DNA of 64,000 nt from Phyllobacterium phragmitis (lineage in GTDB: Bacteria > Pseudomonadota > Alphaproteobacteria > Rhizobiales > Rhizobiaceae): NCBI RefSeq assembly GCF_002980495.1, contig NZ_PVBR01000006.1, forward strand, positions 124,001 to 188,000, read 5' to 3'. Below, piece by piece: positions 1-64,000 of this stretch (positions are counted from its first letter, which is position 1; each line of letters starts with the position of its first letter). The position numbers were made by a program, and so were the translations under genes. Below the pieces are notes generated by a model that worked only from the letters and a program-made list of their open reading frames with translations, was not told the origin of the DNA and made no database searches.

Positions 1-1057
1 TGGCCGTGCGATAGACCGACGGGTTGCTGGGAACCATGAGGCTTTCGAAACCTCCCCAACTCGAGCCCATACCGAACAGGTGAAAGCCATCGAACATGCG
101 GGCCAATGCCTTGCGGTCCGTCTCGCGGATAACGAACCCGAAGAGACCGGAGGAGCCGGTGAAATGCCGCTTCCAAAGATCGTGATACGGATCGTTGGCG
201 CGGGCCGGGTGCATGATGCGGATGACCTGCTCCTGATTTTCGAGCCAATCGGCGACCTCAAGCGCGTTGGCTTCGTGTTGACGCATGCGGACGCCGAGTG
301 TTCTTATGCCGCGAAGGGCCAGGAACGCATCATCAGGGCTGATGCACACGCCGAAGCGCAGATAAGTTTCGCGCAGTCTCTCATAAATGGTCGAGGTACA
401 TGCGATCGTTCCGAGCATGATGTCGCTATGACCGGAGACGTATTTGGTGCCTGCCTGCAACGAGATGTCAACGCCCTGGGTGATCGGCTTGCAAAAATAA
501 CCACCGGACCATGTGTTATCGATAGCGGTTACAACACCCTTCCTGCGGGCCACTTCGGTAATCGCGGTGACGTCCTGGATTTCGAAGGTCTGGGAGCCGG
601 GCGACTCCATCCAGATCAACCGCGTTTCGGGGCGGATCAATGACTCGATGCCCGCACCGATGGCGGGATCGTAATATGTGGTTTCGATACCGAACCGGGT
701 GAGCAACTGGCTGCAGAATTTTCGGGTGGGACCGTAGCTGTTGTCGCTGACGAGAAAATGAGCCGCCTGATCGGCAAATGACATCAACACGACAGAAAGC
801 GCCATGACGCCGGATGGGGCAATCAGTGCAGCATCCGCCTCTTCCAGAGCGCAGATTGCATCTTCCAGAGAATGGGTTGTGGGAGTGCCTCTGCGGCCAT
901 ATCGCAGTTTTGCGCTGTCCTTCGCGTCGAGCTCTGCAAGTGTCGGGAAAAGGATGGTCGATGCACGATAAACAGGAGTGCTCACAGCCCCGTGATGTTT
1001 CTCCGGCTGGCGTCCACAATGCGCAATAACTGTTTCCTGGCCTAAGTTTTTCTGCAT
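1..1057 (-). CDS. metC: cystathionine beta-lyase-like PLP enzyme (partial, runs off left edge)
   Basis: Reading the minus strand from an ATG at 1057 gives about 352 residues without a stop to the window edge, so the C-terminus is missing. The protein opens MQKNLGQETVIAHCGRQP and has the Cys/Met-metabolism PLP fold: a RYGRRGTPT substrate/PLP segment, an AIDNTW aspartate motif and the Schiff-base lysine in TKYVSGHSD. Family members cleave cystathionine or other beta-substituted amino acids to pyruvate, ammonia and a thiol in the cytosol. It is transcribed divergently from the amino-acid transporter at 1210, so it may process what that transporter imports rather than serve methionine synthesis. 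The exact substrate cannot be read from sequence. Confidence 0.88.
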   Translation of the reverse strand, partial: MQKNLGQETVIAHCGRQPEKHHGAVSTPVYRASTILFPTLAELDAKDSAKLRYGRRGTPTTHSLEDAICALEEADAALIAPSGVMALSVVLMSFADQAAHFLVSDNSYGPTRKFCSQLLTRFGIETTYYDPAIGAGIESLIRPETRLIWMESPGSQTFEIQDVTAITEVARRKGVVTAIDNTWSGGYFCKPITQGVDISLQAGTKYVSGHSDIMLGTIACTSTIYERLRETYLRFGVCISPDDAFLALRGIRTLGVRMRQHEANALEVADWLENQEQVIRIMHPARANDPYHDLWKRHFTGSSGLFGFVIRETDRKALARMFDGFHLFGMGSSWGGFESLMVPSNPSVYRTA

Positions 1058-1120
1058 TCTGGTTGCTCTCGCTGATTTGAAGGGCCGTTTAAAAATCATA
1101 GTTGCATCCAACTGAAAACA

Positions 1121-1132
1121 TTTGTATACAAA
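1121..1132. promoter_or_regulatory. perfect 12-bp palindrome TTTGTATACAAA (candidate GntR-type operator)
   Basis: The divergent space between the lyase (start 1057) and the transporter gene (start 1210) contains a perfect palindrome, TTTGTATACAAA. Sites with a central GTATAC are typical of GntR/FCD-family repressors. No GntR gene is in the window, so the regulator would lie to the left or elsewhere. A related half-conserved copy, TTGTATACGG, lies at 13014-13023 just upstream of the binding-protein gene that starts at 12997. Confidence 0.5.
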
Positions 1133-1209
1133 GACCAGCGGCACGTCAACTGCCGGTTAAAGCCTTGAGGAAAGGGCTGAACTGCCGCTGTATAACAAGA
1201 GGGGATAAA

Positions 1210-2244
1210 ATGCGTAATTTGAAAGCATGCCTACTCGCCGCAACTGTCGCACTGGCGACTTTGCCCCCATTTTCTGTCTTTGCCGCCAATGGCGACACGC
1301 TCAAACAGGTCAAGGAACGTGACCTCGTCTTGTGCGGCGTTCACCCGGCACGTCACGGCTTCGCTGCACCCGACAGCAAGGGTGTATGGGAAGGTTTCGA
1401 GGTCGATTATTGCAAGGCGGTTGCTGCGGCCGTGCTAGGAGACGCCAATAAGGTTCGCTATGTGCCGCTGTCATCACAGCAGCGGTTCCCGGCGATCCAG
1501 TCCGGTGAGGTCGATGTTCTCGCTCGCAACGTGACGGCCAATCTGTCGCGCGATACAGCACTCGGTCTCAACTTCGCGCCGCCGATCTTCTACACCGGCA
1601 CGGGCTTCCTCGTGCGCGCCGACTCCGGCGTGAAGGAAGTCAAGGATCTCGATGGCGCGGTCATCTGCATGGCCCCGGGAAGCACGACCGAGCGTAATAT
1701 CGCCCAGATTTTCGCCGCGCGCGGCCTGAAATACACGCCTGTGGTGATCGAGAACAACAAGCAGTTGGTGGATGCCTATGTCACCGGACGCTGTGATGCG
1801 CTGGCGAAAGACAAGGCCGCTCTTCCGGGCGTGCGAGCCGTCGATACGCCTAATCCTGCCGACCACGTTCTTCTCGAAGGCATCTATTCCAAGGAGCCGC
1901 TGGCCATGGCTGTGCGGCAGGGTGACGACCAATGGTATGACATCGTCAAATGGGTGGTCTATGCGACATTCAACGCGGAAGAGATGAAGGTATTTCAGGC
2001 GAATGTCGATGAGATGTTGAAGTCCGACGATCCTGACATCCAGACCCTTGTCGGCATGATCGGCGATAACGGCGCAAAGCTCGGGCTCGATCAAAAATGG
2101 AGCTACAATATCGTCAAGCAGGTCGGAAACTACGCCGATATTTACGACCGGCACTTCGGACCTTCGACGTCCATTGCTCTTGACCGGGATTTGAACCGTC
2201 AATGGAATGACGGGGGTATTCTGTACGGTCAACCCATGAACTGA
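1210..2244 (+). CDS. aapJ: polar/general amino-acid ABC transporter, periplasmic binding protein
   Basis: This 344-residue protein is of the AapJ/BztA type, the solute receptor of the general L-amino-acid transporters of rhizobia. The first 24 or so residues (MRNLKACLLAATVALATLPP...) form a Sec signal peptide ending near VFA-AN. The mature part carries the type II periplasmic fold with a GFEVDYCKAVAAAV segment. I chose ATG 1210 because GAGGGG sits 6 nt upstream and a signal peptide follows directly; an upstream in-frame start at 1102 has neither. It heads a four-gene operon with two permeases and an ATPase. The nearby MmgE/PrpD enzymes suggest an amino-dicarboxylate-like substrate, which is inference. 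Confidence 0.9.
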   Translation: MRNLKACLLAATVALATLPPFSVFAANGDTLKQVKERDLVLCGVHPARHGFAAPDSKGVWEGFEVDYCKAVAAAVLGDANKVRYVPLSSQQRFPAIQSGEVDVLARNVTANLSRDTALGLNFAPPIFYTGTGFLVRADSGVKEVKDLDGAVICMAPGSTTERNIAQIFAARGLKYTPVVIENNKQLVDAYVTGRCDALAKDKAALPGVRAVDTPNPADHVLLEGIYSKEPLAMAVRQGDDQWYDIVKWVVYATFNAEEMKVFQANVDEMLKSDDPDIQTLVGMIGDNGAKLGLDQKWSYNIVKQVGNYADIYDRHFGPSTSIALDRDLNRQWNDGGILYGQPMN

Positions 2245-2326
2245 CGGCGCCGCCGCGCCGCTGCTTTCGGCGCGGTCTATTCCCTTGAGCGACGGTTTTG
2301 CCGTCGCCCTTCCTCAAGGAACGACA

Positions 2327-3523
2327 ATGTCTCTTTCCAGTTCATCCAGCAGGGGGTCGACCCGTCGAAGCCAGATAGCGGGCGTAGTCTATAGTCAGGC
2401 GTTTCGCTCCGCCTTCTATCAGGTGATCCTTGCCATATTCGTCCTGCTTGCAGGCTATTACCTCTATTCAAACGTCGTCGAGAATCTGCGTGCGCAAAAT
2501 ATCGCCACAGGCTTTCGCTTCCTATCAGAAGTATCGCAGTTCGAGATCGGCGAGAGGCTGATCAACTATTCCGCACGCGACAGCTACTTCCGCGCGCTTG
2601 CCGTCGGTCTGTTAAACACGCTGGCGGTCAGTGGTGTCGGCATCATTGTCGCGACGATCCTCGGATTTACCGTTGGTATCGCGCGCAGTTCCAACGACCT
2701 GCTTCTCAAGAAGGTGGCGGGCTTTTATGTCGAGATCGTAAGAAATATTCCGGTCATTCTTCAGGTCATCTTCTGGTCCGTGGTGATCCGCAACCTGCCG
2801 CCGCCCCGTGGTGCCGTCGAATTGTGGGGCGCTGGCTTCCTGAGCAACCGAGGCCTTACAGTTGCGATGCCGAATGCCGATCCCTCACACGTATGGATGC
2901 TGGTCGCATTCGTTGCAGGAGTCATTCTCTCCATCATTGCCGCCAGATTTATCCGGCGAAGGAACGACGCTACAGGCAAGCATGTCGATAGCCTTTGGGT
3001 GTCGCTACTGCTGATCACAGGTCTTCCACTGCTGGTCTGGCTGCTTTCGGGCGCGCCGCTGGACATGAGCATTCCGGAACGCAAAGGTTTCAGCTTTTCG
3101 GGCGGATCTACTCTGTCTCCAGAGTTCGTGGCGCTGCTGCTCGGCATCTCCATGTACGCCTCCGGCTTCATCGCCGAAATCGTTCGAAGCGGCATTCAGG
3201 CGACGCCACGCGGGCAGATCGAAGCTGCCAAGACGATTGGCCTGAAGCCTTGGTACATCACGCGCTACATCGTTTTGCCTCAGGCTCTGCGCGTCATCGT
3301 GCCGCCGCTGACCAGCCAATATGTGAGCCTCAGCAAGAACAGTTCTATCGCCGTCGTGGTCGGTTATCCGGATCTAGTGAATATCGGCAACACGGTCATG
3401 AACCAGACAGGGCAGGCGGTTGAAGCCGTCACAATCATGATGGTCGTCTATCTCACGATAAGCGTCGTCACGTCGCTGGTGATGAATTTCTACAATCGCC
3501 TCGTTGAGATCAAGGAGCGCTGA
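2327..3523 (+). CDS. aapQ: amino-acid ABC transporter permease (AapQ type)
   Basis: This 398-residue inner-membrane permease has an early transmembrane helix (about residues 25-50) and a large non-conserved insert. The C-terminal HisM-type domain carries the EAA loop (GQIEAAKTIGLKPWYITRYI) that docks on the ATPase. AapQ/BztB proteins have just this long layout compared with ordinary 220-residue His permeases. ATG 2327 has AAGGA at 2316-2320; a TTG at 2285 is in frame but lacks a site. It lies 82 nt after the binding protein, and the next permease begins 1 nt after its stop, so the two are translationally linked. Confidence 0.92.
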   Translation: MSLSSSSSRGSTRRSQIAGVVYSQAFRSAFYQVILAIFVLLAGYYLYSNVVENLRAQNIATGFRFLSEVSQFEIGERLINYSARDSYFRALAVGLLNTLAVSGVGIIVATILGFTVGIARSSNDLLLKKVAGFYVEIVRNIPVILQVIFWSVVIRNLPPPRGAVELWGAGFLSNRGLTVAMPNADPSHVWMLVAFVAGVILSIIAARFIRRRNDATGKHVDSLWVSLLLITGLPLLVWLLSGAPLDMSIPERKGFSFSGGSTLSPEFVALLLGISMYASGFIAEIVRSGIQATPRGQIEAAKTIGLKPWYITRYIVLPQALRVIVPPLTSQYVSLSKNSSIAVVVGYPDLVNIGNTVMNQTGQAVEAVTIMMVVYLTISVVTSLVMNFYNRLVEIKER

Positions 3524-3524
3524 C

Positions 3525-4625
3525 ATGGCCACATCCGAGATTTTGGAACATCCCGCCGAACTCCCTCCGGTTTTGGCTTCAGGCCCTTGGCGTTGGATGC
3601 GCCGCCATTTCTTCAGCAGCATCGGCCAGACATTACTGACGATCGTGGTCGCAGCCATTGCGATCCGCACTCTGTGGTTTCTCCTGCACTGGGCCGTTTT
3701 GGATGCGGTCTGGGTGGCGGCAGACCCGCAAGTCTGCCGCGATGCAGGGGGGGCTTGCTGGGCGGTCATCGTGGAGAAACATCGCCCGATCCTCTTCGGC
3801 ATGTATCCCTACGATCAACATTGGCGGCTTGTATTGATGATTGTCATCTATCTCGCCACCGTCATAGCGTCACTGACCCCGGCCTGCTGGAAGCGCTCAC
3901 TACTCATTCCAATGTGGATTGCTTCCGTCACGGCAATCGCCGTTCTGATGTTCGGTGGCGTGTTAGGCCTGCCCTATGTACCGACAAGCGAATGGGGTGG
4001 CTTGCCACTGACCATCATACTTTTCACGGGCTCGGTGCTTTTCGGCATGCCAATTGCGGTTCTCCTGGCGCTAGGGCGTCGCGCGCCGCTGCCGGTCGCC
4101 CGCGGACTTTCCGTGGTCTTTATCGAAAGCCTGCGCGGCGTGCCGCTGATCACCATTCTCTTCGTCGCGGTCAATATTTTTCCGCTGTTCCTGCCTGCGG
4201 GCATGGAGGTGAACAAGCTTTTGCGTATCACGCTATCCATCGCTGTCTTCTTTGCCTGCTATCAGGCAGAGGTCATTCGCGGCGGTCTTCAGGCGATCCC
4301 GCGTGGTCAGTATGAAGCGGCGGCTTCGTTGAATATGACGTACTGGCAAACCACGCGGCGGATCATACTGCCGCAAGCACTGCGCATATGCTTGCCGGCA
4401 ATGACCAACCACATCATTGCCGCCATGAAGAATACTTCCTTTGTCATCATCATCGGCCTCTTTGATATTCTGACCGCCACGACTGCTGTCATGCAGGATC
4501 CGTTGTGGCGTCAATTCTACATTGAAGCCTATCTCTTCGTTGCACTCGTCTATCTCGTCTTCGGTCTGGCGCTCTCAATGTATGCGCGCCGCGTCGAGAG
4601 CTGGGTTGCGGTCGGTCGTATCTGA
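3525..4625 (+). CDS. aapM: amino-acid ABC transporter permease (AapM type)
   Basis: This 366-residue permease is the partner of the preceding gene. It has hydrophobic helices at about 35-60, 100-125 and 130-150. A C-terminal HisM-type domain with the EAA motif ([20 protein letters not shown]) contacts the ATPase. ATG 3525 is preceded by AAGGAG at 3512-3517, inside the end of the upstream gene, which argues for coupled translation. Together the two permeases would form the heterodimeric channel of an AapJQMP-like importer. Confidence 0.92.
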
Positions 4626-4629
4626 GATC

Positions 4630-5400
4630 ATGAAAGGGCATACCGTGACGATAAACTCTACTTCATCGGCCGTCATTCAGATGAATGCTGTTTCCAAATG
4701 GTACGGCGCATTCAAGGTTCTCAATGAGATATCGCTGGAAATTCAAAAAGGCGAACGCGTTGTTGTCTGCGGCCCCTCGGGGTCCGGCAAGTCTACGCTC
4801 ATTCGGTGCATCAACCGGCTGGAGGAGCATCAGAAGGGCGATATATACGTCAAGGGAATCGAACTGAACGATAGCGTCAAGAATATCGCCGCCATCCGCA
4901 GCAGCCTTGGCATGGTGTTCCAGTCTTTCAACCTTTTCCCGCATCTAACCGTGCTGGAGAACCTGACCATCGGTCCAACCCTTGTTCGCCACATGAAGCG
5001 CAAGGATGCGGAGGAGCGAGCGATGCACTTCCTGCGCAAGGTGCGCATTCCGGAGCAGGCTCACAAATATCCACTCCAGCTTTCAGGGGGCCAGCAACAG
5101 CGCGTGGCTATTGCCCGCTCGCTCTGTATGGAACCGGAAATCATGTTGTTTGACGAGCCGACATCGGCGCTCGACCCGGAGATGATCAAGGAAGTGCTCG
5201 ATACGATGATCGAACTGGCCGAGAGCGGCATGACGATGATCGTCGTAACGCACGAAATGGGCTTTGCTCGCACAGTTGCCGATAACGTCATTCTCATGGC
5301 CGACGGAAACATCGTGGAGCGAGCGGAGCCGGAGGAATTCTTCTTCAATCCCAAGCATGAGCGCACCCGGACGTTCCTTGACCAGATTCTAAAGCACTAG
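4630..5400 (+). CDS. aapP: amino-acid ABC transporter ATP-binding protein (AapP type)
   Basis: This ATPase of about 256 residues energises the two permeases above. Walker A is GPSGSGKST, the signature is LSGGQQQRV, Walker B is [11 protein letters not shown] and the switch histidine is in VVTHEMG. The ATG at 4630 follows the permease stop by 4 nt. An in-frame GTG at 4645 has a better ribosome site (AAGGG, 8 nt) and could be the real start. The family members couple ATP hydrolysis to uptake of a broad range of L-amino acids. Confidence 0.93.
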
Positions 5401-5428
5401 CGCGTCGGCGCGAATATCGGAGATTAAG

Positions 5429-6808
5429 ATGTCATCGTTGACTATGGCGCTGGCCCGCTTTGCGGCGGAGCTTGATAGCCGAGCTTTGCCTAAAGAGGTG
5501 ATGGATTGGGCCTCGCGCACCTTCGCCGACACGATTGCCTGCGGTCTGGCGGGCGCATCGGACGAGGCGGTGCACACCCTTCGCGCAATATTACCTGCTG
5601 GGATTGGCAAGGCTGGATTGTGGGGCAGCAACGAGACCGGGCACGTGCTGAATGCGGCGCAGATCAACGGCGTAGCTGCACACGCGCTGGACTTCGACGA
5701 TTGCCATCTGGTCATGGATGGCCATCCGTCCGTGTCTATTGTGCCAGGACTCTTCGCCTTGGCGGAGGAACGGAATTCTTCGGGAATCGAATTGCTGACG
5801 GCCTATATTGCTGGCCTTGAAACTGAGCTGCGGCTTGCAAAGATCTGCAATCCTGCCCATGCCGACCGTGGATGGCATCCAACCGCGACATTCGGCGTGA
5901 TCGGCGCTGCCGTTGCGTGCAGCCATTTGTTGCAGCTCGATCAAAATGGGGTGGCGACGGCAATCGCCATTGCAGCCTCTTGCTCGTCCGGTTTGCGCGC
6001 AAACTCCGGCACGATGGCAAAACCCCTACATGCCGCACAAGCGACCAGAAACGGTCTTCAGGCCGCGTTATTGGCTGAGCACGGCTTTTCGGCCAACCTC
6101 ACGGCTCTCGAACATCGTTTCGGTTTCATCGCCGCGTACTGCGGCGGCCCCTCGCGGGAGTGGCAAGTGGTGCTGGCAGAGTTGGAAGGAACCTTCCTTC
6201 TTCTAGAACCCGGTATAGCGATCAAGCAATATCCATGCTGCGCCTTCATTCATTCGGCTATCGACGCCGCTGGCCAGCTGCGCGTCCAAATCGATCAGCC
6301 GGACGACGTTACTTCGGTAACAGTGAGGCTTCACAGCCGTCGGCTACGCAACATCGACAGGCCCGTACCAAAAGATGGGCTCGATGCGAAGTTCAGCGCG
6401 CAATATCTCACGGCCCGTTCATTGTTGCAGAACACGATCGGCTTCTCCGATTTCTCAGCGGGCGCCATAGCGGATGAGACGGTCGCAGCGCTCTCCACAA
6501 AGGTGAAGCTCGAACCCCACGAGGACGGAGACCTGTCCTTCGGCCAGGTGGAAGTGGTGCTGGCCGACGGTCGGAAACTGAGCGCTGAAGACAGCGTCGC
6601 CATGGGGAGAGGTCCCTCCAACCCCCTGAGCGACGAACAATTCGCGGACAAATTCCACGGCTGCACTGCTGAGGTGCTGACACACGAAGAGAGTAGACGG
6701 CTCTTATCCGCACTGCTGGCTTTGTCCGACCAACCCTCCACAGCCGCAATCGGAAAGCTGATGCTGGGTTCAGCAACCACCCGTCATTCAAAATTAGAGA
6801 AGGTGTAA
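5429..6808 (+). CDS. MmgE/PrpD family protein (first of three)
   Basis: This 459-residue protein is of the MmgE/PrpD superfamily, which includes 2-methylcitrate dehydratase, cis-aconitate decarboxylase and iminodisuccinate epimerase. Family hallmarks seen are ALDFDDCH and GHPSVSIVPGL near residues 88-110, RGWHPTATFGVIGAA, KPLHAAQATRNG and IKQYPCCAFIHSAIDA. ATG 5429 has GGAG upstream, 28 nt after the transporter ATPase, suggesting one transcription unit. Three diverged paralogues in tandem (5429, 6814, 8286) are unlikely to repeat one reaction. I infer successive or stereospecific steps on a dicarboxylate or amino-dicarboxylate. Confidence 0.9.
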   Translation: MSSLTMALARFAAELDSRALPKEVMDWASRTFADTIACGLAGASDEAVHTLRAILPAGIGKAGLWGSNETGHVLNAAQINGVAAHALDFDDCHLVMDGHPSVSIVPGLFALAEERNSSGIELLTAYIAGLETELRLAKICNPAHADRGWHPTATFGVIGAAVACSHLLQLDQNGVATAIAIAASCSSGLRANSGTMAKPLHAAQATRNGLQAALLAEHGFSANLTALEHRFGFIAAYCGGPSREWQVVLAELEGTFLLLEPGIAIKQYPCCAFIHSAIDAAGQLRVQIDQPDDVTSVTVRLHSRRLRNIDRPVPKDGLDAKFSAQYLTARSLLQNTIGFSDFSAGAIADETVAALSTKVKLEPHEDGDLSFGQVEVVLADGRKLSAEDSVAMGRGPSNPLSDEQFADKFHGCTAEVLTHEESRRLLSALLALSDQPSTAAIGKLMLGSATTRHSKLEKV

Positions 6809-6813
6809 CCGTT

Positions 6814-8169
6814 ATGTCCTTGTCCTTACAACTTGCCGAACGCGCGGTTGCGCTGGTTCCCCAGGATTTTGATCCAGAAGCCATCGGCTGGGCGCGAGAT
6901 GCGATTGCAGACATGATCGGCTGCGCGCTGATTGGGGCTGCCACCGAAACGACGGAAAGGTCGATATTGCCGGGCATGCTGACTGAGGGCCCGTGCCTTG
7001 TGCTCGGCCGCAAGATGCGGCTTGGAAAGCTCGATGCGGCCTTTGTCAACGGCACGTCCGGTCATGCGATCGATTACGACGACACCAGCAAGTCGCTGTC
7101 GGGTCATCCCACCGTCATCATCGTGCCGGGACTGCTTGCCCTTGCAGAAACGCTTAACTCAACGGGTCGCGAGTTTGTCGATGCCTATATCGTTGGTGTA
7201 GAGGCTGCGACGCGCATCGCGCGCGGTGTCAACTTCTACCACTACGAAAAGGGTTGGCACCCGACGGCGACGCTCGGCATCTTCGGTGCTGCCGTTGCGG
7301 CCAGCCACCTGTTGAAACTCGACGCGGGTCAAACAGCGAATGCCATTTCGATTGCCGCGTCGTCGGCCGCGGGTATCAAGGCCAATTTCGGCACAGACAC
7401 CAAGCCGCTTCATGCAGGCTTCCAGGCCCGCAACGGCCTTTTTGCAGCGCTTCTCGCTGCAAAAGGGGTCAATGGTTCAGGCGTCGCGCTGGAACACCCG
7501 CAAGGCTTCCTGAATGTCTTCAATGGTCCTGGTAATTTTGACACAACGCGCATGCTGAGCGATTGGGGCGCGCCCCTCGATCTGCTCAAACCGGGAATTT
7601 CCATCAAGAAGTACCCTTGCGTCTACAGCGTACACGCCGCCATCGACGCGGCCATTGCGCTGCATCAGGGTCCGTTGAGCGATCCTGGCGAAATCACCAA
7701 TGTTCTGGTGCGTATGCATCCGCGCAGAATGTTGCCGCATGTCCGCAACCCCGCAACCACGGCTCTCAATGCCAAGTTCTCGTTGCCCTATGTAGTTTCG
7801 CGAGGTCTCGTGAACGGTGCGGTTCTGCTTGATCACTTCGAGGACGCGGCCCTGCACGATCCCCAAGTGCTGCGTGTCATGGGCTTGATGCGGATGGAAA
7901 ATCTTCCCGACGATGCCAGCGACTATGGCGGTGAAGTTCATGTCACCCTGTCGAACGGTCAGGTTTTTTCCCATTCCGTCGATGCACCGGTCGGGCGCGG
8001 TCCTGAAACACCGCTGCCCCCCGGAATGTTGCGGGCGAAGTTTACGGATTGCGCCAGCCGCACGCTGACCGACGAAGGCGTCAATGAGGTTTTTGAGCAA
8101 TTGATGACGCTCGATACGCTTCCTCGTGTGGGCATGCTGACCTCCGCCATAGAACGCAGCAAGCGGTGA
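6814..8169 (+). CDS. MmgE/PrpD family protein (second of three)
   Basis: This 451-residue paralogue of the preceding gene starts 5 nt after it, with AAGGTG as the ribosome site. The same motifs recur: AIDYDDTSKSLSGHPTVI, KGWHPTATLGIFGAAVA, KPLHAGFQARNGL and IKKYPCVYSVHAAIDA. The doublet CC of the other two copies (YPCCAF, HPCCGS) is CV here, so the lid of the pocket differs. Fold and family are secure. Substrate is not, and dehydratase, decarboxylase and epimerase activities all occur in the family. Confidence 0.9.
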   Translation: MSLSLQLAERAVALVPQDFDPEAIGWARDAIADMIGCALIGAATETTERSILPGMLTEGPCLVLGRKMRLGKLDAAFVNGTSGHAIDYDDTSKSLSGHPTVIIVPGLLALAETLNSTGREFVDAYIVGVEAATRIARGVNFYHYEKGWHPTATLGIFGAAVAASHLLKLDAGQTANAISIAASSAAGIKANFGTDTKPLHAGFQARNGLFAALLAAKGVNGSGVALEHPQGFLNVFNGPGNFDTTRMLSDWGAPLDLLKPGISIKKYPCVYSVHAAIDAAIALHQGPLSDPGEITNVLVRMHPRRMLPHVRNPATTALNAKFSLPYVVSRGLVNGAVLLDHFEDAALHDPQVLRVMGLMRMENLPDDASDYGGEVHVTLSNGQVFSHSVDAPVGRGPETPLPPGMLRAKFTDCASRTLTDEGVNEVFEQLMTLDTLPRVGMLTSAIERSKR

Positions 8170-8285
8170 TGCATGGCTTCGGAAACCACAGCCCATCCAT
8201 ACGAAACATGCGCAGGTTCAATAAGATGGAGCGTTCGTGCGCGCTTTGAAAGGCGTGCTCCGCTTCAAGGTTTAGGAGACATTTC

Positions 8286-9644
8286 ATGAGTTTTTCCCAC
8301 ATGCTGGCGGAGCGCGCCTGTGCACTGACCCTCAATTCATTGCCAGCCGAAGCGCTGCTGATAACGCGACGCGCCACTGCAGACACGATCGGTGTTGCGT
8401 TTGCCGGATGCCGCAGCGATTTCATCGACGCGGTGGAGGATGTCTGTGAAGTCGGATCTGCCGGCGGCGTGGCAACGCTTTGGGGACGAGGGGAGCGGGC
8501 ATCCATCCTTCAGGCCGCACTCCTCAACGGAATTTCGGCGCACGCGCTCGATTTTGACGATTGCAGCACCACGATGGGCGGACACCCATCTGCTCCCGTC
8601 CTCCCGGCGATACTCGCGCTTGCTGAACAGAAGAAAGCCAGTTTCGGGCAGGTGGCCGAGGCATATGTCACAGGCGTCGAAGTCGAAACACGCCTCGCTC
8701 GCGGTCTGCTTCCTCATCATTACGACAAGGGCTGGCATCCAACGGCGACGCTCGGGATTTTTGGTGCGGCGGCAGCAGCAGCACGGCTTCTCAACTTCAA
8801 TACCGCACAGACGGCAAATTGCCTCGCCATGGCGGTCTCCATGGCGTCTGGGCTGAAATCGAATTTCGGCACACCGGTAAAGCCTCTGCATGTAGGCCAG
8901 GCCGCTTACCACGGCTTGCTTGCGGCGCTTCTCACGGAGCGTGGTCTCAACTCGAACCCTGAAGCCTTCGAACATAATTACGGTTTCTTCCGCCTCTTCA
9001 ACGGTGAAGGTACCTATGACCAACACGCAATTCTCGATGGCTGGGATGGTCCGCTGGAAATCTTGGCGCCGGGTATCGCCATCAAGCAGCATCCCTGCTG
9101 CGGAAGCGCGCATTCCGCAATCGACGCAGCGCTCAAGATCGTCAATCGCCATGGTCTTTTCGATGAGCACTCGATCCAGAAGATCGAAATCGAAACCCAC
9201 GAGCGGCGTCTGGCGCACACCAACCGCCCAATACCCAAATCCGGCCTCGATGCCAAATTCAGCGTTCAGTTCCTGACGGCAAAGGCGCTTGTCAGCGGTC
9301 AGATCTGCCTTGCGGATTTTGAGGACGAGGGATTTCTCACGCCGCAAATATCGGCGCTTCTGGCAAAGACGCAAGCCGTCGGACATCAGCAGGCCGATGC
9401 TTATCGCGGTACGGTGCGCGTCACGCTGACCGATGGTCGCGTACTGGAAGGTGTCGCGTCAACCCAGTTCGGTCGCGGACCGACCAATCCTATGTCGGAC
9501 GACGAACTCGAGAAGAAGTTCATCGATTGTGCCCACACACTTCTGGGTGCAGAGGTCGCGTCCAACATATTTCGTGAAATCCAGGCGCTGGTTCCTGATG
9601 ATCGAATTGCACCGGTCATCGCCCGTTGCGCTGTACAAAACTAA
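8286..9644 (+). CDS. MmgE/PrpD family protein (third of three)
   Basis: This 452-residue member follows a 116-nt gap and has its own AGGAG site (start 8286). It contains ALDFDDCSTTMGGHPSAP, YDKGWHPTATLGIFGAA, KPLHVGQAAYHGL and IKQHPCCGSAHSAIDA. It is closer to the first copy at the CC doublet and closer to the second in the HYxKGWHPTATLGIFGAA stretch, so the three look like successive duplications rather than one recent one. It is followed within 15 nt by the glutathione transferase gene. Confidence 0.9.
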   Translation: MSFSHMLAERACALTLNSLPAEALLITRRATADTIGVAFAGCRSDFIDAVEDVCEVGSAGGVATLWGRGERASILQAALLNGISAHALDFDDCSTTMGGHPSAPVLPAILALAEQKKASFGQVAEAYVTGVEVETRLARGLLPHHYDKGWHPTATLGIFGAAAAAARLLNFNTAQTANCLAMAVSMASGLKSNFGTPVKPLHVGQAAYHGLLAALLTERGLNSNPEAFEHNYGFFRLFNGEGTYDQHAILDGWDGPLEILAPGIAIKQHPCCGSAHSAIDAALKIVNRHGLFDEHSIQKIEIETHERRLAHTNRPIPKSGLDAKFSVQFLTAKALVSGQICLADFEDEGFLTPQISALLAKTQAVGHQQADAYRGTVRVTLTDGRVLEGVASTQFGRGPTNPMSDDELEKKFIDCAHTLLGAEVASNIFREIQALVPDDRIAPVIARCAVQN

Positions 9645-9659
9645 CCGGAGGATATTGTG

Positions 9660-10256
9660 ATGCTGACATTATATGGAAGGCGGGACTCCTCGAACACCGC
9701 CAAGGTCTTGTGGTTGCTGGACGAACTGACGCTGCCATTCGACTTCGTTTTGACGGGCGGCAAGTTCGGCGGCAACGACGACCAGGATTTTCTGCAGATG
9801 AACCCGTTCGGCAAGGTTCCCGTCCTTCGCCACGGCGATGTGATCGTCTGGGAATCCAACGCCGTTCTTCGTTATCTAGCCAGCCTTCAGGATAGCAGTT
9901 CTCTCTGGCCGCAGGAGGTAGGAGAAAAGGCGGAAATCGATCGCTGGATGGACTGGTCGTCGATCTCATTGACGCCGCCGCTGACGCGTCTGCGAAAGGC
10001 CATGAAAGCTGGTACTGCCGACGATGCGGCCAGACAATCAGCCATGGCTCCCTTTGCTCAGGTCAACGCCTGGCTTGGTAACAACAGGTATCTCGCTGGC
10101 GAGCACCTGACATTGGCAGACATGACCTTCGCTCCCTCTGCATATCGATATTGCTTGTTGCAAGACAAGGCCTCGTTACCCAATCTTGAAACTTACGTTG
10201 AGCGCCTGAACGAAAACGCAGCGTACCGCCGTCATATCTCGCGGGCATTAACTTGA
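9660..10256 (+). CDS. glutathione S-transferase family protein
   Basis: This 198-residue protein has an N-terminal thioredoxin fold (LYGRRDSSNTAKVLWLLDEL, with Ser as likely catalytic residue) and the GSH-binding NPFGKVPVL and WESNAVLRYL segments. An all-helical C-terminal domain carries the N-capping ADMTFAPS motif. I chose ATG 9660 with GGAGG nearby; a GTG one codon upstream is possible. As the last gene after the three MmgE/PrpD enzymes, it may do a glutathione-dependent isomerisation or ring/epoxide opening in the same pathway, which is inference. Confidence 0.9.
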   Translation: MLTLYGRRDSSNTAKVLWLLDELTLPFDFVLTGGKFGGNDDQDFLQMNPFGKVPVLRHGDVIVWESNAVLRYLASLQDSSSLWPQEVGEKAEIDRWMDWSSISLTPPLTRLRKAMKAGTADDAARQSAMAPFAQVNAWLGNNRYLAGEHLTLADMTFAPSAYRYCLLQDKASLPNLETYVERLNENAAYRRHISRALT

Positions 10257-10350
10257 TGGAATTTACCTCATTCTGAGAATCATCAGGAATTAAGAGTTGT
10301 AGTGCGGCGACATGAACCAAAGTGGCTGCTGCTCCAATAGTCATCCATAT

Positions 10351-10381
10351 GGAAAGGGGCAGCCAATCCGCCGCCCCTTCC
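10351..10381. terminator. bidirectional hairpin between convergent genes
   Basis: The gap between the converging transferase and ABC permease genes holds the inverted repeat AAGGGGC (10354-10360) / GCCCCTT (10373-10379) with a 12-nt loop. On the minus strand it is followed by TTT, on the plus strand by only a short pyrimidine run, so it suits the minus-strand operon better. Confidence 0.5.
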
Positions 10382-10400
10382 TTGACTGTAAATCGCGTTC

Positions 10401-11177
10401 CTATGCAGGGCGTTCTTCGCCCGCATTTGGTCGCCAGGTGATCAATTTCTTCTCAACGAAATCAAGTATGAGATCGATGACAAGAACGAAGATTGCCAGG
10501 ATGATGATGCCAGCAAACACGCCGACGGCATCGAAGTTACCTTCAGAGCGAGCAATCAAGTAGCCGAGGCCCGCCGACGCACCCAGATATTCACCGATGA
10601 TTGCGCCGACCACTGCAAAGCCGACAGAGGTGCGGAGCGAAGACAAGATCCAGCTTGCGGCAGCAGGGAAGTACACGTGTCGCAGAAGGTGGGCTCGTTT
10701 CGCGCCGAGGATGCGAGCGTTCGATAAAACGACCGGGTTCACTTCTTTGACGCCCTGCATCGCATTGAAGAAGGTAACGAAGAACACGAGCGTGACTGCA
10801 AGTGCAACTTTAGACCAGAGGCCCAATCCCAGCCACAGAACGAAGATCGGAGCCAGGACAACGCGTGGAATTGCATTGACAGCCTTGATGAAGGGATCGA
10901 GAACGCGTGCGACGAATGGGCTTAGTCCAAGCCATACGCCGGCCGCTACACCGAGGCCTGTACCAATCAGATAACCCAGGACTGTTTCGCTCAGTGTGAT
11001 TCCGACATGCTTGTAGAAACCCGCGTCCGCAATCCACGTGACAACCTGTTTGACGATGTCGAATGGGGCGGGGAAGAAAAAGCGGTCGATTACCCCGGTG
11101 GAAACGCCCAGCTGCCAGCCACCCAGAATGACAACCAGAAGCGCAACCTGGATGAGGCGAATGTTAATGGCGTGCAT
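10401..11177 (-). CDS. ABC transporter permease, nitrate/sulfonate/taurine type
   Basis: This 258-residue SsuC/TauC-like permease has about six transmembrane helices. The cytoplasmic loop NARILGAKRAHLLRHVYFPAA matches the EAA segment. The start overlaps the end of the ATPase gene by 14 nt, so it is the last gene of a minus-strand operon with PrpF-like, binding-protein and ATPase genes. These importers carry small anions or heteroaromatic precursors. Here the partner PrpF-family isomerase points to a tricarboxylate- or oxalomesaconate-like compound, which is inference. Confidence 0.92.
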   Translation of the reverse strand: MHAINIRLIQVALLVVILGGWQLGVSTGVIDRFFFPAPFDIVKQVVTWIADAGFYKHVGITLSETVLGYLIGTGLGVAAGVWLGLSPFVARVLDPFIKAVNAIPRVVLAPIFVLWLGLGLWSKVALAVTLVFFVTFFNAMQGVKEVNPVVLSNARILGAKRAHLLRHVYFPAAASWILSSLRTSVGFAVVGAIIGEYLGASAGLGYLIARSEGNFDAVGVFAGIIILAIFVLVIDLILDFVEKKLITWRPNAGEERPA

Positions 11178-11985
11178 AGCTTTTCTCCACTTCGCCGCGC
11201 AGGGATGCCCAAATGTCGCGGTATAGAGTTATGAATTTTGGATCGAGTTTGATTTCCGCGACGTTGCGCGGACGCTCGAGATCGACAGGGAAGCTTTCGA
11301 TAACGCGGCTTTTCGGACCTGCGGCCAGGACGACAACCCGGTCACCCAATGCGATGGCCTCTTCGAGGTCGTGCGTGATCATCACGACTGCCCTGCGGTC
11401 TTCCTGCCAAAGCCTCAAAAGCTCGTTCTGCATGAGGTGTCTGGTGTGGATGTCAAGCGCTGAAAAGGGCTCATCCATCAAGATGACCTTTGGCTCAGTG
11501 ATGAGAGCCTGAGCCATCTGCACACGTTTGCGCTGACCACCGGAGAGTTGGTGGGGAAAGCGTGCTTCGAAACCTTTCAGGCCAACTTTCTCCAGCCATG
11601 CCAGCACCTTGACGCGCCGCTCTGCTTCCGGCATTCCCCTGAACATGAGGCCTAGCTCGACGTTTTGATATGCCGTCTTCCAGGGAAGGAGAGCGTCCTG
11701 CTGGAACAGGTAGCCGATGTTGTTTTGAACGCCGTTGACAGCAGCGCCGTCGATAGAGACTGCACCTTTCGCTGGCTTCAACAAGCCTGCGATTGCGTTG
11801 AGGATAGTCGATTTACCGCAACCCGTCGGTCCGACGATGGAGAGGAACTCCCCATCGCCGACTTTAAGATTCACGTCCTGAACAGCGACGAACGTACCAA
11901 ACGCCATCGTGACGTCATCAATTGCCACCATCGATTTGGCTTGAACCTCTACCACTGGCTTTAACTTTCTGATTGTCGAAGACAT
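11164..11985 (-). CDS. ABC transporter ATP-binding protein, nitrate/sulfonate/taurine type
   Basis: This 273-residue SsuB/TauB-like ATPase has Walker A GPTGCGKST, Q-loop YLFQQDALLPWKT, signature LSGGQRKRV, Walker B ILMDEPFSALD and H-switch ITHDLEEA. The start at 11985 has GAGG 7 nt upstream. The gene sits between the binding protein (10 nt gap) and the permease (14-nt overlap). The Q-loop sequence is typical of the aliphatic-sulfonate/nitrate branch. Confidence 0.93.
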   Translation of the reverse strand: MSSTIRKLKPVVEVQAKSMVAIDDVTMAFGTFVAVQDVNLKVGDGEFLSIVGPTGCGKSTILNAIAGLLKPAKGAVSIDGAAVNGVQNNIGYLFQQDALLPWKTAYQNVELGLMFRGMPEAERRVKVLAWLEKVGLKGFEARFPHQLSGGQRKRVQMAQALITEPKVILMDEPFSALDIHTRHLMQNELLRLWQEDRRAVVMITHDLEEAIALGDRVVVLAAGPKSRVIESFPVDLERPRNVAEIKLDPKFITLYRDIWASLRGEVEKSYARH

Positions 11986-11995
11986 TGAGAGGTCC

Positions 11996-12997
11996 TCAGT
12001 TCGCAGGTTTCGAAGCCGTGGCCTCGACGAACTTGTTGGTGTAGGTGCTGTTGAGATCGATAGTGGCCTTGGCGACCGCCTCGTTGAAGCTTTTCAAAAC
12101 CGTCAACGGTGTTTCCAGATCACCTGGTACGAACTTGCCATTTTCCGAGAAGATCGCCTTCGCAGCTTCCACAGCCTTTATGTAGGTTTGCTTGTCGCCA
12201 GACACGAAGTCGTCTGGAAGCTTTTCGACGATTTCTTCGGCAGAATGCGCCTTCATCCAGTGCAACGCCTTTACGGTCGCATTGGTAACCTTTTGAATTA
12301 CTTCTGGGTGCGTATCTATGTATTCCTGGGTGGCATACAGGACGGACGTCGGATAGATGCCGCCGTAGACGTCCTTCGCCCCCTGGTCGCTACGAGCGTC
12401 GATCAGGATCTTGCCCAACCCTCGCTCAATGACAATCGTGGCCGCCGGGTCATAGTTTACCAGCAGGTCGATCTTTCCCTGCTGCAGCGCAGCAACGGCT
12501 GCCGCGCCAGAACCGACGCCAATGATGGAAATATCGTCTTCACTCAGATTGTGTTGCCTGAGGTAGTAGCGAATGAAGAAGTCGGATGATGAACCGGGCG
12601 ACGTGATGCCGACTTTTTTGCCCTTGATCGTCTCAGGTTTTGCAGGGTCGAAATCGGTATCGTTCGTGCCAGCGAGAACCAGTCCGGAGTTTCGCGCCAG
12701 CATCACGAAGCCGACAACGTGCTTGTTCTGGGCTTGCATCTGGATCGTGTGGTCGTAGAAGCCGACAGCGACATCCGTTGACCCGGCAATAAGTGCCTGT
12801 AGAACCTTGGAACCACCTTGGGCAAAGTTTTCGGTTGTGACGTCCAGCCCTTCGTCCTTGTAGTAGCCAAGGCTGGCGGCCACCGGAAAGGGCAGGTTGT
12901 TGAGATTATACGATCCAACACTCATTCTTACGGATTCAGCATTTGCCGATGCTGCGAACGCACAAAGCGCCGCGGTTGCTAGCAGGTATTTACGCAT
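11996..12997 (-). CDS. ABC transporter substrate-binding protein (NMT1/TauA-like)
   Basis: This 333-residue protein has a clear signal peptide (MRKYLLATAALCAFAASANA-ES). The mature NMT1/THI5-like fold shows FPVAASLGYYKDEGLDV, a segment found in sulfonate, nitrate and thiamine-precursor receptors. A strong GGAGG precedes the ATG. A TTGTATACGG element at 13014-13023 lies just upstream of that site. The operon supplies its ATPase and permease. The ligand is unknown. Confidence 0.92.
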   Translation of the reverse strand: MRKYLLATAALCAFAASANAESVRMSVGSYNLNNLPFPVAASLGYYKDEGLDVTTENFAQGGSKVLQALIAGSTDVAVGFYDHTIQMQAQNKHVVGFVMLARNSGLVLAGTNDTDFDPAKPETIKGKKVGITSPGSSSDFFIRYYLRQHNLSEDDISIIGVGSGAAAVAALQQGKIDLLVNYDPAATIVIERGLGKILIDARSDQGAKDVYGGIYPTSVLYATQEYIDTHPEVIQKVTNATVKALHWMKAHSAEEIVEKLPDDFVSGDKQTYIKAVEAAKAIFSENGKFVPGDLETPLTVLKSFNEAVAKATIDLNSTYTNKFVEATASKPAN

Positions 12998-13046
12998 AGG
13001 GGGCTCCTCCCGGTTGTATACGGTCGTTCTGTTACTTTATTGTCTT

Positions 13047-14129
13047 TTAAGCTGCGGTTTCGATTGCCGCAGCAGGCTTAGCAAAAGCGTATCCTTCGAA
13101 AAGTCGGCGTGCCGTCCTGACAAGACCAGCCGTTATTGCTCCATTTCTCATCTCGAGTTGAACATCGAGACGTCCTGCCGGATGCTCGATCTGTATCTGG
13201 GCAGGTACAGCGGGTTGGCCAGCCTGCTCAAACGCCACAGTTCCCTCTGTAACCGCCGCCGTGGCGATGCCGACAGCTCCGGTTGTCGCCAGTGCGGGAT
13301 GGCACTCATTGGGCATGAAATATCGCACAGACAGAGTTCCGCCCTTGCGCGCTGGCGAAATGAGAACAGGTTTGGGAATAACCATATCGGTTACGTCACC
13401 CATTCCCATAAGGACGCCAGCTTTGACGCGGACCTGGGTAAGTCGCTCGATCAACTCGCGATTTTTCGACAGAACTTGCGGCTCTTCATATCCAGTAAGG
13501 CCTAGATCGGTCGAACGCATCAGCACTATCGGCATCGCACAGTCGATTGCGGTTACGTCGATGCCGTCTATAACGTCCACAGGCTTGCCCGTGGGCAACA
13601 GCTTACCGGTTTTGGCCCCCGCCGCATCCATGAAAGTCAAAGCTATCGGCGCTGCCAGCCCAGGTACCCCGTCAATCGAGGCGTCGCCGAGGTAAATGAC
13701 TTCATTGCCATGAGTTGGAACCTTGGCTTCAATCAGCTTGCCGGTATTCACGTTGTGAATACGAACGAGCGTATCGTTTCCCTGACCCCGAACAAGGCCC
13801 GCCTCGATTGCAAACGGACCAACGGCCGCCAACATGTTCCCGCAGTTGGGCGAATAGTCGACGTACTGGCGGTCCGTGCGAACCTGAGCGAAAAGGTAAT
13901 CGATATCCGCACCCTTCACGTTGGACGGCCCGATGATCGCGACCTTGGACGTAACGGGATTTCCGCCGCCGATGCCATCGATCTGGAGCGGGTGGCCCGA
14001 TCCCATTATAGACAAAAGTGCCGCGTCCTTGTCAGCCTGATCATGTGGAAGGTCCGACGCGAGAAAAAAAGGCCCCCGTGAGGTTCCGCCCCTCATCAGC
14101 ACACAAGGTATCTTTTGAAGATCATTCAT
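13047..14129 (-). CDS. PrpF/GalD-family isomerase (4-oxalomesaconate tautomerase-like)
   Basis: This 360-residue protein is of the PrpF superfamily (diaminopimelate-epimerase-like double barrel). It opens IPCVLMRGGTSRGPFFLASDLP, with IDGIGGGNPVTSKVAII, SPNCGNMLAAVGPFAIE and a C-terminal FMPNECHPALATTGAV. The cysteines in SPNCGN and the serine/threonine around MRGGTSRG are the usual catalytic region. Members shift double bonds in 2-methylaconitate, aconitate or oxalomesaconate. It is the first gene of the minus-strand transporter operon and diverges from a LysR regulator. Confidence 0.88.
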   Translation of the reverse strand: MNDLQKIPCVLMRGGTSRGPFFLASDLPHDQADKDAALLSIMGSGHPLQIDGIGGGNPVTSKVAIIGPSNVKGADIDYLFAQVRTDRQYVDYSPNCGNMLAAVGPFAIEAGLVRGQGNDTLVRIHNVNTGKLIEAKVPTHGNEVIYLGDASIDGVPGLAAPIALTFMDAAGAKTGKLLPTGKPVDVIDGIDVTAIDCAMPIVLMRSTDLGLTGYEEPQVLSKNRELIERLTQVRVKAGVLMGMGDVTDMVIPKPVLISPARKGGTLSVRYFMPNECHPALATTGAVGIATAAVTEGTVAFEQAGQPAVPAQIQIEHPAGRLDVQLEMRNGAITAGLVRTARRLFEGYAFAKPAAAIETAA

Positions 14130-14233
14130 GGTCGCCTCAATCTTGCACTTGGTGGATCAATCCATCGATTTGTTGCAATATGAGGAAGGTTAGGTTATTT
14201 GTTAAATGCAATTTTTTGGAGGTCTATTGCGAT

Positions 14234-15130
14234 ATGAGCATCAATTGTGAAATCTTGGATCTTCGCGCTTTTCAAGCAGTGGTTGAACTGGAGAGCTTCC
14301 ACAGGGCTGCTGATGCTCTTCATATTTCGCAGCCTGCGTTGACCCGGCGCATCCAAAAACTCGAGCAATCTATCGGGGCACCGTTGCTTGAGCGCACGAC
14401 ACGTCACGTTGCGCCGACTGCTATGGGTCAGGAAGTGATGCCGCTCGTCAGGCGCATGCTTGAGGAGTTCGATGGCTCCTTGTTCGCTATGAAAGATGGC
14501 ACGCAACGACGCGGGCTCATCACCATGGCCTGTGTCCCTACAGCAGCATTTTACTTTCTCCCGATCGTCATCAGGACGTTTAGCGACCAATATCCTCACA
14601 TTCGTCTTCGAATTCGCGACCTTACGGCTAACGAAGGCCTTCAAGCAGTGGCGCGGGGCGAGGTGGAGTTTGGAATCAATCTCATGGGCAATTCCGATCC
14701 CGACCTTTCGTTTGAGCCGCTCATCGACGATCCGTTTGTTCTTGCAATGAGAAAAGATCACCCTCTGGCAGAGTTTGAAAAGATCCAGTGGAACCAACTT
14801 GAAGCTTATCCGCTGGTGGTTGTGGACCGCTCTAGCGGAAACAGAACACTTCTCGACGGTGCGCTCGCGAGGCACAATCTAAAGCTGAACTGGTCCTACG
14901 AAGTGACACACCTTAATACATCACTTGGGCTTGTCGAAGCAGGCTTGGGTATCTCCGTTTTACCACGTCTTGCAACACCGCAAGAGGATCATCCCTTTTT
15001 GGTGTCACGACCAATCGTCGAGCCTGTCGTATCGAGAACGATAGGCATCGTGCAAAGAAGAAGTAGCACCTTGTCGCCAGCTGCCGAGAAATTTGTGGGG
15101 ATGCTGTTGAAGACTTGGAAAACACCATAG
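14234..15130 (+). CDS. LysR-family transcriptional regulator
   Basis: This 298-residue regulator has an N-terminal winged helix (ILDLRAFQAVVELESF, recognition helix SQPALTRRIQKLEQS) and a C-terminal periplasmic-binding-like effector domain. ATG 14234 with GGAGG at 14218-14222 matches the family's usual N-terminus; longer in-frame extensions run into the neighbour. The 104-nt gap to the divergent PrpF-like gene is the likely control region. By the usual LysR logic it should activate the PrpF/ABC operon when the substrate or product is present. Confidence 0.92.
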   Translation: MSINCEILDLRAFQAVVELESFHRAADALHISQPALTRRIQKLEQSIGAPLLERTTRHVAPTAMGQEVMPLVRRMLEEFDGSLFAMKDGTQRRGLITMACVPTAAFYFLPIVIRTFSDQYPHIRLRIRDLTANEGLQAVARGEVEFGINLMGNSDPDLSFEPLIDDPFVLAMRKDHPLAEFEKIQWNQLEAYPLVVVDRSSGNRTLLDGALARHNLKLNWSYEVTHLNTSLGLVEAGLGISVLPRLATPQEDHPFLVSRPIVEPVVSRTIGIVQRRSSTLSPAAEKFVGMLLKTWKTP

Positions 15131-15217
15131 TTTCAATAGAATGGGCAAGGCGGCGGCGCTTTGCAACTCTATGCGCAGGGCGTACCGAACCCGCAAAACG
15201 GTTTCAGCTGACTCCGT

Positions 15218-15415
15218 TCACGGTGCTCTCGCGGACCCCGCTTTTCCTGTTGCGAGGCCGATTTCTCCATACTCATTGATGATGACGGCCGTGCGCGCCA
15301 AATCGGGATGGCGCAGGAGATGGTTGAGCACGGTCGCTTTGCCGCTGCCGAGGAACCCCGTCAGAAGTGAGATGGGAGTGGGTGCGCAGAAGTGTTCAGT
15401 TCCAACAGATAACAT
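15218..15415 (-). pseudogene. CobW/P47K GTPase N-terminal fragment
   Basis: A 65-residue minus-strand reading frame begins like CobW-family metal chaperone GTPases, with ISLLTGFLGSGKATVLNHLL followed by AVIINEYGEIGL. It then diverges and stops, whereas intact members have 300 residues or more. The P-loop threonine is Ala (GSGKAT). It lacks the CxCC motif and the C-terminal domain. This is a decayed remnant, probably left by a rearrangement at the edge of the efflux operon. The 190 nt between it and the efflux operon hold no gene I recognise. Confidence 0.7.
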
Positions 15416-15690
15416 CCTTGATTCCTAGCGTATTGTTGCGGATCGGTGCCTGCTGCTGCCTCTAAAAGGCAGCTGGCGCAGGTGCCTGCAACTCGATGAC
15501 GCGCTATCCGATACGAAAACCGAGAGTGATCGCATCCTTTTCGAACGGTCTCTCGGCCTTAGCGTTCTCAACCTCGGGCGCACCAACGACTTATTATCGG
15601 CTTTGATTGCGGTCGCCGAAACCGTCGACGTCTCCACCAAATCTCCACCATTTCTCGACGTGGTATCGAAGGGCGCACGTCAGTGAGCGG

Positions 15691-16878
15691 ATGAAAACCT
15701 CAACCCGGAAACGTCCCATGTCGCATCGCATTTTGATCATCGCCGTTTTAGTTTGCGTATCTATCCTCTCAGTGTTGTTGATTTTTCGGGGCGGTGCGGT
15801 TTCGGGGTCAGAAGGCGCTTCCTCAGATGCGCAAGGTCCCACGCAGGTCACCACCGCCACGCTTGCACCGGAACGCGTCGTTTTAATCGATGAGCTTCCC
15901 GGACGCGTGGCCGCCTATCGAAGAGTCGAGATGCGGCCCCAGGTCGGCGGTATAATCAAGAAGCGGTTTGCGGAAGGTGGGACCCAGGTTGAGGCCGGGG
16001 AAATCCTGTTTGAAATCGATCCGGCCTTGCTCTTAGCCGATCTCGAAACTGCGCGGGCAGGGTTGACCCGAGCCGAAGGGGCGGTGGAGCACGCGCGACG
16101 AGGGTTGGAACGTGCCGAAGCACTCGTTGCAAGCAACGCGACGAGCCGCAAGAATTACGAAGACGCGCGCAATGAACTGGCCACGGCGCAGGCTAACCTC
16201 GCCGAGGCCAGGGCGGTTTTTCGTCGCCGCCAGCTCGATCTTGATTTTGCCACCATAAGGTCGCCGATCAAAGGCTATGTCGGGCGCGCGCTGGCCGACG
16301 AGGGCGCTCTCGCATCTACTTCGAGTCAGACAGAGCTCGCTGTGGTGCAGGAACTGGACCGTGTGTATGTGGATCTGCGCCTGCCCGCGGCGAAGCTCGA
16401 TGGACTGCAATCTGCTGCCGAGCAAGGATTAGGTCCGGTCGAGATACTCGACGCGGAGGGCAAACCACACCCCCGTCCAGGTACGCTGGTGCTGTCGGAC
16501 GTTACGGTGGATACGGGAACCGGCAACGCAACAGTCCGGATTGAGGTGGAAAACCCCGGATTGCGGCTTCTGCCCGGAATGTACGTCCGCGCGAGAATAC
16601 CACGTGGCCTCCTTCCCGATGCTTTGCTCGTTCCGGAAGATGCCGTCGTTCGCAACGGTGCCGGTGGGGCGCAGATCGTGGTCGTGGCTGGCGACGGGCG
16701 GGCCGAACGACGCGACGTGGTCCTGGGCGACGCCATAGGGAGGCGTCTTGTCGTGACGTCGGGCTTGAAGGCGGGCGAGGTAATCGTCATTCGCGGACAG
16801 GACCGCCTGCAGGACGGGATGACCGTTACCCCGGTTACCGCCTCGCAAGATGCCGCACCGGCGACCGACAAGCTTTAA
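15691..16878 (+). CDS. RND efflux periplasmic adaptor (membrane fusion protein)
   Basis: This protein of about 395 residues has an N-terminal membrane anchor (ILIIAVLVCVSILSVLLIF) and a lipoyl/barrel-sandwich half (RRVEMRPQVGGIIKKRFAEG). A coiled-coil alpha-hairpin rich in Ala/Glu/Arg spans about 120-195, followed by the matching lipoyl half and a beta-barrel. It links the RND pump to an outer-membrane channel; no TolC-like gene is nearby. Start 15691 and the in-frame ATG 15718 (directly before SHRILIIAV) are both possible, neither with a strong ribosome site. It is the first gene of a five-gene operon. Confidence 0.9.
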   Translation: MKTSTRKRPMSHRILIIAVLVCVSILSVLLIFRGGAVSGSEGASSDAQGPTQVTTATLAPERVVLIDELPGRVAAYRRVEMRPQVGGIIKKRFAEGGTQVEAGEILFEIDPALLLADLETARAGLTRAEGAVEHARRGLERAEALVASNATSRKNYEDARNELATAQANLAEARAVFRRRQLDLDFATIRSPIKGYVGRALADEGALASTSSQTELAVVQELDRVYVDLRLPAAKLDGLQSAAEQGLGPVEILDAEGKPHPRPGTLVLSDVTVDTGTGNATVRIEVENPGLRLLPGMYVRARIPRGLLPDALLVPEDAVVRNGAGGAQIVVVAGDGRAERRDVVLGDAIGRRLVVTSGLKAGEVIVIRGQDRLQDGMTVTPVTASQDAAPATDKL

Positions 16879-16891
16879 AGGTTAGATTATC

Positions 16892-19800
16892 ATGCCACAA
16901 TTCTTCATCGATCGCCCGGTCTTTGCCTGGGTGATTGCGATCTTCATAGCGTTGGCAGGACTTGTCGCCATTCCGCAGCTTCCGGTGGCGCGTTTTCCCG
17001 TAATCGCGCCGCCGAGCATCGGCATCTTCGCGACATATACCGGCGCGACGGTACAAACCGTCAATGACAGCGTGGTCACACCCATCGAGAAGGAACTCTC
17101 GAGCGTCAAGAACGTGCTCTATTACGAATCCACTGCCGACTCGACCGGTGGCGCCAACATCATGGTGACGTTCAAACCCGGAACCGACCCGGAACTGGCA
17201 CAGGTGGATGTGCAGAATCGCCTCAAGAACGCCGAACCACGTCTCCCGGAAGCGGTCCGGCGCGGTGGCGTCAGTGTCGAAGCCGCTGAATCGGGTTTTC
17301 TGATGGTCATTACGCTGAAGTCAATCAGTGGCGACACCGAGGAACTGGCTCTTGGTGACTATCTGACCCGCAACGTCAGCGAAGAATTGAAGCGCGTGCC
17401 GGGGGTGGGCCGTGTCCAGCAGTTCGGTTCCGAACGCGCCATGCGTGTCTGGGTGGATCCAGCGAAACTGGCTGCCTACAACCTCACCATGGCCGATGTG
17501 ACTGCCGCCATCACGCGCGAAAACGCTCAGGTTTCGCCCGGCAGGGTCGGCGACGAGCCAACAGTTCCGGGGACGAGGATCTCGACGCCGCTGACTGTGC
17601 ATGGACAGTTGAACACGCCGGAGGAGTTTGCCGCGATACCGTTGCGAGTGCAGGCCGATGGCTCGCGTCTTCTCCTGTCGGATGTTGCGCGGGTGGAACT
17701 CGGCGCACAGACACTTGCTTTCAGTGTCAGCAGCAATGGTAAGCCCGCGGCGGCGGCCGCGATCCAGATGACGCCCGGCGCCAACGCCGTGAGCACCGCA
17801 GCCGCGATCGAAAAGCGCCTGGCCGAGTTGCAAACCGCGATGCCGAAGGACATGGCGGTCACGATCTCCTACAACACCGCGCCATTCGTGAAGGTGTCGA
17901 TCACCAAGGTCATCCAGACGCTGGTCGAAGCCATGGTGCTGGTCTTCCTGGTGATCCTGCTGTTCTTGCAAAAGATCCGCTACACGCTGATCCCAACCAT
18001 TGTTGCGCCAATCGCGCTTCTGGGCACCTTTGCGGTGATGATGGCTGCGGGGTATTCGATCAACATGCTGACCATGTTCGGCATGGTGCTCGCCATCGGC
18101 ATCATCGTCGATGATGCCATTGTCGTCGTCGAAAATGTCGAGCGGATCATGTCCCGGCAGGGCTTGTCGCCGAGGGACGCCACCCGTCAGGCCATGCGCG
18201 AGATTTCAGGCGCCATCGTCGGTATCACACTGGTTCTGGCCGCTGTCTTCATTCCAATGGGGATGGCCGGCGGTTCCGTCGGCGCAATCTATCGCCAGTT
18301 CACCATATCAATGGCGGTTTCGATCCTGTTCTCCGCCTTCCTCGCACTGACACTGACACCCGCACTCTGCGCTACGATCCTAAGGCCTGCGAACAGTCAT
18401 GCCAAGAGTGGGTTCTTTGCGTGGTTCAACAGAAAGTTCGATGCCCTGACCGCGCGCTACACCGGTGTCGTCGGCTGGATGTTACGGCGTGGCGGGCGGA
18501 TGTTGGCCATCTATGCCTTGCTGCTGGTGGCCCTGGGCGTTGGTTATTCACGGGTAGCGACGTCGTTCGTGCCGGAAGAGGATCAAGGGAATTTCATGGC
18601 CATGTTCGAGCTGCCGGCCGGCGCCACCGCCGAACGTACGCGCGAGATCGTCGCAACATATGAAGCGCATACCGCTTCCCGTCCCGATATTGTCGAAAGC
18701 ATCGTCATTCTGGGGTTCGGCTTTTCCGGCTCTGGTCCCAATGCTGCGCAAGCATTCACCAGCCTGAAGGATTGGAGCGAGCGCAAGACGACGGTGAACG
18801 AAGAGATCGCGGCAGCCGAGGCCGCGATGGCGGATATCCCCGAAGGCACGGCGATGATCATGAAGCCCCCCGCCATCGAATCGCTGGGCACCACGTCTGG
18901 CTTCGCGTTGCGGCTGGAGGACCGAGGCAATTCCGGTCCGGCAGCGCTGAAGGTGGCCGAGAACCAGCTGATCGCGCTGGCATCTGAAAGCAAGTTGCTT
19001 ACCGGAGTGATGACGGAGGGCCTGCCCGATGGGCAGAGCATAGCGCTCAGGATCGATCGTCAGAAGGCGCTGGCGCTTGGGGTCCCCTTTTCGGCGATAA
19101 GCGACATGATTTCGACGGCGATTGGATCGAGCTACGTCAACGACTTTCCCCACAAAGGCCGGCTTCAGCAGGTTGTGGTGCAGGCCGACGCGCCCGCCCG
19201 GATGCATGTCGAAGATGTACTGCGTCTCCAGGTGCGCAACATTGACGGCGGCATGGTTCCGTTGTCCGAAGTCGTTCAGCCTGTCTGGGAAACCACGCCT
19301 CTGCAACTGTCGCGTTACAATGGATATCCAGCTGCTCGCATCTCAGGCTCGGCTGCGCCGGGGGTGTCCAGCGGCGTGGCGATGGCCGAGATGGAGCGTC
19401 TGGCTCAACAGCTGCCAAAGGGCTTCGCGCTGGAGTGGACCGGGCAATCGCTGCAGGAAAGACAATCCGCGGCACAGGCGCCGATGCTCCTGGCCGCCTC
19501 GATGCTGGTCGTATTCCTCGTGCTCGCGGCACTCTATGAAAGCTGGTCAATCCCGCTAGCGGTCATGTTGGTCGTGCCGCTGGGTGTGCTCGGCGCAGTT
19601 CTGGCGGTACTGGCGCGTGGGATGGAGAATGACGTGTTTTTCAAGGTGGGCTTGATCACCATCATCGGGCTTTCCGCCAAGAACGCCATTCTGTTGGTCG
19701 AGTACGCCCGGCACCTGCGGAATGAAGGAATGAGCCTCTACCGGGCGGTGCTGCAGGCATCCCGGTTGCGGCTTCGGCCTATCCTGATGACCTCGCTGGC

Positions 19801-20011
19801 CTTCATCCTGGGTGTCGTACCGCTGATGATCGCACGCGGCGCCGGCTCTGAAATCCAGAATGCGATCGGAACCGGCGTGTTTGGCGGGATGTTGTCCGCG
19901 ACGTTATTGGCGGTTTTCTTTGTGCCGGTGCTTTACATTGCCGTCAGTCGATTGACCACGCGAAAATCATGGGAGAAGAACCTGAGGAAAAACACGGTCC
20001 CAGCCAAGTGA
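16892..20011 (+). CDS. RND-family multidrug efflux transporter (AcrB/MexB type)
   Basis: This 1,039-residue inner-membrane antiporter is the full length of an HAE1-type pump. The start MPQFFIDRPVFAWVIAIF is typical. Proton-relay residues are visible as DD in GIIVDDAIVVVENVE (TM4) and K in GLSAKNAILLVEYAR (TM10). The two large periplasmic loops and twelve membrane helices are present. It exports amphiphilic drugs or toxic aromatics together with the adaptor encoded 13 nt upstream. The downstream two-component genes probably control it. Confidence 0.95.
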   Translation: MPQFFIDRPVFAWVIAIFIALAGLVAIPQLPVARFPVIAPPSIGIFATYTGATVQTVNDSVVTPIEKELSSVKNVLYYESTADSTGGANIMVTFKPGTDPELAQVDVQNRLKNAEPRLPEAVRRGGVSVEAAESGFLMVITLKSISGDTEELALGDYLTRNVSEELKRVPGVGRVQQFGSERAMRVWVDPAKLAAYNLTMADVTAAITRENAQVSPGRVGDEPTVPGTRISTPLTVHGQLNTPEEFAAIPLRVQADGSRLLLSDVARVELGAQTLAFSVSSNGKPAAAAAIQMTPGANAVSTAAAIEKRLAELQTAMPKDMAVTISYNTAPFVKVSITKVIQTLVEAMVLVFLVILLFLQKIRYTLIPTIVAPIALLGTFAVMMAAGYSINMLTMFGMVLAIGIIVDDAIVVVENVERIMSRQGLSPRDATRQAMREISGAIVGITLVLAAVFIPMGMAGGSVGAIYRQFTISMAVSILFSAFLALTLTPALCATILRPANSHAKSGFFAWFNRKFDALTARYTGVVGWMLRRGGRMLAIYALLLVALGVGYSRVATSFVPEEDQGNFMAMFELPAGATAERTREIVATYEAHTASRPDIVESIVILGFGFSGSGPNAAQAFTSLKDWSERKTTVNEEIAAAEAAMADIPEGTAMIMKPPAIESLGTTSGFALRLEDRGNSGPAALKVAENQLIALASESKLLTGVMTEGLPDGQSIALRIDRQKALALGVPFSAISDMISTAIGSSYVNDFPHKGRLQQVVVQADAPARMHVEDVLRLQVRNIDGGMVPLSEVVQPVWETTPLQLSRYNGYPAARISGSAAPGVSSGVAMAEMERLAQQLPKGFALEWTGQSLQERQSAAQAPMLLAASMLVVFLVLAALYESWSIPLAVMLVVPLGVLGAVLAVLARGMENDVFFKVGLITIIGLSAKNAILLVEYARHLRNEGMSLYRAVLQASRLRLRPILMTSLAFILGVVPLMIARGAGSEIQNAIGTGVFGGMLSATLLAVFFVPVLYIAVSRLTTRKSWEKNLRKNTVPAK

Positions 20012-20044
20012 ACATTTGGAGACATTGTTTTAAAGATTGAAAAC

Positions 20045-20746
20045 ATGGCCATGAACAATGCTTTGATCCTTATTATTGAAGACGAGCCGGAGATCGCTGA
20101 GATCATCGGGACCTATCTGTCGCGTGAGGGTTTCCGGATCATCACCGCCGGTGATGGGACTGTCGGGCTTGCTCATCACCTGCGCTTGCGGCCCGACCTT
20201 GTGGTGCTGGACATCAAGCTACCGGGACAGGACGGTTATGAAGTGCTGGCGGCGATCCGTCGGCGCGGCGATACGCCGGTCATCATGGTCACTGCGCTGG
20301 CGGAGGACCTCGACAAGTTGCAGGCTTTGCGCATCGGCGCCGACGATTATGTCGTCAAGCCGTTCAACCCGCTTGAGATTGTGGCCCGCGCCAAGGCCGT
20401 CCTGCGCCGGACCATGGGGCGCGGCAGCGAGCAGATGCTGCGCGTCGGGCCGCTGACCGTAGATCCGCAGGCTTATCGCGTGGAGGTCGAAAGCGCGGAA
20501 GGGCCGGTAAAGCTGGACCTGACGCGGACCGAATTTCGCATTCTGGCCCATATGGCCGCGAGCCTGGGCAGGGTGTTCGAGCGCTCGGAACTGGTCGATG
20601 CCTGCCTGCCGGAAGGCGAGGCGCTTGACCGGACGGTGGACAGCCATGTCAGCAATTTGCGTCGCAAATTGACGGCGGCCGGGGCCGACGGATTGCTCAC
20701 CGGTGTTCGTGGTGTCGGCTACCGGCTGGACAACACACATGGCTAG
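20045..20746 (+). CDS. OmpR-family response regulator (BaeR-like)
   Basis: This 233-residue protein has a receiver domain with acidic pocket EDEP, phosphoryl-accepting Asp in VLDIKLPGQDG, Thr in MVTALAE and Lys in YVVKPFNP. A winged-helix trans_reg_C domain follows (LTRTEFRILAHMA; DRTVDSHVSNLRRKL). It lies 33 nt after the pump gene. It overlaps the kinase gene by 8 nt, so regulator and sensor are coupled. The BaeSR-type pairing next to an RND pump implies envelope-stress or drug-induced control of the pump. Confidence 0.94.
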   Translation: MAMNNALILIIEDEPEIAEIIGTYLSREGFRIITAGDGTVGLAHHLRLRPDLVVLDIKLPGQDGYEVLAAIRRRGDTPVIMVTALAEDLDKLQALRIGADDYVVKPFNPLEIVARAKAVLRRTMGRGSEQMLRVGPLTVDPQAYRVEVESAEGPVKLDLTRTEFRILAHMAASLGRVFERSELVDACLPEGEALDRTVDSHVSNLRRKLTAAGADGLLTGVRGVGYRLDNTHG

Positions 20747-21809
20747 AAACCTGAACTCCCTGATCGTCCGCGCGATGATCGCACTGACCCTGCTTGCCTT
20801 CGCCGTCGTTTACTTCGGGCTGATCGCGTATTTCTTCTTCATCTACGAATGGCTCTATCCGGAGTTCATCGACGACGATTTCCTGCGTACCGGTGATATC
20901 GTCACGTTGGGCCTGCTCCTGGGGATCGGCATATCAACCGCCTCATTGCTCGGCTGGATCCTTGCGCGGCGGATTGTGGAACCGTTGAAATCGGTCGCCG
21001 GGGCCGCACGCAGGGTTGCGGAGGGTGATTTTTCGGCGCGCGCCTCCTTGCGCCGTGGCAATTTCGGCGAGGCGAGCGATCTGGTCGACGACTTCAACCA
21101 GATGGCAGAGCGGCTGCAGCGCGCCGAGGCCGAATTGCAATACTCGAATTCGGCAATTGCGCATGAACTGCGTACCCCCCTGACCATTCTGCGTGGCCGA
21201 TTGCAGGGCTTGCTGGATGGCGCCTTCACCCCCAGCGCCGAGCTCTATGGCCGGCTCATCGAGCATGTGGACGATCTGTCGGCCATCGTGGAGGAATTGC
21301 GCACGCTGGCGCTGAGCAATGCGGGGCAGCTCGATCTGCAATGTTCACGTCTCGATCTGGCGGTGGAGGCCGAGGCGGCGCTGACCTCGCTTGAGGATCA
21401 GTTCGGCAAGGCCGGGATCACCACGACCCTGGCGTTGCGCAACGCCGTCACGAGCGCCGACCGCTCGCGAATGCGACAGGCCTTCGTCGCGCTTCTCGAA
21501 AATTGCTGCCGCTATGCGCCGCAAAGTACGGTGCACGTCGAGACCGGCGTGGCCAGACAGCACGTCTTCTTCCGTTGCACCGACACCGGGCCCGGTCTTC
21601 CCGACGAAAGCCGCGCACGCGCCTTCGAGCGATTCTGGCGCGCGGACGAATCACGGGGGCGTAGTGGCGGCGGCTCCGGCCTAGGCCTGCCCATCGTCAA
21701 GGCGATCGCGCAGGCGCATGGAGGCGATGCGCTGATCCTTTCTTCCCACAACCCTGGCCTTGCCGTCGAAATCCGGCTGCCGCGCCGGGAACAGCCTGTT
21801 TCCATCTGA
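20739..21809 (+). CDS. sensor histidine kinase (BaeS-like)
   Basis: This 356-residue kinase has two N-terminal membrane helices with a short acidic periplasmic loop (about 35-50) and a HAMP segment (RRIVEPLKSVAGAARRVAEG). The H-box is AHELRTPLTILRG, the N-box LLENCCRYAPQ, and the G-boxes DTGPGLPDE and GGGSGLGL. ATG 20739 overlaps the regulator's stop; an in-frame codon at 20703 would give a needless 12-residue extension. The very small sensor loop suggests membrane-stress sensing. Confidence 0.93.
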   Translation: MARNLNSLIVRAMIALTLLAFAVVYFGLIAYFFFIYEWLYPEFIDDDFLRTGDIVTLGLLLGIGISTASLLGWILARRIVEPLKSVAGAARRVAEGDFSARASLRRGNFGEASDLVDDFNQMAERLQRAEAELQYSNSAIAHELRTPLTILRGRLQGLLDGAFTPSAELYGRLIEHVDDLSAIVEELRTLALSNAGQLDLQCSRLDLAVEAEAALTSLEDQFGKAGITTTLALRNAVTSADRSRMRQAFVALLENCCRYAPQSTVHVETGVARQHVFFRCTDTGPGLPDESRARAFERFWRADESRGRSGGGSGLGLPIVKAIAQAHGGDALILSSHNPGLAVEIRLPRREQPVSI

Positions 21810-21817
21810 GAGTATCA

Positions 21818-23599
21818 ATGTCCGTACATCTCCAGGACTCCGACGATTATGACGGCCTTGCCGCGCAGCATGTTTCCATGCGGCGTGTGCTGGCGCTGGT
21901 CGCGCCCTATCGTAAGCGGATCGCGGCGGTCATGCTGCTCATGGTGGTCGCTTCGGCGATCGGCCTGGCGGGTCCGTTCCTGCTGCGCGCGATCATCGAT
22001 GAAGCCCTGCCACGCAACGATATCGGACTGCTGGTCTGGCTGGTGGCGGGCATGGTCCTTGTCGCCTTTCTGTCGGCTGCAATCGGCGCTGGCCAGGTCA
22101 TTCTCAGTTCACGCATCGGACAGGCGGTTCTGCACGATTTGCGGGTGCGACTCTACGCCCATCTCCAGAGCCTCTCGCTGCGGTTCTTCACCGGAACGCG
22201 CGTGGGCGAGGTGCAATCGCGCATCGCCAGTGACATAGACGGGCTGCAATCACTGGTGACCGAAACCGCGGACGAACTCGGTCGCTCGCTCAGCGCGGTC
22301 GTCATGACCGCCATCGCCATTCTGATCCTCGACTGGCGACTGGCACTCTTCGTTCTGTTCATCGTGCCGGGGACGGTCCTGATCAGCAACCGCGTGGCCC
22401 GGATGCGCGAGGCGCTGACCTACCAGCAGCAGGCTCGCGCCGCCGATATGTCGGTCGCCGTGCAGGAGACGCTGTCGGCCTCTGGGATCATCCTCGCCCG
22501 CACCATGGGACGGGGACCGCACCTGACGCAACGGTTTGCCCGCATCTCGGGCGACCTGGCGAAACTTGAAGTGAAGTCGCATACCGCAGGGGAATGGCAA
22601 TGGTCGCTGATCGGCTTTGCGTTGGCGGTCCTGCCGGCGATTACACTGCTGGCGGGCGGGCTGTTGATGCAGACTGGCAATCCCGCCACCATCGGCACGC
22701 TGGTCGCGATGATCACGCTGCAGGAGCAACTTTTGTGGCCCTTCGAGCAGTTGCTGGAAATCGGCCGCGATACGCGGAAAACGCGCGCCCTGTTCGCCCG
22801 AATTTTCGAGTATCTGGACAAGCCGGTTGAGATCACCGAGCGGCCCGATCCCGTTGCCATCCGGCGTGCCGATATGCGCGGAGAGGTGGAACTGGACCAT
22901 GTCAGCTTCGCCTATCGCGAGGATGGCCGTCCCGCCGTGCGTGACATCAGCCTGACCATTCCCGCAGGCAGCAATGTCGCGATCGTCGGCCCGACCGGTT
23001 CGGGTAAGACGACGTTGGGATATCTGCTGGCGCGGCTTTACGATGTCGATAGCGGCGCGATCCGGTTCGACGGTGTCGATCTGCGTGACCTCAGCTTTCA
23101 ATCGTTGTCCGAAATGCTCGGCGTCGTCTCGCAGGAGCCCTATCTGCTGCATGCTTCGGTGGCGGAGAATTTGCGCTTCGCAAAGCCGGACGCGACCGAG
23201 GCTGAATTGTTCGCGGCGGCAAAGATCGCCCAGATCCACGACCATGTCGCGTCGCTGCCCGAAGGCTACGGCACGCTGGTAGGCGAAAATGGCTACCGCT
23301 TCTCCGGAGGCGAGAAGCAGCGCCTGGTACTGGCCCGCACTATCCTGCGCGACCCGCCGGTGCTGCTGCTAGATGAGGCGACCAGTGCTCTCGATACCCG
23401 AACCGAACGCGCAATGTCATTGGCGCTGGCCCGGATGTCGAAGGGCCGTACAATGATCACCATCGCGCACCGGCTGTCGACCATCCGCCATGCTGACCTG
23501 ATCGTGGTCATGCAGGCGGGGCGCATCGTGGAACAGGGCAGCCATGACCAGTTGGTGGCTCTCAACGGCGTTTATGCGAGTTTGTTGCGGGGTGCGTGA
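21818..23599 (+). CDS. ABC transporter, fused permease and ATP-binding domains (exporter type)
   Basis: This 593-residue half-transporter has six membrane helices in residues 20-310 and a nucleotide-binding domain at about 345-590. Walker A is GPTGSGKTT, the signature FSGGEKQRL, Walker B LLLDEATSALD and the H-loop IAHRLSTIRHAD. Homodimers of this MsbA/LmrA-like class export lipids or hydrophobic drugs. It starts 8 nt after the kinase gene, so it is probably co-regulated with the RND pump as a second efflux route. Confidence 0.93.
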   Translation: MSVHLQDSDDYDGLAAQHVSMRRVLALVAPYRKRIAAVMLLMVVASAIGLAGPFLLRAIIDEALPRNDIGLLVWLVAGMVLVAFLSAAIGAGQVILSSRIGQAVLHDLRVRLYAHLQSLSLRFFTGTRVGEVQSRIASDIDGLQSLVTETADELGRSLSAVVMTAIAILILDWRLALFVLFIVPGTVLISNRVARMREALTYQQQARAADMSVAVQETLSASGIILARTMGRGPHLTQRFARISGDLAKLEVKSHTAGEWQWSLIGFALAVLPAITLLAGGLLMQTGNPATIGTLVAMITLQEQLLWPFEQLLEIGRDTRKTRALFARIFEYLDKPVEITERPDPVAIRRADMRGEVELDHVSFAYREDGRPAVRDISLTIPAGSNVAIVGPTGSGKTTLGYLLARLYDVDSGAIRFDGVDLRDLSFQSLSEMLGVVSQEPYLLHASVAENLRFAKPDATEAELFAAAKIAQIHDHVASLPEGYGTLVGENGYRFSGGEKQRLVLARTILRDPPVLLLDEATSALDTRTERAMSLALARMSKGRTMITIAHRLSTIRHADLIVVMQAGRIVEQGSHDQLVALNGVYASLLRGA

Positions 23600-23611
23600 T
23601 CTTGCAATGAA

Positions 23612-24151
23612 TTACCGCTCACCGCTTTGAAGCCATTCCTTTCGCAGGATGGCGAACTGCACGGTGTTCTCGAAGATTGGTTCCCCGCTGTCGTCCTTTT
23701 TGAACGCTACATATTCGAGAAACAACCCCTCCTGCCGCATCCCCAATCGCTCGCACAGACGCCGGGAGGCGCGGTTATGGTCCTCAACATAGGCATAGAG
23801 CCGGCGGGCACCTCTGACGCTGAACAGATAGCTGAACAAAGCCCGGGCGGCTTCGGAAGCAAAGCCGCAACCACTGAAATCTCCGTTGAAATTCCACCCG
23901 ACCGCGAATGTGTCTTCTTCGGGAACGGCGAACACGTCTCCAATCACCTCGCCTGAATCTTTCAGGCAGACGGCGATGTGATCATCGCTTCGGCTTCGGT
24001 TTTCCACCATCGCTTCAGCGGCACCCATGTCGTCGAGTTTCATGGAAAGAAAGCAACTCGCTCCGGGTTCTTTTAGATATGCGTAAATCCCGAGCGCATC
24101 CCCGCTCCGGAAATTTCTGAGGACAAGCCGGTTCGTTTCAATAGCGTCCAT
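23612..24151 (-). CDS. GNAT-family N-acetyltransferase (RimJ/RimL type)
   Basis: This 179-residue acetyltransferase begins MDAIETNRLVLRNFRSGD and carries the acetyl-CoA loop in a RimJ-like setting (GCGFASEAARALFSYLF; RASRRLCERLGMRQEG). ATG 24151 has AAGAGG close upstream; a TTG at 24175 is in frame but less likely. The gene is convergent with the exporter. Members acetylate protein N-termini, small amines or antibiotics, and no specific substrate can be assigned. Confidence 0.88.
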   Translation of the reverse strand: MDAIETNRLVLRNFRSGDALGIYAYLKEPGASCFLSMKLDDMGAAEAMVENRSRSDDHIAVCLKDSGEVIGDVFAVPEEDTFAVGWNFNGDFSGCGFASEAARALFSYLFSVRGARRLYAYVEDHNRASRRLCERLGMRQEGLFLEYVAFKKDDSGEPIFENTVQFAILRKEWLQSGER

Positions 24152-24607
24152 GCAACCTCTTTTAGTGGTACCCAATCCTGAGTGAGCAACTCAGTGTGGC
24201 TGGCTCGCACAAGAACAAAATGCAGAATTTAGGTTATAGTCGGCGGGCTTCGTGGTGCAACGTTTGACGCAGTCGGGGCAACAGAATCACGCTTTTCAGT
24301 GTTAACCGGTACAGATCGCAGTCCAATTAGAGGCGATTTCAACCCCTTGACCGCTTCGAACCAATATAGCGAGGCCTAAAGCTGGCTTTAAATGGCAACT
24401 GCCAGCGATTGTCGGTATCGGAGGTTGCGTGCCCCCGCAACCAAATCCTACGCTACAATATCCCGCAATAGCCGAAAACTGCGATCCAGTGCGCCAAAGC
24501 ACTACGAGCGACGGCGATAAATCCCCGCCACAAAACACAAACTCCAAAGGAGGCAGAGCGCAAAACAAGGGAATTCAAGAACGTGATCATCCTTGCCCTT
24601 GAGCAGA
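24152..24607. other. gene-poor stretch with a palindromic hairpin
   Basis: No convincing gene is present in this 450-nt gap. A minus-strand frame at 24302-24568 has no family resemblance and no ribosome site. A short inverted repeat GGTTGC (24424-24429) / GCAACC (24438-24443) encloses a C-rich loop and could be a small dispersed palindromic element. The gap lies next to two broken genes and may be a scar of rearrangement. Confidence 0.4.
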
Positions 24608-24844
24608 TCAGTTCATCGGACTTTCCGCCGACATCGCCGGCAGCGGAAAAGTGGTGAATCTGCTAACATGACCATCATCCCAGTTGATCGTCACTTCATC
24701 GTCATCGAAGGATAAACCGGAAATCATGAATTCGTCCGAATAGGTCCGCAAATCACTCATTTCGGCAGACGGTTGATTTGCGCCAGGTGAGAAATATTGG
24801 TCGGGTGCAACGATTGTTTCTGAAAGGCCATTCTGCGTATTCAT
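24608..24844 (-). CDS. 78-residue protein resembling a gamma-butyrobetaine hydroxylase N-terminal domain
   Basis: The frame starts at ATG 24844 with a perfect GGAGGT 7 nt upstream, so it is probably translated. Residues 40-65 (ISGLSFDDDEVTINWDDGHV then SRF) match the small zinc-binding-like N-terminal domain of gamma-butyrobetaine hydroxylases, where DGHxSxF precedes WLRDNC. Here the sequence ends 15 residues later, lacking that motif and the whole oxygenase domain. It is either a truncated remnant or a short stand-alone protein. It diverges from the broken LysR gene, as an intact regulator/target pair would. Confidence 0.45.
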   Translation of the reverse strand: MNTQNGLSETIVAPDQYFSPGANQPSAEMSDLRTYSDEFMISGLSFDDDEVTINWDDGHVSRFTTFPLPAMSAESPMN

Positions 24845-24960
24845 TATGCTACCTCCAGATGCGTCAGAGACAACTTCCCGGTGAAGATAGAGCAAAAAAA
24901 TACCCGCTAGAATTGACTCTTTTTTGGAATATTATGTTCTTTTAAGGAACAAATCATAAG

Positions 24961-25496
24961 GTGAGTGACGTGGACAAAAGTAGCGACATGGCGATTTTCA
25001 TTGCAGTAATTGACGCTGGCGGCTTTTCCCCCGCTGCGCGTCGTCTTAAGATGTCTCATTCAGCAATTAGAGAGTTCAACAGCTTGAGGAGAGACTTGGT
25101 GCCCAGTTTCTCTCTCGCACGACACGTAGCATGACCCTCACAGGCGCCGGCGAACGGTATCTCCGCAAAGGGCGCAAAATTCTCGATAGTATTGAGTCTC
25201 TCGAGGCAGACGTCGGGCTTGATAGTGACAGTCCGCGCGGCGTACTGAAGGTTTCGGCCTCAGTTGCCTTTGGGCGATATCACATCGTTCCTACGACGTT
25301 CGACTTCATGAAAATCTATCCTGACGTGCGTATTGATCTCATGCTTACCGACGCAATTTCCGATATTGCACGCGAAGGGATTGACGTCGCAGTCAGGAGC
25401 GCTGCTCTGACGGATTCCAGCTTGGTGGCACGCAAACTAGCGTCGAACGATAGGATCATCTGTGCCGCTCCGGCCTATCTTGAAACAAACGGAGCG
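24961..25496 (+). pseudogene. LysR-family regulator, frameshifted and truncated
   Basis: From a GTG at 24961 the protein starts as a LysR winged helix (MAIFIAVIDAGGFSPAARRL, MSHSAI). At about 25070 one base is missing: the reading continues in the next frame as RVQQLEERLGAQFLSRTTRS, TLTGAGERYL and an effector domain with AFGRYHIVPTTF. The match ends abruptly after ICAAPAYLETNGAL, about 190 residues in, where a complete protein has about 300. The end coincides with the stop codon of the next minus-strand gene (25497), so this is a rearrangement breakpoint. Confidence 0.85.
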
Positions 25497-25988
25497 TTAA
25501 ATCTTGTTTATACAAATTTTATCCGTCATTTTCTGAAGAACCCGGATGCAGGTCTCCAGCTCTTCCTCATCAATATCCTCAACCAGCTTGGCGTGAAGGC
25601 GATTAATCAGCGGCGAGATCTCTTTCAGTTTTGCTTTGCCGAGTTTCGTGAGCACGACCGTCCGGACGCGTTGATCGCTGTCACTTATCTCACGTTTGAC
25701 CAGTCCGGCGGTGACGAGTAACTCAATGCTTCTGCTTGTTGTCGATTGTTCGGTTACAGCCAGGACCGAGAGCTCGTTGATCGTAAGCTCCTTGTGGGCG
25801 GACAACGAGGACATGATCCGCATCATTGTTCCGTTCCAACCAAGTTCCGAAAGCGCGGCGTTCTGGTCGGCACCCCATCTGTGAGCCAACCGGGTGATCA
25901 AATGAGGGACGTACCGACGCAGACTTTCGCGCGATTTGAATGGAAAGCTGTTTCGCCGTTTGGTCTTCAGCCGGCCTTTTTCCGTCAT
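25497..25988 (-). CDS. MarR-family transcriptional regulator (MarR-1)
   Basis: This 163-residue winged-helix regulator has the recognition region TINELSVLAVTEQSTTSRSI and wing SDSDQRVRTVVLTKLGKAKL. It overlaps the upstream MarR gene by 4 nt (ATGA), so the two are translated together. MarR repressors of aromatic-acid pathways release DNA on binding the pathway substrate, as in known auxin-degradation loci. The gene's stop lies exactly at the breakpoint with the broken LysR gene, so its last few residues may have been altered. Confidence 0.9.
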   Translation of the reverse strand: MTEKGRLKTKRRNSFPFKSRESLRRYVPHLITRLAHRWGADQNAALSELGWNGTMMRIMSSLSAHKELTINELSVLAVTEQSTTSRSIELLVTAGLVKREISDSDQRVRTVVLTKLGKAKLKEISPLINRLHAKLVEDIDEEELETCIRVLQKMTDKICINKI

Positions 25989-26521
25989 ATTTCTTCTTCT
26001 TCTTCAAAGGCGTCTTTTGTTTTCATTGACATTGCCTTGAGCCCACTGGTCACGGCATCGATATCAGACATGGGCACACTTTGCAGTTTTGTTGAGACGA
26101 CTTGCCTGTGCAGCTTGTTTGCTTCGTCAAAGACCTTGCGTCCCTTTTCAGTCAGCGATGCCCGGAAGGACCGACGGTCGGTTTCTGTGACCTGTCTGTC
26201 GACCAGACCGTCCTTGCGCAGTCTGGTCACTAGCCCGGACACGTTGCCATTGCTTACCTTGAGATTTTTCGAGAGCTCACCCATGGAAACGCCATCGGGG
26301 TACCGGAAAAGTTGTGCAAGGACGTCGAATTTTGCAACGGAAAGACCAAAGCGGTCGTTGAGTGCCGAGTTCAGATCACCGTAAATCAGTTTGTTTACAT
26401 TGAGCACCTGAAGCCAAAATCGCGTCTCGGCTTTCTGGCGGACTGTCAGATTCGATTCGTCATCACCGAAATGCGCTGAATCTTGCGTATCTTTCGTCTG
26501 CACCGATTGCACCGCCCTCAT
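25985..26521 (-). CDS. MarR-family transcriptional regulator (MarR-2)
   Basis: This 178-residue MarR protein has the helix-turn-helix segment SMGELSKNLKVSNGNVSGLV and wing VTETDRRSFRASLTEKG. A run of glutamates ends the protein. It is the first of a tandem MarR pair and lies 17 nt downstream of the thioesterase gene, so it could be the tail of the iorA-iorB-thioesterase unit. An AT-rich element at about 26538-26553 may be a weak autoregulatory operator. Known relatives control indoleacetate, phenylpropenoate or hydroxycinnamate catabolism. Confidence 0.9.
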   Translation of the reverse strand: MRAVQSVQTKDTQDSAHFGDDESNLTVRQKAETRFWLQVLNVNKLIYGDLNSALNDRFGLSVAKFDVLAQLFRYPDGVSMGELSKNLKVSNGNVSGLVTRLRKDGLVDRQVTETDRRSFRASLTEKGRKVFDEANKLHRQVVSTKLQSVPMSDIDAVTSGLKAMSMKTKDAFEEEEEI

Positions 26522-26538
26522 GTCATCAACAGATACGT

Positions 26539-27027
26539 TTATATATTGGTTTTTTCTCCATATGCTACCAGGGCCTGCCGGATGTCAGATGGAATCTGTA
26601 TGGAACTGTGCGTGTCCAGGGATGTCGTCACCGTCACGAAGTGCCCGCGCAGAGCTTCCTTACCGCCTTTCATGCCATGCAGCATCAAAGTGTAGGATTT
26701 GTTGCCGATTTTGACGACACGGACAAAGACCTCTATTTCCTCACCCATCTTGCACGGAATGAAAAACTCCGCAGACACAGTGACGTATCCCAATCCGATT
26801 CGACGTGTTCCGAGAATCTCGTAATAGTCCAGCGCCAAGCTTTCGGAGAACCATTTCTCGATCGTCCGGTTGAAGACATCGAAGAATTTCGGCGTGTAGA
26901 CAATACCGGCGGGATCACACTGTCCATGCCGGAAAATGGTCTTAGCCGACCAGAATTCCGCTGGACGGCGGCCAAGCGGAAGTTCCGACAGTTGCTCTGC
27001 CAACGGGGCTGCTGGTAATGAAGTCAT
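26539..27027 (-). CDS. acyl-CoA thioesterase, 4-hydroxybenzoyl-CoA type hot-dog fold
   Basis: This 162-residue hot-dog thioesterase contains the active-site segment FRHGQCDPAGIVYTPKFFDV, matching the DxAGxxY/F signature of 4-hydroxybenzoyl-CoA thioesterases with Asp as the catalytic residue. ATG 27027 overlaps the iorB stop by 4 nt, so the product of the oxidoreductase is a good candidate substrate. It would hydrolyse an aryl- or indoleacetyl-CoA to the free acid. An upstream in-frame start at 27114 would lie well inside iorB. Confidence 0.87.
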   Translation of the reverse strand: MTSLPAAPLAEQLSELPLGRRPAEFWSAKTIFRHGQCDPAGIVYTPKFFDVFNRTIEKWFSESLALDYYEILGTRRIGLGYVTVSAEFFIPCKMGEEIEVFVRVVKIGNKSYTLMLHGMKGGKEALRGHFVTVTTSLDTHSSIQIPSDIRQALVAYGEKTNI

Positions 27028-28589
27028 GCCATTGTCTCTATTGTTCTGATTGTTCCGTCGAGCCCGTCCTGGGAAGGATCTTTGATAGCGGATGCTAGCA
27101 TAAGGCGCGCCCAAGTGGCGGCGTCGTCGCGGTCGGCGATTTTGAGTGTCGTGCGCATGACCTTGTCGAACTTGGACCGGCCGCGCACATGGGTATCCGA
27201 GTATCCCTTGATCAGCCTGCGGAACCGGAGGATTTCGACACCCAGTTCATAGTTTGAGGCAAGTGCCGTTTTTGCCTTTTCAAGCCAATCATCGCGATGG
27301 GCTACTTCTTCAAGGTGGCGCAATGACAATCGGCGGATCCGCTTCATGGACCCGACAAAATAAAGCGCCAGGAACCAGTGCAGAGAGTAAGTTTTCACAC
27401 GCCTCCCCTTGTTAATTCTGCGATCGAGCCAGCCGTATATGCTTTTGCGACCAATGAGCCAGCGCGCCAGGCCGACAGGCAGTACGGAGACAAATTCCTC
27501 CATTCGCGGGTGCATATATTCCGTTGTTTGCAAGATCTGCTTATCTGATATCCCGAGTTCGCGCTCGATCCGCTCGCGGCGTTTGAGCCGTGTCTTCAGG
27601 CCCGCCACCCGCATCAAGTCGTCGTAGGTCATTGCATTGGCGAGGTACTTGGCAGCCTGTTCGGTGAACAACCAGTCTTTTGCCTCGCCATCGGCCGACC
27701 GGTCGCAGATGTGCAGTTGATCGAGAAGGTCAAGATATTCTTCGCCATAGCTGATGTCCTGGAACTGCACGACCTTCTGCAGGCCCAGAAACGCCATCCC
27801 GTGAGCTTCCTGTGGCAGTTCATTTCGCAGTCGCTGCAGCAGGTGGTCTGCCTTGGGCGCAGCCAGACTTGCCGGGATCGGCAGCTTTGCCGTGCTTTCT
27901 TCCGGCTGGCTCTGCTGTTCCTCACCAGCCAAGGTGCGGTCATAGGCGGCGTCGAAGGTCCGAATGCTGGCTTCGACACCCTTGCCGCCTTTGCGAATGA
28001 CCTCGTAATAGGTCTCTCGCTCGAATGGCAGAGCGCCAGATGCCGCCAAGCTGCCGAACAAAGCCGCGGAAATCACGCTGCCGTTCTTCACGGCGACGGC
28101 GTTCATGTCGAAAATGACTTCGCGCAAAGCGGCAACACCGATGGCGTTGGTCACGGCCCCGCTGTCGGCAATGCTGTCGCCCGGGGCCATTTTTTCTGAA
28201 ACGGCCAAAGAACGGTGGTTGGAGGCAATCAAGGTGGTACGTTCCGGCGTGACAATTCCGCGTAGGATCGACCGTCCGGCTTCCATGTATTCCGACGCCA
28301 TAACGATATCGACATCGCCCGGAGTTGGCATTTGCGCCAGGATTGGCTGTCTGCCCGCATCGTCGGGTGGCATCATCTCGACATAGTAGATTGTAGCGCC
28401 GGTACGTTGCGCCACGCCGGGGACAGAGGTCGATTGGGCGATCCACCCCCGGCTTTCCGCGAGGCTGACGATCCATCCGGTCAAGACGCCGCCGCCTTGG
28501 CCACCCATGGCGACGATCGCGACGGAAATCGGCCGTTCGGTTGCGGGACCAGCGGCTTTCAGGTTGAGCTTGACGGTATCGTCCTTCAT
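27024..28589 (-). CDS. iorB: indolepyruvate oxidoreductase subunit beta-family protein
   Basis: This protein of about 521 residues has an N-terminal gamma-type domain of 2-oxoacid:acceptor oxidoreductases (VAIVAMGGQGGGVLTGWIV) and a long helical C-terminal extension found in proteobacterial fused forms. The archaeal beta subunit is only about 200 residues. ATG 28589 has GAGG spaced 6 nt, just after the alpha-subunit stop; a GTG at 28601 is an alternative. With the alpha subunit it oxidatively decarboxylates aryl-pyruvates, such as indolepyruvate, to the acyl-CoA. Isatinate is an alternative substrate discussed in the findings. Confidence 0.88.
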   Translation of the reverse strand: MKDDTVKLNLKAAGPATERPISVAIVAMGGQGGGVLTGWIVSLAESRGWIAQSTSVPGVAQRTGATIYYVEMMPPDDAGRQPILAQMPTPGDVDIVMASEYMEAGRSILRGIVTPERTTLIASNHRSLAVSEKMAPGDSIADSGAVTNAIGVAALREVIFDMNAVAVKNGSVISAALFGSLAASGALPFERETYYEVIRKGGKGVEASIRTFDAAYDRTLAGEEQQSQPEESTAKLPIPASLAAPKADHLLQRLRNELPQEAHGMAFLGLQKVVQFQDISYGEEYLDLLDQLHICDRSADGEAKDWLFTEQAAKYLANAMTYDDLMRVAGLKTRLKRRERIERELGISDKQILQTTEYMHPRMEEFVSVLPVGLARWLIGRKSIYGWLDRRINKGRRVKTYSLHWFLALYFVGSMKRIRRLSLRHLEEVAHRDDWLEKAKTALASNYELGVEILRFRRLIKGYSDTHVRGRSKFDKVMRTTLKIADRDDAATWARLMLASAIKDPSQDGLDGTIRTIETMA

Positions 28590-28597
28590 TTTCAGCC

Positions 28598-30751
28598 TCA
28601 CGCTTCAAAGTTGACCGCTAGGCGGTCCTGACGGTTCTGCAGGAACCGGATCACCGGCGTGGTCAGCTTGTTTTTGAGCTTGTCCCAAGTGCCGGGATTA
28701 TGAACGATGTCAGCTTGATAGAACGAGGGGCATAGCACCGCCGCGTCCGCCACTTCGCCGCAATTGCCGCAGGCCACGCAGGTGTTGTCGATGGATGCTA
28801 CGGGATCGTCCCGCAAGGGATCTCCAAGCTCCTTGACCGACAGGGAAGGACAGCCCGAGAGCCTGATACAGGCGTGGTCTCCGGTACAGACATCCTCATC
28901 GACGCCGAACCGGGCGGTCACCATCCGCTTCCCACCCTTGATGGCCTTGTTGATCTGCGGTTTCACCCGACGCTGCTTGTTGAGCATGCACTCCGAGGAA
29001 GCAACGATGATTTTCGGTCCTTCCTCTTCGGTCGTCAGGGCTTCCTTCAGCACTGCGCGCATCTGGGTGACATCATAGGTGTGATCGATCTGGCGTACCC
29101 ATTTGGCGCCGATGCCTTTTACTGCGTCGACAATCGTATTGTTCGTGTTGCGGCGCTTGTTGAACGCACGGGAGGAGAGCACGTCCTGGCCGCCAGTGGC
29201 GGAGGAATAGTAATTGTCGACAATCAGGAAGACGCCGTCGTGCTTGTTGAAGACGGCGTTGCCGATGCCGCTGGTCAGGCCACCGTGCCAAAAACCGCCG
29301 TCACCCATGATCGCGATCGAGCGCTTGTCGGCTTTTACATTGAAAGCCGCGGCCGAAGCTGCCCCCAGGCCATAGCCCATGGTTGTTGCGCCGATGTTGA
29401 AGGGTGGCAGGATCGAAAACAGATGGCAGCCGATGTCGGCGGAGACATGATGCTGGCCGAGTTCTTCCTCGACAAGCTTCATGGCGGCAAAGATCGGCCG
29501 TTCGGGGCAGCCGGTGCACAGCCCCGGCGGTCGGGGAGGGACAACCTCCTTCAGCTTGTGAATGGCCGGTTCGGAGAGAATCGGTTTCGATTCGGGAACT
29601 GGAGGCCGGTTTCCAAGTTGCTTGGGATCGAAATCCTCAAGAAAGCGTCCGATTCCATCGCTCAGGACCGCTGCCGTGTAGTCGCCGCCCATCGGCAAAT
29701 AGGCCTTGCCACGGATCTTGGTTGGAGCTGAAAGCCGCGAAAGCACGGTGGATATCGATTGTTCGATATATTCCGGCTGTCCCTCTTCAACAACCAGAAC
29801 CGCATCCAGGCCTTCACAAAACTCCTCGACCTCCGAATTGATTGTTGGATAGCCTACATTCATCACATAGATAGGGATCTTGGTGTTTCCATAGGCGTCG
29901 CTCAGGCCCAGAAATTGCAGGCCGCGGATCAGGCTGTTGTACATCCCGCCCTGGGTGATGATCCCGGTCTTCCCGGTTTTTTCGCCAAAGAATTCGTTAA
30001 GCTTATTGTCGCGAATGAAATTAATCGCGGTAGGCATGCGGTGCTTGATCTTTTCCTGTTCATGCTCGTAGGCGGCAGGCGGCAGCACGATTCTGTCGAG
30101 GTCGCGTTTTGGACTGTTGAGGGCATCCTTCAGTGTGAATTCCGGCCGCTTGTTGTCCTTGCATATGAAGCTTCCGGTCATGTGGCAGGACCGCACGCGA
30201 ACGGCCAGCATGACCGGAGTGTTGGATGCTTCGGAGAGTTCATAGCCCTTTTCAATCAAATTGACGATGCACTCGTGCTCAGGTCTCGGATCCAGCAGCC
30301 ACATCTGTGATTTCATCGCGAAAGCGTGGGTGCGCTCCTGCATGATGGAGGAGCCTTCACCATAATCCTCGCCGATGATCACCATCGCGCCACCGGTGAC
30401 GCCGCCGGAGGCGAGGTTGGCCAGAGCATCCGAGGCGACATTGGTCCCCACCGTTGACTTCCAGGCCACCGCCCCGCGCAACGGGTACATCACCGAAGCG
30501 GACAGCATTGCAGCGGCTGTTGCCTCGCTGGCCGAACTTTGAAAGTTCACACCGAGCTCTTCGAGAATGTCGTTGGCGTCGGCCAGCACGTCCATCAGGT
30601 GGGAGATGGGAGACCCTTGATAACCGCCCACATAGGATACGCCTGCCTGGAGCAGTGCCTTCGTAATGGCAAGAATTCCTTCGCCTCGGAAAATATCACC
30701 TTCCCCAAGACGTAGATCCTCCACCTCTTTTGCAAATGAACGCTCGGCCAT
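28598..30751 (-). CDS. iorA: indolepyruvate ferredoxin oxidoreductase, alpha subunit
   Basis: This 717-residue TPP enzyme has an N-terminal pyrimidine-binding region (YVGGYQGSPISHLMDVL) and a TPP/Mg domain (IAIMGDGGFWHGGLTSGIGN with VDN). A cysteine-rich tail (GDHACIRLSGCPSL; CVACGNCGEVADAAVLCPSF) will hold an Fe-S cluster. The ATG has AGGAG upstream and a sigma70-like promoter (TTGACC-17-TATTCA, 30807-30779) whose spacer contains the shared operator. It leads the iorA-iorB-thioesterase unit, probably followed by the MarR pair. Confidence 0.93.
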   Translation of the reverse strand: MAERSFAKEVEDLRLGEGDIFRGEGILAITKALLQAGVSYVGGYQGSPISHLMDVLADANDILEELGVNFQSSASEATAAAMLSASVMYPLRGAVAWKSTVGTNVASDALANLASGGVTGGAMVIIGEDYGEGSSIMQERTHAFAMKSQMWLLDPRPEHECIVNLIEKGYELSEASNTPVMLAVRVRSCHMTGSFICKDNKRPEFTLKDALNSPKRDLDRIVLPPAAYEHEQEKIKHRMPTAINFIRDNKLNEFFGEKTGKTGIITQGGMYNSLIRGLQFLGLSDAYGNTKIPIYVMNVGYPTINSEVEEFCEGLDAVLVVEEGQPEYIEQSISTVLSRLSAPTKIRGKAYLPMGGDYTAAVLSDGIGRFLEDFDPKQLGNRPPVPESKPILSEPAIHKLKEVVPPRPPGLCTGCPERPIFAAMKLVEEELGQHHVSADIGCHLFSILPPFNIGATTMGYGLGAASAAAFNVKADKRSIAIMGDGGFWHGGLTSGIGNAVFNKHDGVFLIVDNYYSSATGGQDVLSSRAFNKRRNTNNTIVDAVKGIGAKWVRQIDHTYDVTQMRAVLKEALTTEEEGPKIIVASSECMLNKQRRVKPQINKAIKGGKRMVTARFGVDEDVCTGDHACIRLSGCPSLSVKELGDPLRDDPVASIDNTCVACGNCGEVADAAVLCPSFYQADIVHNPGTWDKLKNKLTTPVIRFLQNRQDRLAVNFEA

Positions 30752-30778
30752 GGACGTCTCCTAAAAAATGTATGGTAA

Positions 30779-30807
30779 TGAATAAATTTATATGTAAAAT
30801 AGGTCAA
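30779..30807 (-). promoter_or_regulatory. iorA promoter with shared operator (site 1)
   Basis: On the minus strand TTGACC (30807-30802), a 17-nt spacer and TATTCA (30784-30779) form a promoter for iorA. The spacer contains TTATATGTAAAATA (30788-30801, plus-strand reading), the sequence repeated at four other promoters of this island. It lies between divergent genes, so one bound protein could control both. Confidence 0.7.
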
Positions 30808-30868
30808 GTCGTTTCGGCCTGATGTGGTCGAAAATGTTTTAGGCCTCTTGCGAGAAAGAGCAGCGAAC

Positions 30869-32383
30869 ATGCAGATTGCAGCTCCACATACATCCGTCTC
30901 CCAGATCGAGCGCGCTGTCGCGGATTTTCTGAAATCTCCGGTTCGAATGATTATCGGTAAGCAGAAGCTGGAAGCCGCGAATGGCGGAACGATTGATGTT
31001 TTCAATCCGGCGACCGGCGAAAAAATGGCGGAAGTGCCGCGCGGTGGAGCCGAGGACGTGGACAAAGCGGTGAAGGCCGCCAGGGCCGCGCTGAACGGCG
31101 AGTGGTCGTCCATGTCGCCGGTCGACAGGCAGCGTGTGATGCTGAAAATCGCGGACCTGATCGAAGCCAATGGTGAAGAGCTTGCGCAATTTGAAACGCT
31201 GAACAATGGCAAGTCTGTCATGCTGTCGCGGTTGATCGAGGTTGGCGCCTCCGCCGAATACATGCGGTACATGGCCGGATGGGCAACCAAAATCGAAGGC
31301 TCCACCATAGACATCTCGGTTTCGGTCCCGCCGGGCACGAAATACAACGCCTATACCCGCAAGGAGCCGATAGGCGTTGTCGGCGCGATTACGCCCTGGA
31401 ATTTTCCACTGAACATGGCGGTGTGGAAAATCGCTCCGGCGCTCGCTTGCGGCTGCACGGTTGTCATCAAGCCGGCCGAGGAGACGCCATTGACCACCGT
31501 TCGGCTGGTCGAGATTTGCCTTGAGGCTGGTCTGCCGGAGGGCGTGGTCAATGTCGTGACCGGAACCGGTGAAGAAGCGGGTGCCGCGCTGACGGCCCAT
31601 CCCGATATCAACAAACTGGCTTTCACAGGTTCAACCGAAGTCGGCAAACGCATCGGTATCCAGGCAATGCAGGACATGAAGCGGGTGACGCTGGAGCTCG
31701 GCGGCAAGGCACCCATGATCATGTTCGACGATATGGACCTTGAGCAGCTCGGCATCGCCGCAGGCGTTGGCGTGTTTTTCAATTCCGGGCAGACCTGCTG
31801 CGCCGGGACCCGGATCTATGCCCAAAAGGGGGTGTACGAAAAGGTCTGCGAGACCATGGCGCAGGTAGCGCAGTCACTGCCAATCGGATCTGGCCTTGAT
31901 CCGGCCAACCAGATCAACCCAATGGTTTCGGCCAAGCATCAGGCCCATGTTTCCGCCTGCATCGCCGGTGGCATCGAGCAGGGCGCGACACCGCTTCTCG
32001 ACACGACAGCATATGGCGGTGCCGGCTATTTCGTCCGGCCGCAGATTTTTACGAATGTCAGCCGTGACATGGCAATCATGCAGGACGAGGTTTTCGGACC
32101 TGTCTTCACGATCTCTCCATTCGAGGATCCCGAGGATGCAATCCGGATGGCCAACGACACAAAGTACGGGCTCGGCGCCTCGATCTGGTCAACCAACATC
32201 AACACGGTGAACCGTTATATCCCGCGGATTCAGGCAGGAACCGTGTGGGTGAACACGCACAACCTCCCTGACCAGAACATGCCATTCGGCGGATACAAGC
32301 AATCCGGCATTGGCCGCGAGCACGGACGGTCCGCGCTGGACAACTATCTCGAGACCAAGTCGGTCTGCATCGCTTTGGGATAA
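30869..32383 (+). CDS. aldehyde dehydrogenase (phenyl-/indole-acetaldehyde type)
   Basis: This 504-residue NAD(P)-dependent dehydrogenase has the nucleotide-site TPWNFPL motif, the glutamate in VTLELGGKAPMI, the nucleophile in NSGQTCCAG and the C-terminal PFGGYKQSGIGRE. ATG 30869 follows GAAAGAG and suits the usual N-terminus better than the in-frame codon at 30824. It is divergent from iorA and shares its operator. In this setting oxidation of indole-3-acetaldehyde or phenylacetaldehyde to the acid is the likely role, though the family is broad. Confidence 0.9.
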   Translation: MQIAAPHTSVSQIERAVADFLKSPVRMIIGKQKLEAANGGTIDVFNPATGEKMAEVPRGGAEDVDKAVKAARAALNGEWSSMSPVDRQRVMLKIADLIEANGEELAQFETLNNGKSVMLSRLIEVGASAEYMRYMAGWATKIEGSTIDISVSVPPGTKYNAYTRKEPIGVVGAITPWNFPLNMAVWKIAPALACGCTVVIKPAEETPLTTVRLVEICLEAGLPEGVVNVVTGTGEEAGAALTAHPDINKLAFTGSTEVGKRIGIQAMQDMKRVTLELGGKAPMIMFDDMDLEQLGIAAGVGVFFNSGQTCCAGTRIYAQKGVYEKVCETMAQVAQSLPIGSGLDPANQINPMVSAKHQAHVSACIAGGIEQGATPLLDTTAYGGAGYFVRPQIFTNVSRDMAIMQDEVFGPVFTISPFEDPEDAIRMANDTKYGLGASIWSTNINTVNRYIPRIQAGTVWVNTHNLPDQNMPFGGYKQSGIGREHGRSALDNYLETKSVCIALG

Positions 32384-32407
32384 TGCCGTAACGGAAAAGA
32401 CAAATCC

Positions 32408-33107
32408 ATGACGATCAAGGACAACAACTTCCTGCGCGAGCACAAAGCGCGCCATCAACTTCACCCAATGATCCATGCGTTTATTTCGGAGGAGCATCCG
32501 CCGCAGATCATTGTCAAAGGCGATGGCGTGTTTGTCACCGACATTGATGGCGGGAACTATCTCGACGGGATCGGCGGGCTCTGGAATGTGAATGTCGGGC
32601 ACAATCGGGCTGAGGTCAAAGCCGTGCTCATCGAGCAGATGGACAACATCAGCTATTATTCGAGCTTCGCCGGCACAACCACTGCGCCGTTGATCGCGCT
32701 TTCCGCCGAAATCATGGATCTGGCGGCGGAAGAGGACATGGTCAAGGTGCTGTTCTCGACATCGTCGAACGGGAAAAGCTTCCCCAGAATGCCGAGATCC
32801 AGGACGAGCGGCTGTTCAAAGGCCTCGCCGATACCCCCTCGTGGTCATCGCTTACCGGCGAAGTGCGGGGCAAGGGGCTGATGGTCGGCATTGATATGGT
32901 CGCCGACAAAAAGACACACGAACCGATTGATCCCGGCAAGGGCCAGGGCGAGATGATTGCCGCCTTCGCCCGCGACGAGGGAGCCATCGTCGACCCGCCG
33001 GCTGCAACATCATCATATCGCCGCCGCTGATGCTGAAGGCCGAGCACGTTGACCAGATTGTCGGAGCGCTGACGACCGCTTTCCTGCGTTACGAAGACAG
33101 CAAATAG
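32408..33107 (+). pseudogene. class III aminotransferase, internal deletion plus frameshift
   Basis: The N-terminal 115 residues (FVTDIDGGNYLDGIGGLWNV, VGHNRAEVKAVL, YYSSFAGTTTAPLIALSAEI) are a normal omega-aminotransferase start. At about 32750-32770 the sequence jumps out of frame to a C-terminal part (NAEIQDERLFKGLADTP, GKGLMVGIDMV, FARDEGAIVDP). A further shift near 33000 moves the end (PPLMLKAEHVDQIVGAL) to another frame. About 230 residues including the PLP lysine are gone, so it cannot be active. Its former amine substrate may have been tryptamine-like, which is a guess. Confidence 0.9.
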
Positions 33108-33115
33108 GAGTCCCC

Positions 33116-34162
33116 ATGTTGCCTGATAAGGAATTCCCATGGTTCAAGGCGGCGGCGGTGCAAGCCAGCCCCGTCTATCTGGACGCCGCAGCAACGGCGA
33201 GAAAGGCTGCTGATCTGATCTCCGAAGCGGCGGGCAACGGTGCGCGCCTCGTTGTGTTTCCGGAGGTGTTTATCCCCGGGTACCCCTATTGGAACTGGAT
33301 TACCGATCCGGTCACCGGAGGGGCCTGGTTTGAAAAACTGGTGCGGGCTTCAATATTCCTGCCTGGTCCGGAAATCGAGACCGTGTGCGCCGCGGCCAAG
33401 GCAAACGACACCTATGTGGTGATCGGCGTGAACGAACGAAGCCCGATATCGCTCGGCGGACTGTACAACACGCTGGTCTTCATCGGACCGGATGGCACCA
33501 TTATCGGCAAGCATCGCAAGCTTGTCCCGACATGGGCCGAAAAGCTCACTTGGACGGGCGGCGACGGATCCAGCCTCAAAGTCCATGACACCGAGATCGG
33601 CCCTCTGGGAGGGCTCGCCTGTGGCGAGAACACTAACACCCTGGCGAGGTTTTCTCTGCTTGCCCAAGGCGAACTCGTGCACGCGGCATGCTACATCTCG
33701 CTGCCGGTTGCGCCTCCCGATTATGACATGGCCGAGGCGATCAAGCTGCGTGGGCAGTCGCACAGTTTCGAGGGCAAGGTCTTCACGATCGTTTCAACCT
33801 CGACAATCTCCAACGAGATTATCACCGAGATGGAAAAGGTGCGCCCGGACGCACGCGCCATGCTGGAGCGCAAATCCAGCGCATTTTCGGGAATTGTCGG
33901 ACCAGATGGCCGGGTCGTGGGTGATAGCCTTATCGACGATGAAGGTATCGTTTACGCCGAGATTGATTTGGCGCGCTGTATCCAGCCCAAGCAGATGCAC
34001 GACATTATCGGGCACTACAACCGCTTCGACGTTTTCCAGCTTCATTTGAACACTTCGCCTCAAAGCGCCTTGGCGACAACTCCTCCGCGCTATGAAACCG
34101 ACGGAACGCCAGAGGGTGATCTGCCGGCCTCAGAACCCATTCACTTCGACAATCTCAAGTAG
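33116..34162 (+). CDS. nitrilase
   Basis: This 348-residue carbon-nitrogen hydrolase has the Glu-Lys-Cys triad visible as FPEVFIPGYPYWNW, HRKLVPTWAEKLTW and GGLACGENTNTLAR. The usual Trp after the catalytic Cys (CWE) is Gly here. A strong AGGAG precedes ATG 33116. True nitrilases convert a nitrile to its acid plus ammonia. With an aldehyde dehydrogenase, IorAB and a Rieske oxygenase around it, indole-3-acetonitrile to indole-3-acetate is my preferred role. Arylacetonitriles in general are the cautious call. Confidence 0.9.
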   Translation: MLPDKEFPWFKAAAVQASPVYLDAAATARKAADLISEAAGNGARLVVFPEVFIPGYPYWNWITDPVTGGAWFEKLVRASIFLPGPEIETVCAAAKANDTYVVIGVNERSPISLGGLYNTLVFIGPDGTIIGKHRKLVPTWAEKLTWTGGDGSSLKVHDTEIGPLGGLACGENTNTLARFSLLAQGELVHAACYISLPVAPPDYDMAEAIKLRGQSHSFEGKVFTIVSTSTISNEIITEMEKVRPDARAMLERKSSAFSGIVGPDGRVVGDSLIDDEGIVYAEIDLARCIQPKQMHDIIGHYNRFDVFQLHLNTSPQSALATTPPRYETDGTPEGDLPASEPIHFDNLK

Positions 34163-34177
34163 GGAAGGAACGATGCA

Positions 34178-35296
34178 ATGACGAATGCTGCACACGGCGA
34201 TGACATTCTTGGGCGTGCCCGCGTTGCGGACAATGCCGAACTGAATTCTTACTATGAAGATCTGGCAAAGCTGGATACCGGGGCACTTTGGACGATCGCC
34301 AATTCGATTGAGCCATGGGAGCCAACGCCGGTCTCCGACCCTGTTTTGTGGCGCAATTCAGATTTGCGCGAACAGGTGTTGCGTGCCATCAATCTCGTGC
34401 GTCCCGAGGACGCCGGGCGGCGGGTGGTCTATCTGCGCAACCCAAAACGCAAGGATGTCAGCGCCTGCTGCGGTTGGTTGTTTTCCGGCATCCAGGTGAT
34501 GAAACCGGGCGAACGGGCCGGTGCGCACAAGCATGCGGCGACGGCCTTGCGCTTCATCATGGAAGGAGCCGGCGCCTATACCATTGTCGATGGTCACAAG
34601 ATTGGTCTGGGTGCGCGCGACTTTGTGATCACACCGAACGGCACGTGGCATGAGCACGGGATCGCCGAAGACGGGGAAACAAGCATGTGGCAGGACGGGC
34701 TCGATATTCCGCTGACCAATGCGCTCGAAGCCAATTTTTACGCCGTGCATCCCAATGACTACCAGACAACCAATCTTCCGGTGAATGACAGTCCGCTGAC
34801 CTACGGCGCACCGGGCTTGCTGCCACTGATGGACAAATGGGACAAACCCTATTCACCCCTATTCCAATATCGCTGGGACCCAACCTACGAAGCGCTCTTG
34901 AACTACGCAAAGGTGACCGATGGGTCTCCATATGACGGCGTGATCATGCGCTACACCAACCCGCACACGGGCGGCGAGCCCATGCTGACCATGGGAGCGA
35001 CCATGCAACTGCTGCGTCCGTCGGAGCATACGAAGGCGCACCGTCACACCGGCAATATCATCTATCAGGTTGCCAAAGGCGAGGGCTATTCCGTCATCAA
35101 CGGCAAGCGCATTGACTGGAAAGAGAAGGACATTTTCTGCGTCCCGCCCTGGATGTGGCACGAGCACTGCAACACCGCGACCGGCGATGATGCGTGTCTG
35201 TTCTCATTCAACGATTTGCCGACCATGCACAAGCTTGGCTTCTACGCCGAGCAGGCGCTGGAGGAAAATGACGGTCATCAGATCGTCGAGAAATAA
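34178..35296 (+). CDS. gentisate 1,2-dioxygenase-like bicupin
   Basis: This 372-residue protein has two cupin domains. The first has the metal-ligand signature GERAGAHKHAATALRFIMEG with HEHG further on. The second has SEHTKAHRHTGNIIYQVAKG and WHEH. Length and motifs match gentisate 1,2-dioxygenases and relatives that cleave 5-hydroxyanthranilate, salicylate or 1-hydroxy-2-naphthoate. It begins 15 nt after the nitrilase and is followed by the hydrolase and isomerase expected for the ring-cleavage product. Confidence 0.88.
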   Translation: MTNAAHGDDILGRARVADNAELNSYYEDLAKLDTGALWTIANSIEPWEPTPVSDPVLWRNSDLREQVLRAINLVRPEDAGRRVVYLRNPKRKDVSACCGWLFSGIQVMKPGERAGAHKHAATALRFIMEGAGAYTIVDGHKIGLGARDFVITPNGTWHEHGIAEDGETSMWQDGLDIPLTNALEANFYAVHPNDYQTTNLPVNDSPLTYGAPGLLPLMDKWDKPYSPLFQYRWDPTYEALLNYAKVTDGSPYDGVIMRYTNPHTGGEPMLTMGATMQLLRPSEHTKAHRHTGNIIYQVAKGEGYSVINGKRIDWKEKDIFCVPPWMWHEHCNTATGDDACLFSFNDLPTMHKLGFYAEQALEENDGHQIVEK

Positions 35297-35316
35297 GACA
35301 GTTTAGGAACCAAAAA

Positions 35317-36234
35317 ATGAAACTTGTAACCTATCGTGCCGCGGCAGCGGCAGAGGGACGTCTTGGTGTTGTCTGGGGTGGACTTGTCATTGACGTCGAG
35401 CGACTCGGCGATGTAGTCGGGGAAGAGTTCCCGACCTCGATGCTTGATCTGATCGACCAGGGTCCGGATGCGTTGGCGGCTCTGGCTCGCGCGATCGCCG
35501 ACACCGATGGCAAACGCCCGACCGGCATTGCCGTTCCCGTTGAAAACGTGAAGATGCTGGCGCCCATTCCGCGTCCGCGCAAGAACATCTTCGGCATTGG
35601 CCTGAATTATGTCGAGCATGTCGCCGAATCCGCGCGATCGCTCGATACCTCCAAAGAGCTTCCCGACAAGCCGGTTGTGTTCTCAAAACCGCCGACGGCC
35701 GTCATAGCCGACGGCGAGCCGATCCAGCACAATGCTGCGATGACCCAGCAACTTGACTGGGAGGTCGAGCTGGCCGTGATCATCGGCAAGCGGGCGACCC
35801 GTATCGGCAAGGAAGACGCGATGAGCCACGTCTTCGGCTATTCGGTGATCAACGACGTTTCGGCGCGCGACAACCGGCGTGCCGGACAGTGGATCTTTTC
35901 CAAGGGGCAGGACAGCTATGCGCCGTTCGGTCCGGCGATCGTGACGGCTGATGAGATCATCGATCCGCACAATCTCGTCCTTTGGCTGAAAAAGAACGGC
36001 GAGGAAAAGCAACGTTCGAACACCAAGTTCCTGCTGTTTGATATTCCGACCCTGATAGCCGACTTGTCGTCGGGCATGACGCTGGAGCCTGGTGATATCA
36101 TTGCGACCGGAACACCCTCGGGTGTTGGCGCCGGGCGTGATCCGCAGGAATTCATGTGGCCCGGAGACGTCGTCGAATGTGGCGTCGACGGTATCGGCGT
36201 CCTGCGCAATCCTGTTGTGAAGATTGGTGATTGA
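35317..36234 (+). CDS. fumarylacetoacetate hydrolase-family protein (acylpyruvate hydrolase)
   Basis: This 305-residue enzyme carries the metal-site and active-site motifs of the family: GIGLNYVEHVAES, VVFSKPPTAVIADGEPI, DWEVELAVIIGKRATRI and GDIIATGTPSGVGAGR. It lies between a gentisate-dioxygenase-like gene and a maleate-isomerase-like gene. That order fits hydrolysis of maleylpyruvate to maleate and pyruvate without a glutathione-dependent isomerase. Fumarylpyruvate is the alternative substrate. Confidence 0.9.
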   Translation: MKLVTYRAAAAAEGRLGVVWGGLVIDVERLGDVVGEEFPTSMLDLIDQGPDALAALARAIADTDGKRPTGIAVPVENVKMLAPIPRPRKNIFGIGLNYVEHVAESARSLDTSKELPDKPVVFSKPPTAVIADGEPIQHNAAMTQQLDWEVELAVIIGKRATRIGKEDAMSHVFGYSVINDVSARDNRRAGQWIFSKGQDSYAPFGPAIVTADEIIDPHNLVLWLKKNGEEKQRSNTKFLLFDIPTLIADLSSGMTLEPGDIIATGTPSGVGAGRDPQEFMWPGDVVECGVDGIGVLRNPVVKIGD

Positions 36235-36235
36235 C

Positions 36236-36982
36236 ATGAACCAGTCGATCAAGATCGGCCAGATCGTTCCCTCGTCAAACCTGACCATGGAGCGCGAAAT
36301 TCCGGCCATGCTGCGTGCCCGCGAAAGCATTTTTCCGGAGCGTTTTTCGTTCCACTCCTCGCGGATGCGGATGAAGAAGGTCACTCCGGAAGAACTCAAG
36401 GCGATGGACCGTGACAGCGACCGTTGCGCATATGAGCTTTCCGATGCCGCCGTCGATGTGATGGGCTACGCCTGTCTTGTCGCCATCATGGCCATGGGCA
36501 AGGGCTATCACCGAGAAAGCCAGGAACGCCTGCACAGGATCACCGTTGAAAACGGTCACCCTGCGCCGGTGGTCAGTTCCGCCGGGGCGCTTGTCGACAG
36601 TCTCAAACTGATGGGGGCAAAGCGTATTTCGATTGTTGCGCCCTACATGAAACCACTGACCAAAATGGTGGCGGAGTATATCGAGGCCGAAGGTGTCGAG
36701 GTCAAGGATTACATTGCCCTGGAGATTCCGGACAATCTCGAGGTTGCCGCTCAGGACCCGATGAACCTTGTGGACATTTACAAGCGTCTTGACCTGAAGA
36801 ACATCGATGCCCTTGTGCTTTCAGCCTGCGTGCAAATGCCGTCGCTGGCGGCGATCCAGCGGGTTGAGGATGAATGCGGCATTCCGGTTTTGTCGGCGTC
36901 GGTGGCAACCATCCACCAGATGCTGGTGCAATTGGGTCTTGAGCCCAAGGTGCCCAATTGCGGAACTCTACTGGCCGGTTAG
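36236..36982 (+). CDS. maleate cis-trans isomerase-like Asp/Glu racemase-family protein
   Basis: This 248-residue protein starts IGQIVPSSNLTMEREI, close to the PSSNT-TME opening of maleate isomerases and arylmalonate decarboxylases. Two cysteines are in the expected places (VMGYACLVAIMA near 76; LSACVQMPSL near 194), the pair used by maleate isomerase. ATG 36236 lies 1 nt after the upstream stop. Converting maleate to fumarate would finish a glutathione-independent gentisate-type route into the TCA cycle. Confidence 0.85.
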   Translation: MNQSIKIGQIVPSSNLTMEREIPAMLRARESIFPERFSFHSSRMRMKKVTPEELKAMDRDSDRCAYELSDAAVDVMGYACLVAIMAMGKGYHRESQERLHRITVENGHPAPVVSSAGALVDSLKLMGAKRISIVAPYMKPLTKMVAEYIEAEGVEVKDYIALEIPDNLEVAAQDPMNLVDIYKRLDLKNIDALVLSACVQMPSLAAIQRVEDECGIPVLSASVATIHQMLVQLGLEPKVPNCGTLLAG

Positions 36983-37291
36983 GCGCGGCCTGACATACTG
37001 ACGCGGTGAGGGAGCCATCGCGTCCGCTCAGTTCGCCGATCCTGCACCTTCGCAGGCGACGGACACCTTTGATCGAGATTTCGATTGCACCAGCGTATCC
37101 AGTCCGGTCCAGCGGATTTTGAGTTGATGGAGAGCGTTCCGCAAGCCGATTAAGACCATACTTTAACATGCCAATACATAAGTTTATGGCTAAATATTTG
37201 GAAATCAATCGGCTTTTTTAAAGCGCTGTGCAAATGTCTTGACAGATGATGTTTTATATATAAATTTATGCAAAACCATAAAGCGTGCGAG
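36983..37291 (+). promoter_or_regulatory. intergenic control region of the Rieske operon, with operator site 2
   Basis: This 309-nt gap has three visible elements. An inverted repeat AAGCCGATT (37143-37151) / AATCGGCTT (37207-37215) is followed by TTTT; its 55-nt loop is long for a terminator. CATAA-GT-TTATG (37177-37188) is a small palindrome. A TTGACA at 37239-37244, weak -10 at 37261-37266, overlaps operator TGTTTTATATATAA (37250-37263), which matches the shared operator at 12 of 14 positions in the opposite orientation. Confidence 0.6.
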
Positions 37292-38236
37292 ATGCAAACC
37301 AAGACCTATCAGCTCCTTTCATCGGCTTACGAGACTGCTGACATAAAGAGGCTTGAATTCACCAGCGCTACCGGTGCGACATTAACCTGGACCGCGGGTG
37401 CGCATGTTCGCGTGTTGCTTACTGACGGAACCAGCCGGGCCTATTCCCTGCTGCGCCTGTCGGGATTGAGCGCCGGAGAACTGGCGTTGGGTGTTCTGCT
37501 TGAAAAGAACGGCCAAGGCGGATCCCGATTCATGCATGCGCTCAAACGGGGCGACAAGGTTCAGATTTCGGACCCGGTCAGTCAATTTGCGGTGCAGGAG
37601 CATGATGGACCCGCGATCCTGATTGCGGGCGGTGTCGGGATAACGCCGATCCTGTCCATGGCCGATGAGTTGGCCCGCGCGGGCCGGCTGTTTGAAGCGC
37701 ACTATGCGGGCCGAAGCGTAGGGAAGCTTGCATTTGTCAAAGAAATGCAACGCATTTGCGGGGACCGACTGTTTCTTCATTACGATGATCAGGACAATGC
37801 TCTCGACATCGGCGCCGTGCTGAATTCAGCAGCGAAGAATGCTCATCTCTATTTTTGCGGGCCGACGGGCATGATCGAGGCCATCAAGGCAACCGCGGAC
37901 AGACAAGGGTTTCCGTCGGATCAGTTGCACTATGAACTCTTCTCCGCCGCCATTGATCATGCATCCGATACGGCTTTCGATGTTGTTGTGAAGAGTTCGG
38001 GGCAGGTGGTTCACGTCGCCGCAGACAAGACAATCATCGAGGCGCTGGAAGATGCCGGTCTTGATCCGCTCTACGACTGCAAGCGCGGCGATTGCGGAAT
38101 TTGCCAGTGTGAGGTGATCGAGGGTGAACCCGATCATCGGGACGTCATTCTTTCAGACGCCGAAAAGGCTTCGGGGAAAGTGATGCAGATTTGCGTTTCG
38201 CGGTCGAAAACGCCGCGACTGGTTTTGGATATTTAG
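37292..38236 (+). CDS. oxygenase reductase, phthalate/vanillate type (FMN, NADH, C-terminal 2Fe-2S)
   Basis: This protein of about 314 residues has a flavin domain (SRAYSLLRL), a NADH domain (ILIAGGVGITPILSMADEL) and a C-terminal plant-type ferredoxin with its four cysteines in CKRGDCGICQCEV and MQICVS. It passes electrons to the Rieske oxygenase encoded next. An in-frame ATG at 37268 would fall inside the promoter/operator, upstream of the predicted transcription start, so I prefer ATG 37292. It is first of a long plus-strand run to about 45.6 kb. Confidence 0.9.
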   Translation: MQTKTYQLLSSAYETADIKRLEFTSATGATLTWTAGAHVRVLLTDGTSRAYSLLRLSGLSAGELALGVLLEKNGQGGSRFMHALKRGDKVQISDPVSQFAVQEHDGPAILIAGGVGITPILSMADELARAGRLFEAHYAGRSVGKLAFVKEMQRICGDRLFLHYDDQDNALDIGAVLNSAAKNAHLYFCGPTGMIEAIKATADRQGFPSDQLHYELFSAAIDHASDTAFDVVVKSSGQVVHVAADKTIIEALEDAGLDPLYDCKRGDCGICQCEVIEGEPDHRDVILSDAEKASGKVMQICVSRSKTPRLVLDI

Positions 38237-38254
38237 TCCGCAAGGGAGGTTGTC

Positions 38255-39595
38255 ATGGATCGATACCGTGGGAATGCGAAGGCCATACGGGATCTGGTGA
38301 AGGGCTATGCCGTTCATCGCGACACCTATGTGGACAAGGAGATCTTTGATCTGGAAATGGAGAATCTATTTCCAAACACATGGGTCTATGTCGGCCATGC
38401 CAGTCAATTGAAGAATCCGGGCGATTTCATCACTTCGAAAATCGGCCACCAGCCCATATTGATCTCCCGCCATCGCGATGGAGAGATCTACGTTCTGCAC
38501 AACCGGTGCCCGCACAAAGGTGTCAAGATTGCATCGGAGGCCTGCGGAAACACGGGTAAATTCTTCCGCTGCCCCTATCACGCATGGTCGTTCAAGACCG
38601 ATGGATCGATTCTCGCGATCCCGCTGAAGAAAGGGTATGAAGGGACCGGTTTCGACACGCAAGCCGCATCCGAAGGGCTTGCGCGCGTCAGGAATGTCAA
38701 GGTCTATCGCGATTTCATTTTTGCCAGACTCGCCGACAACGGGCCCTCCTTTGAAGAGTATTTCGGCGAGTCCCTGTCAACCATCGACAACATGATCGAC
38801 CGGTCCCCGGAAGGGAAGCTTGAGATCATTGCTCCGCCAATCCGCTACATGCATCAGTGCAACTGGAAGATGCTGGTGGATAATCAGACTGACACCTGCC
38901 ACCCGATGGTCGCCCATGAAAGCTCCGCCGGCACCGCTGTGAGCGTCTGGGAACGCGAGAAGCACAAGTTCACGGAAACCCCGATGGCGGTGCAGCTCTA
39001 TGCACCGTTTATGTCACCCTATGAGTTTTATGAGGGAGCGGGTATCCGGGTCTGGCCGAATGGTCATGGCCATACAGGGGTCTCGGGATCGATCCATCAG
39101 GACTACGACGATGTGTCCGAATACATGGCAAGGATGGAGGCGTCCTATGGGCCGGAAAGGGCCAGGGAAATCCTCGGCGATGTTCGCCACAACACAATCT
39201 ATATGCCGAATATCATGGTCAAGGGACCGGTCCAGATCCTGCGCAACTTTATCCCTCTCGCCGTCGACAAGACCTTGGTTGAAAGCTTCGTCTTTCGCCT
39301 CGTTGGTGCGCCGGACAAGATATATGAGCGGTCGCTTATGTACAATCGCTTCATCAATGCGCCGACCTCGATCGTGGGTCACGATGATCTGGAAATGTAC
39401 GAGCGAGCCCAGGAGGGACTGCACTCGGATGGCAATGAATGGATAGACCTTCATCGCCTGTACGAAGCGGACGAACAGCGTGATGCGAACGAGGTCGTCA
39501 ATGGAACATCAGAGCGGCAGATGCGCAACCAGTTCTATGCCTGGAGCAAGTTCATGACGCTCGGCATGGATGAACCCGTGGAGGCTGCGGAATGA
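38255..39595 (+). CDS. Rieske non-heme iron aromatic-ring dioxygenase, alpha subunit
   Basis: This 446-residue catalytic subunit holds a Rieske 2Fe-2S site with Cys85-x-His87 and Cys106-x2-His109. The mononuclear iron site has DTCHPMVAHES providing His216 and His221. Together with the adjacent beta subunit and reductase it forms a two-component oxygenase. Related Rieske oxygenases in auxin-degradation loci attack the indole ring of indole-3-acetate. Anthranilate or salicylate hydroxylation is a real alternative. Confidence 0.9.
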   Translation: MDRYRGNAKAIRDLVKGYAVHRDTYVDKEIFDLEMENLFPNTWVYVGHASQLKNPGDFITSKIGHQPILISRHRDGEIYVLHNRCPHKGVKIASEACGNTGKFFRCPYHAWSFKTDGSILAIPLKKGYEGTGFDTQAASEGLARVRNVKVYRDFIFARLADNGPSFEEYFGESLSTIDNMIDRSPEGKLEIIAPPIRYMHQCNWKMLVDNQTDTCHPMVAHESSAGTAVSVWEREKHKFTETPMAVQLYAPFMSPYEFYEGAGIRVWPNGHGHTGVSGSIHQDYDDVSEYMARMEASYGPERAREILGDVRHNTIYMPNIMVKGPVQILRNFIPLAVDKTLVESFVFRLVGAPDKIYERSLMYNRFINAPTSIVGHDDLEMYERAQEGLHSDGNEWIDLHRLYEADEQRDANEVVNGTSERQMRNQFYAWSKFMTLGMDEPVEAAE

Positions 39596-40065
39596 AACCG
39601 GATCGGATTGTAGACTTCATCTATGATGAAGTTGCGGCTCTCGATGAGATGCGCTGGGAAGACTGGTTGTCGTTGTTTCACGAGGAGGGGCGCTACTGGA
39701 TGCCGCTCGAATGGAAGCAGCAGGACCCGATCATGCAGCCGTCGCTGATGTATGAAGACCGGCTGTTGCTGACGGTGCGGGTGGAGCGGCTTGCTGGCGA
39801 ACGCACCTTCAGCCAAAAGCCCAAAAGCCGTTGCCATCACCTGCTTGAGCGGCCGCGCATTCTGTCACTTGGCGAAGGTGACGGCGTCTGCAAGGCCAGG
39901 ACATCCTTCGTCTACACCGAAACACGGGGCGACCAGCTTGAGCGTTATTCGGGCTGGGTGTCGCATCACTTGGTCGAAGAGAACGGTGCGCTGAGGATCA
40001 AGCTCAAGCGGATTGATCTGATCAATTTCGATGCCCCGTTCGGCAATCTCCAACTCTTCATTTAA
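39592..40065 (+). CDS. aromatic-ring dioxygenase, beta subunit
   Basis: This 157-residue NTF2-like beta subunit starts in a 4-nt ATGA overlap with the alpha-subunit stop, so the two are made in equal amounts. The family pattern LDEMRWEDWLSLFHEEGRYW and the C-terminal strand set are clear. Beta subunits shape the alpha3-beta3 hexamer and have no metals. The pair defines an alpha-beta type oxygenase rather than a homotrimeric one. Confidence 0.9.
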   Translation: MKPDRIVDFIYDEVAALDEMRWEDWLSLFHEEGRYWMPLEWKQQDPIMQPSLMYEDRLLLTVRVERLAGERTFSQKPKSRCHHLLERPRILSLGEGDGVCKARTSFVYTETRGDQLERYSGWVSHHLVEENGALRIKLKRIDLINFDAPFGNLQLFI

Positions 40066-40073
40066 GGCGGCGC

Positions 40074-41687
40074 ATGTCCCAGCAAACAGTTTTCGAACGC
40101 TTCACTGATGCTATTCATCGGCGGGGTGAGGCACCCTTTCTGCAGGTTCTGGAAGAAACCGCCGGGATCTACGGGATCCCGGCGGGTGAAATTTCCTATG
40201 CCGAAATGGGGGCGCGCGTCAGCGTCTGGGCCAAGCAGCTCACCCAGGCAGGCTACGGGGCAGGTCACCGCGTCGGACTGCTGCTACAAAACAGGCCAGT
40301 GTATCTGGAGATCTGGCTAGCGCTCAACAGCCTCGGTGCCTCGGTCGTACCGATCAATCCGGACCTGCGGCTCGCAGAACTGGAATACGTCGCCCAACAC
40401 TCGGAAATGATCTTGGCGATTGTCCTGCCCGAAAGAGTCGAAGAATTGCGGCAGGCCGCCGCGAACGCGGGTCTGAACTTGCCGGTAATCTCCCCCGGAG
40501 ACGCGCTGCCTGACGCGATCCTCCCCGCTTCGGGCAGCGTGGAACTGGGCAATTCCACCGAATGCGCGTTGCTCTATACGTCCGGGACAACCGGCCAGCC
40601 CAAAGGCTGCATCTTAAGCAACGAGTACTTCCTTCATTCCGGTGACTGGTACGCTGAAACCGGAGGCTACATCGGCTTGCGCAAGAATTGCGAGCGGATG
40701 CTCACGCCCTTGCCAGTCTTTCATATGAATGCCATGGCCGTTTCCGTCATGGCGATGATCACGGTTGGCGGCTGCATTATCCTTCTGGACCGTTTCCATC
40801 CCAGAAGCTGGTGGCATTCGGTGCGCGAGAGCGGCGCCACCGTGGTTCACTATCTCGGCGTCATGCCATCGATGTTGAGCAGCGCTCCACGATCGTCGTC
40901 TGATCGCGACCATTCGGTTCGCTTTGGGTTCGGCGCCGGCGTGGACAAGAAGCTGCACGAGCCATTTGAACAGCGTTTCGGCTTCCCGCTCATTGAGGCC
41001 TGGGCCATGACGGAAACCGGCAGTGGCGGCGTGATTTGCGCCAACGAAGAGCCGCGCAAGATCGGCACTTCCTGCTTCGGCCGGGCCGAACCGTCTGTTG
41101 AAGTGCGGGTGGTTGATGACGCGGGGCAAGATGTCGAGGGGGATGTTGCCGGTGAACTTCTTGTCCGCCGCAAGGGCGACAATCGCCGCTACGGCTTCTT
41201 TTCCGGATACCTGAAAAACCAGCAGGCCACCGATGAAGTCTGGGAAGGTGGTTGGTTTCATACCGGCGATATCGTCTCGCGGGATCCCGACGGTTCGTTT
41301 CATTTCGTCGACCGAAAGAAAAACGTCATCCGCCGGTCGGGCGAAAACATCGCCGCTGTGGAAGTCGAGACCATCCTCAATCGGCATCCGGACATCCGCA
41401 TGGCTGCGGCTGCGGCGACGCCGGACGAAACCCGCGGCGATGAGGTTGCGGTCGTCATTGTACTGGAAACGGGTGAGGGTTCGGCCAGGAAAGCCGACGA
41501 GATTGTGCATTGGGCGCTGGATCAGATGGCGTATTACAAGGTCCCGGGCTGGGTGTGCTTCGTTGATGAACTGCCGTTGACCGCCACACGGAAAATCCTG
41601 CGTGGAAAGGTCAAGGACCTGGTTGGGGAACTCATGAACAATAGCGGCTTACACGACACCCGCTCACTCAAGAGGCGAAGGGCTTGA
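40074..41687 (+). CDS. acyl-CoA synthetase / aryl acid-CoA ligase (triplet A, gene 1)
   Basis: This 537-residue AMP-forming ligase has the P-loop LLYTSGTTGQPKGC, the A5-like AWAMTETGSGG segment, the hinge region FHFVDRKKNVIRRSGENI and the catalytic lysine in TATRKILRGKV. It is the first gene of a ligase / thiolase-like / DUF35-SDR triplet that recurs in mirror image at 45.7-49.9 kb. Given the Rieske oxygenase just upstream, I infer that it activates the hydroxylated oxindole-acetate to its CoA ester. Confidence 0.9.
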   Translation: MSQQTVFERFTDAIHRRGEAPFLQVLEETAGIYGIPAGEISYAEMGARVSVWAKQLTQAGYGAGHRVGLLLQNRPVYLEIWLALNSLGASVVPINPDLRLAELEYVAQHSEMILAIVLPERVEELRQAAANAGLNLPVISPGDALPDAILPASGSVELGNSTECALLYTSGTTGQPKGCILSNEYFLHSGDWYAETGGYIGLRKNCERMLTPLPVFHMNAMAVSVMAMITVGGCIILLDRFHPRSWWHSVRESGATVVHYLGVMPSMLSSAPRSSSDRDHSVRFGFGAGVDKKLHEPFEQRFGFPLIEAWAMTETGSGGVICANEEPRKIGTSCFGRAEPSVEVRVVDDAGQDVEGDVAGELLVRRKGDNRRYGFFSGYLKNQQATDEVWEGGWFHTGDIVSRDPDGSFHFVDRKKNVIRRSGENIAAVEVETILNRHPDIRMAAAAATPDETRGDEVAVVIVLETGEGSARKADEIVHWALDQMAYYKVPGWVCFVDELPLTATRKILRGKVKDLVGELMNNSGLHDTRSLKRRRA

Positions 41688-42856
41688 ACCGGCGCCCGGT
41701 TGCATACGATGGTGTTGCTGTCTGCTGCCCCGTCACCGTTCCGTATGTTCGCTACTCACCTGAAACCGCGCATTGGTGGGCCGGTGCCGCATTGAGCGCG
41801 CTGGCCGGGCGTACCGGCCTGGGGCCGGCTGATATCGACGGGTTTTGTTTTGCCAGCTTTTCGTCGGGACCGGACACTGTGGTCGGCATGATCCAGCATC
41901 TTGGGCTCAGTCCGAGTTGGATGGATCACATTCCGACAGGGGGCGCCAGCGGCGTCATGGCGATGCGCCGCGCCGCGCGCGCCGTCCAGTCACGAGACGC
42001 CGAAATTGTTGTTTGCCTTGCCGCCGATACCAATCATGTCGACAGCTTCCGCCAGACCCTTGCTGGATTTTCGCGGTTTTCTCAGGACGCTATGTATCCT
42101 TATGGATTTGGCGGGCCGAATGCGACCTTTGCGCTAATTACAGACAATTACATGCGCACATATGGGATTGGGCGGGAGAGCTTCGCCAAGCTCTGTGTGG
42201 CGCAACGGGCAAACGCCCTGTCCAATCCTCATGCCTTGATGAAACACCCACTGAGTTTTGAACAATACATGACATCCCGGGTGATCAGCGATCCGGTTCA
42301 TCTTCTGGATTGCGTCATGCCCTGCGCAGGTGCTGAAGCCTTTATTGTGACCACAGAAGAGAAGGCGGAATCCCTGGGTCTTCCTGCAGCCTCGATCATG
42401 GCGACGATCGAACGCCACAACGCGTTTCCCGAAGATCCCGTCCAGGTCCGTGGCGGATGGGCCAGGGATGTAGACACGCTTTGGAACGCCGCCGGATGCG
42501 GCCCCGAAGACATGGATACGATCCAGTTCTACGATGATTATCCGGTGATTGTGGCCATGCAGATGGAGGATCTAGGCTTCTGCCGGAAAGGCGAGGTCGC
42601 AGGCTTCATCGACAGGCACGATTTTACCGTATCCGGTTCGATGCCGCTCAATACCAATGGTGGTCAACTCTCGGCGGGGCAGGCGGGCGCAGCCGGCGGA
42701 TTCCAGAATGTCACCGAAGCATTGCGACAGGTGCTGCACAGTCCGCTGGGCGCCCAGGTGCCCGATGCCAGGCGGGTGCTTGTCTCGGGCTTCGGGCTCG
42801 TGAACTACGACCGGGGCGTTTGCACCGGAGCAGCTGTTCTCGAAGGGGTGAACTGA
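41684..42856 (+). CDS. thiolase-like / lipid-transfer (Ltp2-type) protein (triplet A, gene 2)
   Basis: This 390-residue protein has the thiolase fold but not thiolase catalysis. The nucleophile motif CASG is GASG (IPTGGASGVMAMRRA), and the C-terminal GHPxGATG histidine is Gln (GGQLSAGQAGAAGG). Tyrosines are conserved in YDDYPV and NYDRG. Thiolase-like proteins of this kind paired with a DUF35 partner act as retro-aldolases in steroid side-chain breakdown. The TTG at 41684 overlaps the ligase stop (TTGA) and has GAGG/GAAGG upstream. Confidence 0.85.
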   Translation: MNRRPVAYDGVAVCCPVTVPYVRYSPETAHWWAGAALSALAGRTGLGPADIDGFCFASFSSGPDTVVGMIQHLGLSPSWMDHIPTGGASGVMAMRRAARAVQSRDAEIVVCLAADTNHVDSFRQTLAGFSRFSQDAMYPYGFGGPNATFALITDNYMRTYGIGRESFAKLCVAQRANALSNPHALMKHPLSFEQYMTSRVISDPVHLLDCVMPCAGAEAFIVTTEEKAESLGLPAASIMATIERHNAFPEDPVQVRGGWARDVDTLWNAAGCGPEDMDTIQFYDDYPVIVAMQMEDLGFCRKGEVAGFIDRHDFTVSGSMPLNTNGGQLSAGQAGAAGGFQNVTEALRQVLHSPLGAQVPDARRVLVSGFGLVNYDRGVCTGAAVLEGVN

Positions 42857-42857
42857 G

Positions 42858-44096
42858 ATGAGCAAAGGTCTCCCTCCTCCCGAGCGCAAGGATCCGCTGA
42901 AAATGTCTCGGCTCGGACATGTCTCGCCCGGTCTGCGCAGCCGCGCGGCGAGGGCGATGGCGGTGCGCGCGGGACAGGGGCGGTTCGTTCTTCAGGTCTG
43001 CGCGGGCTGCAGCGTTGCGACTTATCCGCCGCGTGACCGTTGCCCACAATGCTGGGGGGAGTTGCGGTGGGCCGACCAGCCCCACACCGCGGTGCTGCTG
43101 GCGGAAACCACGGTTCGGGCAACCACCGACAATTTTTATCGTGAACATCTGCCATGGCGGATCGGAACCGTTCAACTCGACGCCGGGCCCACAGCCGTGG
43201 CGCATCTTCATAGCGATGTGGCGGTTGGCGATCAGGTCAGAATGCGCCTGGTACTGGACCGCGGTGGCAATCCCGCCATGTTCGCGCTGCCTTTGAAGGA
43301 GACACCGCATATGCAGGATGATCCACAACTGCGCGTTTTCACGTCGGCGCCCAAGCACCGCCGTGTTCTCGTCACTGATGGACGGACCAAGCTTGGGCAG
43401 GAGGTCGCCTACGCGCTTCTAGAGGCTGGCGCCAGCACTGTTTTTCTCGGCAATTCCGACAGGCTGCTGCGGTATGACGGAGAGGACCAGATCGCTTCGA
43501 CACCCCATGTCGATGTGGTGCCGCTGGATTTGACCGACAACCGCAGTGTGAGCGAACTGGGTGGTCTGCTTGGTGGCCGCGTCGATATCATCGTCAACAC
43601 CGCAGGCTATGTCCGCCCCGGCGGAGTGTCGGTCGGAAGCAGGCTTGCAACGCTGCAAACAGCGATGGATGTCAATGCGTCGGGATTGATGCGCCTGGCA
43701 CAGGCCTTCTGTCCGGCGATGGGCGCCCGCTCGGATGATGGCGTGAATTCGGCCTCCGCATTCGTCGATATCAATTTCGTCTATGCGATGACGGGAAATG
43801 CCGGGTTCGCGGGTTTCTCGGCCAGCGCGGCGGCCAGGCAATCCTTGATCGCGGGCTTGCGTGGCGAGATGACAAGTGTCGGTATCCGGGTCGCAAGTGT
43901 GTTGTGCGGACCGATCGACGATGAATGGCATCAGGCGGTGCCGCTGCCCAAGGTCGCGCCCTCCAGAATTGCCAAGGCGGTTGTCCAGGCGCTTCAGGAC
44001 GGGCTGGAAGAGGCTTATGTCGGCGATATCGCCGAAGATCTGGCAAAGCGGTGGCGGCAGGATCCGCTATTGACCATGAGAGAGGAAAACCTATGA
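42858..44096 (+). CDS. DUF35 (Zn-ribbon/OB-fold)-SDR fusion protein (triplet A, gene 3)
   Basis: In this 412-residue fusion, residues 35-70 form a zinc ribbon (CAGCSVATYPPRDRCPQCW, CX2CX10CX2C) and residues 70-145 an OB fold. Residues 160-412 resemble a short-chain dehydrogenase (VLVTDGRTKLGQEVAYALL). The SDR part has lost its chemistry: YxxxK is FSASA, the catalytic Ser strand reads VDINF, and NNAG is NTAG. The DUF35 half should bind the thiolase-like protein and acyl-CoA. The SDR half is probably a scaffold or a lid. It starts 1 nt after the preceding gene's stop. Confidence 0.85.
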   Translation: MSKGLPPPERKDPLKMSRLGHVSPGLRSRAARAMAVRAGQGRFVLQVCAGCSVATYPPRDRCPQCWGELRWADQPHTAVLLAETTVRATTDNFYREHLPWRIGTVQLDAGPTAVAHLHSDVAVGDQVRMRLVLDRGGNPAMFALPLKETPHMQDDPQLRVFTSAPKHRRVLVTDGRTKLGQEVAYALLEAGASTVFLGNSDRLLRYDGEDQIASTPHVDVVPLDLTDNRSVSELGGLLGGRVDIIVNTAGYVRPGGVSVGSRLATLQTAMDVNASGLMRLAQAFCPAMGARSDDGVNSASAFVDINFVYAMTGNAGFAGFSASAAARQSLIAGLRGEMTSVGIRVASVLCGPIDDEWHQAVPLPKVAPSRIAKAVVQALQDGLEEAYVGDIAEDLAKRWRQDPLLTMREENL

Positions 44097-44884
44097 GCAA
44101 CTCCGGTTCACTTTGCATGCAGATGGTTGCGGCGCTGGTTAGTGGAAAGCTGAAATGCGTCGACTTGACCAATACCCTTTCTCCCGATTTTCCGGTGATT
44201 GTGTTGCCTGCCGAATTCGGCCAATGCGCGCCTTTTCGGGTCGAGACGCTGTCGCGTTACGACGAAAACGGCCCGGCCTGGTACTGGAACAACATCACCA
44301 TGAATGAGCACACCGGCACCCATTTCGATGCGCCGGCTCATTGGGTGACGGGCAAGGATTTGCCGGACAACACGGTCGACGCCGTTCCTGTCAGTGACTT
44401 TGTCGCGCCCGCGGTTGTTGTCGATATTTCCGCCGAGGCGGGGGCTGATGCGGATTTCGTGCTGACCCGGGCATATCTCGAGGATTGGGAAGCCAGGAAC
44501 GGAAAAATTCCGACACGGCACTGGGTTGCCTTGCGCACCGACTGGTACAAGCGGGTCGGCACCCCGGACTATCTGAACTTCAAGAAAGACGGCGCGCATT
44601 CGCCCGGTCCGGATGCGGGCGCCATGGAGTTTCTGGTGCATGAGAGGGACTGTATCGGGCTGGCTGTCGAGACAGTCGGAACTGACGCCGGACAGGCTTC
44701 TCATTTCAATCCGCCACTGCCAGCCCACTCGATCCTGCATGGCAACGGTCGCTATGGCCTCCAGTGCCTGACCAATCTCGACAAGCTGCCGACATTCGGA
44801 GCAATGATCGTAGCGGCGCCGCTAAAAATCGAGGGCGGTTCGGGCAGTCCTCTGCGGGTGTTTGCCCTTTTTGACGCGGAGTAA
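44093..44884 (+). CDS. cyclase-family metal hydrolase, isatin hydrolase candidate
   Basis: This 263-residue protein is of the cyclase/kynurenine-formamidase-like family, with the manganese/zinc motif HTGTHFDAPAHW (HxGTHxDxPxH) and LRTDWYKR. ATG 44093 overlaps the fusion gene's stop by 4 nt. Isatin hydrolases, which open isatin to isatinate, belong to this family and sit in bacterial indole/auxin pathways. Position directly after the putative isatin-forming genes makes that activity the best guess. Another cyclic amide or lactone is possible. Confidence 0.85.
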   Translation: MSNSGSLCMQMVAALVSGKLKCVDLTNTLSPDFPVIVLPAEFGQCAPFRVETLSRYDENGPAWYWNNITMNEHTGTHFDAPAHWVTGKDLPDNTVDAVPVSDFVAPAVVVDISAEAGADADFVLTRAYLEDWEARNGKIPTRHWVALRTDWYKRVGTPDYLNFKKDGAHSPGPDAGAMEFLVHERDCIGLAVETVGTDAGQASHFNPPLPAHSILHGNGRYGLQCLTNLDKLPTFGAMIVAAPLKIEGGSGSPLRVFALFDAE

Positions 44885-44889
44885 TTTTC

Positions 44890-45615
44890 ATGACGGGCAA
44901 AACGACGCTGATTACCGGCGGCAACTCCGGGATCGGGGCGGCGATCGCACAGCAGTTGCTGGCCACAGGCGAGGCGGTAGTTTCCCTGGGTCTGGAATTG
45001 CCCGGTTGGGAACATGAAAAGCTGAGCGGCTACACGGCAGATCTCACCGACGCGGCGGCAACAGCCGAGATTGCGGCGCGGATCGCCGCCGAACACCGGA
45101 TCGGTGCGCTGGTGCACAATGCCGGCATGATCCTGCCCAACCTGCTTGCCGACGCGAAATCCGAGGATGTTGTCAAACTCGCCCAATTGCATCTTGCGGC
45201 GCCGCTGACGCTTACACAGGCTATGCTGCCGGGATTGAAGGACAGCGGCCAGGGGCGCATCCTTTTCATCAGTTCGCGAGCTTCAATGGGAATGCCGACC
45301 CGCTCAGCCTATGCCTCCACAAAAGCCGGCGTGCATGGCTTGGCTCGGACATGGGCGCTCGAGCTCGCCGGCCAGGGTATTACCGTCAATGTCATCGCCC
45401 CCGGACCGGTGAAAACCGAAAACTTCTGGGGCATTGTGCCGAAGGGTGGTGAGCTCGAAGACAAAATCGCCAACTCCGTGCCGGTCAAACGTATCGGCAC
45501 ATCGGAAGACATCACCAATGCCGCCTTGTTCTTTCTCGATGCGAAGGCGAGCTTCATAACCGGTCAGGTGCTTTATGTCTGTGGCGGTACCAGCCTGGGC
45601 GGACTTGGAGCCTGA
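44890..45615 (+). CDS. short-chain dehydrogenase/reductase
   Basis: This 241-residue SDR has an intact TGGNSGIG cofactor site, VHNAG, serine strand (LFISSRAS) and the YxxxK catalytic pair (SAYASTKAGVHGL), unlike the SDR domains of its fused neighbours. It is last in the plus-strand run and starts 5 nt after the cyclase gene. It could oxidise or reduce a hydroxy/keto intermediate of the oxindole branch, for example dioxindole and isatin, which is inference. Confidence 0.9.
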   Translation: MTGKTTLITGGNSGIGAAIAQQLLATGEAVVSLGLELPGWEHEKLSGYTADLTDAAATAEIAARIAAEHRIGALVHNAGMILPNLLADAKSEDVVKLAQLHLAAPLTLTQAMLPGLKDSGQGRILFISSRASMGMPTRSAYASTKAGVHGLARTWALELAGQGITVNVIAPGPVKTENFWGIVPKGGELEDKIANSVPVKRIGTSEDITNAALFFLDAKASFITGQVLYVCGGTSLGGLGA

Positions 45616-45714
45616 TGCGTGTCGCTTTGAAACGGGTTCAATTCGGTAACGGTTCAATTTGGCGAGGCGATGTCGGTTTGCATTCGGGATCAAGAAAGCT
45701 CCGGCGAGAGGCAT

Positions 45715-46965
45715 TCAGGCGGATTGGTCCTTGTTCAATGCCCGCTCGGTACCTTTTTGGTTTTGTCTGATGCGCTCTCGAATGTCCCGGGCGATATCGT
45801 CCACAAACACATCCTCTTGCCCGTTCTGCAACGCCTTTACCAACGCCGAAGCGATGGTATGGGGCGCGACCTTGGGCGCTGGCAATGTCTGGTACCATTC
45901 ATCATCAATTGGCCCTGTAAACAGGTTGATCACCCGTACGCCGGCAGGTCGCAATTCACCGCGCAATGAATGCGACAGCGACAGGCAGCCCGCCTGGACT
46001 GCGCTGAACGCGCCGAACGGATTTGCATTCGCCAAGGCATAGGCAGAAAACACGTTCACCCACGCTGTGGCGCTGTTCGAACCATCCGCACCACGTGCCC
46101 GCATCGCCCCGCCAAAGGCTTGGGCAAGGTGTACAAAGCCAATGAAATGCTGGTTTAACTGGTCTCTGACGGAGGAGGCGTTTTTCTGGTCGAGCAGGTT
46201 GCCGGGGCGGACATAATCATTGGTGTTCACAAGGATGTCGACCTTGCCGCCTATCAGCGCTGCCAGTTCGCGCACCGATCGCTCGTCATCGACGCTCAGG
46301 TCCATCAACTGCAGCCGATCGTCAGTTTTGAGCTTCTCTTCACCTTCAAAAGGTATCCACGGTTCTGAGATCCCGACAAAAACCGTGCCTCCCGCATCTG
46401 CCAGTGCGCCGGCGATCGTTTGGCCAACGCGGGTGCGCCCGGCGGTCACCAGCACGCGCCGAAATTTGGGAGCCGCAGTCATCTCGCGCCATTGGGTGTC
46501 ATCGGTCATGTTGGGCACATCCTGTTCAGGCCGCCCGAAAGCGGCGGCATTGCCGGCCTTGTCCATTTGAAGCGACATCCGAACTCGATCACCCGTGGCG
46601 CAATCGGCGTGCAAATGGGCCACCAGGATCGGGCCGCAATCCAGTTTCACCAACCCGATTAGCCACGGCGCACGCTCGCGAAAATAGAGCTCGCCTGGTA
46701 CCGATATCAGAGTGTGTGACAGGACCTTGCCGCCCGCGGGAAGGTCGGTGAGCGGCAAATCATCGGAAAGACACTCGGAGCAGGCGTCGCGCGGCGGGTA
46801 TGCGATGGTGCCGCATTCGGTGCATTCTTGTAGCGCGAACCGGCCTTCGGCCGCGGCTGCAGTGAGGATCTGGGCAGTGCGCGATTGAAACGACGGGGGC
46901 AGCATCGGCACCTGTGTGCGAACCAGCGGATTCTTGCGGGCCGGGCGCTTGAGAGGCTCTGTCAT
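45715..46965 (-). CDS. DUF35 (Zn-ribbon/OB-fold)-SDR fusion protein (triplet B, gene 3)
   Basis: This 416-residue paralogue of the fusion at 42858 has zinc ribbon CTECGTIAYPPRDACSECL and an OB fold. Its SDR-like half (VLVTAGRTRVGQTIAGAL) again lacks the active site: YxxxK is FSAVQ and NNAG is NTND. Both copies share GPIDDEWYQ or GPIDDEWHQ near the end. ATG 46965 sits just after the stop of the thiolase-like gene; a TTG at 46971 would overlap it. The plus-strand run converges on it across a 99-nt gap holding a repeated GGTTCAATT (45635, 45651). Confidence 0.85.
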   Translation of the reverse strand: MTEPLKRPARKNPLVRTQVPMLPPSFQSRTAQILTAAAAEGRFALQECTECGTIAYPPRDACSECLSDDLPLTDLPAGGKVLSHTLISVPGELYFRERAPWLIGLVKLDCGPILVAHLHADCATGDRVRMSLQMDKAGNAAAFGRPEQDVPNMTDDTQWREMTAAPKFRRVLVTAGRTRVGQTIAGALADAGGTVFVGISEPWIPFEGEEKLKTDDRLQLMDLSVDDERSVRELAALIGGKVDILVNTNDYVRPGNLLDQKNASSVRDQLNQHFIGFVHLAQAFGGAMRARGADGSNSATAWVNVFSAYALANANPFGAFSAVQAGCLSLSHSLRGELRPAGVRVINLFTGPIDDEWYQTLPAPKVAPHTIASALVKALQNGQEDVFVDDIARDIRERIRQNQKGTERALNKDQSA

Positions 46966-46967
46966 GG

Positions 46968-48143
46968 TCAATCCCCCGCCAGAATGAGCGCGCCGGAAGA
47001 AAGACCGCGGTCATAGTTCATCATGCCAAACCCCGAGGCCAGAGCCAGTCGGGCGCCTGGAACCTGGGTCGGTCCGGCTGTGTCGGTAACCTGACGAAGC
47101 GCCTCGTTCAGGCCCAGATATCCGCCACCACCACCGGCTTGTCCGCATGACAGCTGACCGCCCGATGTGTTGTGCGGGAAATCACCGTCAATCCTGAGGT
47201 CATGCGCACGGACAAACTCAGCGCCTTCGCCCTTTTTGCAGAAGCCGAGATCCTCGAATTGCATCATGCAGATCACCGGATAGTCGTCATAGGTCTGGAC
47301 CACGTCCAGATCCGAGGGGCGTATACCCGCGATTGCATAAAGTTCGTCGATATCGGCAACCCAACCGCCGCGAAGCTGTACGTCATCACTCACCGCATTG
47401 TGGCGTTCAATGGAAGACAGAAGCCGTGCGAAGGGCAGGCCAAGCATTTTGGCTGTTTCTTCCCGCATGACCAGCAGACCCTCGGCACCGGCGCACGGCA
47501 TAACACAATCGAACAGATGGATTGGGTCGGAGATCGGGTGCGCCTTCATATACTGCTCCAGAATGAGCGGCTTTTTCATCAAAGCGTTGGGATTACGCAA
47601 CGCATTGTCGCGCTGCGCAACCGCGATACGACCGAGGTCTTCACGTGTTACCCCGAACTGGTTCATGTAATTCCGGGCAATCAAGGCGAAGCTCGCGTTT
47701 GCCCCGCCGGACCCGTAGGACAACACCGCATCCTGGGCAAATCTGGCGAAATTTGCTGTCGTCTGCCGAAAAGTATCGACGTGGTTGGTATCTGCCCCGA
47801 TACAGGCCACCACGCGGGCATCTCCCGCCTGCACTGCCCTTGCTGCGCGGCGCACGGCAGCGATCCCGCTCGCTCCACCCAAGGGGATGGTATCAATCCA
47901 GCGCAAGGACATCCCCATATGTTGTGCCAATCCGATGGCGCTGTCGGGCCCAACTGTGAAGCTGGAAAGGCAAAAGCCATCAATCTCCTTATGAGATAGC
48001 CCGGCCGATTTGCTTAACCCGCGCAGTGCCTGCCCTATCCACCAATGGGCAGGTCTTGTTGAAAATCGTTGATAGGGGACCGTGACCGGGGATGCCAGCA
48101 CAACGCCGTCATACCCGCTCCGCGTTTTTAGGGTGGCGCTCAA
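46968..48143 (-). CDS. thiolase-like / lipid-transfer (Ltp2-type) protein (triplet B, gene 2)
   Basis: This 391-residue paralogue of the gene at 41684 has the same losses: GASG for CASG (IPLGGASGIAAVRRA) and GGQLSCGQAGGGGG where the catalytic His should be. YDDYPV and NYDRG are kept. The start is a TTG at 48143 behind a G-rich site, as in its paralogue. Conservation of the altered residues in both copies argues for a different, shared chemistry rather than decay. Confidence 0.85.
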   Translation of the reverse strand: MSATLKTRSGYDGVVLASPVTVPYQRFSTRPAHWWIGQALRGLSKSAGLSHKEIDGFCLSSFTVGPDSAIGLAQHMGMSLRWIDTIPLGGASGIAAVRRAARAVQAGDARVVACIGADTNHVDTFRQTTANFARFAQDAVLSYGSGGANASFALIARNYMNQFGVTREDLGRIAVAQRDNALRNPNALMKKPLILEQYMKAHPISDPIHLFDCVMPCAGAEGLLVMREETAKMLGLPFARLLSSIERHNAVSDDVQLRGGWVADIDELYAIAGIRPSDLDVVQTYDDYPVICMMQFEDLGFCKKGEGAEFVRAHDLRIDGDFPHNTSGGQLSCGQAGGGGGYLGLNEALRQVTDTAGPTQVPGARLALASGFGMMNYDRGLSSGALILAGD

Positions 48144-48271
48144 ATCGCCCCCCGCACGAAACAGGAGACATACGTGTGGACCCCTGGAATGATCATACAG
48201 GCTGGGATGAGAACCTGCCGGGCAGTGCGTGTGTCATCATGAGTGTTCATAGAAGCGGTCCTTTGGAGGAG

Positions 48272-49909
48272 CTACCGTTTGATCTTGTAGCCCGTCCGGT
48301 CAAGATCCCACATGCCTTCGACAATTCCGTCCGCTCGTAAAACCACTTTCTTGACCTTGCCGTTTTCTGTGAGCGGCATGTCAGCAACAATCCTGAGAAA
48401 ACGGGGTACTGCGAAATAGGCCAAACGGCTTTCCGCAAATTTGATCAGGTCGAGTTCATCGAACCGTACGCCGGGTTTCAATTGTAAGGCCACTGCAACT
48501 TCTTCCTCGCCTAACTCCGAGGGTACAGGATAAGCCGCACACGCTTTTATGGCGGGATGGGAGAGTATTACCTGCTCGACTTCCCAGCTGGAAACGTTTT
48601 CCCCACGACGGCGGATGGCGTCTTTTTTTCGGTCAATGAAGCGGTAATAGTTTGCCGGTTCACGTAAGACGCGGTCGCCAGTGTGAAACCAAAGGTTCTG
48701 CCACGCTTCGACTGTTTTTCCGGGCATCCCGAAATACCCGGATGCAAAGGAATACGGCTCTGTAGGGCGCAAAAGCAGTTCGCCGGCCTCGCCATCGGGA
48801 ACGGGCGTTTGGTGTTCATCGACGATCAGTGCTTCCGCGCCGGGCGCCAGATATCCCATAGATCCCGGATGATCCGACGGAGCAGGCGTATAGAAAATGA
48901 AATTGGTCTCTGTCGAGGCGTATCCATCCACTAATGGCACACCGAAACGCTGCAGAAACGGAGCCTGCATCGGCCCGGGCACGCCGCCGCCCAACGCGAC
49001 CCGCACCCTGTGGTCCTTGTCATTACCTCGGGCGGGTTGGGCCATCAGTATGGCGGCCATTGCGCTCAGAAGATATGTCACCGTCGCGCCCGATTCCCTG
49101 GCTCGATCCCAGAAGCGGGATGCGGAGAATTTCGATTCGAGCACGTATCCACATCCGTTCAGCAATGCCTGGTAGAAGGTGTTCAACGCATTAGTGTGGA
49201 ATACAGGCAGGGCGGTCATCAGCACATCACCTTCACGCACGCCGAGCGCGCGCGCCGAGTACACTCCCCACCAGAACATTTGTGCCTGTGGGCAACAAAC
49301 ACCTTTCGACGGGCCGGTTGTGCCGGATGTGTAGAGAATTGCGACCGTGTGGCCGGGGGTTGTACACGGGACCAGCGTCATGTCGCCGGCATCGGATGAA
49401 ATCAGATCGGCGCCGTCGCTTGTGACTATTCCATCATCCTTGATCTGCCAGATCAGGCTGGGCACTTTCGTCCCCTCGGGCAGGTCTTCGTAGACTGGCC
49501 GGAACTTGGATTCCACGACCAGGAGTTTGGGTTCGGCATTGTTCATCACGTGGGCCAGCTGGGTGCCGCGAAACGCGGTATTGATGGGAGTGGCAATGGC
49601 CCCAAGCCAGGCGCATCCCAGATATATTTGCAAGAACTCGTGGCGGTTGCTGGAGTGAATGGCAACCCTGTCTCCGACAATCACACCAGCATTGGCAAGA
49701 TATCGGGCGTAAGTTTCTGCGATCTGGGCTGTTTGTTCAAAGCTCCAGCGGACATCGCCGCAGGACACCAATATCTTGTCGCGGTACTTTTCGGCTTGGC
49801 GCTTCAGAAGCGTGTACAGCGTCCGGTCCTTGGGCGGGAATTCCTTGGAAATCCGCGAATAATTGTCAATAGCCTGGCGCTGCTCCGATGTCGGTTCCAA
49901 GTGCGTCAA
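48272..49909 (-). CDS. AMP-binding acyl-CoA synthetase (triplet B, gene 1)
   Basis: This 545-residue ligase has the P-loop AILYTSGTTGPSKGV, the YASTETNF segment, hinge YRFIDRKKDAIRRRGENV and a lysine in TENGKVKKVV. I place the start at TTG 49909 with GGGAG 6 nt upstream. An in-frame TTG at 50002 would begin inside the promoter and read through the operator (encoding DYFTYKA), so it is not the start. It heads triplet B on the minus strand; 128 nt separate it from the thiolase-like gene. Confidence 0.88.
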   Translation of the reverse strand: MTHLEPTSEQRQAIDNYSRISKEFPPKDRTLYTLLKRQAEKYRDKILVSCGDVRWSFEQTAQIAETYARYLANAGVIVGDRVAIHSSNRHEFLQIYLGCAWLGAIATPINTAFRGTQLAHVMNNAEPKLLVVESKFRPVYEDLPEGTKVPSLIWQIKDDGIVTSDGADLISSDAGDMTLVPCTTPGHTVAILYTSGTTGPSKGVCCPQAQMFWWGVYSARALGVREGDVLMTALPVFHTNALNTFYQALLNGCGYVLESKFSASRFWDRARESGATVTYLLSAMAAILMAQPARGNDKDHRVRVALGGGVPGPMQAPFLQRFGVPLVDGYASTETNFIFYTPAPSDHPGSMGYLAPGAEALIVDEHQTPVPDGEAGELLLRPTEPYSFASGYFGMPGKTVEAWQNLWFHTGDRVLREPANYYRFIDRKKDAIRRRGENVSSWEVEQVILSHPAIKACAAYPVPSELGEEEVAVALQLKPGVRFDELDLIKFAESRLAYFAVPRFLRIVADMPLTENGKVKKVVLRADGIVEGMWDLDRTGYKIKR

Positions 49910-49961
49910 TGTGTTCTCCCAGGATTGAAGATGCGGAAAAATGGTTCCGGCAGCAGTTGCC

Positions 49962-49998
49962 TTATATGTAAAATAATCTGTCGGGTTGCTTACGTCAA
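49962..49998 (-). promoter_or_regulatory. triplet B promoter with shared operator (site 3)
   Basis: On the minus strand TTGACG (49998-49993), a 17-nt spacer and TATTTT (49975-49970) form a promoter. The plus-strand reading TTATATGTAAAATA (49962-49975) covers the -10 box. Transcription should begin near 49963, about 54 nt before the TTG start at 49909. Confidence 0.7.
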
Positions 49999-50124
49999 AC
50001 AACTTCTGCGGGCGATCTGGAGCCTGTGAAATTCGTCAGCGCAGTCAGAAAATCTTCTATCTATATGGTTTTAATAGGAAATAAATCTCGGATGGTTCAT
50101 GTGCCGAGAGAGCATTTATATGCT

Positions 50125-50153
50125 TTGACAAAATCTTATATGTAAAATAAAAA
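50125..50153 (+). promoter_or_regulatory. TRAP operon promoter with shared operator (site 4)
   Basis: TTGACA (50125-50130), a 17-nt spacer and TAAAAA (50148-50153) form a promoter. ATCTTATATGTAAAATAA (50133-50150) fills the spacer and is identical over 18 nt to the reverse complement of site 5 (55661-55678). A weaker look-alike, CTATATGGTTTTAATA, lies about 70 nt upstream. Confidence 0.7.
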
Positions 50154-50159
50154 TCTATG

Positions 50160-50425
50160 TGCCTAAACTGGTTTGGACCTGCAAGTTAGCGAGATTGGCC
50201 TGATGCTATGAAAAGATGGCTTCATCCGTACCCAATCACGCCGCATGGCGGGGAGCGAACTCCCCCTGGTCTAGCAATCCAATCCGGCTGTGTTTCCTGT
50301 CCGCAAGCATCAACAAAGAACATTTGGGGCAGTCAGGAATCCACTTTCGTCCGTTTCAGGCCGAGTGCGGCGCAAAGCGTTGATCGTCACTCGTCCTAGG
50401 AAATGTAAATTTAGGAGGAGCTAAA
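50160..50425 (+). other. long 5' leader of the TRAP operon with a stable hairpin
   Basis: About 265 nt separate the predicted transcription start from the first TRAP gene. The leader contains a strong hairpin, GGGGAG (50250-50255), loop CGAA, CTCCCC (50260-50265). A 63-codon frame at 50208-50399 has no ribosome site and no recognisable product. I see no known riboswitch fold. The leader may allow post-initiation control. Confidence 0.4.
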
Positions 50426-51415
50426 ATGAAACTCATGAAATCCGTTCTGCTCGGCGCAGCAGCACTCGCAATATCGTCCTTTGCCGCCACAGCTGCGTTC
50501 GCAGAGGTGGCTGTTCTTCGCGGCGTCAGCTGCTTCCCGATCGGTGCCCCTCCGGGTGTTCCGTTCGAAGACCTCGTTGCCGAGATCAACAAGCGTGGCG
50601 AGGGTATCGTGCAGATTGAATCGCTGGGCGGTGCGCCAGCGATCGGAAGCCCGTTCCAGGTCGGTGAGCGCATGGCGCTTGGCGCCTATGACATTGCCGG
50701 CTGCCCCGAAGCATTCTTTGGCAACCTGCTCCCCGAAGCGCCCGTTCTGCGCCTGTCCGACTACACATTTGCCGAATTACGCAAGAACGGCGCCCTGGAT
50801 TACTTCCAGGAGCTCATGAAGGCGAAAGGCGCAATCTTTCTTGGCAGGCATCATGACGACGGTCCATTCCATCTTTTTCTAGCCGAACCGATCGACAAGC
50901 CGGACCTGACAGGTCTCAACCTGCGTATCTCGCCTGTCTACACCGCGTTTTTCAAGGCAATGGGGGCTACTGTGCAGCGGTCTTCAATGCCTGAGGTCTA
51001 TACATTGATGGAAAACGGTACGGTTGACGGCTTTGGCTGGTCGTTCCGGGGCGTCTCGCCGGACTGGTACAAGGTTGCGCACTATCGTGTCGATCCCGGT
51101 GTCTATCACGCAACCATTCACACCATCGCCAATCTTGCGCGCTGGGAATCCCTGAGCCCGGAAGCGCGCGACCTCGTGATGTCGGTGATCCTCGAGTTCG
51201 AGGCGCGCACCGAGCCGACCAGCGATTACGCGAAAGACCTTGATGAGAAGATGAAGGCGACGCAGGCCGAGAACGGCATGAAGACGATCACTTTTGAAGG
51301 TGCGGACGCCGAGAAATGGCTACGCGTGGCAAAAAATTCTGCCTGGGCGGAGTTCCTTGAACAAAACCCGGAGACAGGTCCGAAGCTTAAGGATCTGTTT
51401 ACCAAGAGCAATTGA
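50426..51415 (+). CDS. dctP: TRAP transporter solute-binding protein (DctP type)
   Basis: This 329-residue periplasmic receptor has signal peptide MKLMKSVLLGAAALAISSFA... cleaved near AFA-EV. The TRAP P-subunit core follows, with the substrate-binding region LNLRISPVYTAFFKAMGATV and the DGFGWS loop (normally the arginine-containing ligand clamp lies in the preceding LRIS strand). A strong AGGAGG precedes the ATG. These receptors bind organic acids, so indole-3-acetate or another aromatic acid of the island is a reasonable ligand. Confidence 0.92.
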   Translation: MKLMKSVLLGAAALAISSFAATAAFAEVAVLRGVSCFPIGAPPGVPFEDLVAEINKRGEGIVQIESLGGAPAIGSPFQVGERMALGAYDIAGCPEAFFGNLLPEAPVLRLSDYTFAELRKNGALDYFQELMKAKGAIFLGRHHDDGPFHLFLAEPIDKPDLTGLNLRISPVYTAFFKAMGATVQRSSMPEVYTLMENGTVDGFGWSFRGVSPDWYKVAHYRVDPGVYHATIHTIANLARWESLSPEARDLVMSVILEFEARTEPTSDYAKDLDEKMKATQAENGMKTITFEGADAEKWLRVAKNSAWAEFLEQNPETGPKLKDLFTKSN

Positions 51416-51497
51416 TCGCGCTCTGCGATCTGATCAAAGTCGACCGGCCGGTATTGGCTGGTCGACGATTTGCTCCGCTGAAGACAGGGACGGCCCC

Positions 51498-52019
51498 ATG
51501 GATGATTTAGTCAAAACCTTCGAAACGATGTTTGGGAAACTAAACAATGCGATTGCAATCGGCGTTGCCATCTCAATTGGTATGTTCGCCATTCTTGCGC
51601 CGTTGGATTTTCTGATACGCAAATTGAGAATGGGTGGACTGGAATGGCTGAACGAGGGAGCCGAGTACTTCCTGTTCTTTGGCGTCTTCTTGTCTGCGAC
51701 CTGGGTGCTGCAACAGGGCGCCCATGTTCGAGTTGATATTATCATCTCCAGCCTGTCCGCCCGCGCTGCGGCTTGGCTGGAGCGGGTAATGGATCTGGTT
51801 GGAGCCGTCCTGTGCGCCATCATGGCTTATCTTGGGGTTCAGAGCGCCATCTCAGCCTATGTCTTGGGGACGTTGCCCGACAAGGACCTGCGCATTCCGA
51901 ACTGGATCGTCCTGTCGGTTTTCTTTGTCTCATTCGTCCTTCTCACCATTGAATTTCTTCTGCGGTATCACCGTGCCGCACGGCACGGATATGTCGCTGA
52001 AGCAAGCGCGGGGTTCTGA
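51498..52019 (+). CDS. dctQ: TRAP transporter small permease (DctQ type)
   Basis: This 173-residue membrane protein has four hydrophobic helices and the typical WLNEGAEYFLFFGVFLSATW region. It forms the membrane complex with the large permease and uses a sodium or proton gradient. ATG 51498 gives the normal length; the open frame extends upstream but overlaps the end of the receptor gene. It is 82 nt after dctP and 3 nt before the large permease gene. Confidence 0.9.
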   Translation: MDDLVKTFETMFGKLNNAIAIGVAISIGMFAILAPLDFLIRKLRMGGLEWLNEGAEYFLFFGVFLSATWVLQQGAHVRVDIIISSLSARAAAWLERVMDLVGAVLCAIMAYLGVQSAISAYVLGTLPDKDLRIPNWIVLSVFFVSFVLLTIEFLLRYHRAARHGYVAEASAGF

Positions 52020-52022
52020 TCA

Positions 52023-53498
52023 ATGGAATGGTATTTCGCACTTTTCCTGATGCTGGGGACAGTCTGTTTCTTTCTGTTTCTCGGCCTCCCTGTCGCGTTT
52101 GCGTTCATGGCTGCCAATCTGTTTGGAACCGCCATGTTTATTGGCGGCTGGTACTCGATAGGGGATTGGACGATTGTCAGGGTGTCGCTGGAAAGCATAC
52201 CGATGGAGTTCCACGAGGCAGTCGGATATCCCCTCACAACAATTGCGCTCTTCCTGCTTATGGGAGAAATCCTGTTGCAGACAGGCGTTGCTTTCAAAGC
52301 CATCGGCGCCATTGAGCAGATGATCGCGCGCGTGCCCGGCCGTTTGTCGATCGTCGCTATCGTCGGCGGTACGGTCTTTTCGTCGCTGTCGGGATCTACC
52401 GTGGCTAACACGGCGATTTTGGGAAAAGTGCTGTTGCCCGACATGATCAAGCTGGGCTATAAACCGGCGATCGCCATGGGGCCGATCATGGCTGTGGGCG
52501 GGATCGCCATGCTGATCCCGCCATCATCGCTTGCGGTTCTTCTCGCCAGTATCGCGCAGCAATCCGTGGCCAAGTTGCTTGTCGCGGGTATCGTGCCCGG
52601 TCTCCTGATGGCACTGCTGTTTTTTGCCTATGTGATTGTGCGGTGCATCCTCAACCCCGATCTGGCCCCTGCGTACGACCCCGATACCAGCCACCTCGAT
52701 AAGCCTGTTATGCTTGCTTACAACAGAAGGGGGCGCCAGATTTGGGTGCGGACCTATGATGGGGGCTTCAAGCGGACACTGAACAGAGTCCTGCCGTTCT
52801 TTGTCTATGTCACTCCTCTGATGTCTATTTTCGTGGTTGTCGTTGGCAGCATCTTCTTCAAGTTTGCCTCACCTACCGAGGCCGCGGCAATGGGATGCCT
52901 GGCCGCGCTGGGGTCATGCTATTTCTTTCGGCTGTTCAATAACAAGATCACAATCACCGGTATCGAGGGGGCAGATTTTACCTGGCGCGCCATAGCGGAT
53001 GCGCTGAAAGGGACCGTCAAGATCAACACGATGATCATTTTCATCATCGCTGGCTCACTGGTCTTTACCCAAGCGTTGGCAGTCTCGGGTGCAACGACCG
53101 GCCTGCTCGAAGCCATGGTTTCATTGAAGATGAGTCCGTTGGTCGTGGTCATCATGATGATGGGAATCCTGCTGTTTCTGGGGGCGTTTATGGATCAGGT
53201 CAGCATGCTGCTCTTGACCCTGCCGTTCTTTCTGCTCGGGTCCCACTCCTTGCAGGCGATCTATCACATCGACGCGATCTGGTTGATGGTGCTGATCCTG
53301 ATTTCAATGGAAATCGGACTTCTCACGCCGCCTTTCGGCCTGCTGCTCTATGTCATGAAGGGCGTCGCGCCAGAAGGGATCACCATAGGCCAGATTATCG
53401 GTTCCGCGGTGCCATTCATTCTGATCGAGCTGCTGGTTCTGGGGCTGCTGATCCTTGTTCCCGAACTGGCCACATGGCTCCCAAGTCTGTTGCAGTGA
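52023..53498 (+). CDS. dctM: TRAP transporter large permease (DctM type)
   Basis: This 491-residue permease of the DctM/elevator type has about 12 helices. Family segments are SSLSGSTVANTAILGKVLLPDM near residue 125 and PPSSLAVLLASIAQQS further on, with LTPPFGLLLYVMKG near the end. It completes the receptor/DctQ/DctM set under operator site 4. Uptake would be secondary, driven by an ion gradient. Confidence 0.93.
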   Translation: MEWYFALFLMLGTVCFFLFLGLPVAFAFMAANLFGTAMFIGGWYSIGDWTIVRVSLESIPMEFHEAVGYPLTTIALFLLMGEILLQTGVAFKAIGAIEQMIARVPGRLSIVAIVGGTVFSSLSGSTVANTAILGKVLLPDMIKLGYKPAIAMGPIMAVGGIAMLIPPSSLAVLLASIAQQSVAKLLVAGIVPGLLMALLFFAYVIVRCILNPDLAPAYDPDTSHLDKPVMLAYNRRGRQIWVRTYDGGFKRTLNRVLPFFVYVTPLMSIFVVVVGSIFFKFASPTEAAAMGCLAALGSCYFFRLFNNKITITGIEGADFTWRAIADALKGTVKINTMIIFIIAGSLVFTQALAVSGATTGLLEAMVSLKMSPLVVVIMMMGILLFLGAFMDQVSMLLLTLPFFLLGSHSLQAIYHIDAIWLMVLILISMEIGLLTPPFGLLLYVMKGVAPEGITIGQIIGSAVPFILIELLVLGLLILVPELATWLPSLLQ

Positions 53499-53528
53499 TT
53501 TCCCTCAACCTTTCCGGATTCTGTTTCA

Positions 53529-54746
53529 ATGAACCTTCCGTCTGAACCCGTGAAGGTGGAGAAGCCATTCAGTCGAACTGACATGTTGATCTACATGGGG
53601 GGGATCACCGCTTTGGCGGCGGTCACGGTCGAAGTGGTGTTGCCGGCAACCGGCGTTGTCGCCCGGCATTTCGGAAAACCTGCAGCCAGCGGAGCTTTGC
53701 TGGTGGGGGTCTACTTTCTCGCTTATGGAATAGGCCAGATTTTCTGGGGACTCTATTCTGATGCCTTCGGTCGCCGCCGCGCATTGCTGATATCCTTGTT
53801 CGGATTTTCGATTGCGTCTTTGGCCTGCGCGCTTGCTCCCAGCTTCGAATTACTTTTGGCGGCGCGTTGTGCCCAGGGATTGATGGCGGGGGCCCCCGTG
53901 ATCGCCCGCGCAATGGTGCGGGATGTTTCGTCCGGATCAGAGGCTGCACGGGTCTTGACCATGCTTGGTGCCATTCTGACTATGGCAACTCTGATCGCCC
54001 CTGTGCTGGGATCCGGGTTCCTCATATTGTTTTCATGGCGCGCCATTTTTCTCGCCCTGATGGCGCTGTCCTTGGTGTTTCTGGCCTATACCTATTTCGT
54101 GCTCGATCCGAACTTTGGCCGCAACCGACCGGAGCGGTTTTCGCTGAAGTTCTTGAGGAAGTCGGCCCGATATTTGCTTTGGAACCGGCGCTTTGTTGTG
54201 CCGGCCGCGACCGGAGGCCTGGTGTTCGGCGGCTATGCCTCGCTGGGCGCCGTGGGGGCCATTACAGCCGAAAACAGATATGGTATCAGTCCCGGGGCCT
54301 TTGGCACACTGTTTACGATTGCGGCCCTTGCCAACACTGCGGGTGCGCTGCTTGCAGGTCAATTGCTGAAGCGGATCAGCCTGCGAAAGGTGGGGAACCT
54401 GTCCGTTGCCATTCTGAGCGGTTCCGTTGTCCTGCACCTCACCCTGAACCAGCTTTCGCCAAACCTTCAGGTCTTTTGGATATCCGTCTGCCTCTACGTG
54501 CTGGTGTTCGGAATGATATTGCCAACGTCTATGGCCTCGGCATTGGAGCCCGCCGCCGAAATGCCAGCCTTTGCCGCCTCTCTCTATGGAGCCTGTACCA
54601 TGATCGCCGGATTCCTGGGAGCACTGATGGCTTCCAGATTGTATGACGGAGACCATAGCGCCATCAGTTACACAATGGCCTTTTTCGGCGGGGGAGCGGT
54701 CCTGGTCTTGATACTTGGCCGGTTGCTTGACCGGTCAGGACTATGA
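53529..54746 (+). CDS. MFS transporter, Bcr/CflA-like
   Basis: This 405-residue, 12-helix major-facilitator protein shows the loop 2-3 motif in YSDAFGRRRALLISL and the helix-5-type motif VLGSGFLILFSWRAIF. Bcr/CflA members are drug or metabolite exporters. In a catabolic island it may export an inhibitory intermediate or import substrate. It follows dctM by 30 nt, so it is probably in the same transcript. Confidence 0.9.
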   Translation: MNLPSEPVKVEKPFSRTDMLIYMGGITALAAVTVEVVLPATGVVARHFGKPAASGALLVGVYFLAYGIGQIFWGLYSDAFGRRRALLISLFGFSIASLACALAPSFELLLAARCAQGLMAGAPVIARAMVRDVSSGSEAARVLTMLGAILTMATLIAPVLGSGFLILFSWRAIFLALMALSLVFLAYTYFVLDPNFGRNRPERFSLKFLRKSARYLLWNRRFVVPAATGGLVFGGYASLGAVGAITAENRYGISPGAFGTLFTIAALANTAGALLAGQLLKRISLRKVGNLSVAILSGSVVLHLTLNQLSPNLQVFWISVCLYVLVFGMILPTSMASALEPAAEMPAFAASLYGACTMIAGFLGALMASRLYDGDHSAISYTMAFFGGGAVLVLILGRLLDRSGL

Positions 54747-54777
54747 ACTAGCGCCTTTTCCTCACCATTCGAGTCCA

Positions 54778-55623
54778 ATGGAACACAGCGAGGTTCGGAT
54801 CAAGATGCTGAAAATCAAGCGGGGTTTCGTCTCGACGCCATCTGGATCCGTGCATGCCGCAATCTCAGGGCAGGGAGAGCCGGTTCTTCTCTTGCATCAG
54901 ACACCGCGTTCATGGATGGAATTCGTCGATGTCCTGCCGCGCCTCGGACAGACCTACCAGGCAATCGCCATGGATACGCGCGGATTTGGGGATTCCGATC
55001 CGCTTCCCTCTGAAAAGACAACGATCGAAGGCTGGGCCGAAGCGGCGCTGGAAATGATGAACGTGCTTGGGCACGGCGAGTTTTGTATAGCCGGACACCA
55101 TACGGGCGCGGTGATCGGTCTGGAAATGGCCGTCCGGGCGCCGCAACGGGTTCGCAAGCTTGTGGTTTCGGCCATGTCGTATGTGGATGCGACCCGCCGC
55201 GCAGAACACGCGGGCTCCCGTGTCATTGACGAAGTCGAACCACGTGATGACGGAAGCCATCTCACGGAACTTTGGGCGCGCCGTCAGCAGCATTATCCGA
55301 AAGATGGCGGTCGCGCCTTGTTGGAACGGTACATCGTGGATGCGATCAAGGCAGGGCCCCTGGCCGCTGAGGGGCACCGCGTGGTGAACCGATACCGCAT
55401 GGAAGACAGAATTGGCCTTGTCAGGTGTCCAACACTGGTTATTGCCCCAAGCGAAGACATCAAGGCTTGCTCCATGGCGCCCCGGGTCGCTGCATCGTTG
55501 CAAAATGCAACATTGCTGGAAATTCCCGGCGGGGGGATCCCGCTCCCCGATCAAATGCCTGGCTTATTCGCCAATGCGGTGGCGAAGTTTCTGCGTGCAG
55601 ATCACCGTCGAGCGGTGTTTTAG
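54778..55623 (+). CDS. alpha/beta-hydrolase-fold protein lacking a canonical triad
   Basis: This protein of about 281 residues has the fold's oxyanion strand (VLLLHQTPRSWMEF) and DTRGFGDSD. The nucleophile elbow reads GHHTG, placing His where Ser, Asp or Cys should be. The catalytic-His loop reads IPGGGIPLPDQMP, with Gly in place of His. The acid is kept (SED). It may catalyse a non-hydrolytic reaction or act as a binding protein. The start is ATG 54778; ATG 54805 is an alternative. The upstream part of the frame overlaps the MFS gene's end. Confidence 0.8.
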   Translation: MEHSEVRIKMLKIKRGFVSTPSGSVHAAISGQGEPVLLLHQTPRSWMEFVDVLPRLGQTYQAIAMDTRGFGDSDPLPSEKTTIEGWAEAALEMMNVLGHGEFCIAGHHTGAVIGLEMAVRAPQRVRKLVVSAMSYVDATRRAEHAGSRVIDEVEPRDDGSHLTELWARRQQHYPKDGGRALLERYIVDAIKAGPLAAEGHRVVNRYRMEDRIGLVRCPTLVIAPSEDIKACSMAPRVAASLQNATLLEIPGGGIPLPDQMPGLFANAVAKFLRADHRRAVF

Positions 55624-55647
55624 CACAAAGGAAAGTGCGTATGGTCA

Positions 55648-55681
55648 TTGATCCGCCGATTTATTTTACATATAAGATAAA
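55648..55681 (+). promoter_or_regulatory. promoter with shared operator (site 5)
   Basis: TTGATC (55648-55653), a 17-nt spacer and TATAAG (55671-55676) form a promoter. TTATTTTACATATAAGAT (55661-55678) is the shared operator in reverse orientation, identical over 18 nt to site 4. It drives the racemase-like gene at 55747 and probably the Ohr gene after it. Confidence 0.7.
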
Positions 55682-55746
55682 TCGACGCCGGCAGTATAAT
55701 TAGCTGTACCTTATGAAGGTCGTCAGCGCGACAGGCGGAGAAAACA

Positions 55747-56544
55747 ATGCGGATTTTTTGGCAAAGCTTCGTGGACCGGGATATCGGAGCGTCTTATCTG
55801 ACTGCCTTGCAAAATTACCTCAATGACATTGCCGCCCCGGGCACCCGGGTCGACGTAGCCGGAATGGTGCCGCCCGATCGCGATTTCAGCCGCTTGAGCG
55901 AGTTGCGCTGTGGCTTGCAGGCCATTGATGCCGCACTGGCCGCCGAGGAACGCGGCTATGACTGCTTCGTCATGGGACATTTCCAGGACCCTTGCCTTTA
56001 CGATGTGCGATCTGCGGTGCGGATTCCAGTTGTCGGGACAGGGGAAGCAACGTTGCTGGCGGCATCCCAACTGGGCCGGCGGATCGGTCTGGTCTCCATC
56101 GATCCGGCCTTTGAGATCATGCACTATGAACAGGCTGACCTGTACGGCATCGGTCATCGGGTGAAGTTTGTCAAAGGTCTGGGCTTGACCCCGGAGGACT
56201 TTAACGAGGCCTTCGCCGGGGATGCGGAAAAGAAAGTTGCCTTGTTGAAAGGCTTTACCGATTGTGCTTTGCCAATGGTCCAGGGCGGCGCCGACGTTAT
56301 CGTTCCAGCCGGCGTCTTGCCCGGTCTTCTGATCGGCGGCGAAAAGGGATTCATGGTTGCCAACGCTCCGGTTGTGAACTGCGCGGCCGTGGCGCTGAAA
56401 TCCGCCGAAATGTGGGTTCAGCTTAACGCGTTGAGCGGCCTTGAGCCGAACCGGGGTCCAAGTTTCGGCTACGCGAATGAGCGATCGAGAAATGACTTCA
56501 GAACGTTGATGGCCCATGGCCAGAACGCGCTTCGATCAAACTGA
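55747..56544 (+). CDS. Asp/Glu/hydantoin racemase-family protein
   Basis: This 265-residue protein has the first catalytic cysteine region (MGHFQDPCLYDVRSAV, then IPVVGTGEATLLAASQLG). The second region reads GGADVIVPAGVLPGLL, where hydantoin and aspartate racemases have a cysteine (LGCAG). A one-cysteine member could be a decarboxylase, isomerase or lyase rather than a racemase. GGAG precedes the ATG. It has its own operator-bearing promoter (site 5). Confidence 0.83.
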   Translation: MRIFWQSFVDRDIGASYLTALQNYLNDIAAPGTRVDVAGMVPPDRDFSRLSELRCGLQAIDAALAAEERGYDCFVMGHFQDPCLYDVRSAVRIPVVGTGEATLLAASQLGRRIGLVSIDPAFEIMHYEQADLYGIGHRVKFVKGLGLTPEDFNEAFAGDAEKKVALLKGFTDCALPMVQGGADVIVPAGVLPGLLIGGEKGFMVANAPVVNCAAVALKSAEMWVQLNALSGLEPNRGPSFGYANERSRNDFRTLMAHGQNALRSN

Positions 56545-56577
56545 CATTTTCGAACAAAATTACACAGGAGAAAGCAC

Positions 56578-57003
56578 ATGTCGGACAAGCTTATCTATAC
56601 AGCTAGGGTCAAAACCAATGGCGGCCGCGATGGCGGCAAGGCCGTCAGCGACGACGGAAACCTGGAGGTTGCGTTGTCGATGCCAAAGGAATTCGGTGGC
56701 CCCGGAGGCAATGGCACCAACCCCGAACAGCTGTTTGCCGCAGCCTATTCGGGCTGCTTCCTGAGTGCGACCAAACTGGTCGCCCGGCTTGAGAAGATCA
56801 AGCTGCCCGAGGATCCGACAATCGAAGCGCATATCGGTGTTCTGGCGACGCCTGAAGGGTACAAGCTGACTGCGGAACTTCTGATCTCCATCCCGCAGGT
56901 CGAACGGGACATTGCTGAAAAAATCGTCGCTAAGGCGCATCAGCGGTGCCCGTTTTCAAACGCCACGCGGGGCAACATGGATGTCACGCTGACATTGGTC
57001 TGA
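56578..57003 (+). CDS. Ohr/OsmC-family peroxide reductase
   Basis: This 141-residue Ohr-type protein has the two reactive cysteines in SGCFLSATKL and HQRCPFSNATRGN. It reduces organic hydroperoxides through lipoylated partners. AGGAG precedes the ATG. It lies 33 nt after the racemase-like gene and is convergent with the FAD oxidase gene. Protection against hydroperoxides from oxygenase side reactions would fit. Confidence 0.92.
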   Translation: MSDKLIYTARVKTNGGRDGGKAVSDDGNLEVALSMPKEFGGPGGNGTNPEQLFAAAYSGCFLSATKLVARLEKIKLPEDPTIEAHIGVLATPEGYKLTAELLISIPQVERDIAEKIVAKAHQRCPFSNATRGNMDVTLTLV

Positions 57004-57078
57004 CCGGCAGCAGCCCGAAACGGCAAAATCCTTGGCTCGATATTTGCTGGGATTTGGAGCTCGGCAGCGACCCGCCCT

Positions 57079-58413
57079 TCAAACTCTGGCGTGGTATTCC
57101 GGCCTTGGACCGTCGGTGAACCGCGAGAACCGAAACGGGTGCGGATTGACATGCGGTTTCGCACCCGTCACCAGGTCGGCCATGAGATATCCCGCGCCAG
57201 GCCCGTTGCCAAAGCCGTGTCCTGAAAAACCAGTCGCGATGAAAAATCCCGGCGTCGATGGAATCGCTGTAAGGAAAGGCATCGCATCCGGCGATACATC
57301 GATCATGCCGGCCCACTGTTTGGCGATCTTGGCGGAGCGGAAGACTGGAAAGTCCGCCGAGAGCGTTTCCAGCACCCGATCAAGATCACTGACGACGGGA
57401 TCCGGATCGAGTATGCGAGCCGCTTCGAACGGGCTGACCCCATCAAGCCGCCAACGGGCAGGCATGGTCAGTTCATCGAAGAAACGGCGACCAAGCCGAA
57501 CCCTGATCGTGCTCCATTCATGGCGGAGCGTCGGCCAGAACAAGGGCAGCATTCGGAAGCTGTCCGGCACCAGGTCGGCGTAGTTCATGAATCCGGTGCC
57601 GATCGTGTAACCGCCATCCAGGCGACGCCGGAACGAGTATCCGGGCGCCATTGCAGCGGTTTCCGGCCCGCCTTCCAAAGGCTTGGTACGCATGACCGAG
57701 GTCCGCAGCTTCAACTGTGGAAAGAAGATGCCCATGTTCGCGCAGAAGATTCGGCACCAGGCGCCGCCTGCGAGAACGACCGAGCCACAGGCGATCGATC
57801 CCTTCTCGGTTACCACGCCAGATATCCGCCCTGCACTGGTCTCGAACCCGCGAACGGCGCAATTGGTCATTACCGCGGCACCGCGCGACCGTGCAGCCTT
57901 CGCTATCGCGGGAGCGGCCAGTTGCGGCTCGGCGCGACCATCCGTGGCGGTGTAAAGTCCTCCCACAAAATGCCTAGGTGCACCCGGGAGAATATCTTGC
58001 AGTTCCCTCTTCGACAGAACCTTGGTCCCCAATTCGGGCAGATACTCCCGGACAGAGTCAACCCAGCCCTCGCAGGCAGCAATGTCCCTCGCGCTTGAAG
58101 CAAGTGAGATGCTCCCACATGTGCGAAAGCCGGTTTCCGCACCGATGTCCTCGTTCATTGTATTCCACAGCTCGACACTGTGCAGGGTCAGGGGAATTTC
58201 GGAAGGGTCGCCTCCCTGTTTGCGGACCCAGCCCCAGTTCCGGCTCGACTGCTCAGCGCCGATTTCCCCTTTTTCACACAATGCAACCGACACTCCCCGC
58301 TTGGCAAGGAAGTAGGCGGTTGAGACGCCAAGGATGCCACCACCGATGATAACCACATCGACCCGCGAGGGCAGCACTGCGTCAGTTGGTACAGGATCGA
58401 GGTCAGTATGCAT
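57079..58413 (-). CDS. DadA-like FAD-dependent amine/amino-acid oxidase
   Basis: This 444-residue flavoenzyme has the FAD site DVVIIGGGILGVSTAYFLAK and the family signature GAEQSSRNWGWVRKQGGD. The C-terminal FAD/substrate segment is IDVSPDAMPFLTAIPSTPGF, followed by GFSGHGFGNGPGAG. It should oxidise a D-amino acid or secondary amine to an imine. ATG 58413 gives the usual N-terminus; in-frame codons upstream add 54 residues with no homology. A paralogue lies at 61390-62682. Confidence 0.88.
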   Translation of the reverse strand: MHTDLDPVPTDAVLPSRVDVVIIGGGILGVSTAYFLAKRGVSVALCEKGEIGAEQSSRNWGWVRKQGGDPSEIPLTLHSVELWNTMNEDIGAETGFRTCGSISLASSARDIAACEGWVDSVREYLPELGTKVLSKRELQDILPGAPRHFVGGLYTATDGRAEPQLAAPAIAKAARSRGAAVMTNCAVRGFETSAGRISGVVTEKGSIACGSVVLAGGAWCRIFCANMGIFFPQLKLRTSVMRTKPLEGGPETAAMAPGYSFRRRLDGGYTIGTGFMNYADLVPDSFRMLPLFWPTLRHEWSTIRVRLGRRFFDELTMPARWRLDGVSPFEAARILDPDPVVSDLDRVLETLSADFPVFRSAKIAKQWAGMIDVSPDAMPFLTAIPSTPGFFIATGFSGHGFGNGPGAGYLMADLVTGAKPHVNPHPFRFSRFTDGPRPEYHARV

Positions 58414-58643
58414 GATGTTCAAGCCCGCAGGTGGCAAAGGTCGCGCGATGGACTTGGAGCCCACCAGCAATGTGATTGTCATTGGTGATGCAATGGAACG
58501 CCGAGCCCCACTGACTTTGGGGGCTCGCTGAAGGCGATGCATATCCCGCTGGCCGTGAAACCGCGCAATGGGCAACAGCGATCCTGCACGCCAACTATCT
58601 CATGTGGGACGACACCATCGTCTTGCGGATTGACCAGGAGGCG
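58414..58643. other. non-coding gap with a G+C-rich palindrome
   Basis: No gene is evident. CGAGCCCC (58501-58508) and GGGGCTCG (58519-58526) form an 8-bp stem with a 10-nt loop. No T-run follows on either strand, so it is not a clear terminator. Confidence 0.4.
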
Positions 58644-59210
58644 TCACGACGCGGATCGCGACGCATCGTCGATGATGAAAAGCCAGCCCGCGCCGTCCTG
58701 ATTGCGGACGACTTCGATGCCGCCCCCGGTCAGCTTCTGCATGGCGCCGGTGGAATCGGCGAGTTCAAGCGTCCAGTGATTGGTTGTCAGTGCAATGTTC
58801 TGATAGACGGCATGCTTGCGGTCGCCGATTTCAATTTTCGGCTTCAATGCCAGAAGCCCCGCATAATCGGCGCGTGTCGCCTCCTGGCCGATCAACTGGG
58901 CCCCGTCAGGATTGATATAGGTGACATCTGCGGCATAAAGTGCGAGCAGTCCATCGAGATCACCCGCATTGAACCGGTCTTGCCAGGCGTCGTAAACCTT
59001 GTCCAAGTCGGTCACCGGCGTGGTGTCGCTCGGCATTTGGGCAAACGCCCGGTCGACGGACAGCCCGGCACTGGCTGACACAAGCCCCATGGTCATCAAG
59101 CGTAGAAATTCCGAGCGGGTCAGATCGTCTGCCTGTTCGGCATTCGTACCGGGATTTCCGACGTCGTCGGAAAGCAAGCGCCACCATGTCCTGTAGATTG
59201 ATGTAATCAT
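58644..59210 (-). CDS. exported SnoaL/DUF4440-like protein
   Basis: This 188-residue protein has a hydrophobic leader at about 30-55 (FLRLMTMGLVSASAGLSVDRAFA), resembling a Tat-type leader without twin arginines. An NTF2-like domain follows (VYDAWQDRFNAGDLDGLLALY; YINPDGAQLIGQEA). Such domains act as small isomerases, cyclases or binding proteins. ATG 59210 follows AGGAGAGG. It lies between two DadA-like oxidase units and its substrate is unknown. Confidence 0.8.
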   Translation of the reverse strand: MITSIYRTWWRLLSDDVGNPGTNAEQADDLTRSEFLRLMTMGLVSASAGLSVDRAFAQMPSDTTPVTDLDKVYDAWQDRFNAGDLDGLLALYAADVTYINPDGAQLIGQEATRADYAGLLALKPKIEIGDRKHAVYQNIALTTNHWTLELADSTGAMQKLTGGGIEVVRNQDGAGWLFIIDDASRSAS

Positions 59211-59237
59211 CGTCGTCACCTCTCCTAACCCCGTCAA

Positions 59238-59771
59238 TTGAGTCAGGCTAGCGATGGTGGCTTTGGTAGTCTATTTCAGTTCCGGCCGTATTTTGTGCGG
59301 TTTCGGCCAACATCCAATGTGGTGCGAGCTTGTCATCGCTTTGCGCTCTGCCCGCCCACATGGACGACCTGCGCGCCAAGCGACCTGTGGTTGCCAGCCG
59401 GGAAGCAAATCCGCTTCGGGTCACTCGTTGCGGGCGCAATTTTGCGGATTGTGTCCGGCAAGATAGGCCTTCACCTGGCTACCGATGCCGCACTGGGGGG
59501 CATGGCTATCCCGCAGCTCCAAAAGCTGATCCACACCCTCGTGGCGGACGCTGAGCACCGGGCTCACAAGGGGTCGATAAAGCGGGCGACGTTCCGCGCG
59601 GCCCGACGCGTTTACTTTTCGGCATAGCTACACCTCGGACTTGACCGCATGAACTCCGACGAAACGCCACCGCGCAACCAGCCTCAAACAATCTGGCGAT
59701 ACCAATGGCCGCATCTGCAAGCTGTCGGCGGGTGCAACTGAACCAGCAGCTGTCCCTTCGGTCGATAATCC
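59238..59771. other. 534-nt gap without a recognisable gene
   Basis: Several open frames exist on both strands, but none has a ribosome site and family resemblance together. I see no repeat, tRNA or clear terminator. It may hold the promoter of the SnoaL-like gene and decayed DNA. Confidence 0.4.
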
Positions 59772-61283
59772 TCAGCCGAAATCCGTTGCTTCCAGGCGCA
59801 TGCAGACGGTGCGTGGCTCGGAATAGGCGTGAATTGCTTCGGTGCCGAACTCGCGGCCAAGCCCGGAGAGCTTTGTACCGCCGAAAGGCATCGCCACGTC
59901 CAGGACATTGTGTGTGTTGATCCAGACGGTCCCGCAATCGATCTGGCTTGCGAGGAGATGCGCCTGGTCAATGTTGCGCGTCCAGATGCTGGCCCCCAGC
60001 CCAAATTCGGTGTCGTTGGCCAGCGATTTGATCTGGCGGACATCATTGATCGGCATGGCCAGAACCACTGGGCCGAACACTTCTTCACGGGCAATGCGCA
60101 TGTCCGGACGACCGCCGGCCAGCACGGTCGGACGATAGAAATATCCCTTACTACCGTCACGCTCTCCACCACAAAGCGGTTCCGCGCCTTCCTCGACGCC
60201 GCTGGCGACGAGCGAGGCGACGCGATCCATCTGGCGGGCCGAAATCAGTGGACCAAGTTGAACCAATGGATCGAAGCCATTTCCGAGCTTCAGCTCTCGC
60301 GCAATCCGGGCGACGCCCTTGGTGACCTCGTTGAAGACCGAAGCCTCAATCAACAGCCGAGAGCCTGCGGTGCAAACCTGCCCGGAGTTGTGAAAGATGG
60401 CGTTCGCGGCGCCGGGGATCGCCTTGTCGAGATCCGCGTCCGCCAGCACGATCGTTGGAGACTTGCCGCCGAGTTCGAGCGTCACGCGTTTCATCTGCCG
60501 AGACGAGGATTCGAGGATCCTCTGGCCAGTGGCCGTGGACCCCGTGAATGCAATTTTCCGCACCAGAGGATGATCAACGAGCGCCTGGCCGGCCTCATGG
60601 CCGTAACCTGTAACAATGTTGATCGCACCCTCTGGAATGCCTGCTTCAAGAATGAGCTCGCCAAGGCGCAGAGTGGTTAGCGACGCCTCTTCGGACGGTT
60701 TGAGCACAATGGTGCAGCCAAAAGCGATCGCGGGCGCGATCTTCTGAATTGCCTGTCCGAGCGGAAAATTCCAGGGCGTGATGCCACCAACGACGCCCAC
60801 TGGCTTGCGTTCCGTGTAGGCACGGTAGGTGCCGCCATCGTCGAAAAGAGGCGACAGCTGGATGTATTCGCCGGCCATCTTCGAGCTCCAGCCGCCATAA
60901 TAGCGCAGAGCATCGACAGTGAACTTCATATCGATATTTCTGGAAACTGTGTACGGTTTGCCGTTGTCGAGCGTTTCGAGGCGCGCCAATTCCTCGGCGT
61001 TGCGTTCGATGAGAAGCGTAAGCTTCTCCAACAGGCGTCCGCGGTCCAGCGGTCGCATCTTCTGCCACAGAGCGCTTTCGAAGGTGCGATGGGCCGCCTG
61101 AACAGCGCGGTCGACATCGGCGGCGCCGGCCGCGGCGATATCAGCGATTTTTTCTTCGGTGGCTGGATCAAAGACCGGGATCGTCCGTCCGTCCGCAGCG
61201 TCGCACCACTGTCCGTCAATCAGCATCTTGCTGGCCGGAATCCGCACTGCCGGCCCGCCGGCCCTCTCGATCATTGCAACCAT
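59772..61283 (-). CDS. aldehyde dehydrogenase
   Basis: This 503-residue dehydrogenase has TPWNFPLGQAIQKIAPA, the catalytic Glu in VTLELGGKSPTIV, Cys in NSGQVCTAGSR and the C-terminal PFGGTKLSGLGRE. ATG 61283 is preceded by TGGAG 8 nt away; a longer in-frame start at 61313 is less likely. Lying between oxidases, RidA and an ornithine-cyclodeaminase relative, it probably oxidises an aldehyde released from an amine. It is distinct from the copy at 30869. Confidence 0.92.
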   Translation of the reverse strand: MVAMIERAGGPAVRIPASKMLIDGQWCDAADGRTIPVFDPATEEKIADIAAAGAADVDRAVQAAHRTFESALWQKMRPLDRGRLLEKLTLLIERNAEELARLETLDNGKPYTVSRNIDMKFTVDALRYYGGWSSKMAGEYIQLSPLFDDGGTYRAYTERKPVGVVGGITPWNFPLGQAIQKIAPAIAFGCTIVLKPSEEASLTTLRLGELILEAGIPEGAINIVTGYGHEAGQALVDHPLVRKIAFTGSTATGQRILESSSRQMKRVTLELGGKSPTIVLADADLDKAIPGAANAIFHNSGQVCTAGSRLLIEASVFNEVTKGVARIARELKLGNGFDPLVQLGPLISARQMDRVASLVASGVEEGAEPLCGGERDGSKGYFYRPTVLAGGRPDMRIAREEVFGPVVLAMPINDVRQIKSLANDTEFGLGASIWTRNIDQAHLLASQIDCGTVWINTHNVLDVAMPFGGTKLSGLGREFGTEAIHAYSEPRTVCMRLEATDFG

Positions 61284-61389
61284 ATCAAGTTCACTCCAGG
61301 TTCGAATCAGCATCGGCCGGATCCGGGATTAAAAGTTCTTCAAGGCGACCTCGGTTGGTTGCGCAACCGCCAACCAGACCCGGCAGGCC

Positions 61390-62682
61390 TTAGAGGCGCT
61401 CAAGCCGGTAGGGAGCGGGATCCACGATCGGTGCGCCGCCGGTCACGAGATCGGCCGCCAGCTGGCCCGCCGCAGGTGACGTGCCGAAGCCGTGGCCAGA
61501 GAACCCAGAGGCCACAGTGAGCCCAGGCACCTTTGCGACCGGGGAAATCACGGGTAGTGAATCTGGGGTAACATCGATCATCCCGGCCCAACTTTGTTTC
61601 ACCACAACGGAGTTGAAAACCGGCCATGCCTTGCTGAGGTTTCGCAAGGCATCGGAATTGAGTGCCTCGTTGACCGGAGGATCCATCGTCCGGACACGTT
61701 CGAGAGGCGACCTCGCGGAGGCATTCCAATGGCGACCCAAAGACATGTCCTTGAGGAAGTCCCTCCCTAGAGACACACGGAGGTTTTTCCATTGCGCCAT
61801 CAGCGTGGGCAGATAACGGTAACCAATCAGCAGGTGATCGAGCATCAGCGGCGTATAAAGAGCACCGCGCTGGGTGATCGTGTAGCCTCCATCATGCCGT
61901 TTGCGGAACGAGAAATCCGCGGCGCCGACGGCAATTTCGGTCGGCCCATCCATGGGGGCCGTTCTGAAGACGGAAGCCACCAACGGAAGGGTAGGTAGCG
62001 AGACGCCGAGGTTGCCGAGAAAGCGCCGGGACCACATGCCGCCAGCAAGGAGAACCTGTTCGCAGCGAATTTCGCCGCGCTCGGTCATAACGCCGCTTAC
62101 CCTGCCAGCCGACATCACCAATGTACGGACAGCGCAGTTTTCGACGACTACAGCTCCTTTTGCCATAGCAGCCGCCGCAATCGCGCTGCTTGCGAGTGTG
62201 GGTTCCGCGCGACCGTCCGATGGTGTGAAAATTCCGCCGACCCACTTGCCAGAACCGCCCGGAACCAATTGGTCGATATTCGCCGGGCTCAGCAGACGTG
62301 AATCGAGCGACTGGCCGCCAACCGACTTGATCCAGGTTTCATGTCCGGCCATCTCTACTTCGGTGCGCGCAACATACATGATACCGGCCTGGCGATAGCC
62401 GACGTCAGTCTCCACCCTTCGGGGCATCTCGGACCAAAGTCGATCCGATTCAACCGAAAGCGGCAGATCGAACTGGTCGCGCCCCGTTTTCCGGATCCAG
62501 CCCAGATTGCGTGAGGATTGTTCTGCAGCAATCTGACCTTTCTCAAGAATAACCACGGAAATTCCCCGTTCAACCAAGGTCAGCGCAGCGGTCAGACCTA
62601 TAATCCCTCCTCCGATCACGACAACTGTCGTCGATGGCGGAATGTCGAGTGAAGATTGTACCGGAACGATAACGGGAGCCAC
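61390..62682 (-). CDS. DadA-like FAD-dependent amine/amino-acid oxidase (second copy)
   Basis: This 430-residue paralogue of the oxidase at 57079 has the FAD site VVVIGGGIIGLTAALTLVER and the shared AAEQSSRNLGWIRKTGRD. It also has IDVTPDSLPVISPVAKVPG and GFSGHGFGTSPAAG. The two copies differ enough to suggest different amine substrates. It is transcribed ahead of the aldehyde dehydrogenase (about 107 nt gap), matching an oxidation sequence amine to imine to aldehyde to acid. Confidence 0.88.
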   Translation of the reverse strand: MAPVIVPVQSSLDIPPSTTVVVIGGGIIGLTAALTLVERGISVVILEKGQIAAEQSSRNLGWIRKTGRDQFDLPLSVESDRLWSEMPRRVETDVGYRQAGIMYVARTEVEMAGHETWIKSVGGQSLDSRLLSPANIDQLVPGGSGKWVGGIFTPSDGRAEPTLASSAIAAAAMAKGAVVVENCAVRTLVMSAGRVSGVMTERGEIRCEQVLLAGGMWSRRFLGNLGVSLPTLPLVASVFRTAPMDGPTEIAVGAADFSFRKRHDGGYTITQRGALYTPLMLDHLLIGYRYLPTLMAQWKNLRVSLGRDFLKDMSLGRHWNASARSPLERVRTMDPPVNEALNSDALRNLSKAWPVFNSVVVKQSWAGMIDVTPDSLPVISPVAKVPGLTVASGFSGHGFGTSPAAGQLAADLVTGGAPIVDPAPYRLERL

Positions 62683-62754
62683 GACCCAAATCCTTGAATG
62701 ATTGCATCAGATTGCGCGCCCTGGAATTTCGCGGATGCGCGCGCGCATCTCAGG

Positions 62755-63177
62755 TCAGAGAGAAATAGTCATCTCTTTGACATGCGCCTTGGAGGAACCG
62801 CGATAAGCCGTGACTTCAATCTCGACTTTATATTCCATCGACCCGAGAGGCGGGCAGGTCATTGTCAGAGCCGGGTTGATGCCACGCATCCTTTCTCCAT
62901 ACGCGGTCATGATCGTATCGATGTCTTGCGGAAACTGAACGAAGACCCGCGTCCGCACAACATCCGCCAACGTGGCGCCGACTGCGGCAAGCGCCCCTTC
63001 GATATTGGCGAGTGCTTGAAGGGTTTGCTCGGCCAGATTCTCTGAAATCAGCTTCGTCTTAGGATTGCGGCCGGCGGTATTCGAAACCAGGATCAGATTG
63101 TCGATGGCGACGAGGCGCGAATAACTGCCATGCTCTTCAAATTTGGAGCCGGTTTTGACTTTGACGATATCGGTCAT
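62755..63177 (-). CDS. RidA/YjgF-family protein
   Basis: This 140-residue member of the RidA family has the conserved NTAGRNPKTKLISENLAEQT and the region around VRTRVFVQFPQDI with the arginine that activates water. RidA enzymes hydrolyse reactive enamines/imines to keto acids. It is placed between an imine-forming oxidase and an ornithine-cyclodeaminase relative, so it probably clears their products. ATG 63177 is preferred over GTG 63186. Confidence 0.88.
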   Translation of the reverse strand: MTDIVKVKTGSKFEEHGSYSRLVAIDNLILVSNTAGRNPKTKLISENLAEQTLQALANIEGALAAVGATLADVVRTRVFVQFPQDIDTIMTAYGERMRGINPALTMTCPPLGSMEYKVEIEVTAYRGSSKAHVKEMTISL

Positions 63178-63247
63178 ATTCTTCACTCTGCTGGATAACT
63201 GTGATTGCGGAAAGGCAAAGCCATGGGTTTGGCTTGTCTGGTCAGGT

Positions 63248-64000
63248 TCACCTTAATGCGGGAACGTCCCAGAGATTCAGTTTGACACCGACCCCCTCCT
63301 GGACCGCGTTGCGGTAGACGACAGTGCCCCAAGCCACGTCCTCGACGGGCATGCCGCCCACGGACATGATGATGATCTCGTCATCATCGCGGCGTCCCGG
63401 TGCTTCCCCTGCAACGATCTTACCGAGGTCTTCAAGCTGATCGTGAGACATCCTGCCTTCGGCAATCAGGTCCATGAACCGTATGCCAACTACCGGGATC
63501 GAATTGTGGACCGGCTTGGGATTTTCTTCATACCAGGCTTCATAAAGACCGGGATTATCGAGAACTTTACGGATTTCAGGCGACTCCATGCCCGTATCGA
63601 TATTGCTCAGCGCCGGCATCGACAGGAGGGTGCCAGGACTGACCCATTCGCGCTTCACCATGGGATATGTCGAAGGATCACCTGTTGCGCCCGAATTGCA
63701 GAAGGTCACGATATCGGAATCCCTGACCACTTCTTCGACGCTATCGACGACAACGACATTGGTGATCTGAGGCAAGGTTTCCGAAATCCAATTCAGAAAG
63801 GCGTCCAGGTTTTTCTTGCCGCGGCCCTTGACCTTGACTGTATCGATCTGGGGGCAGACCGCCATGAAAGCCGAGAGTGAGGTCTTGGCCATCACGCCCG
63901 GTCCGAGGATGCCGACGACCCGTGAATCCTTGCGCGCAAGATGGCGCGCGCCGACGCCAGGTACTGCACCAGTGCGATAAGCCGAAAGGAGATTGGCCGA
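63248..64000 (-). CDS. ornithine cyclodeaminase/mu-crystallin family protein (partial)
   Basis: The minus-strand frame is open to the window edge and gives about 250 residues of the C-terminal part. The NAD-binding segment VVGILGPGVMAKTSLSAF is preceded by LLSAYRTGAVPGVGARHLA, typical of ornithine cyclodeaminases, alanine dehydrogenases and ketimine reductases of this family. The N-terminus lies outside the window. With RidA and DadA-like oxidases next to it, an imine/ketimine reduction or amino-acid deamination role is likely. Confidence 0.88.
   Translation of the reverse strand, partial: SANLLSAYRTGAVPGVGARHLARKDSRVVGILGPGVMAKTSLSAFMAVCPQIDTVKVKGRGKKNLDAFLNWISETLPQITNVVVVDSVEEVVRDSDIVTFCNSGATGDPSTYPMVKREWVSPGTLLSMPALSNIDTGMESPEIRKVLDNPGLYEAWYEENPKPVHNSIPVVGIRFMDLIAEGRMSHDQLEDLGKIVAGEAPGRRDDDEIIIMSVGGMPVEDVAWGTVVYRNAVQEGVGVKLNLWDVPALR

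Follow-up and report, generated by a model that had tools for sequence, protein, structure and literature searches.

Of the described enzymes that resemble the IadG-IadH proteins considered here, the closest are aldolases of the thiolase fold that pair with a DUF35 protein. In Sal-Shy(DUF35), the bile-acid side-chain aldolase of Comamonas testosteroni (9myr; PMC12329534), this fold is accompanied by Gly at the position of the Cys nucleophile, a catalytic Tyr within a YDxY motif, two active-site Gln residues and a DUF35 partner, all of which recur in IadG-IadH, and the leaving product is acetyl-CoA, as proposed for IadG. However, Sal and IadG share only 28% identity; Cys304, Gln161 and Tyr165 of Sal correspond to Asp285, Pro145 and Phe149 of IadG, and the DUF35 partner of IadG is fused to a degenerate SDR in place of a MaoC hydratase. 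The context of Sal is also steroid rather than auxin metabolism, and IadG would release a ketone where Sal releases an aldehyde. The Ltp2-ChsH2(DUF35) steroid aldolase (TcLtp2, 6ok1) has the same fold and type of partner, and its conversion of a tertiary alcohol to a ring ketone and an acyl-CoA is the closest reaction type to that proposed for IadG. TcLtp2 is nonetheless 25% identical to IadG, removes a propionyl unit, and carries a YDHF motif and a catalytic Tyr344 that are replaced in IadG by YDDY and GQ. Complexes with DUF35 proteins are also formed by the benzoylsuccinyl-CoA thiolase BbsAB (7pxp) and an archaeal acetoacetyl-CoA thiolase (6esq), both named as such in PMC12329534; unlike IadG, these retain Cys, HDxF and GH and carry out true thiolysis.

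The genomic counterpart is the iad (auxin degradation) locus of Variovorax paradoxus CL14 (PMC9613470, PMC10374108, PMC12633357). In that literature IadG goes by the name of ketothiolase, IadH by that of alcohol dehydrogenase, and side-chain cleavage is at present assigned, as a proposal, to a thiolase and a dehydrogenase (PMC12633357). Its gene order, taken here from the gene numbers in PMC10374108, is C-D-E-F-G-H-I-J, and the same order and enzyme types, Rieske oxygenase included, are found in the window, the 64,000-nucleotide stretch of Phyllobacterium phragmitis DNA analysed here. The window adds one more case of the iad locus, and its first thiolase-like/DUF35-SDR pair is iadG-iadH. Unlike the Variovorax locus, the window genome has G and H a second time, together with a separate ligase. 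The genes concerned are as follows:

27024-28601, reverse strand: IadB-like, POR plus DUF6537 subunit
28598-30751, reverse strand: IadA-like, resembling the indolepyruvate:ferredoxin oxidoreductase alpha subunit (TPP), under the NCBIfam equivalog cut-off
37268-38236, forward strand: IadC, ferredoxin/FAD/NAD reductase of the Rieske oxygenase
38255-39595, forward strand: IadD, Rieske oxygenase alpha subunit
39592-40065, forward strand: IadE, presumed beta subunit of the Rieske oxygenase, a name given by position (loci L097 and L098 have annotated beta subunits at this place)
40074-41687, forward strand: IadF, AMP-forming acyl-CoA ligase, proposed maker of dioxindole-3-acetyl-CoA
41684-42856, forward strand: IadG copy 1 (T1), TTG start, thiolase fold with G87, Y283-D-D-Y286, Q328 and Q333, proposed retro-aldolase subunit
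42858-44096, forward strand: IadH copy 1 (S1), zinc ribbon (C48, C51, C62, C65) and OB-fold (DUF35/ChsH2) in fusion with an SDR fold in which the catalytic Tyr/Lys are missing, proposed IadG partner
44093-44884, forward strand: IadI, isatin hydrolase family, with the HxGTHxDxPxH metal motif and the diagnostic Gln
44890-45615, forward strand: IadJ, SDR with YxxxK and TGxxxGxG intact
45715-46971, reverse strand: IadH copy 2 (S2), DUF35 plus degenerate SDR
46968-48143, reverse strand: IadG copy 2 (T2), active-site motif as in copy 1, on a separate branch of the IadG tree
48272-50002, reverse strand: F2, CoA ligase belonging to the second cassette, scoring 752 bits for the PRK06155 family (cut-off 722)

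The stop codon of IadF overlaps the start of IadG copy 1, and the ATG of IadI (44093) overlaps the stop of IadH copy 1. We propose, with a probability of roughly 0.85, that the products of 41684-42856 and 42858-44096 constitute a putative DUF35-dependent, thiolase-fold beta-hydroxyacyl-CoA retro-aldolase acting on dioxindole-3-acetyl-CoA. That such cleavage would give isatin and acetyl-CoA had been put forward in a preliminary description of this DNA, and the active-site residues, the tree, the predicted fold, the DUF35 partner, the isatin-hydrolase neighbour, the redox balance and knock-outs of the orthologues all support it.

Residue counts were made over 42 distinct IadG sequences, both window copies among them. 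In alignments with PDB sequences, Gly87 of copy 1 falls on the thiolase Cys of the CASG motif of 7yvy and 6esq, Gln333 on the His of the thiolase GH motif, and Y283-D-D-Y286 on HDAF/HDCF. The replacement of the nucleophile by Gly and of the GHP His by Gln, first noticed in the two window copies, extends to the whole family (42/42 for each), as does YDDY. The NYDRG motif, noticed with them, is kept in both copies but is not strict in the family (N 39, Y 40, D 41, R 42 and G 41 of 42). Gln328 is present in 41 sequences, the remaining one having a masked X.

An ordinary beta-ketothiolase, as IadG is read in databases and in the preprint, would use free CoA to cleave a 3-oxoacyl-CoA, for example 2-aminobenzoylacetyl-CoA. 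This reading would agree with the thiolase superfamily matches of IadG, with its annotation in PMC12633357, and with a 2-aminobenzoylacetate route once postulated for Bradyrhizobium, according to the citing text in PMC8383072 (Egebo 1991). IadG is nevertheless without the beta-ketothiolase residue set (Cys nucleophile, HDxF/NEAF, GHP His): the Cys and both His residues are absent from 42 of 42 sequences and are retained in 7yvy, 7pxp and 6esq. The compound that accumulates in iad mutants is, moreover, a beta-hydroxy acid, if the structure given in the preprint is right, and we regard a ketothiolase as very improbable. The thiolase name alone is no evidence, because 4u4e (Sphaerobacter), titled a putative thiolase, is also without Cys and HDxF and falls on the YDxF side.

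Gly for the nucleophile and Tyr in YDx[FY] are shared with both CtSal and TcLtp2, and the spacing of Y283, Q328 and Q333 is that of Y302, Q347 and Q352 in CtSal. The proposed acid residue is neither that of Sal (Cys304) nor that of Ltp2 (Tyr344), with Asp in all 42 IadG sequences at the place of the catalytic Cys304 (YDCY) of Sal, while the oxyanion-hole Gln161 of CtSal is replaced by Pro (35/42) or Ala (7/42). Of the conserved tyrosines previously singled out for mutation, Tyr283 has a proven catalytic counterpart and Tyr286 has none; mutation of the aligned Tyr305 of CtSal costs only 7.6-fold (PMC12329534). Because the C304A, C304S and C304H variants of CtSal had no detectable activity (PMC12329534), the acid of IadG may be a residue other than Asp285. 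The loss of the thiolase residues would also suit a non-catalytic pseudo-thiolase serving only as a scaffold for IadF or IadI, but the replacement residues are invariant, several match the aldolase set, and anthranilate drops when iadG is deleted (PMC12633357), which leaves a mere scaffold scarcely credible.

The best PDB sequence match of both IadG copies is 9myr, and this structure is also the best Foldseek match (E 5e-31, TM 0.86) of the AlphaFold2 model, which was made for copy 1 only and has the thiolase fold (pLDDT 84.7, pTM 0.88). The tree was built from 77 of 91 distinct sequences, with 13 near-identical Acidimicrobiia sequences (L044 included) and the short L027 dropped, and its supports refer to splits of an unrooted tree. 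A split with support 92 unites IadG, its relatives and CtSal, and leaves the true thiolases and TcLtp2 outside. The likeness to DUF35-paired aldolases proposed in the preliminary description stands, but among solved structures Sal-Shy(DUF35) comes nearest and not, as supposed there, Ltp2-ChsH2.

A search with two short peptide patterns gave 46 loci, of which 27 encode IadG; the other 19 (L027, L029-L046) are distant relatives of 24-31% identity without YDDY, and served only as outgroups. Further IadG loci came from a scan of 61 relatives' genomes and of 398 genomes of the phylum, with at most four candidates scored per phylum genome. One outgroup gene set, L092 (L091 is similar), consists of a hydratase, a YDDF protein, a DUF35 protein and a CoA ligase. 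YDDY by itself was rejected as proof of an indole substrate: two relatives, L093 and L096, have YDDY and a stand-alone DUF35 protein without an isatin hydrolase within about 19 kb. A flavin monooxygenase was considered as an alternative front end in loci without Rieske genes; the candidate in L026, a 633-residue protein related to HsaA/HpaB-type oxygenases, has a close counterpart in only 1 of the 12 other genomes tested (G453, 42%).

The pairing with DUF35 is borne out at the level of genes, each IadG copy being followed by a DUF35-SDR fusion gene. Both window fusions score above cut-off for the Pfam families zf-ChsH2 and OB_ChsH2_C, a homologue is present in 27 of 27 IadG-encoding loci, and the four zinc-ligand Cys residues are kept in 41 of 41 IadH homologues. 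The SDR fold of the remaining half is predicted with high confidence, yet the catalytic Tyr and Lys are missing from both window proteins, and neither the YxxxK pair nor the first Gly of TGxxxGxG occurs in any of the 41 (Tyr is kept in nine and Lys in two, never together). Nucleotide binding by IadH is possible, because Ser occupies the catalytic Ser column in 34 of the 41 homologues and because 5u4s, the SDR structure nearest to it, is described as an NADP complex although it too is without the Tyr.

C8H7NO2 is the formula of dioxindole. Upstream of IadI this formula, and not isatin, was seen in the preprint, and a reductive removal of the side chain was proposed (PMC12633357). A reductive cleavage is disfavoured because the SDR half is without the Tyr-Lys pair in 41/41. 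An aldolase-reductase, in which the SDR half of IadH reduces isatin at once and dioxindole is the true product, would accommodate the build-up of C8H7NO2 without iadI (PMC12633357), the confident SDR fold and the largely conserved Ser. Against it stand the missing YxxxK pair and glycine and a neighbouring hydrolase from a family with isatin as a measured substrate; other reductases, in addition, could turn isatin to dioxindole if IadI is absent. We consider such a bifunctional enzyme unlikely.

The adjacent gene, earlier described as a cyclase in need of isatin, indeed encodes an isatin-hydrolase family protein, IadI (PDB 5nna, E 5.5e-105). The HxGTHxDxPxH motif is present in 25 of 25 aligned sequences, window IadI included, and a Gln of the latter aligns with Gln219 of LaIHA, which separates isatin hydrolase from kynurenine formamidase (PMC6117287). 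Among the 398 sampled genomes, an isatin hydrolase gene lies 1.2-1.3 kb from iadG in all eight that have iadG (P 7e-11; P 1e-9 for co-occurrence without the window's own genome), and one is found in 24 of the 27 IadG loci. In Roseibium aggregatum, the gene adjoining iadG is identical at 248 of 257 positions to LaIHA/5nnb, a measured isatin hydrolase.

In Variovorax, deletion of iadF, iadG or iadH lowers anthranilate and causes C10H9NO4, dioxindole-3-acetic acid by the preprint's structure, to build up (PMC12633357). This build-up is not specific to the three genes, because deletion of iadI shows it too (PMC12633357). The chemical balance is redox neutral, with C10H9NO4 equal to C8H5NO2 plus C2H4O2, or dioxindole-acetic acid to isatin plus acetic acid. 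Neither an aldolase reading nor an enzyme assay of IadG was found in the literature searched, which missed subscription papers and most preprints.

The reaction would begin with dioxindole-3-acetyl-CoA made by IadF. By homology, Tyr283 would deprotonate the hydroxyl at C3, the bond from C3 to CH2 would break, and Asp285, at the place of Sal Cys304 and aided by Gln328 and Gln333, would protonate the acetyl-CoA enolate. The products would be isatin, which IadI would hydrolyse to isatinate, and acetyl-CoA; free CoA, NAD(P)H and a covalent acyl-enzyme would not be required. The SDR half of IadH would have no redox role, and may be a structural or channelling module. We read IadG-IadH as an aldolase variant in which the YDDY active site is new and the SDR appendage degenerate. 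More tentatively, and with the odds somewhat against it, it may be a third subtype of thiolase-fold acyl-CoA aldolase, marked by a Tyr-Asp pair (YDDY) and lying outside steroid metabolism, whose DUF35 subunit has acquired a non-functional dehydrogenase that passes isatin straight to IadI. Such a hand-over, if true, would explain why the compounds on the way from dioxindole-acetic acid to isatinate are hardly seen in cells.

The second pair, whose IadG is 58% identical to that of the first, probably catalyses the same step with the CoA ligase of its own cassette, although this is less certain than for copy 1; its substrate could, speculatively, be ring-substituted or the opposite enantiomer. 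A division in which copy 1 yields isatin and copy 2 cleaves another beta-hydroxyacyl-CoA is doubtful, but has several points in its favour. The tree indicates that the copies diverged long ago, the strand of copy 2 holds the ligase without oxygenase or hydrolase, and beyond this ligase lie TRAP-transporter-like genes and an Asp/Glu-racemase-like gene. The YDDY relatives L093 and L096, outside the IadG clade and without an isatin hydrolase in about 19 kb, also stand near CoA-transferases. Against this division, relatives of copy 2 in three genomes (72% identical; L088-L090) adjoin an isatin hydrolase gene, and their contigs also carry an IadD homologue at a distance of 19-32 kb; in the window itself, about 2 kb separate copy 2 from the IadI of the first operon.

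Bacteria that remove auxin through iad can undo the inhibition of root growth, and engineering of the pathway into root bacteria is in progress (PMC9613470, PMC12633357). With IadG-IadH as an aldolase, the side-chain step of the pathway would be redox neutral and yield acetyl-CoA, and CoA activation would have a clear reason in the stabilised acetyl-CoA enolate. Thiolase-fold aldolases would then reach beyond steroids, a trypanosome homologue having already been suspected in the Sal study (PMC12329534), and the residue signature could be used to re-annotate other "thiolases". Should the third subtype also prove true, many bacterial "thiolase" or lipid-transfer genes with YDxF/GG motifs would be aldolases as well.

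Two thiolase-like genes lie in the window, and their proteins are 58% identical. Each is followed downstream by a gene for a DUF35-SDR fusion, the two fusions being 44% identical to one another:

37268-45615 (+), compact block: reductase, Rieske alpha, beta, CoA ligase, thiolase-like, DUF35-SDR, cyclase, SDR
41684-42856 (+), thiolase-like gene, copy 1 (iadG)
42858-44096 (+), DUF35-SDR fusion gene downstream of copy 1 (iadH)
45715-46971 (-), DUF35-SDR fusion gene downstream of copy 2
46968-48143 (-), thiolase-like gene, copy 2
48272-50002 (-), CoA ligase of the second pair

The order of the forward block, with start/stop overlaps at F/G and H/I, is that of iadC-D-E-F-G-H-I-J in the Variovorax auxin-degradation locus, as taken from gene numbers in the methods text of that study (PMC10374108), and iad names were given here by position and type. 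The copy 2 pair is oriented towards this operon, with copy 2 about 2 kb from its iadI.

The preliminary description had read GASG and Gln in place of the thiolase Cys and His in both copies, with YDDYPV and NYDRG kept. Alignment with solved chains confirms the loss, placing Gly87 (copy 1 numbering) at the Cys position, Gln333 at the GHP His position and Y283-D-D-Y286 against the thiolase HDAF/HDCF. All 42 distinct IadG sequences (both window copies counted) have Gly87, YDDY, Gln333 and Asn146, and Gln328 occurs in 41, the remaining one having a masked residue; NYDRG is not strict in this set. The thiolase catalytic groups have thus been lost, and a new residue set is strongly constrained.

For both copies the top PDB match by sequence is 9myr (E 6e-46 and 2e-48), the Sal-Shy(DUF35) aldolase of Comamonas testosteroni, which is also the best structural match of the copy 1 AlphaFold2 model (pLDDT 84.7, pTM 0.88). 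In Sal the thiolase Cys is replaced by Gly, Tyr302 and Cys304 are catalytic, and an assisting role is proposed for Gln347 and Gln352 (PMC12329534). IadG shares the Gly, the Tyr and both Gln at equal spacings (numbering checked), but has Asp285 for Cys304, Pro145 or Ala for Gln161 and Phe149 for Tyr165. In a tree of 77 sequences, with supports taken as splits and PDB references entered as HMMER-printed segments rather than whole chains, the 42 IadG form one split (support 100). This joins first the YDDY relatives with stand-alone DUF35 (L056, L096; 100), then the YDDF relatives L065 and L066 (97) and then the Sal branch (92), with TcLtp2 and three true thiolases outside. The suggested kinship to Ltp2-ChsH2 aldolases thus stands as to the aldolase group and the DUF35 partner, whereas Sal, rather than Ltp2, is nearer by PDB match, fold and tree. 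As the acid residues of both are absent, IadG is a third variant in the wider Sal/Ltp2 group and a member of neither.

Pfam zf-ChsH2 and OB_ChsH2_C score above cut-off in both window fusions, and all 41 distinct IadH homologues retain the four zinc cysteines; for the aldolase of a steroid degrader, the DUF35 domain was shown to be indispensable (PMC12502768). The second half of IadH is confidently predicted to adopt an SDR fold. Its catalytic Tyr-Lys pair is absent in 41/41 (2 have just the Lys and 9 just the Tyr), as is the nucleotide motif's first Gly, and the Ser column still holds Ser in 34/41. Three named plasmid homologues likewise lack the pair and the first Gly; the neighbouring SDR, IadJ, retains all these residues.

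In Variovorax CL14, according to a preprint, deletion of iadF, iadG, iadH or iadI lowers anthranilate and leads, most strongly for iadF, to accumulation of C10H9NO4, identified by its authors as dioxindole-3-acetic acid (PMC12633357). From annotation, the preprint takes IadG for a ketothiolase and IadH for an alcohol dehydrogenase, and describes -C2H2O2 as being removed reductively in the side-chain step (PMC12633357). Retro-aldol cleavage balances as C10H9NO4 = C8H5NO2 (isatin) + C2H4O2 and makes a reductant unnecessary; both isatin and isatinic acid have been reported as intermediates (PMC9613470, PMC8383072). The main datum against a retro-aldolase is C8H7NO2, detected, rather than isatin, in Variovorax strains without iadI (PMC12633357); this compound would be dioxindole, to which isatin is reduced in a side reaction in the absence of IadI. 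The earlier proposal that IadG-IadH converts dioxindole-3-acetyl-CoA to isatin and acetyl-CoA is supported by residues, tree, predicted fold, DUF35 partner, hydrolase neighbour, mass balance and the published deletions, and the literature consulted holds no report of aldolase activity for the pair. By homology, Tyr283 would be the base that acts on the C3 hydroxyl and Asp285 the acid for the acetyl-CoA enolate, with Gln328 and Gln333 in supporting roles and Asn146 as oxyanion hole candidate; the CoA thioester would be needed because it stabilises the enolate.

IadI, which matches isatin hydrolases, is encoded in 24 of 27 IadG-encoding loci within the fetched 10 to 21 kb. The genomes of the other three also encode a homologue: for L017 it is on a different contig from iadG, whereas for L026 and L028 it shares the iadG contig, at a distance of about 10 and 11 kb. 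In a 398-genome phylum sample, IadG (665 bits or more; next best relatives 288 or less) occurs in eight genomes, the window's own counted, and isatin hydrolase (E 1e-60 or better) in 25. All eight are among the 25 (P 7e-11; 7/7 and P 1e-9 with the own genome left out, values only indicative because the genomes are related), and the two genes lie 1.2-1.3 kb apart in each. The same operon is carried by a Roseibium aggregatum plasmid, whose cyclase is identical at 248/257 positions to LaIHA (PDB 5nnb), a protein with measured isatin hydrolase activity (PMC6117287), and by the megaplasmid of Ruegeria pomeroyi DSS-3, a species among those tested for auxin degradation (PMC9613470). IadG homologues (E 1e-80 or better) were seen in 36 plasmid records from Sulfitobacter, Roseibium/Labrenzia, Novosphingobium, Ruegeria and others, 34 of them typed non-mobilizable.

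Three genomes of the window's order (G275, G258, G169) have G-H-I with a G closest to copy 2 (72%), so copy 2's branch also accompanies isatin hydrolase. An IadD homologue lies 19-32 kb off on the same contig, the match carrying one in-frame stop in two of them. Hoeflea sp. BAL378 also has both IadG copies (L001, L028), which the tree indicates are old branches rather than a recent duplication. An Asp/Glu-racemase-like gene lies at 55747-56544 (+), with homologues near copy 2-type IadG at 56-93% identity (L024, L028, L060, L062, L063, L088-L090, L094); L023 has one at 41%. In the Maritimibacter MAG locus L026, which has a copy 2-type IadG, 3064-5349 and 12374-14275 encode a protein of the bifunctional salicylyl-CoA 5-hydroxylase/oxidoreductase family, scoring 1205 bits against a cut-off of 1078, and an HsaA/HpaB-like oxygenase of 633 aa. 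They may point to an aminobenzoyl-CoA route and an alternative auxin oxidation.

Elsewhere in the window, 25497-30751 (-) holds in series two MarR-type regulators, a 4HBT-type thioesterase and IadB/IadA-like (indolepyruvate ferredoxin oxidoreductase-like) genes; since isatinate is a 2-oxo acid, IadAB and the thioesterase could yield anthranilate via anthraniloyl-CoA. Upstream of iadC, 33116-36982 (+) encodes a nitrilase, a gentisate/5-aminosalicylate dioxygenase-like protein, an FAA hydrolase and an arylmalonate-decarboxylase/EutA-like protein, with NCBIfam matches below their cut-offs, and looks like a gentisate-like route of anthranilate ring cleavage. A 157-aa ORF at 32408-32881 (+), matching just positions 8-92 of 403 in a class-III aminotransferase profile, is apparently a gene remnant.

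Among more distant relatives, L092 has a run of hydratase (ECH), YDDF thiolase-like, DUF35 and CoA ligase genes, and in L091 the first three stand together, with genes for a ligase and an aldehyde dehydrogenase no more than about 5 kb off. Such an arrangement would be expected where retro-aldol cleavage comes after a hydration step. The iad pathway would not need a hydratase because its oxygenase and dehydrogenase would install the hydroxyl. YDDY thiolase-like proteins at L093:8843-10419 and L096:8421-9988 have a stand-alone DUF35 and a CoA-transferase III gene nearby; isatin hydrolase was not found in these stretches, and they are perhaps aldolases for another CoA substrate. Thirteen loci (L005-L015, L019, L021), mostly from sphingomonads, plus two azospirilla and one alphaproteobacterium, carry F-G-H-I without C, D, E or J within the fetched 21 kb. 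IadA/B-like genes lie near it in L005, L011 and L019, the three loci displayed, and none of the five F-G-H-I genomes tested gave an IadD match closer than 33%. F-G-H-I thus behaves like a module, in keeping with a role in taking dioxindole-acetic acid to isatinate regardless of the substrate's source.
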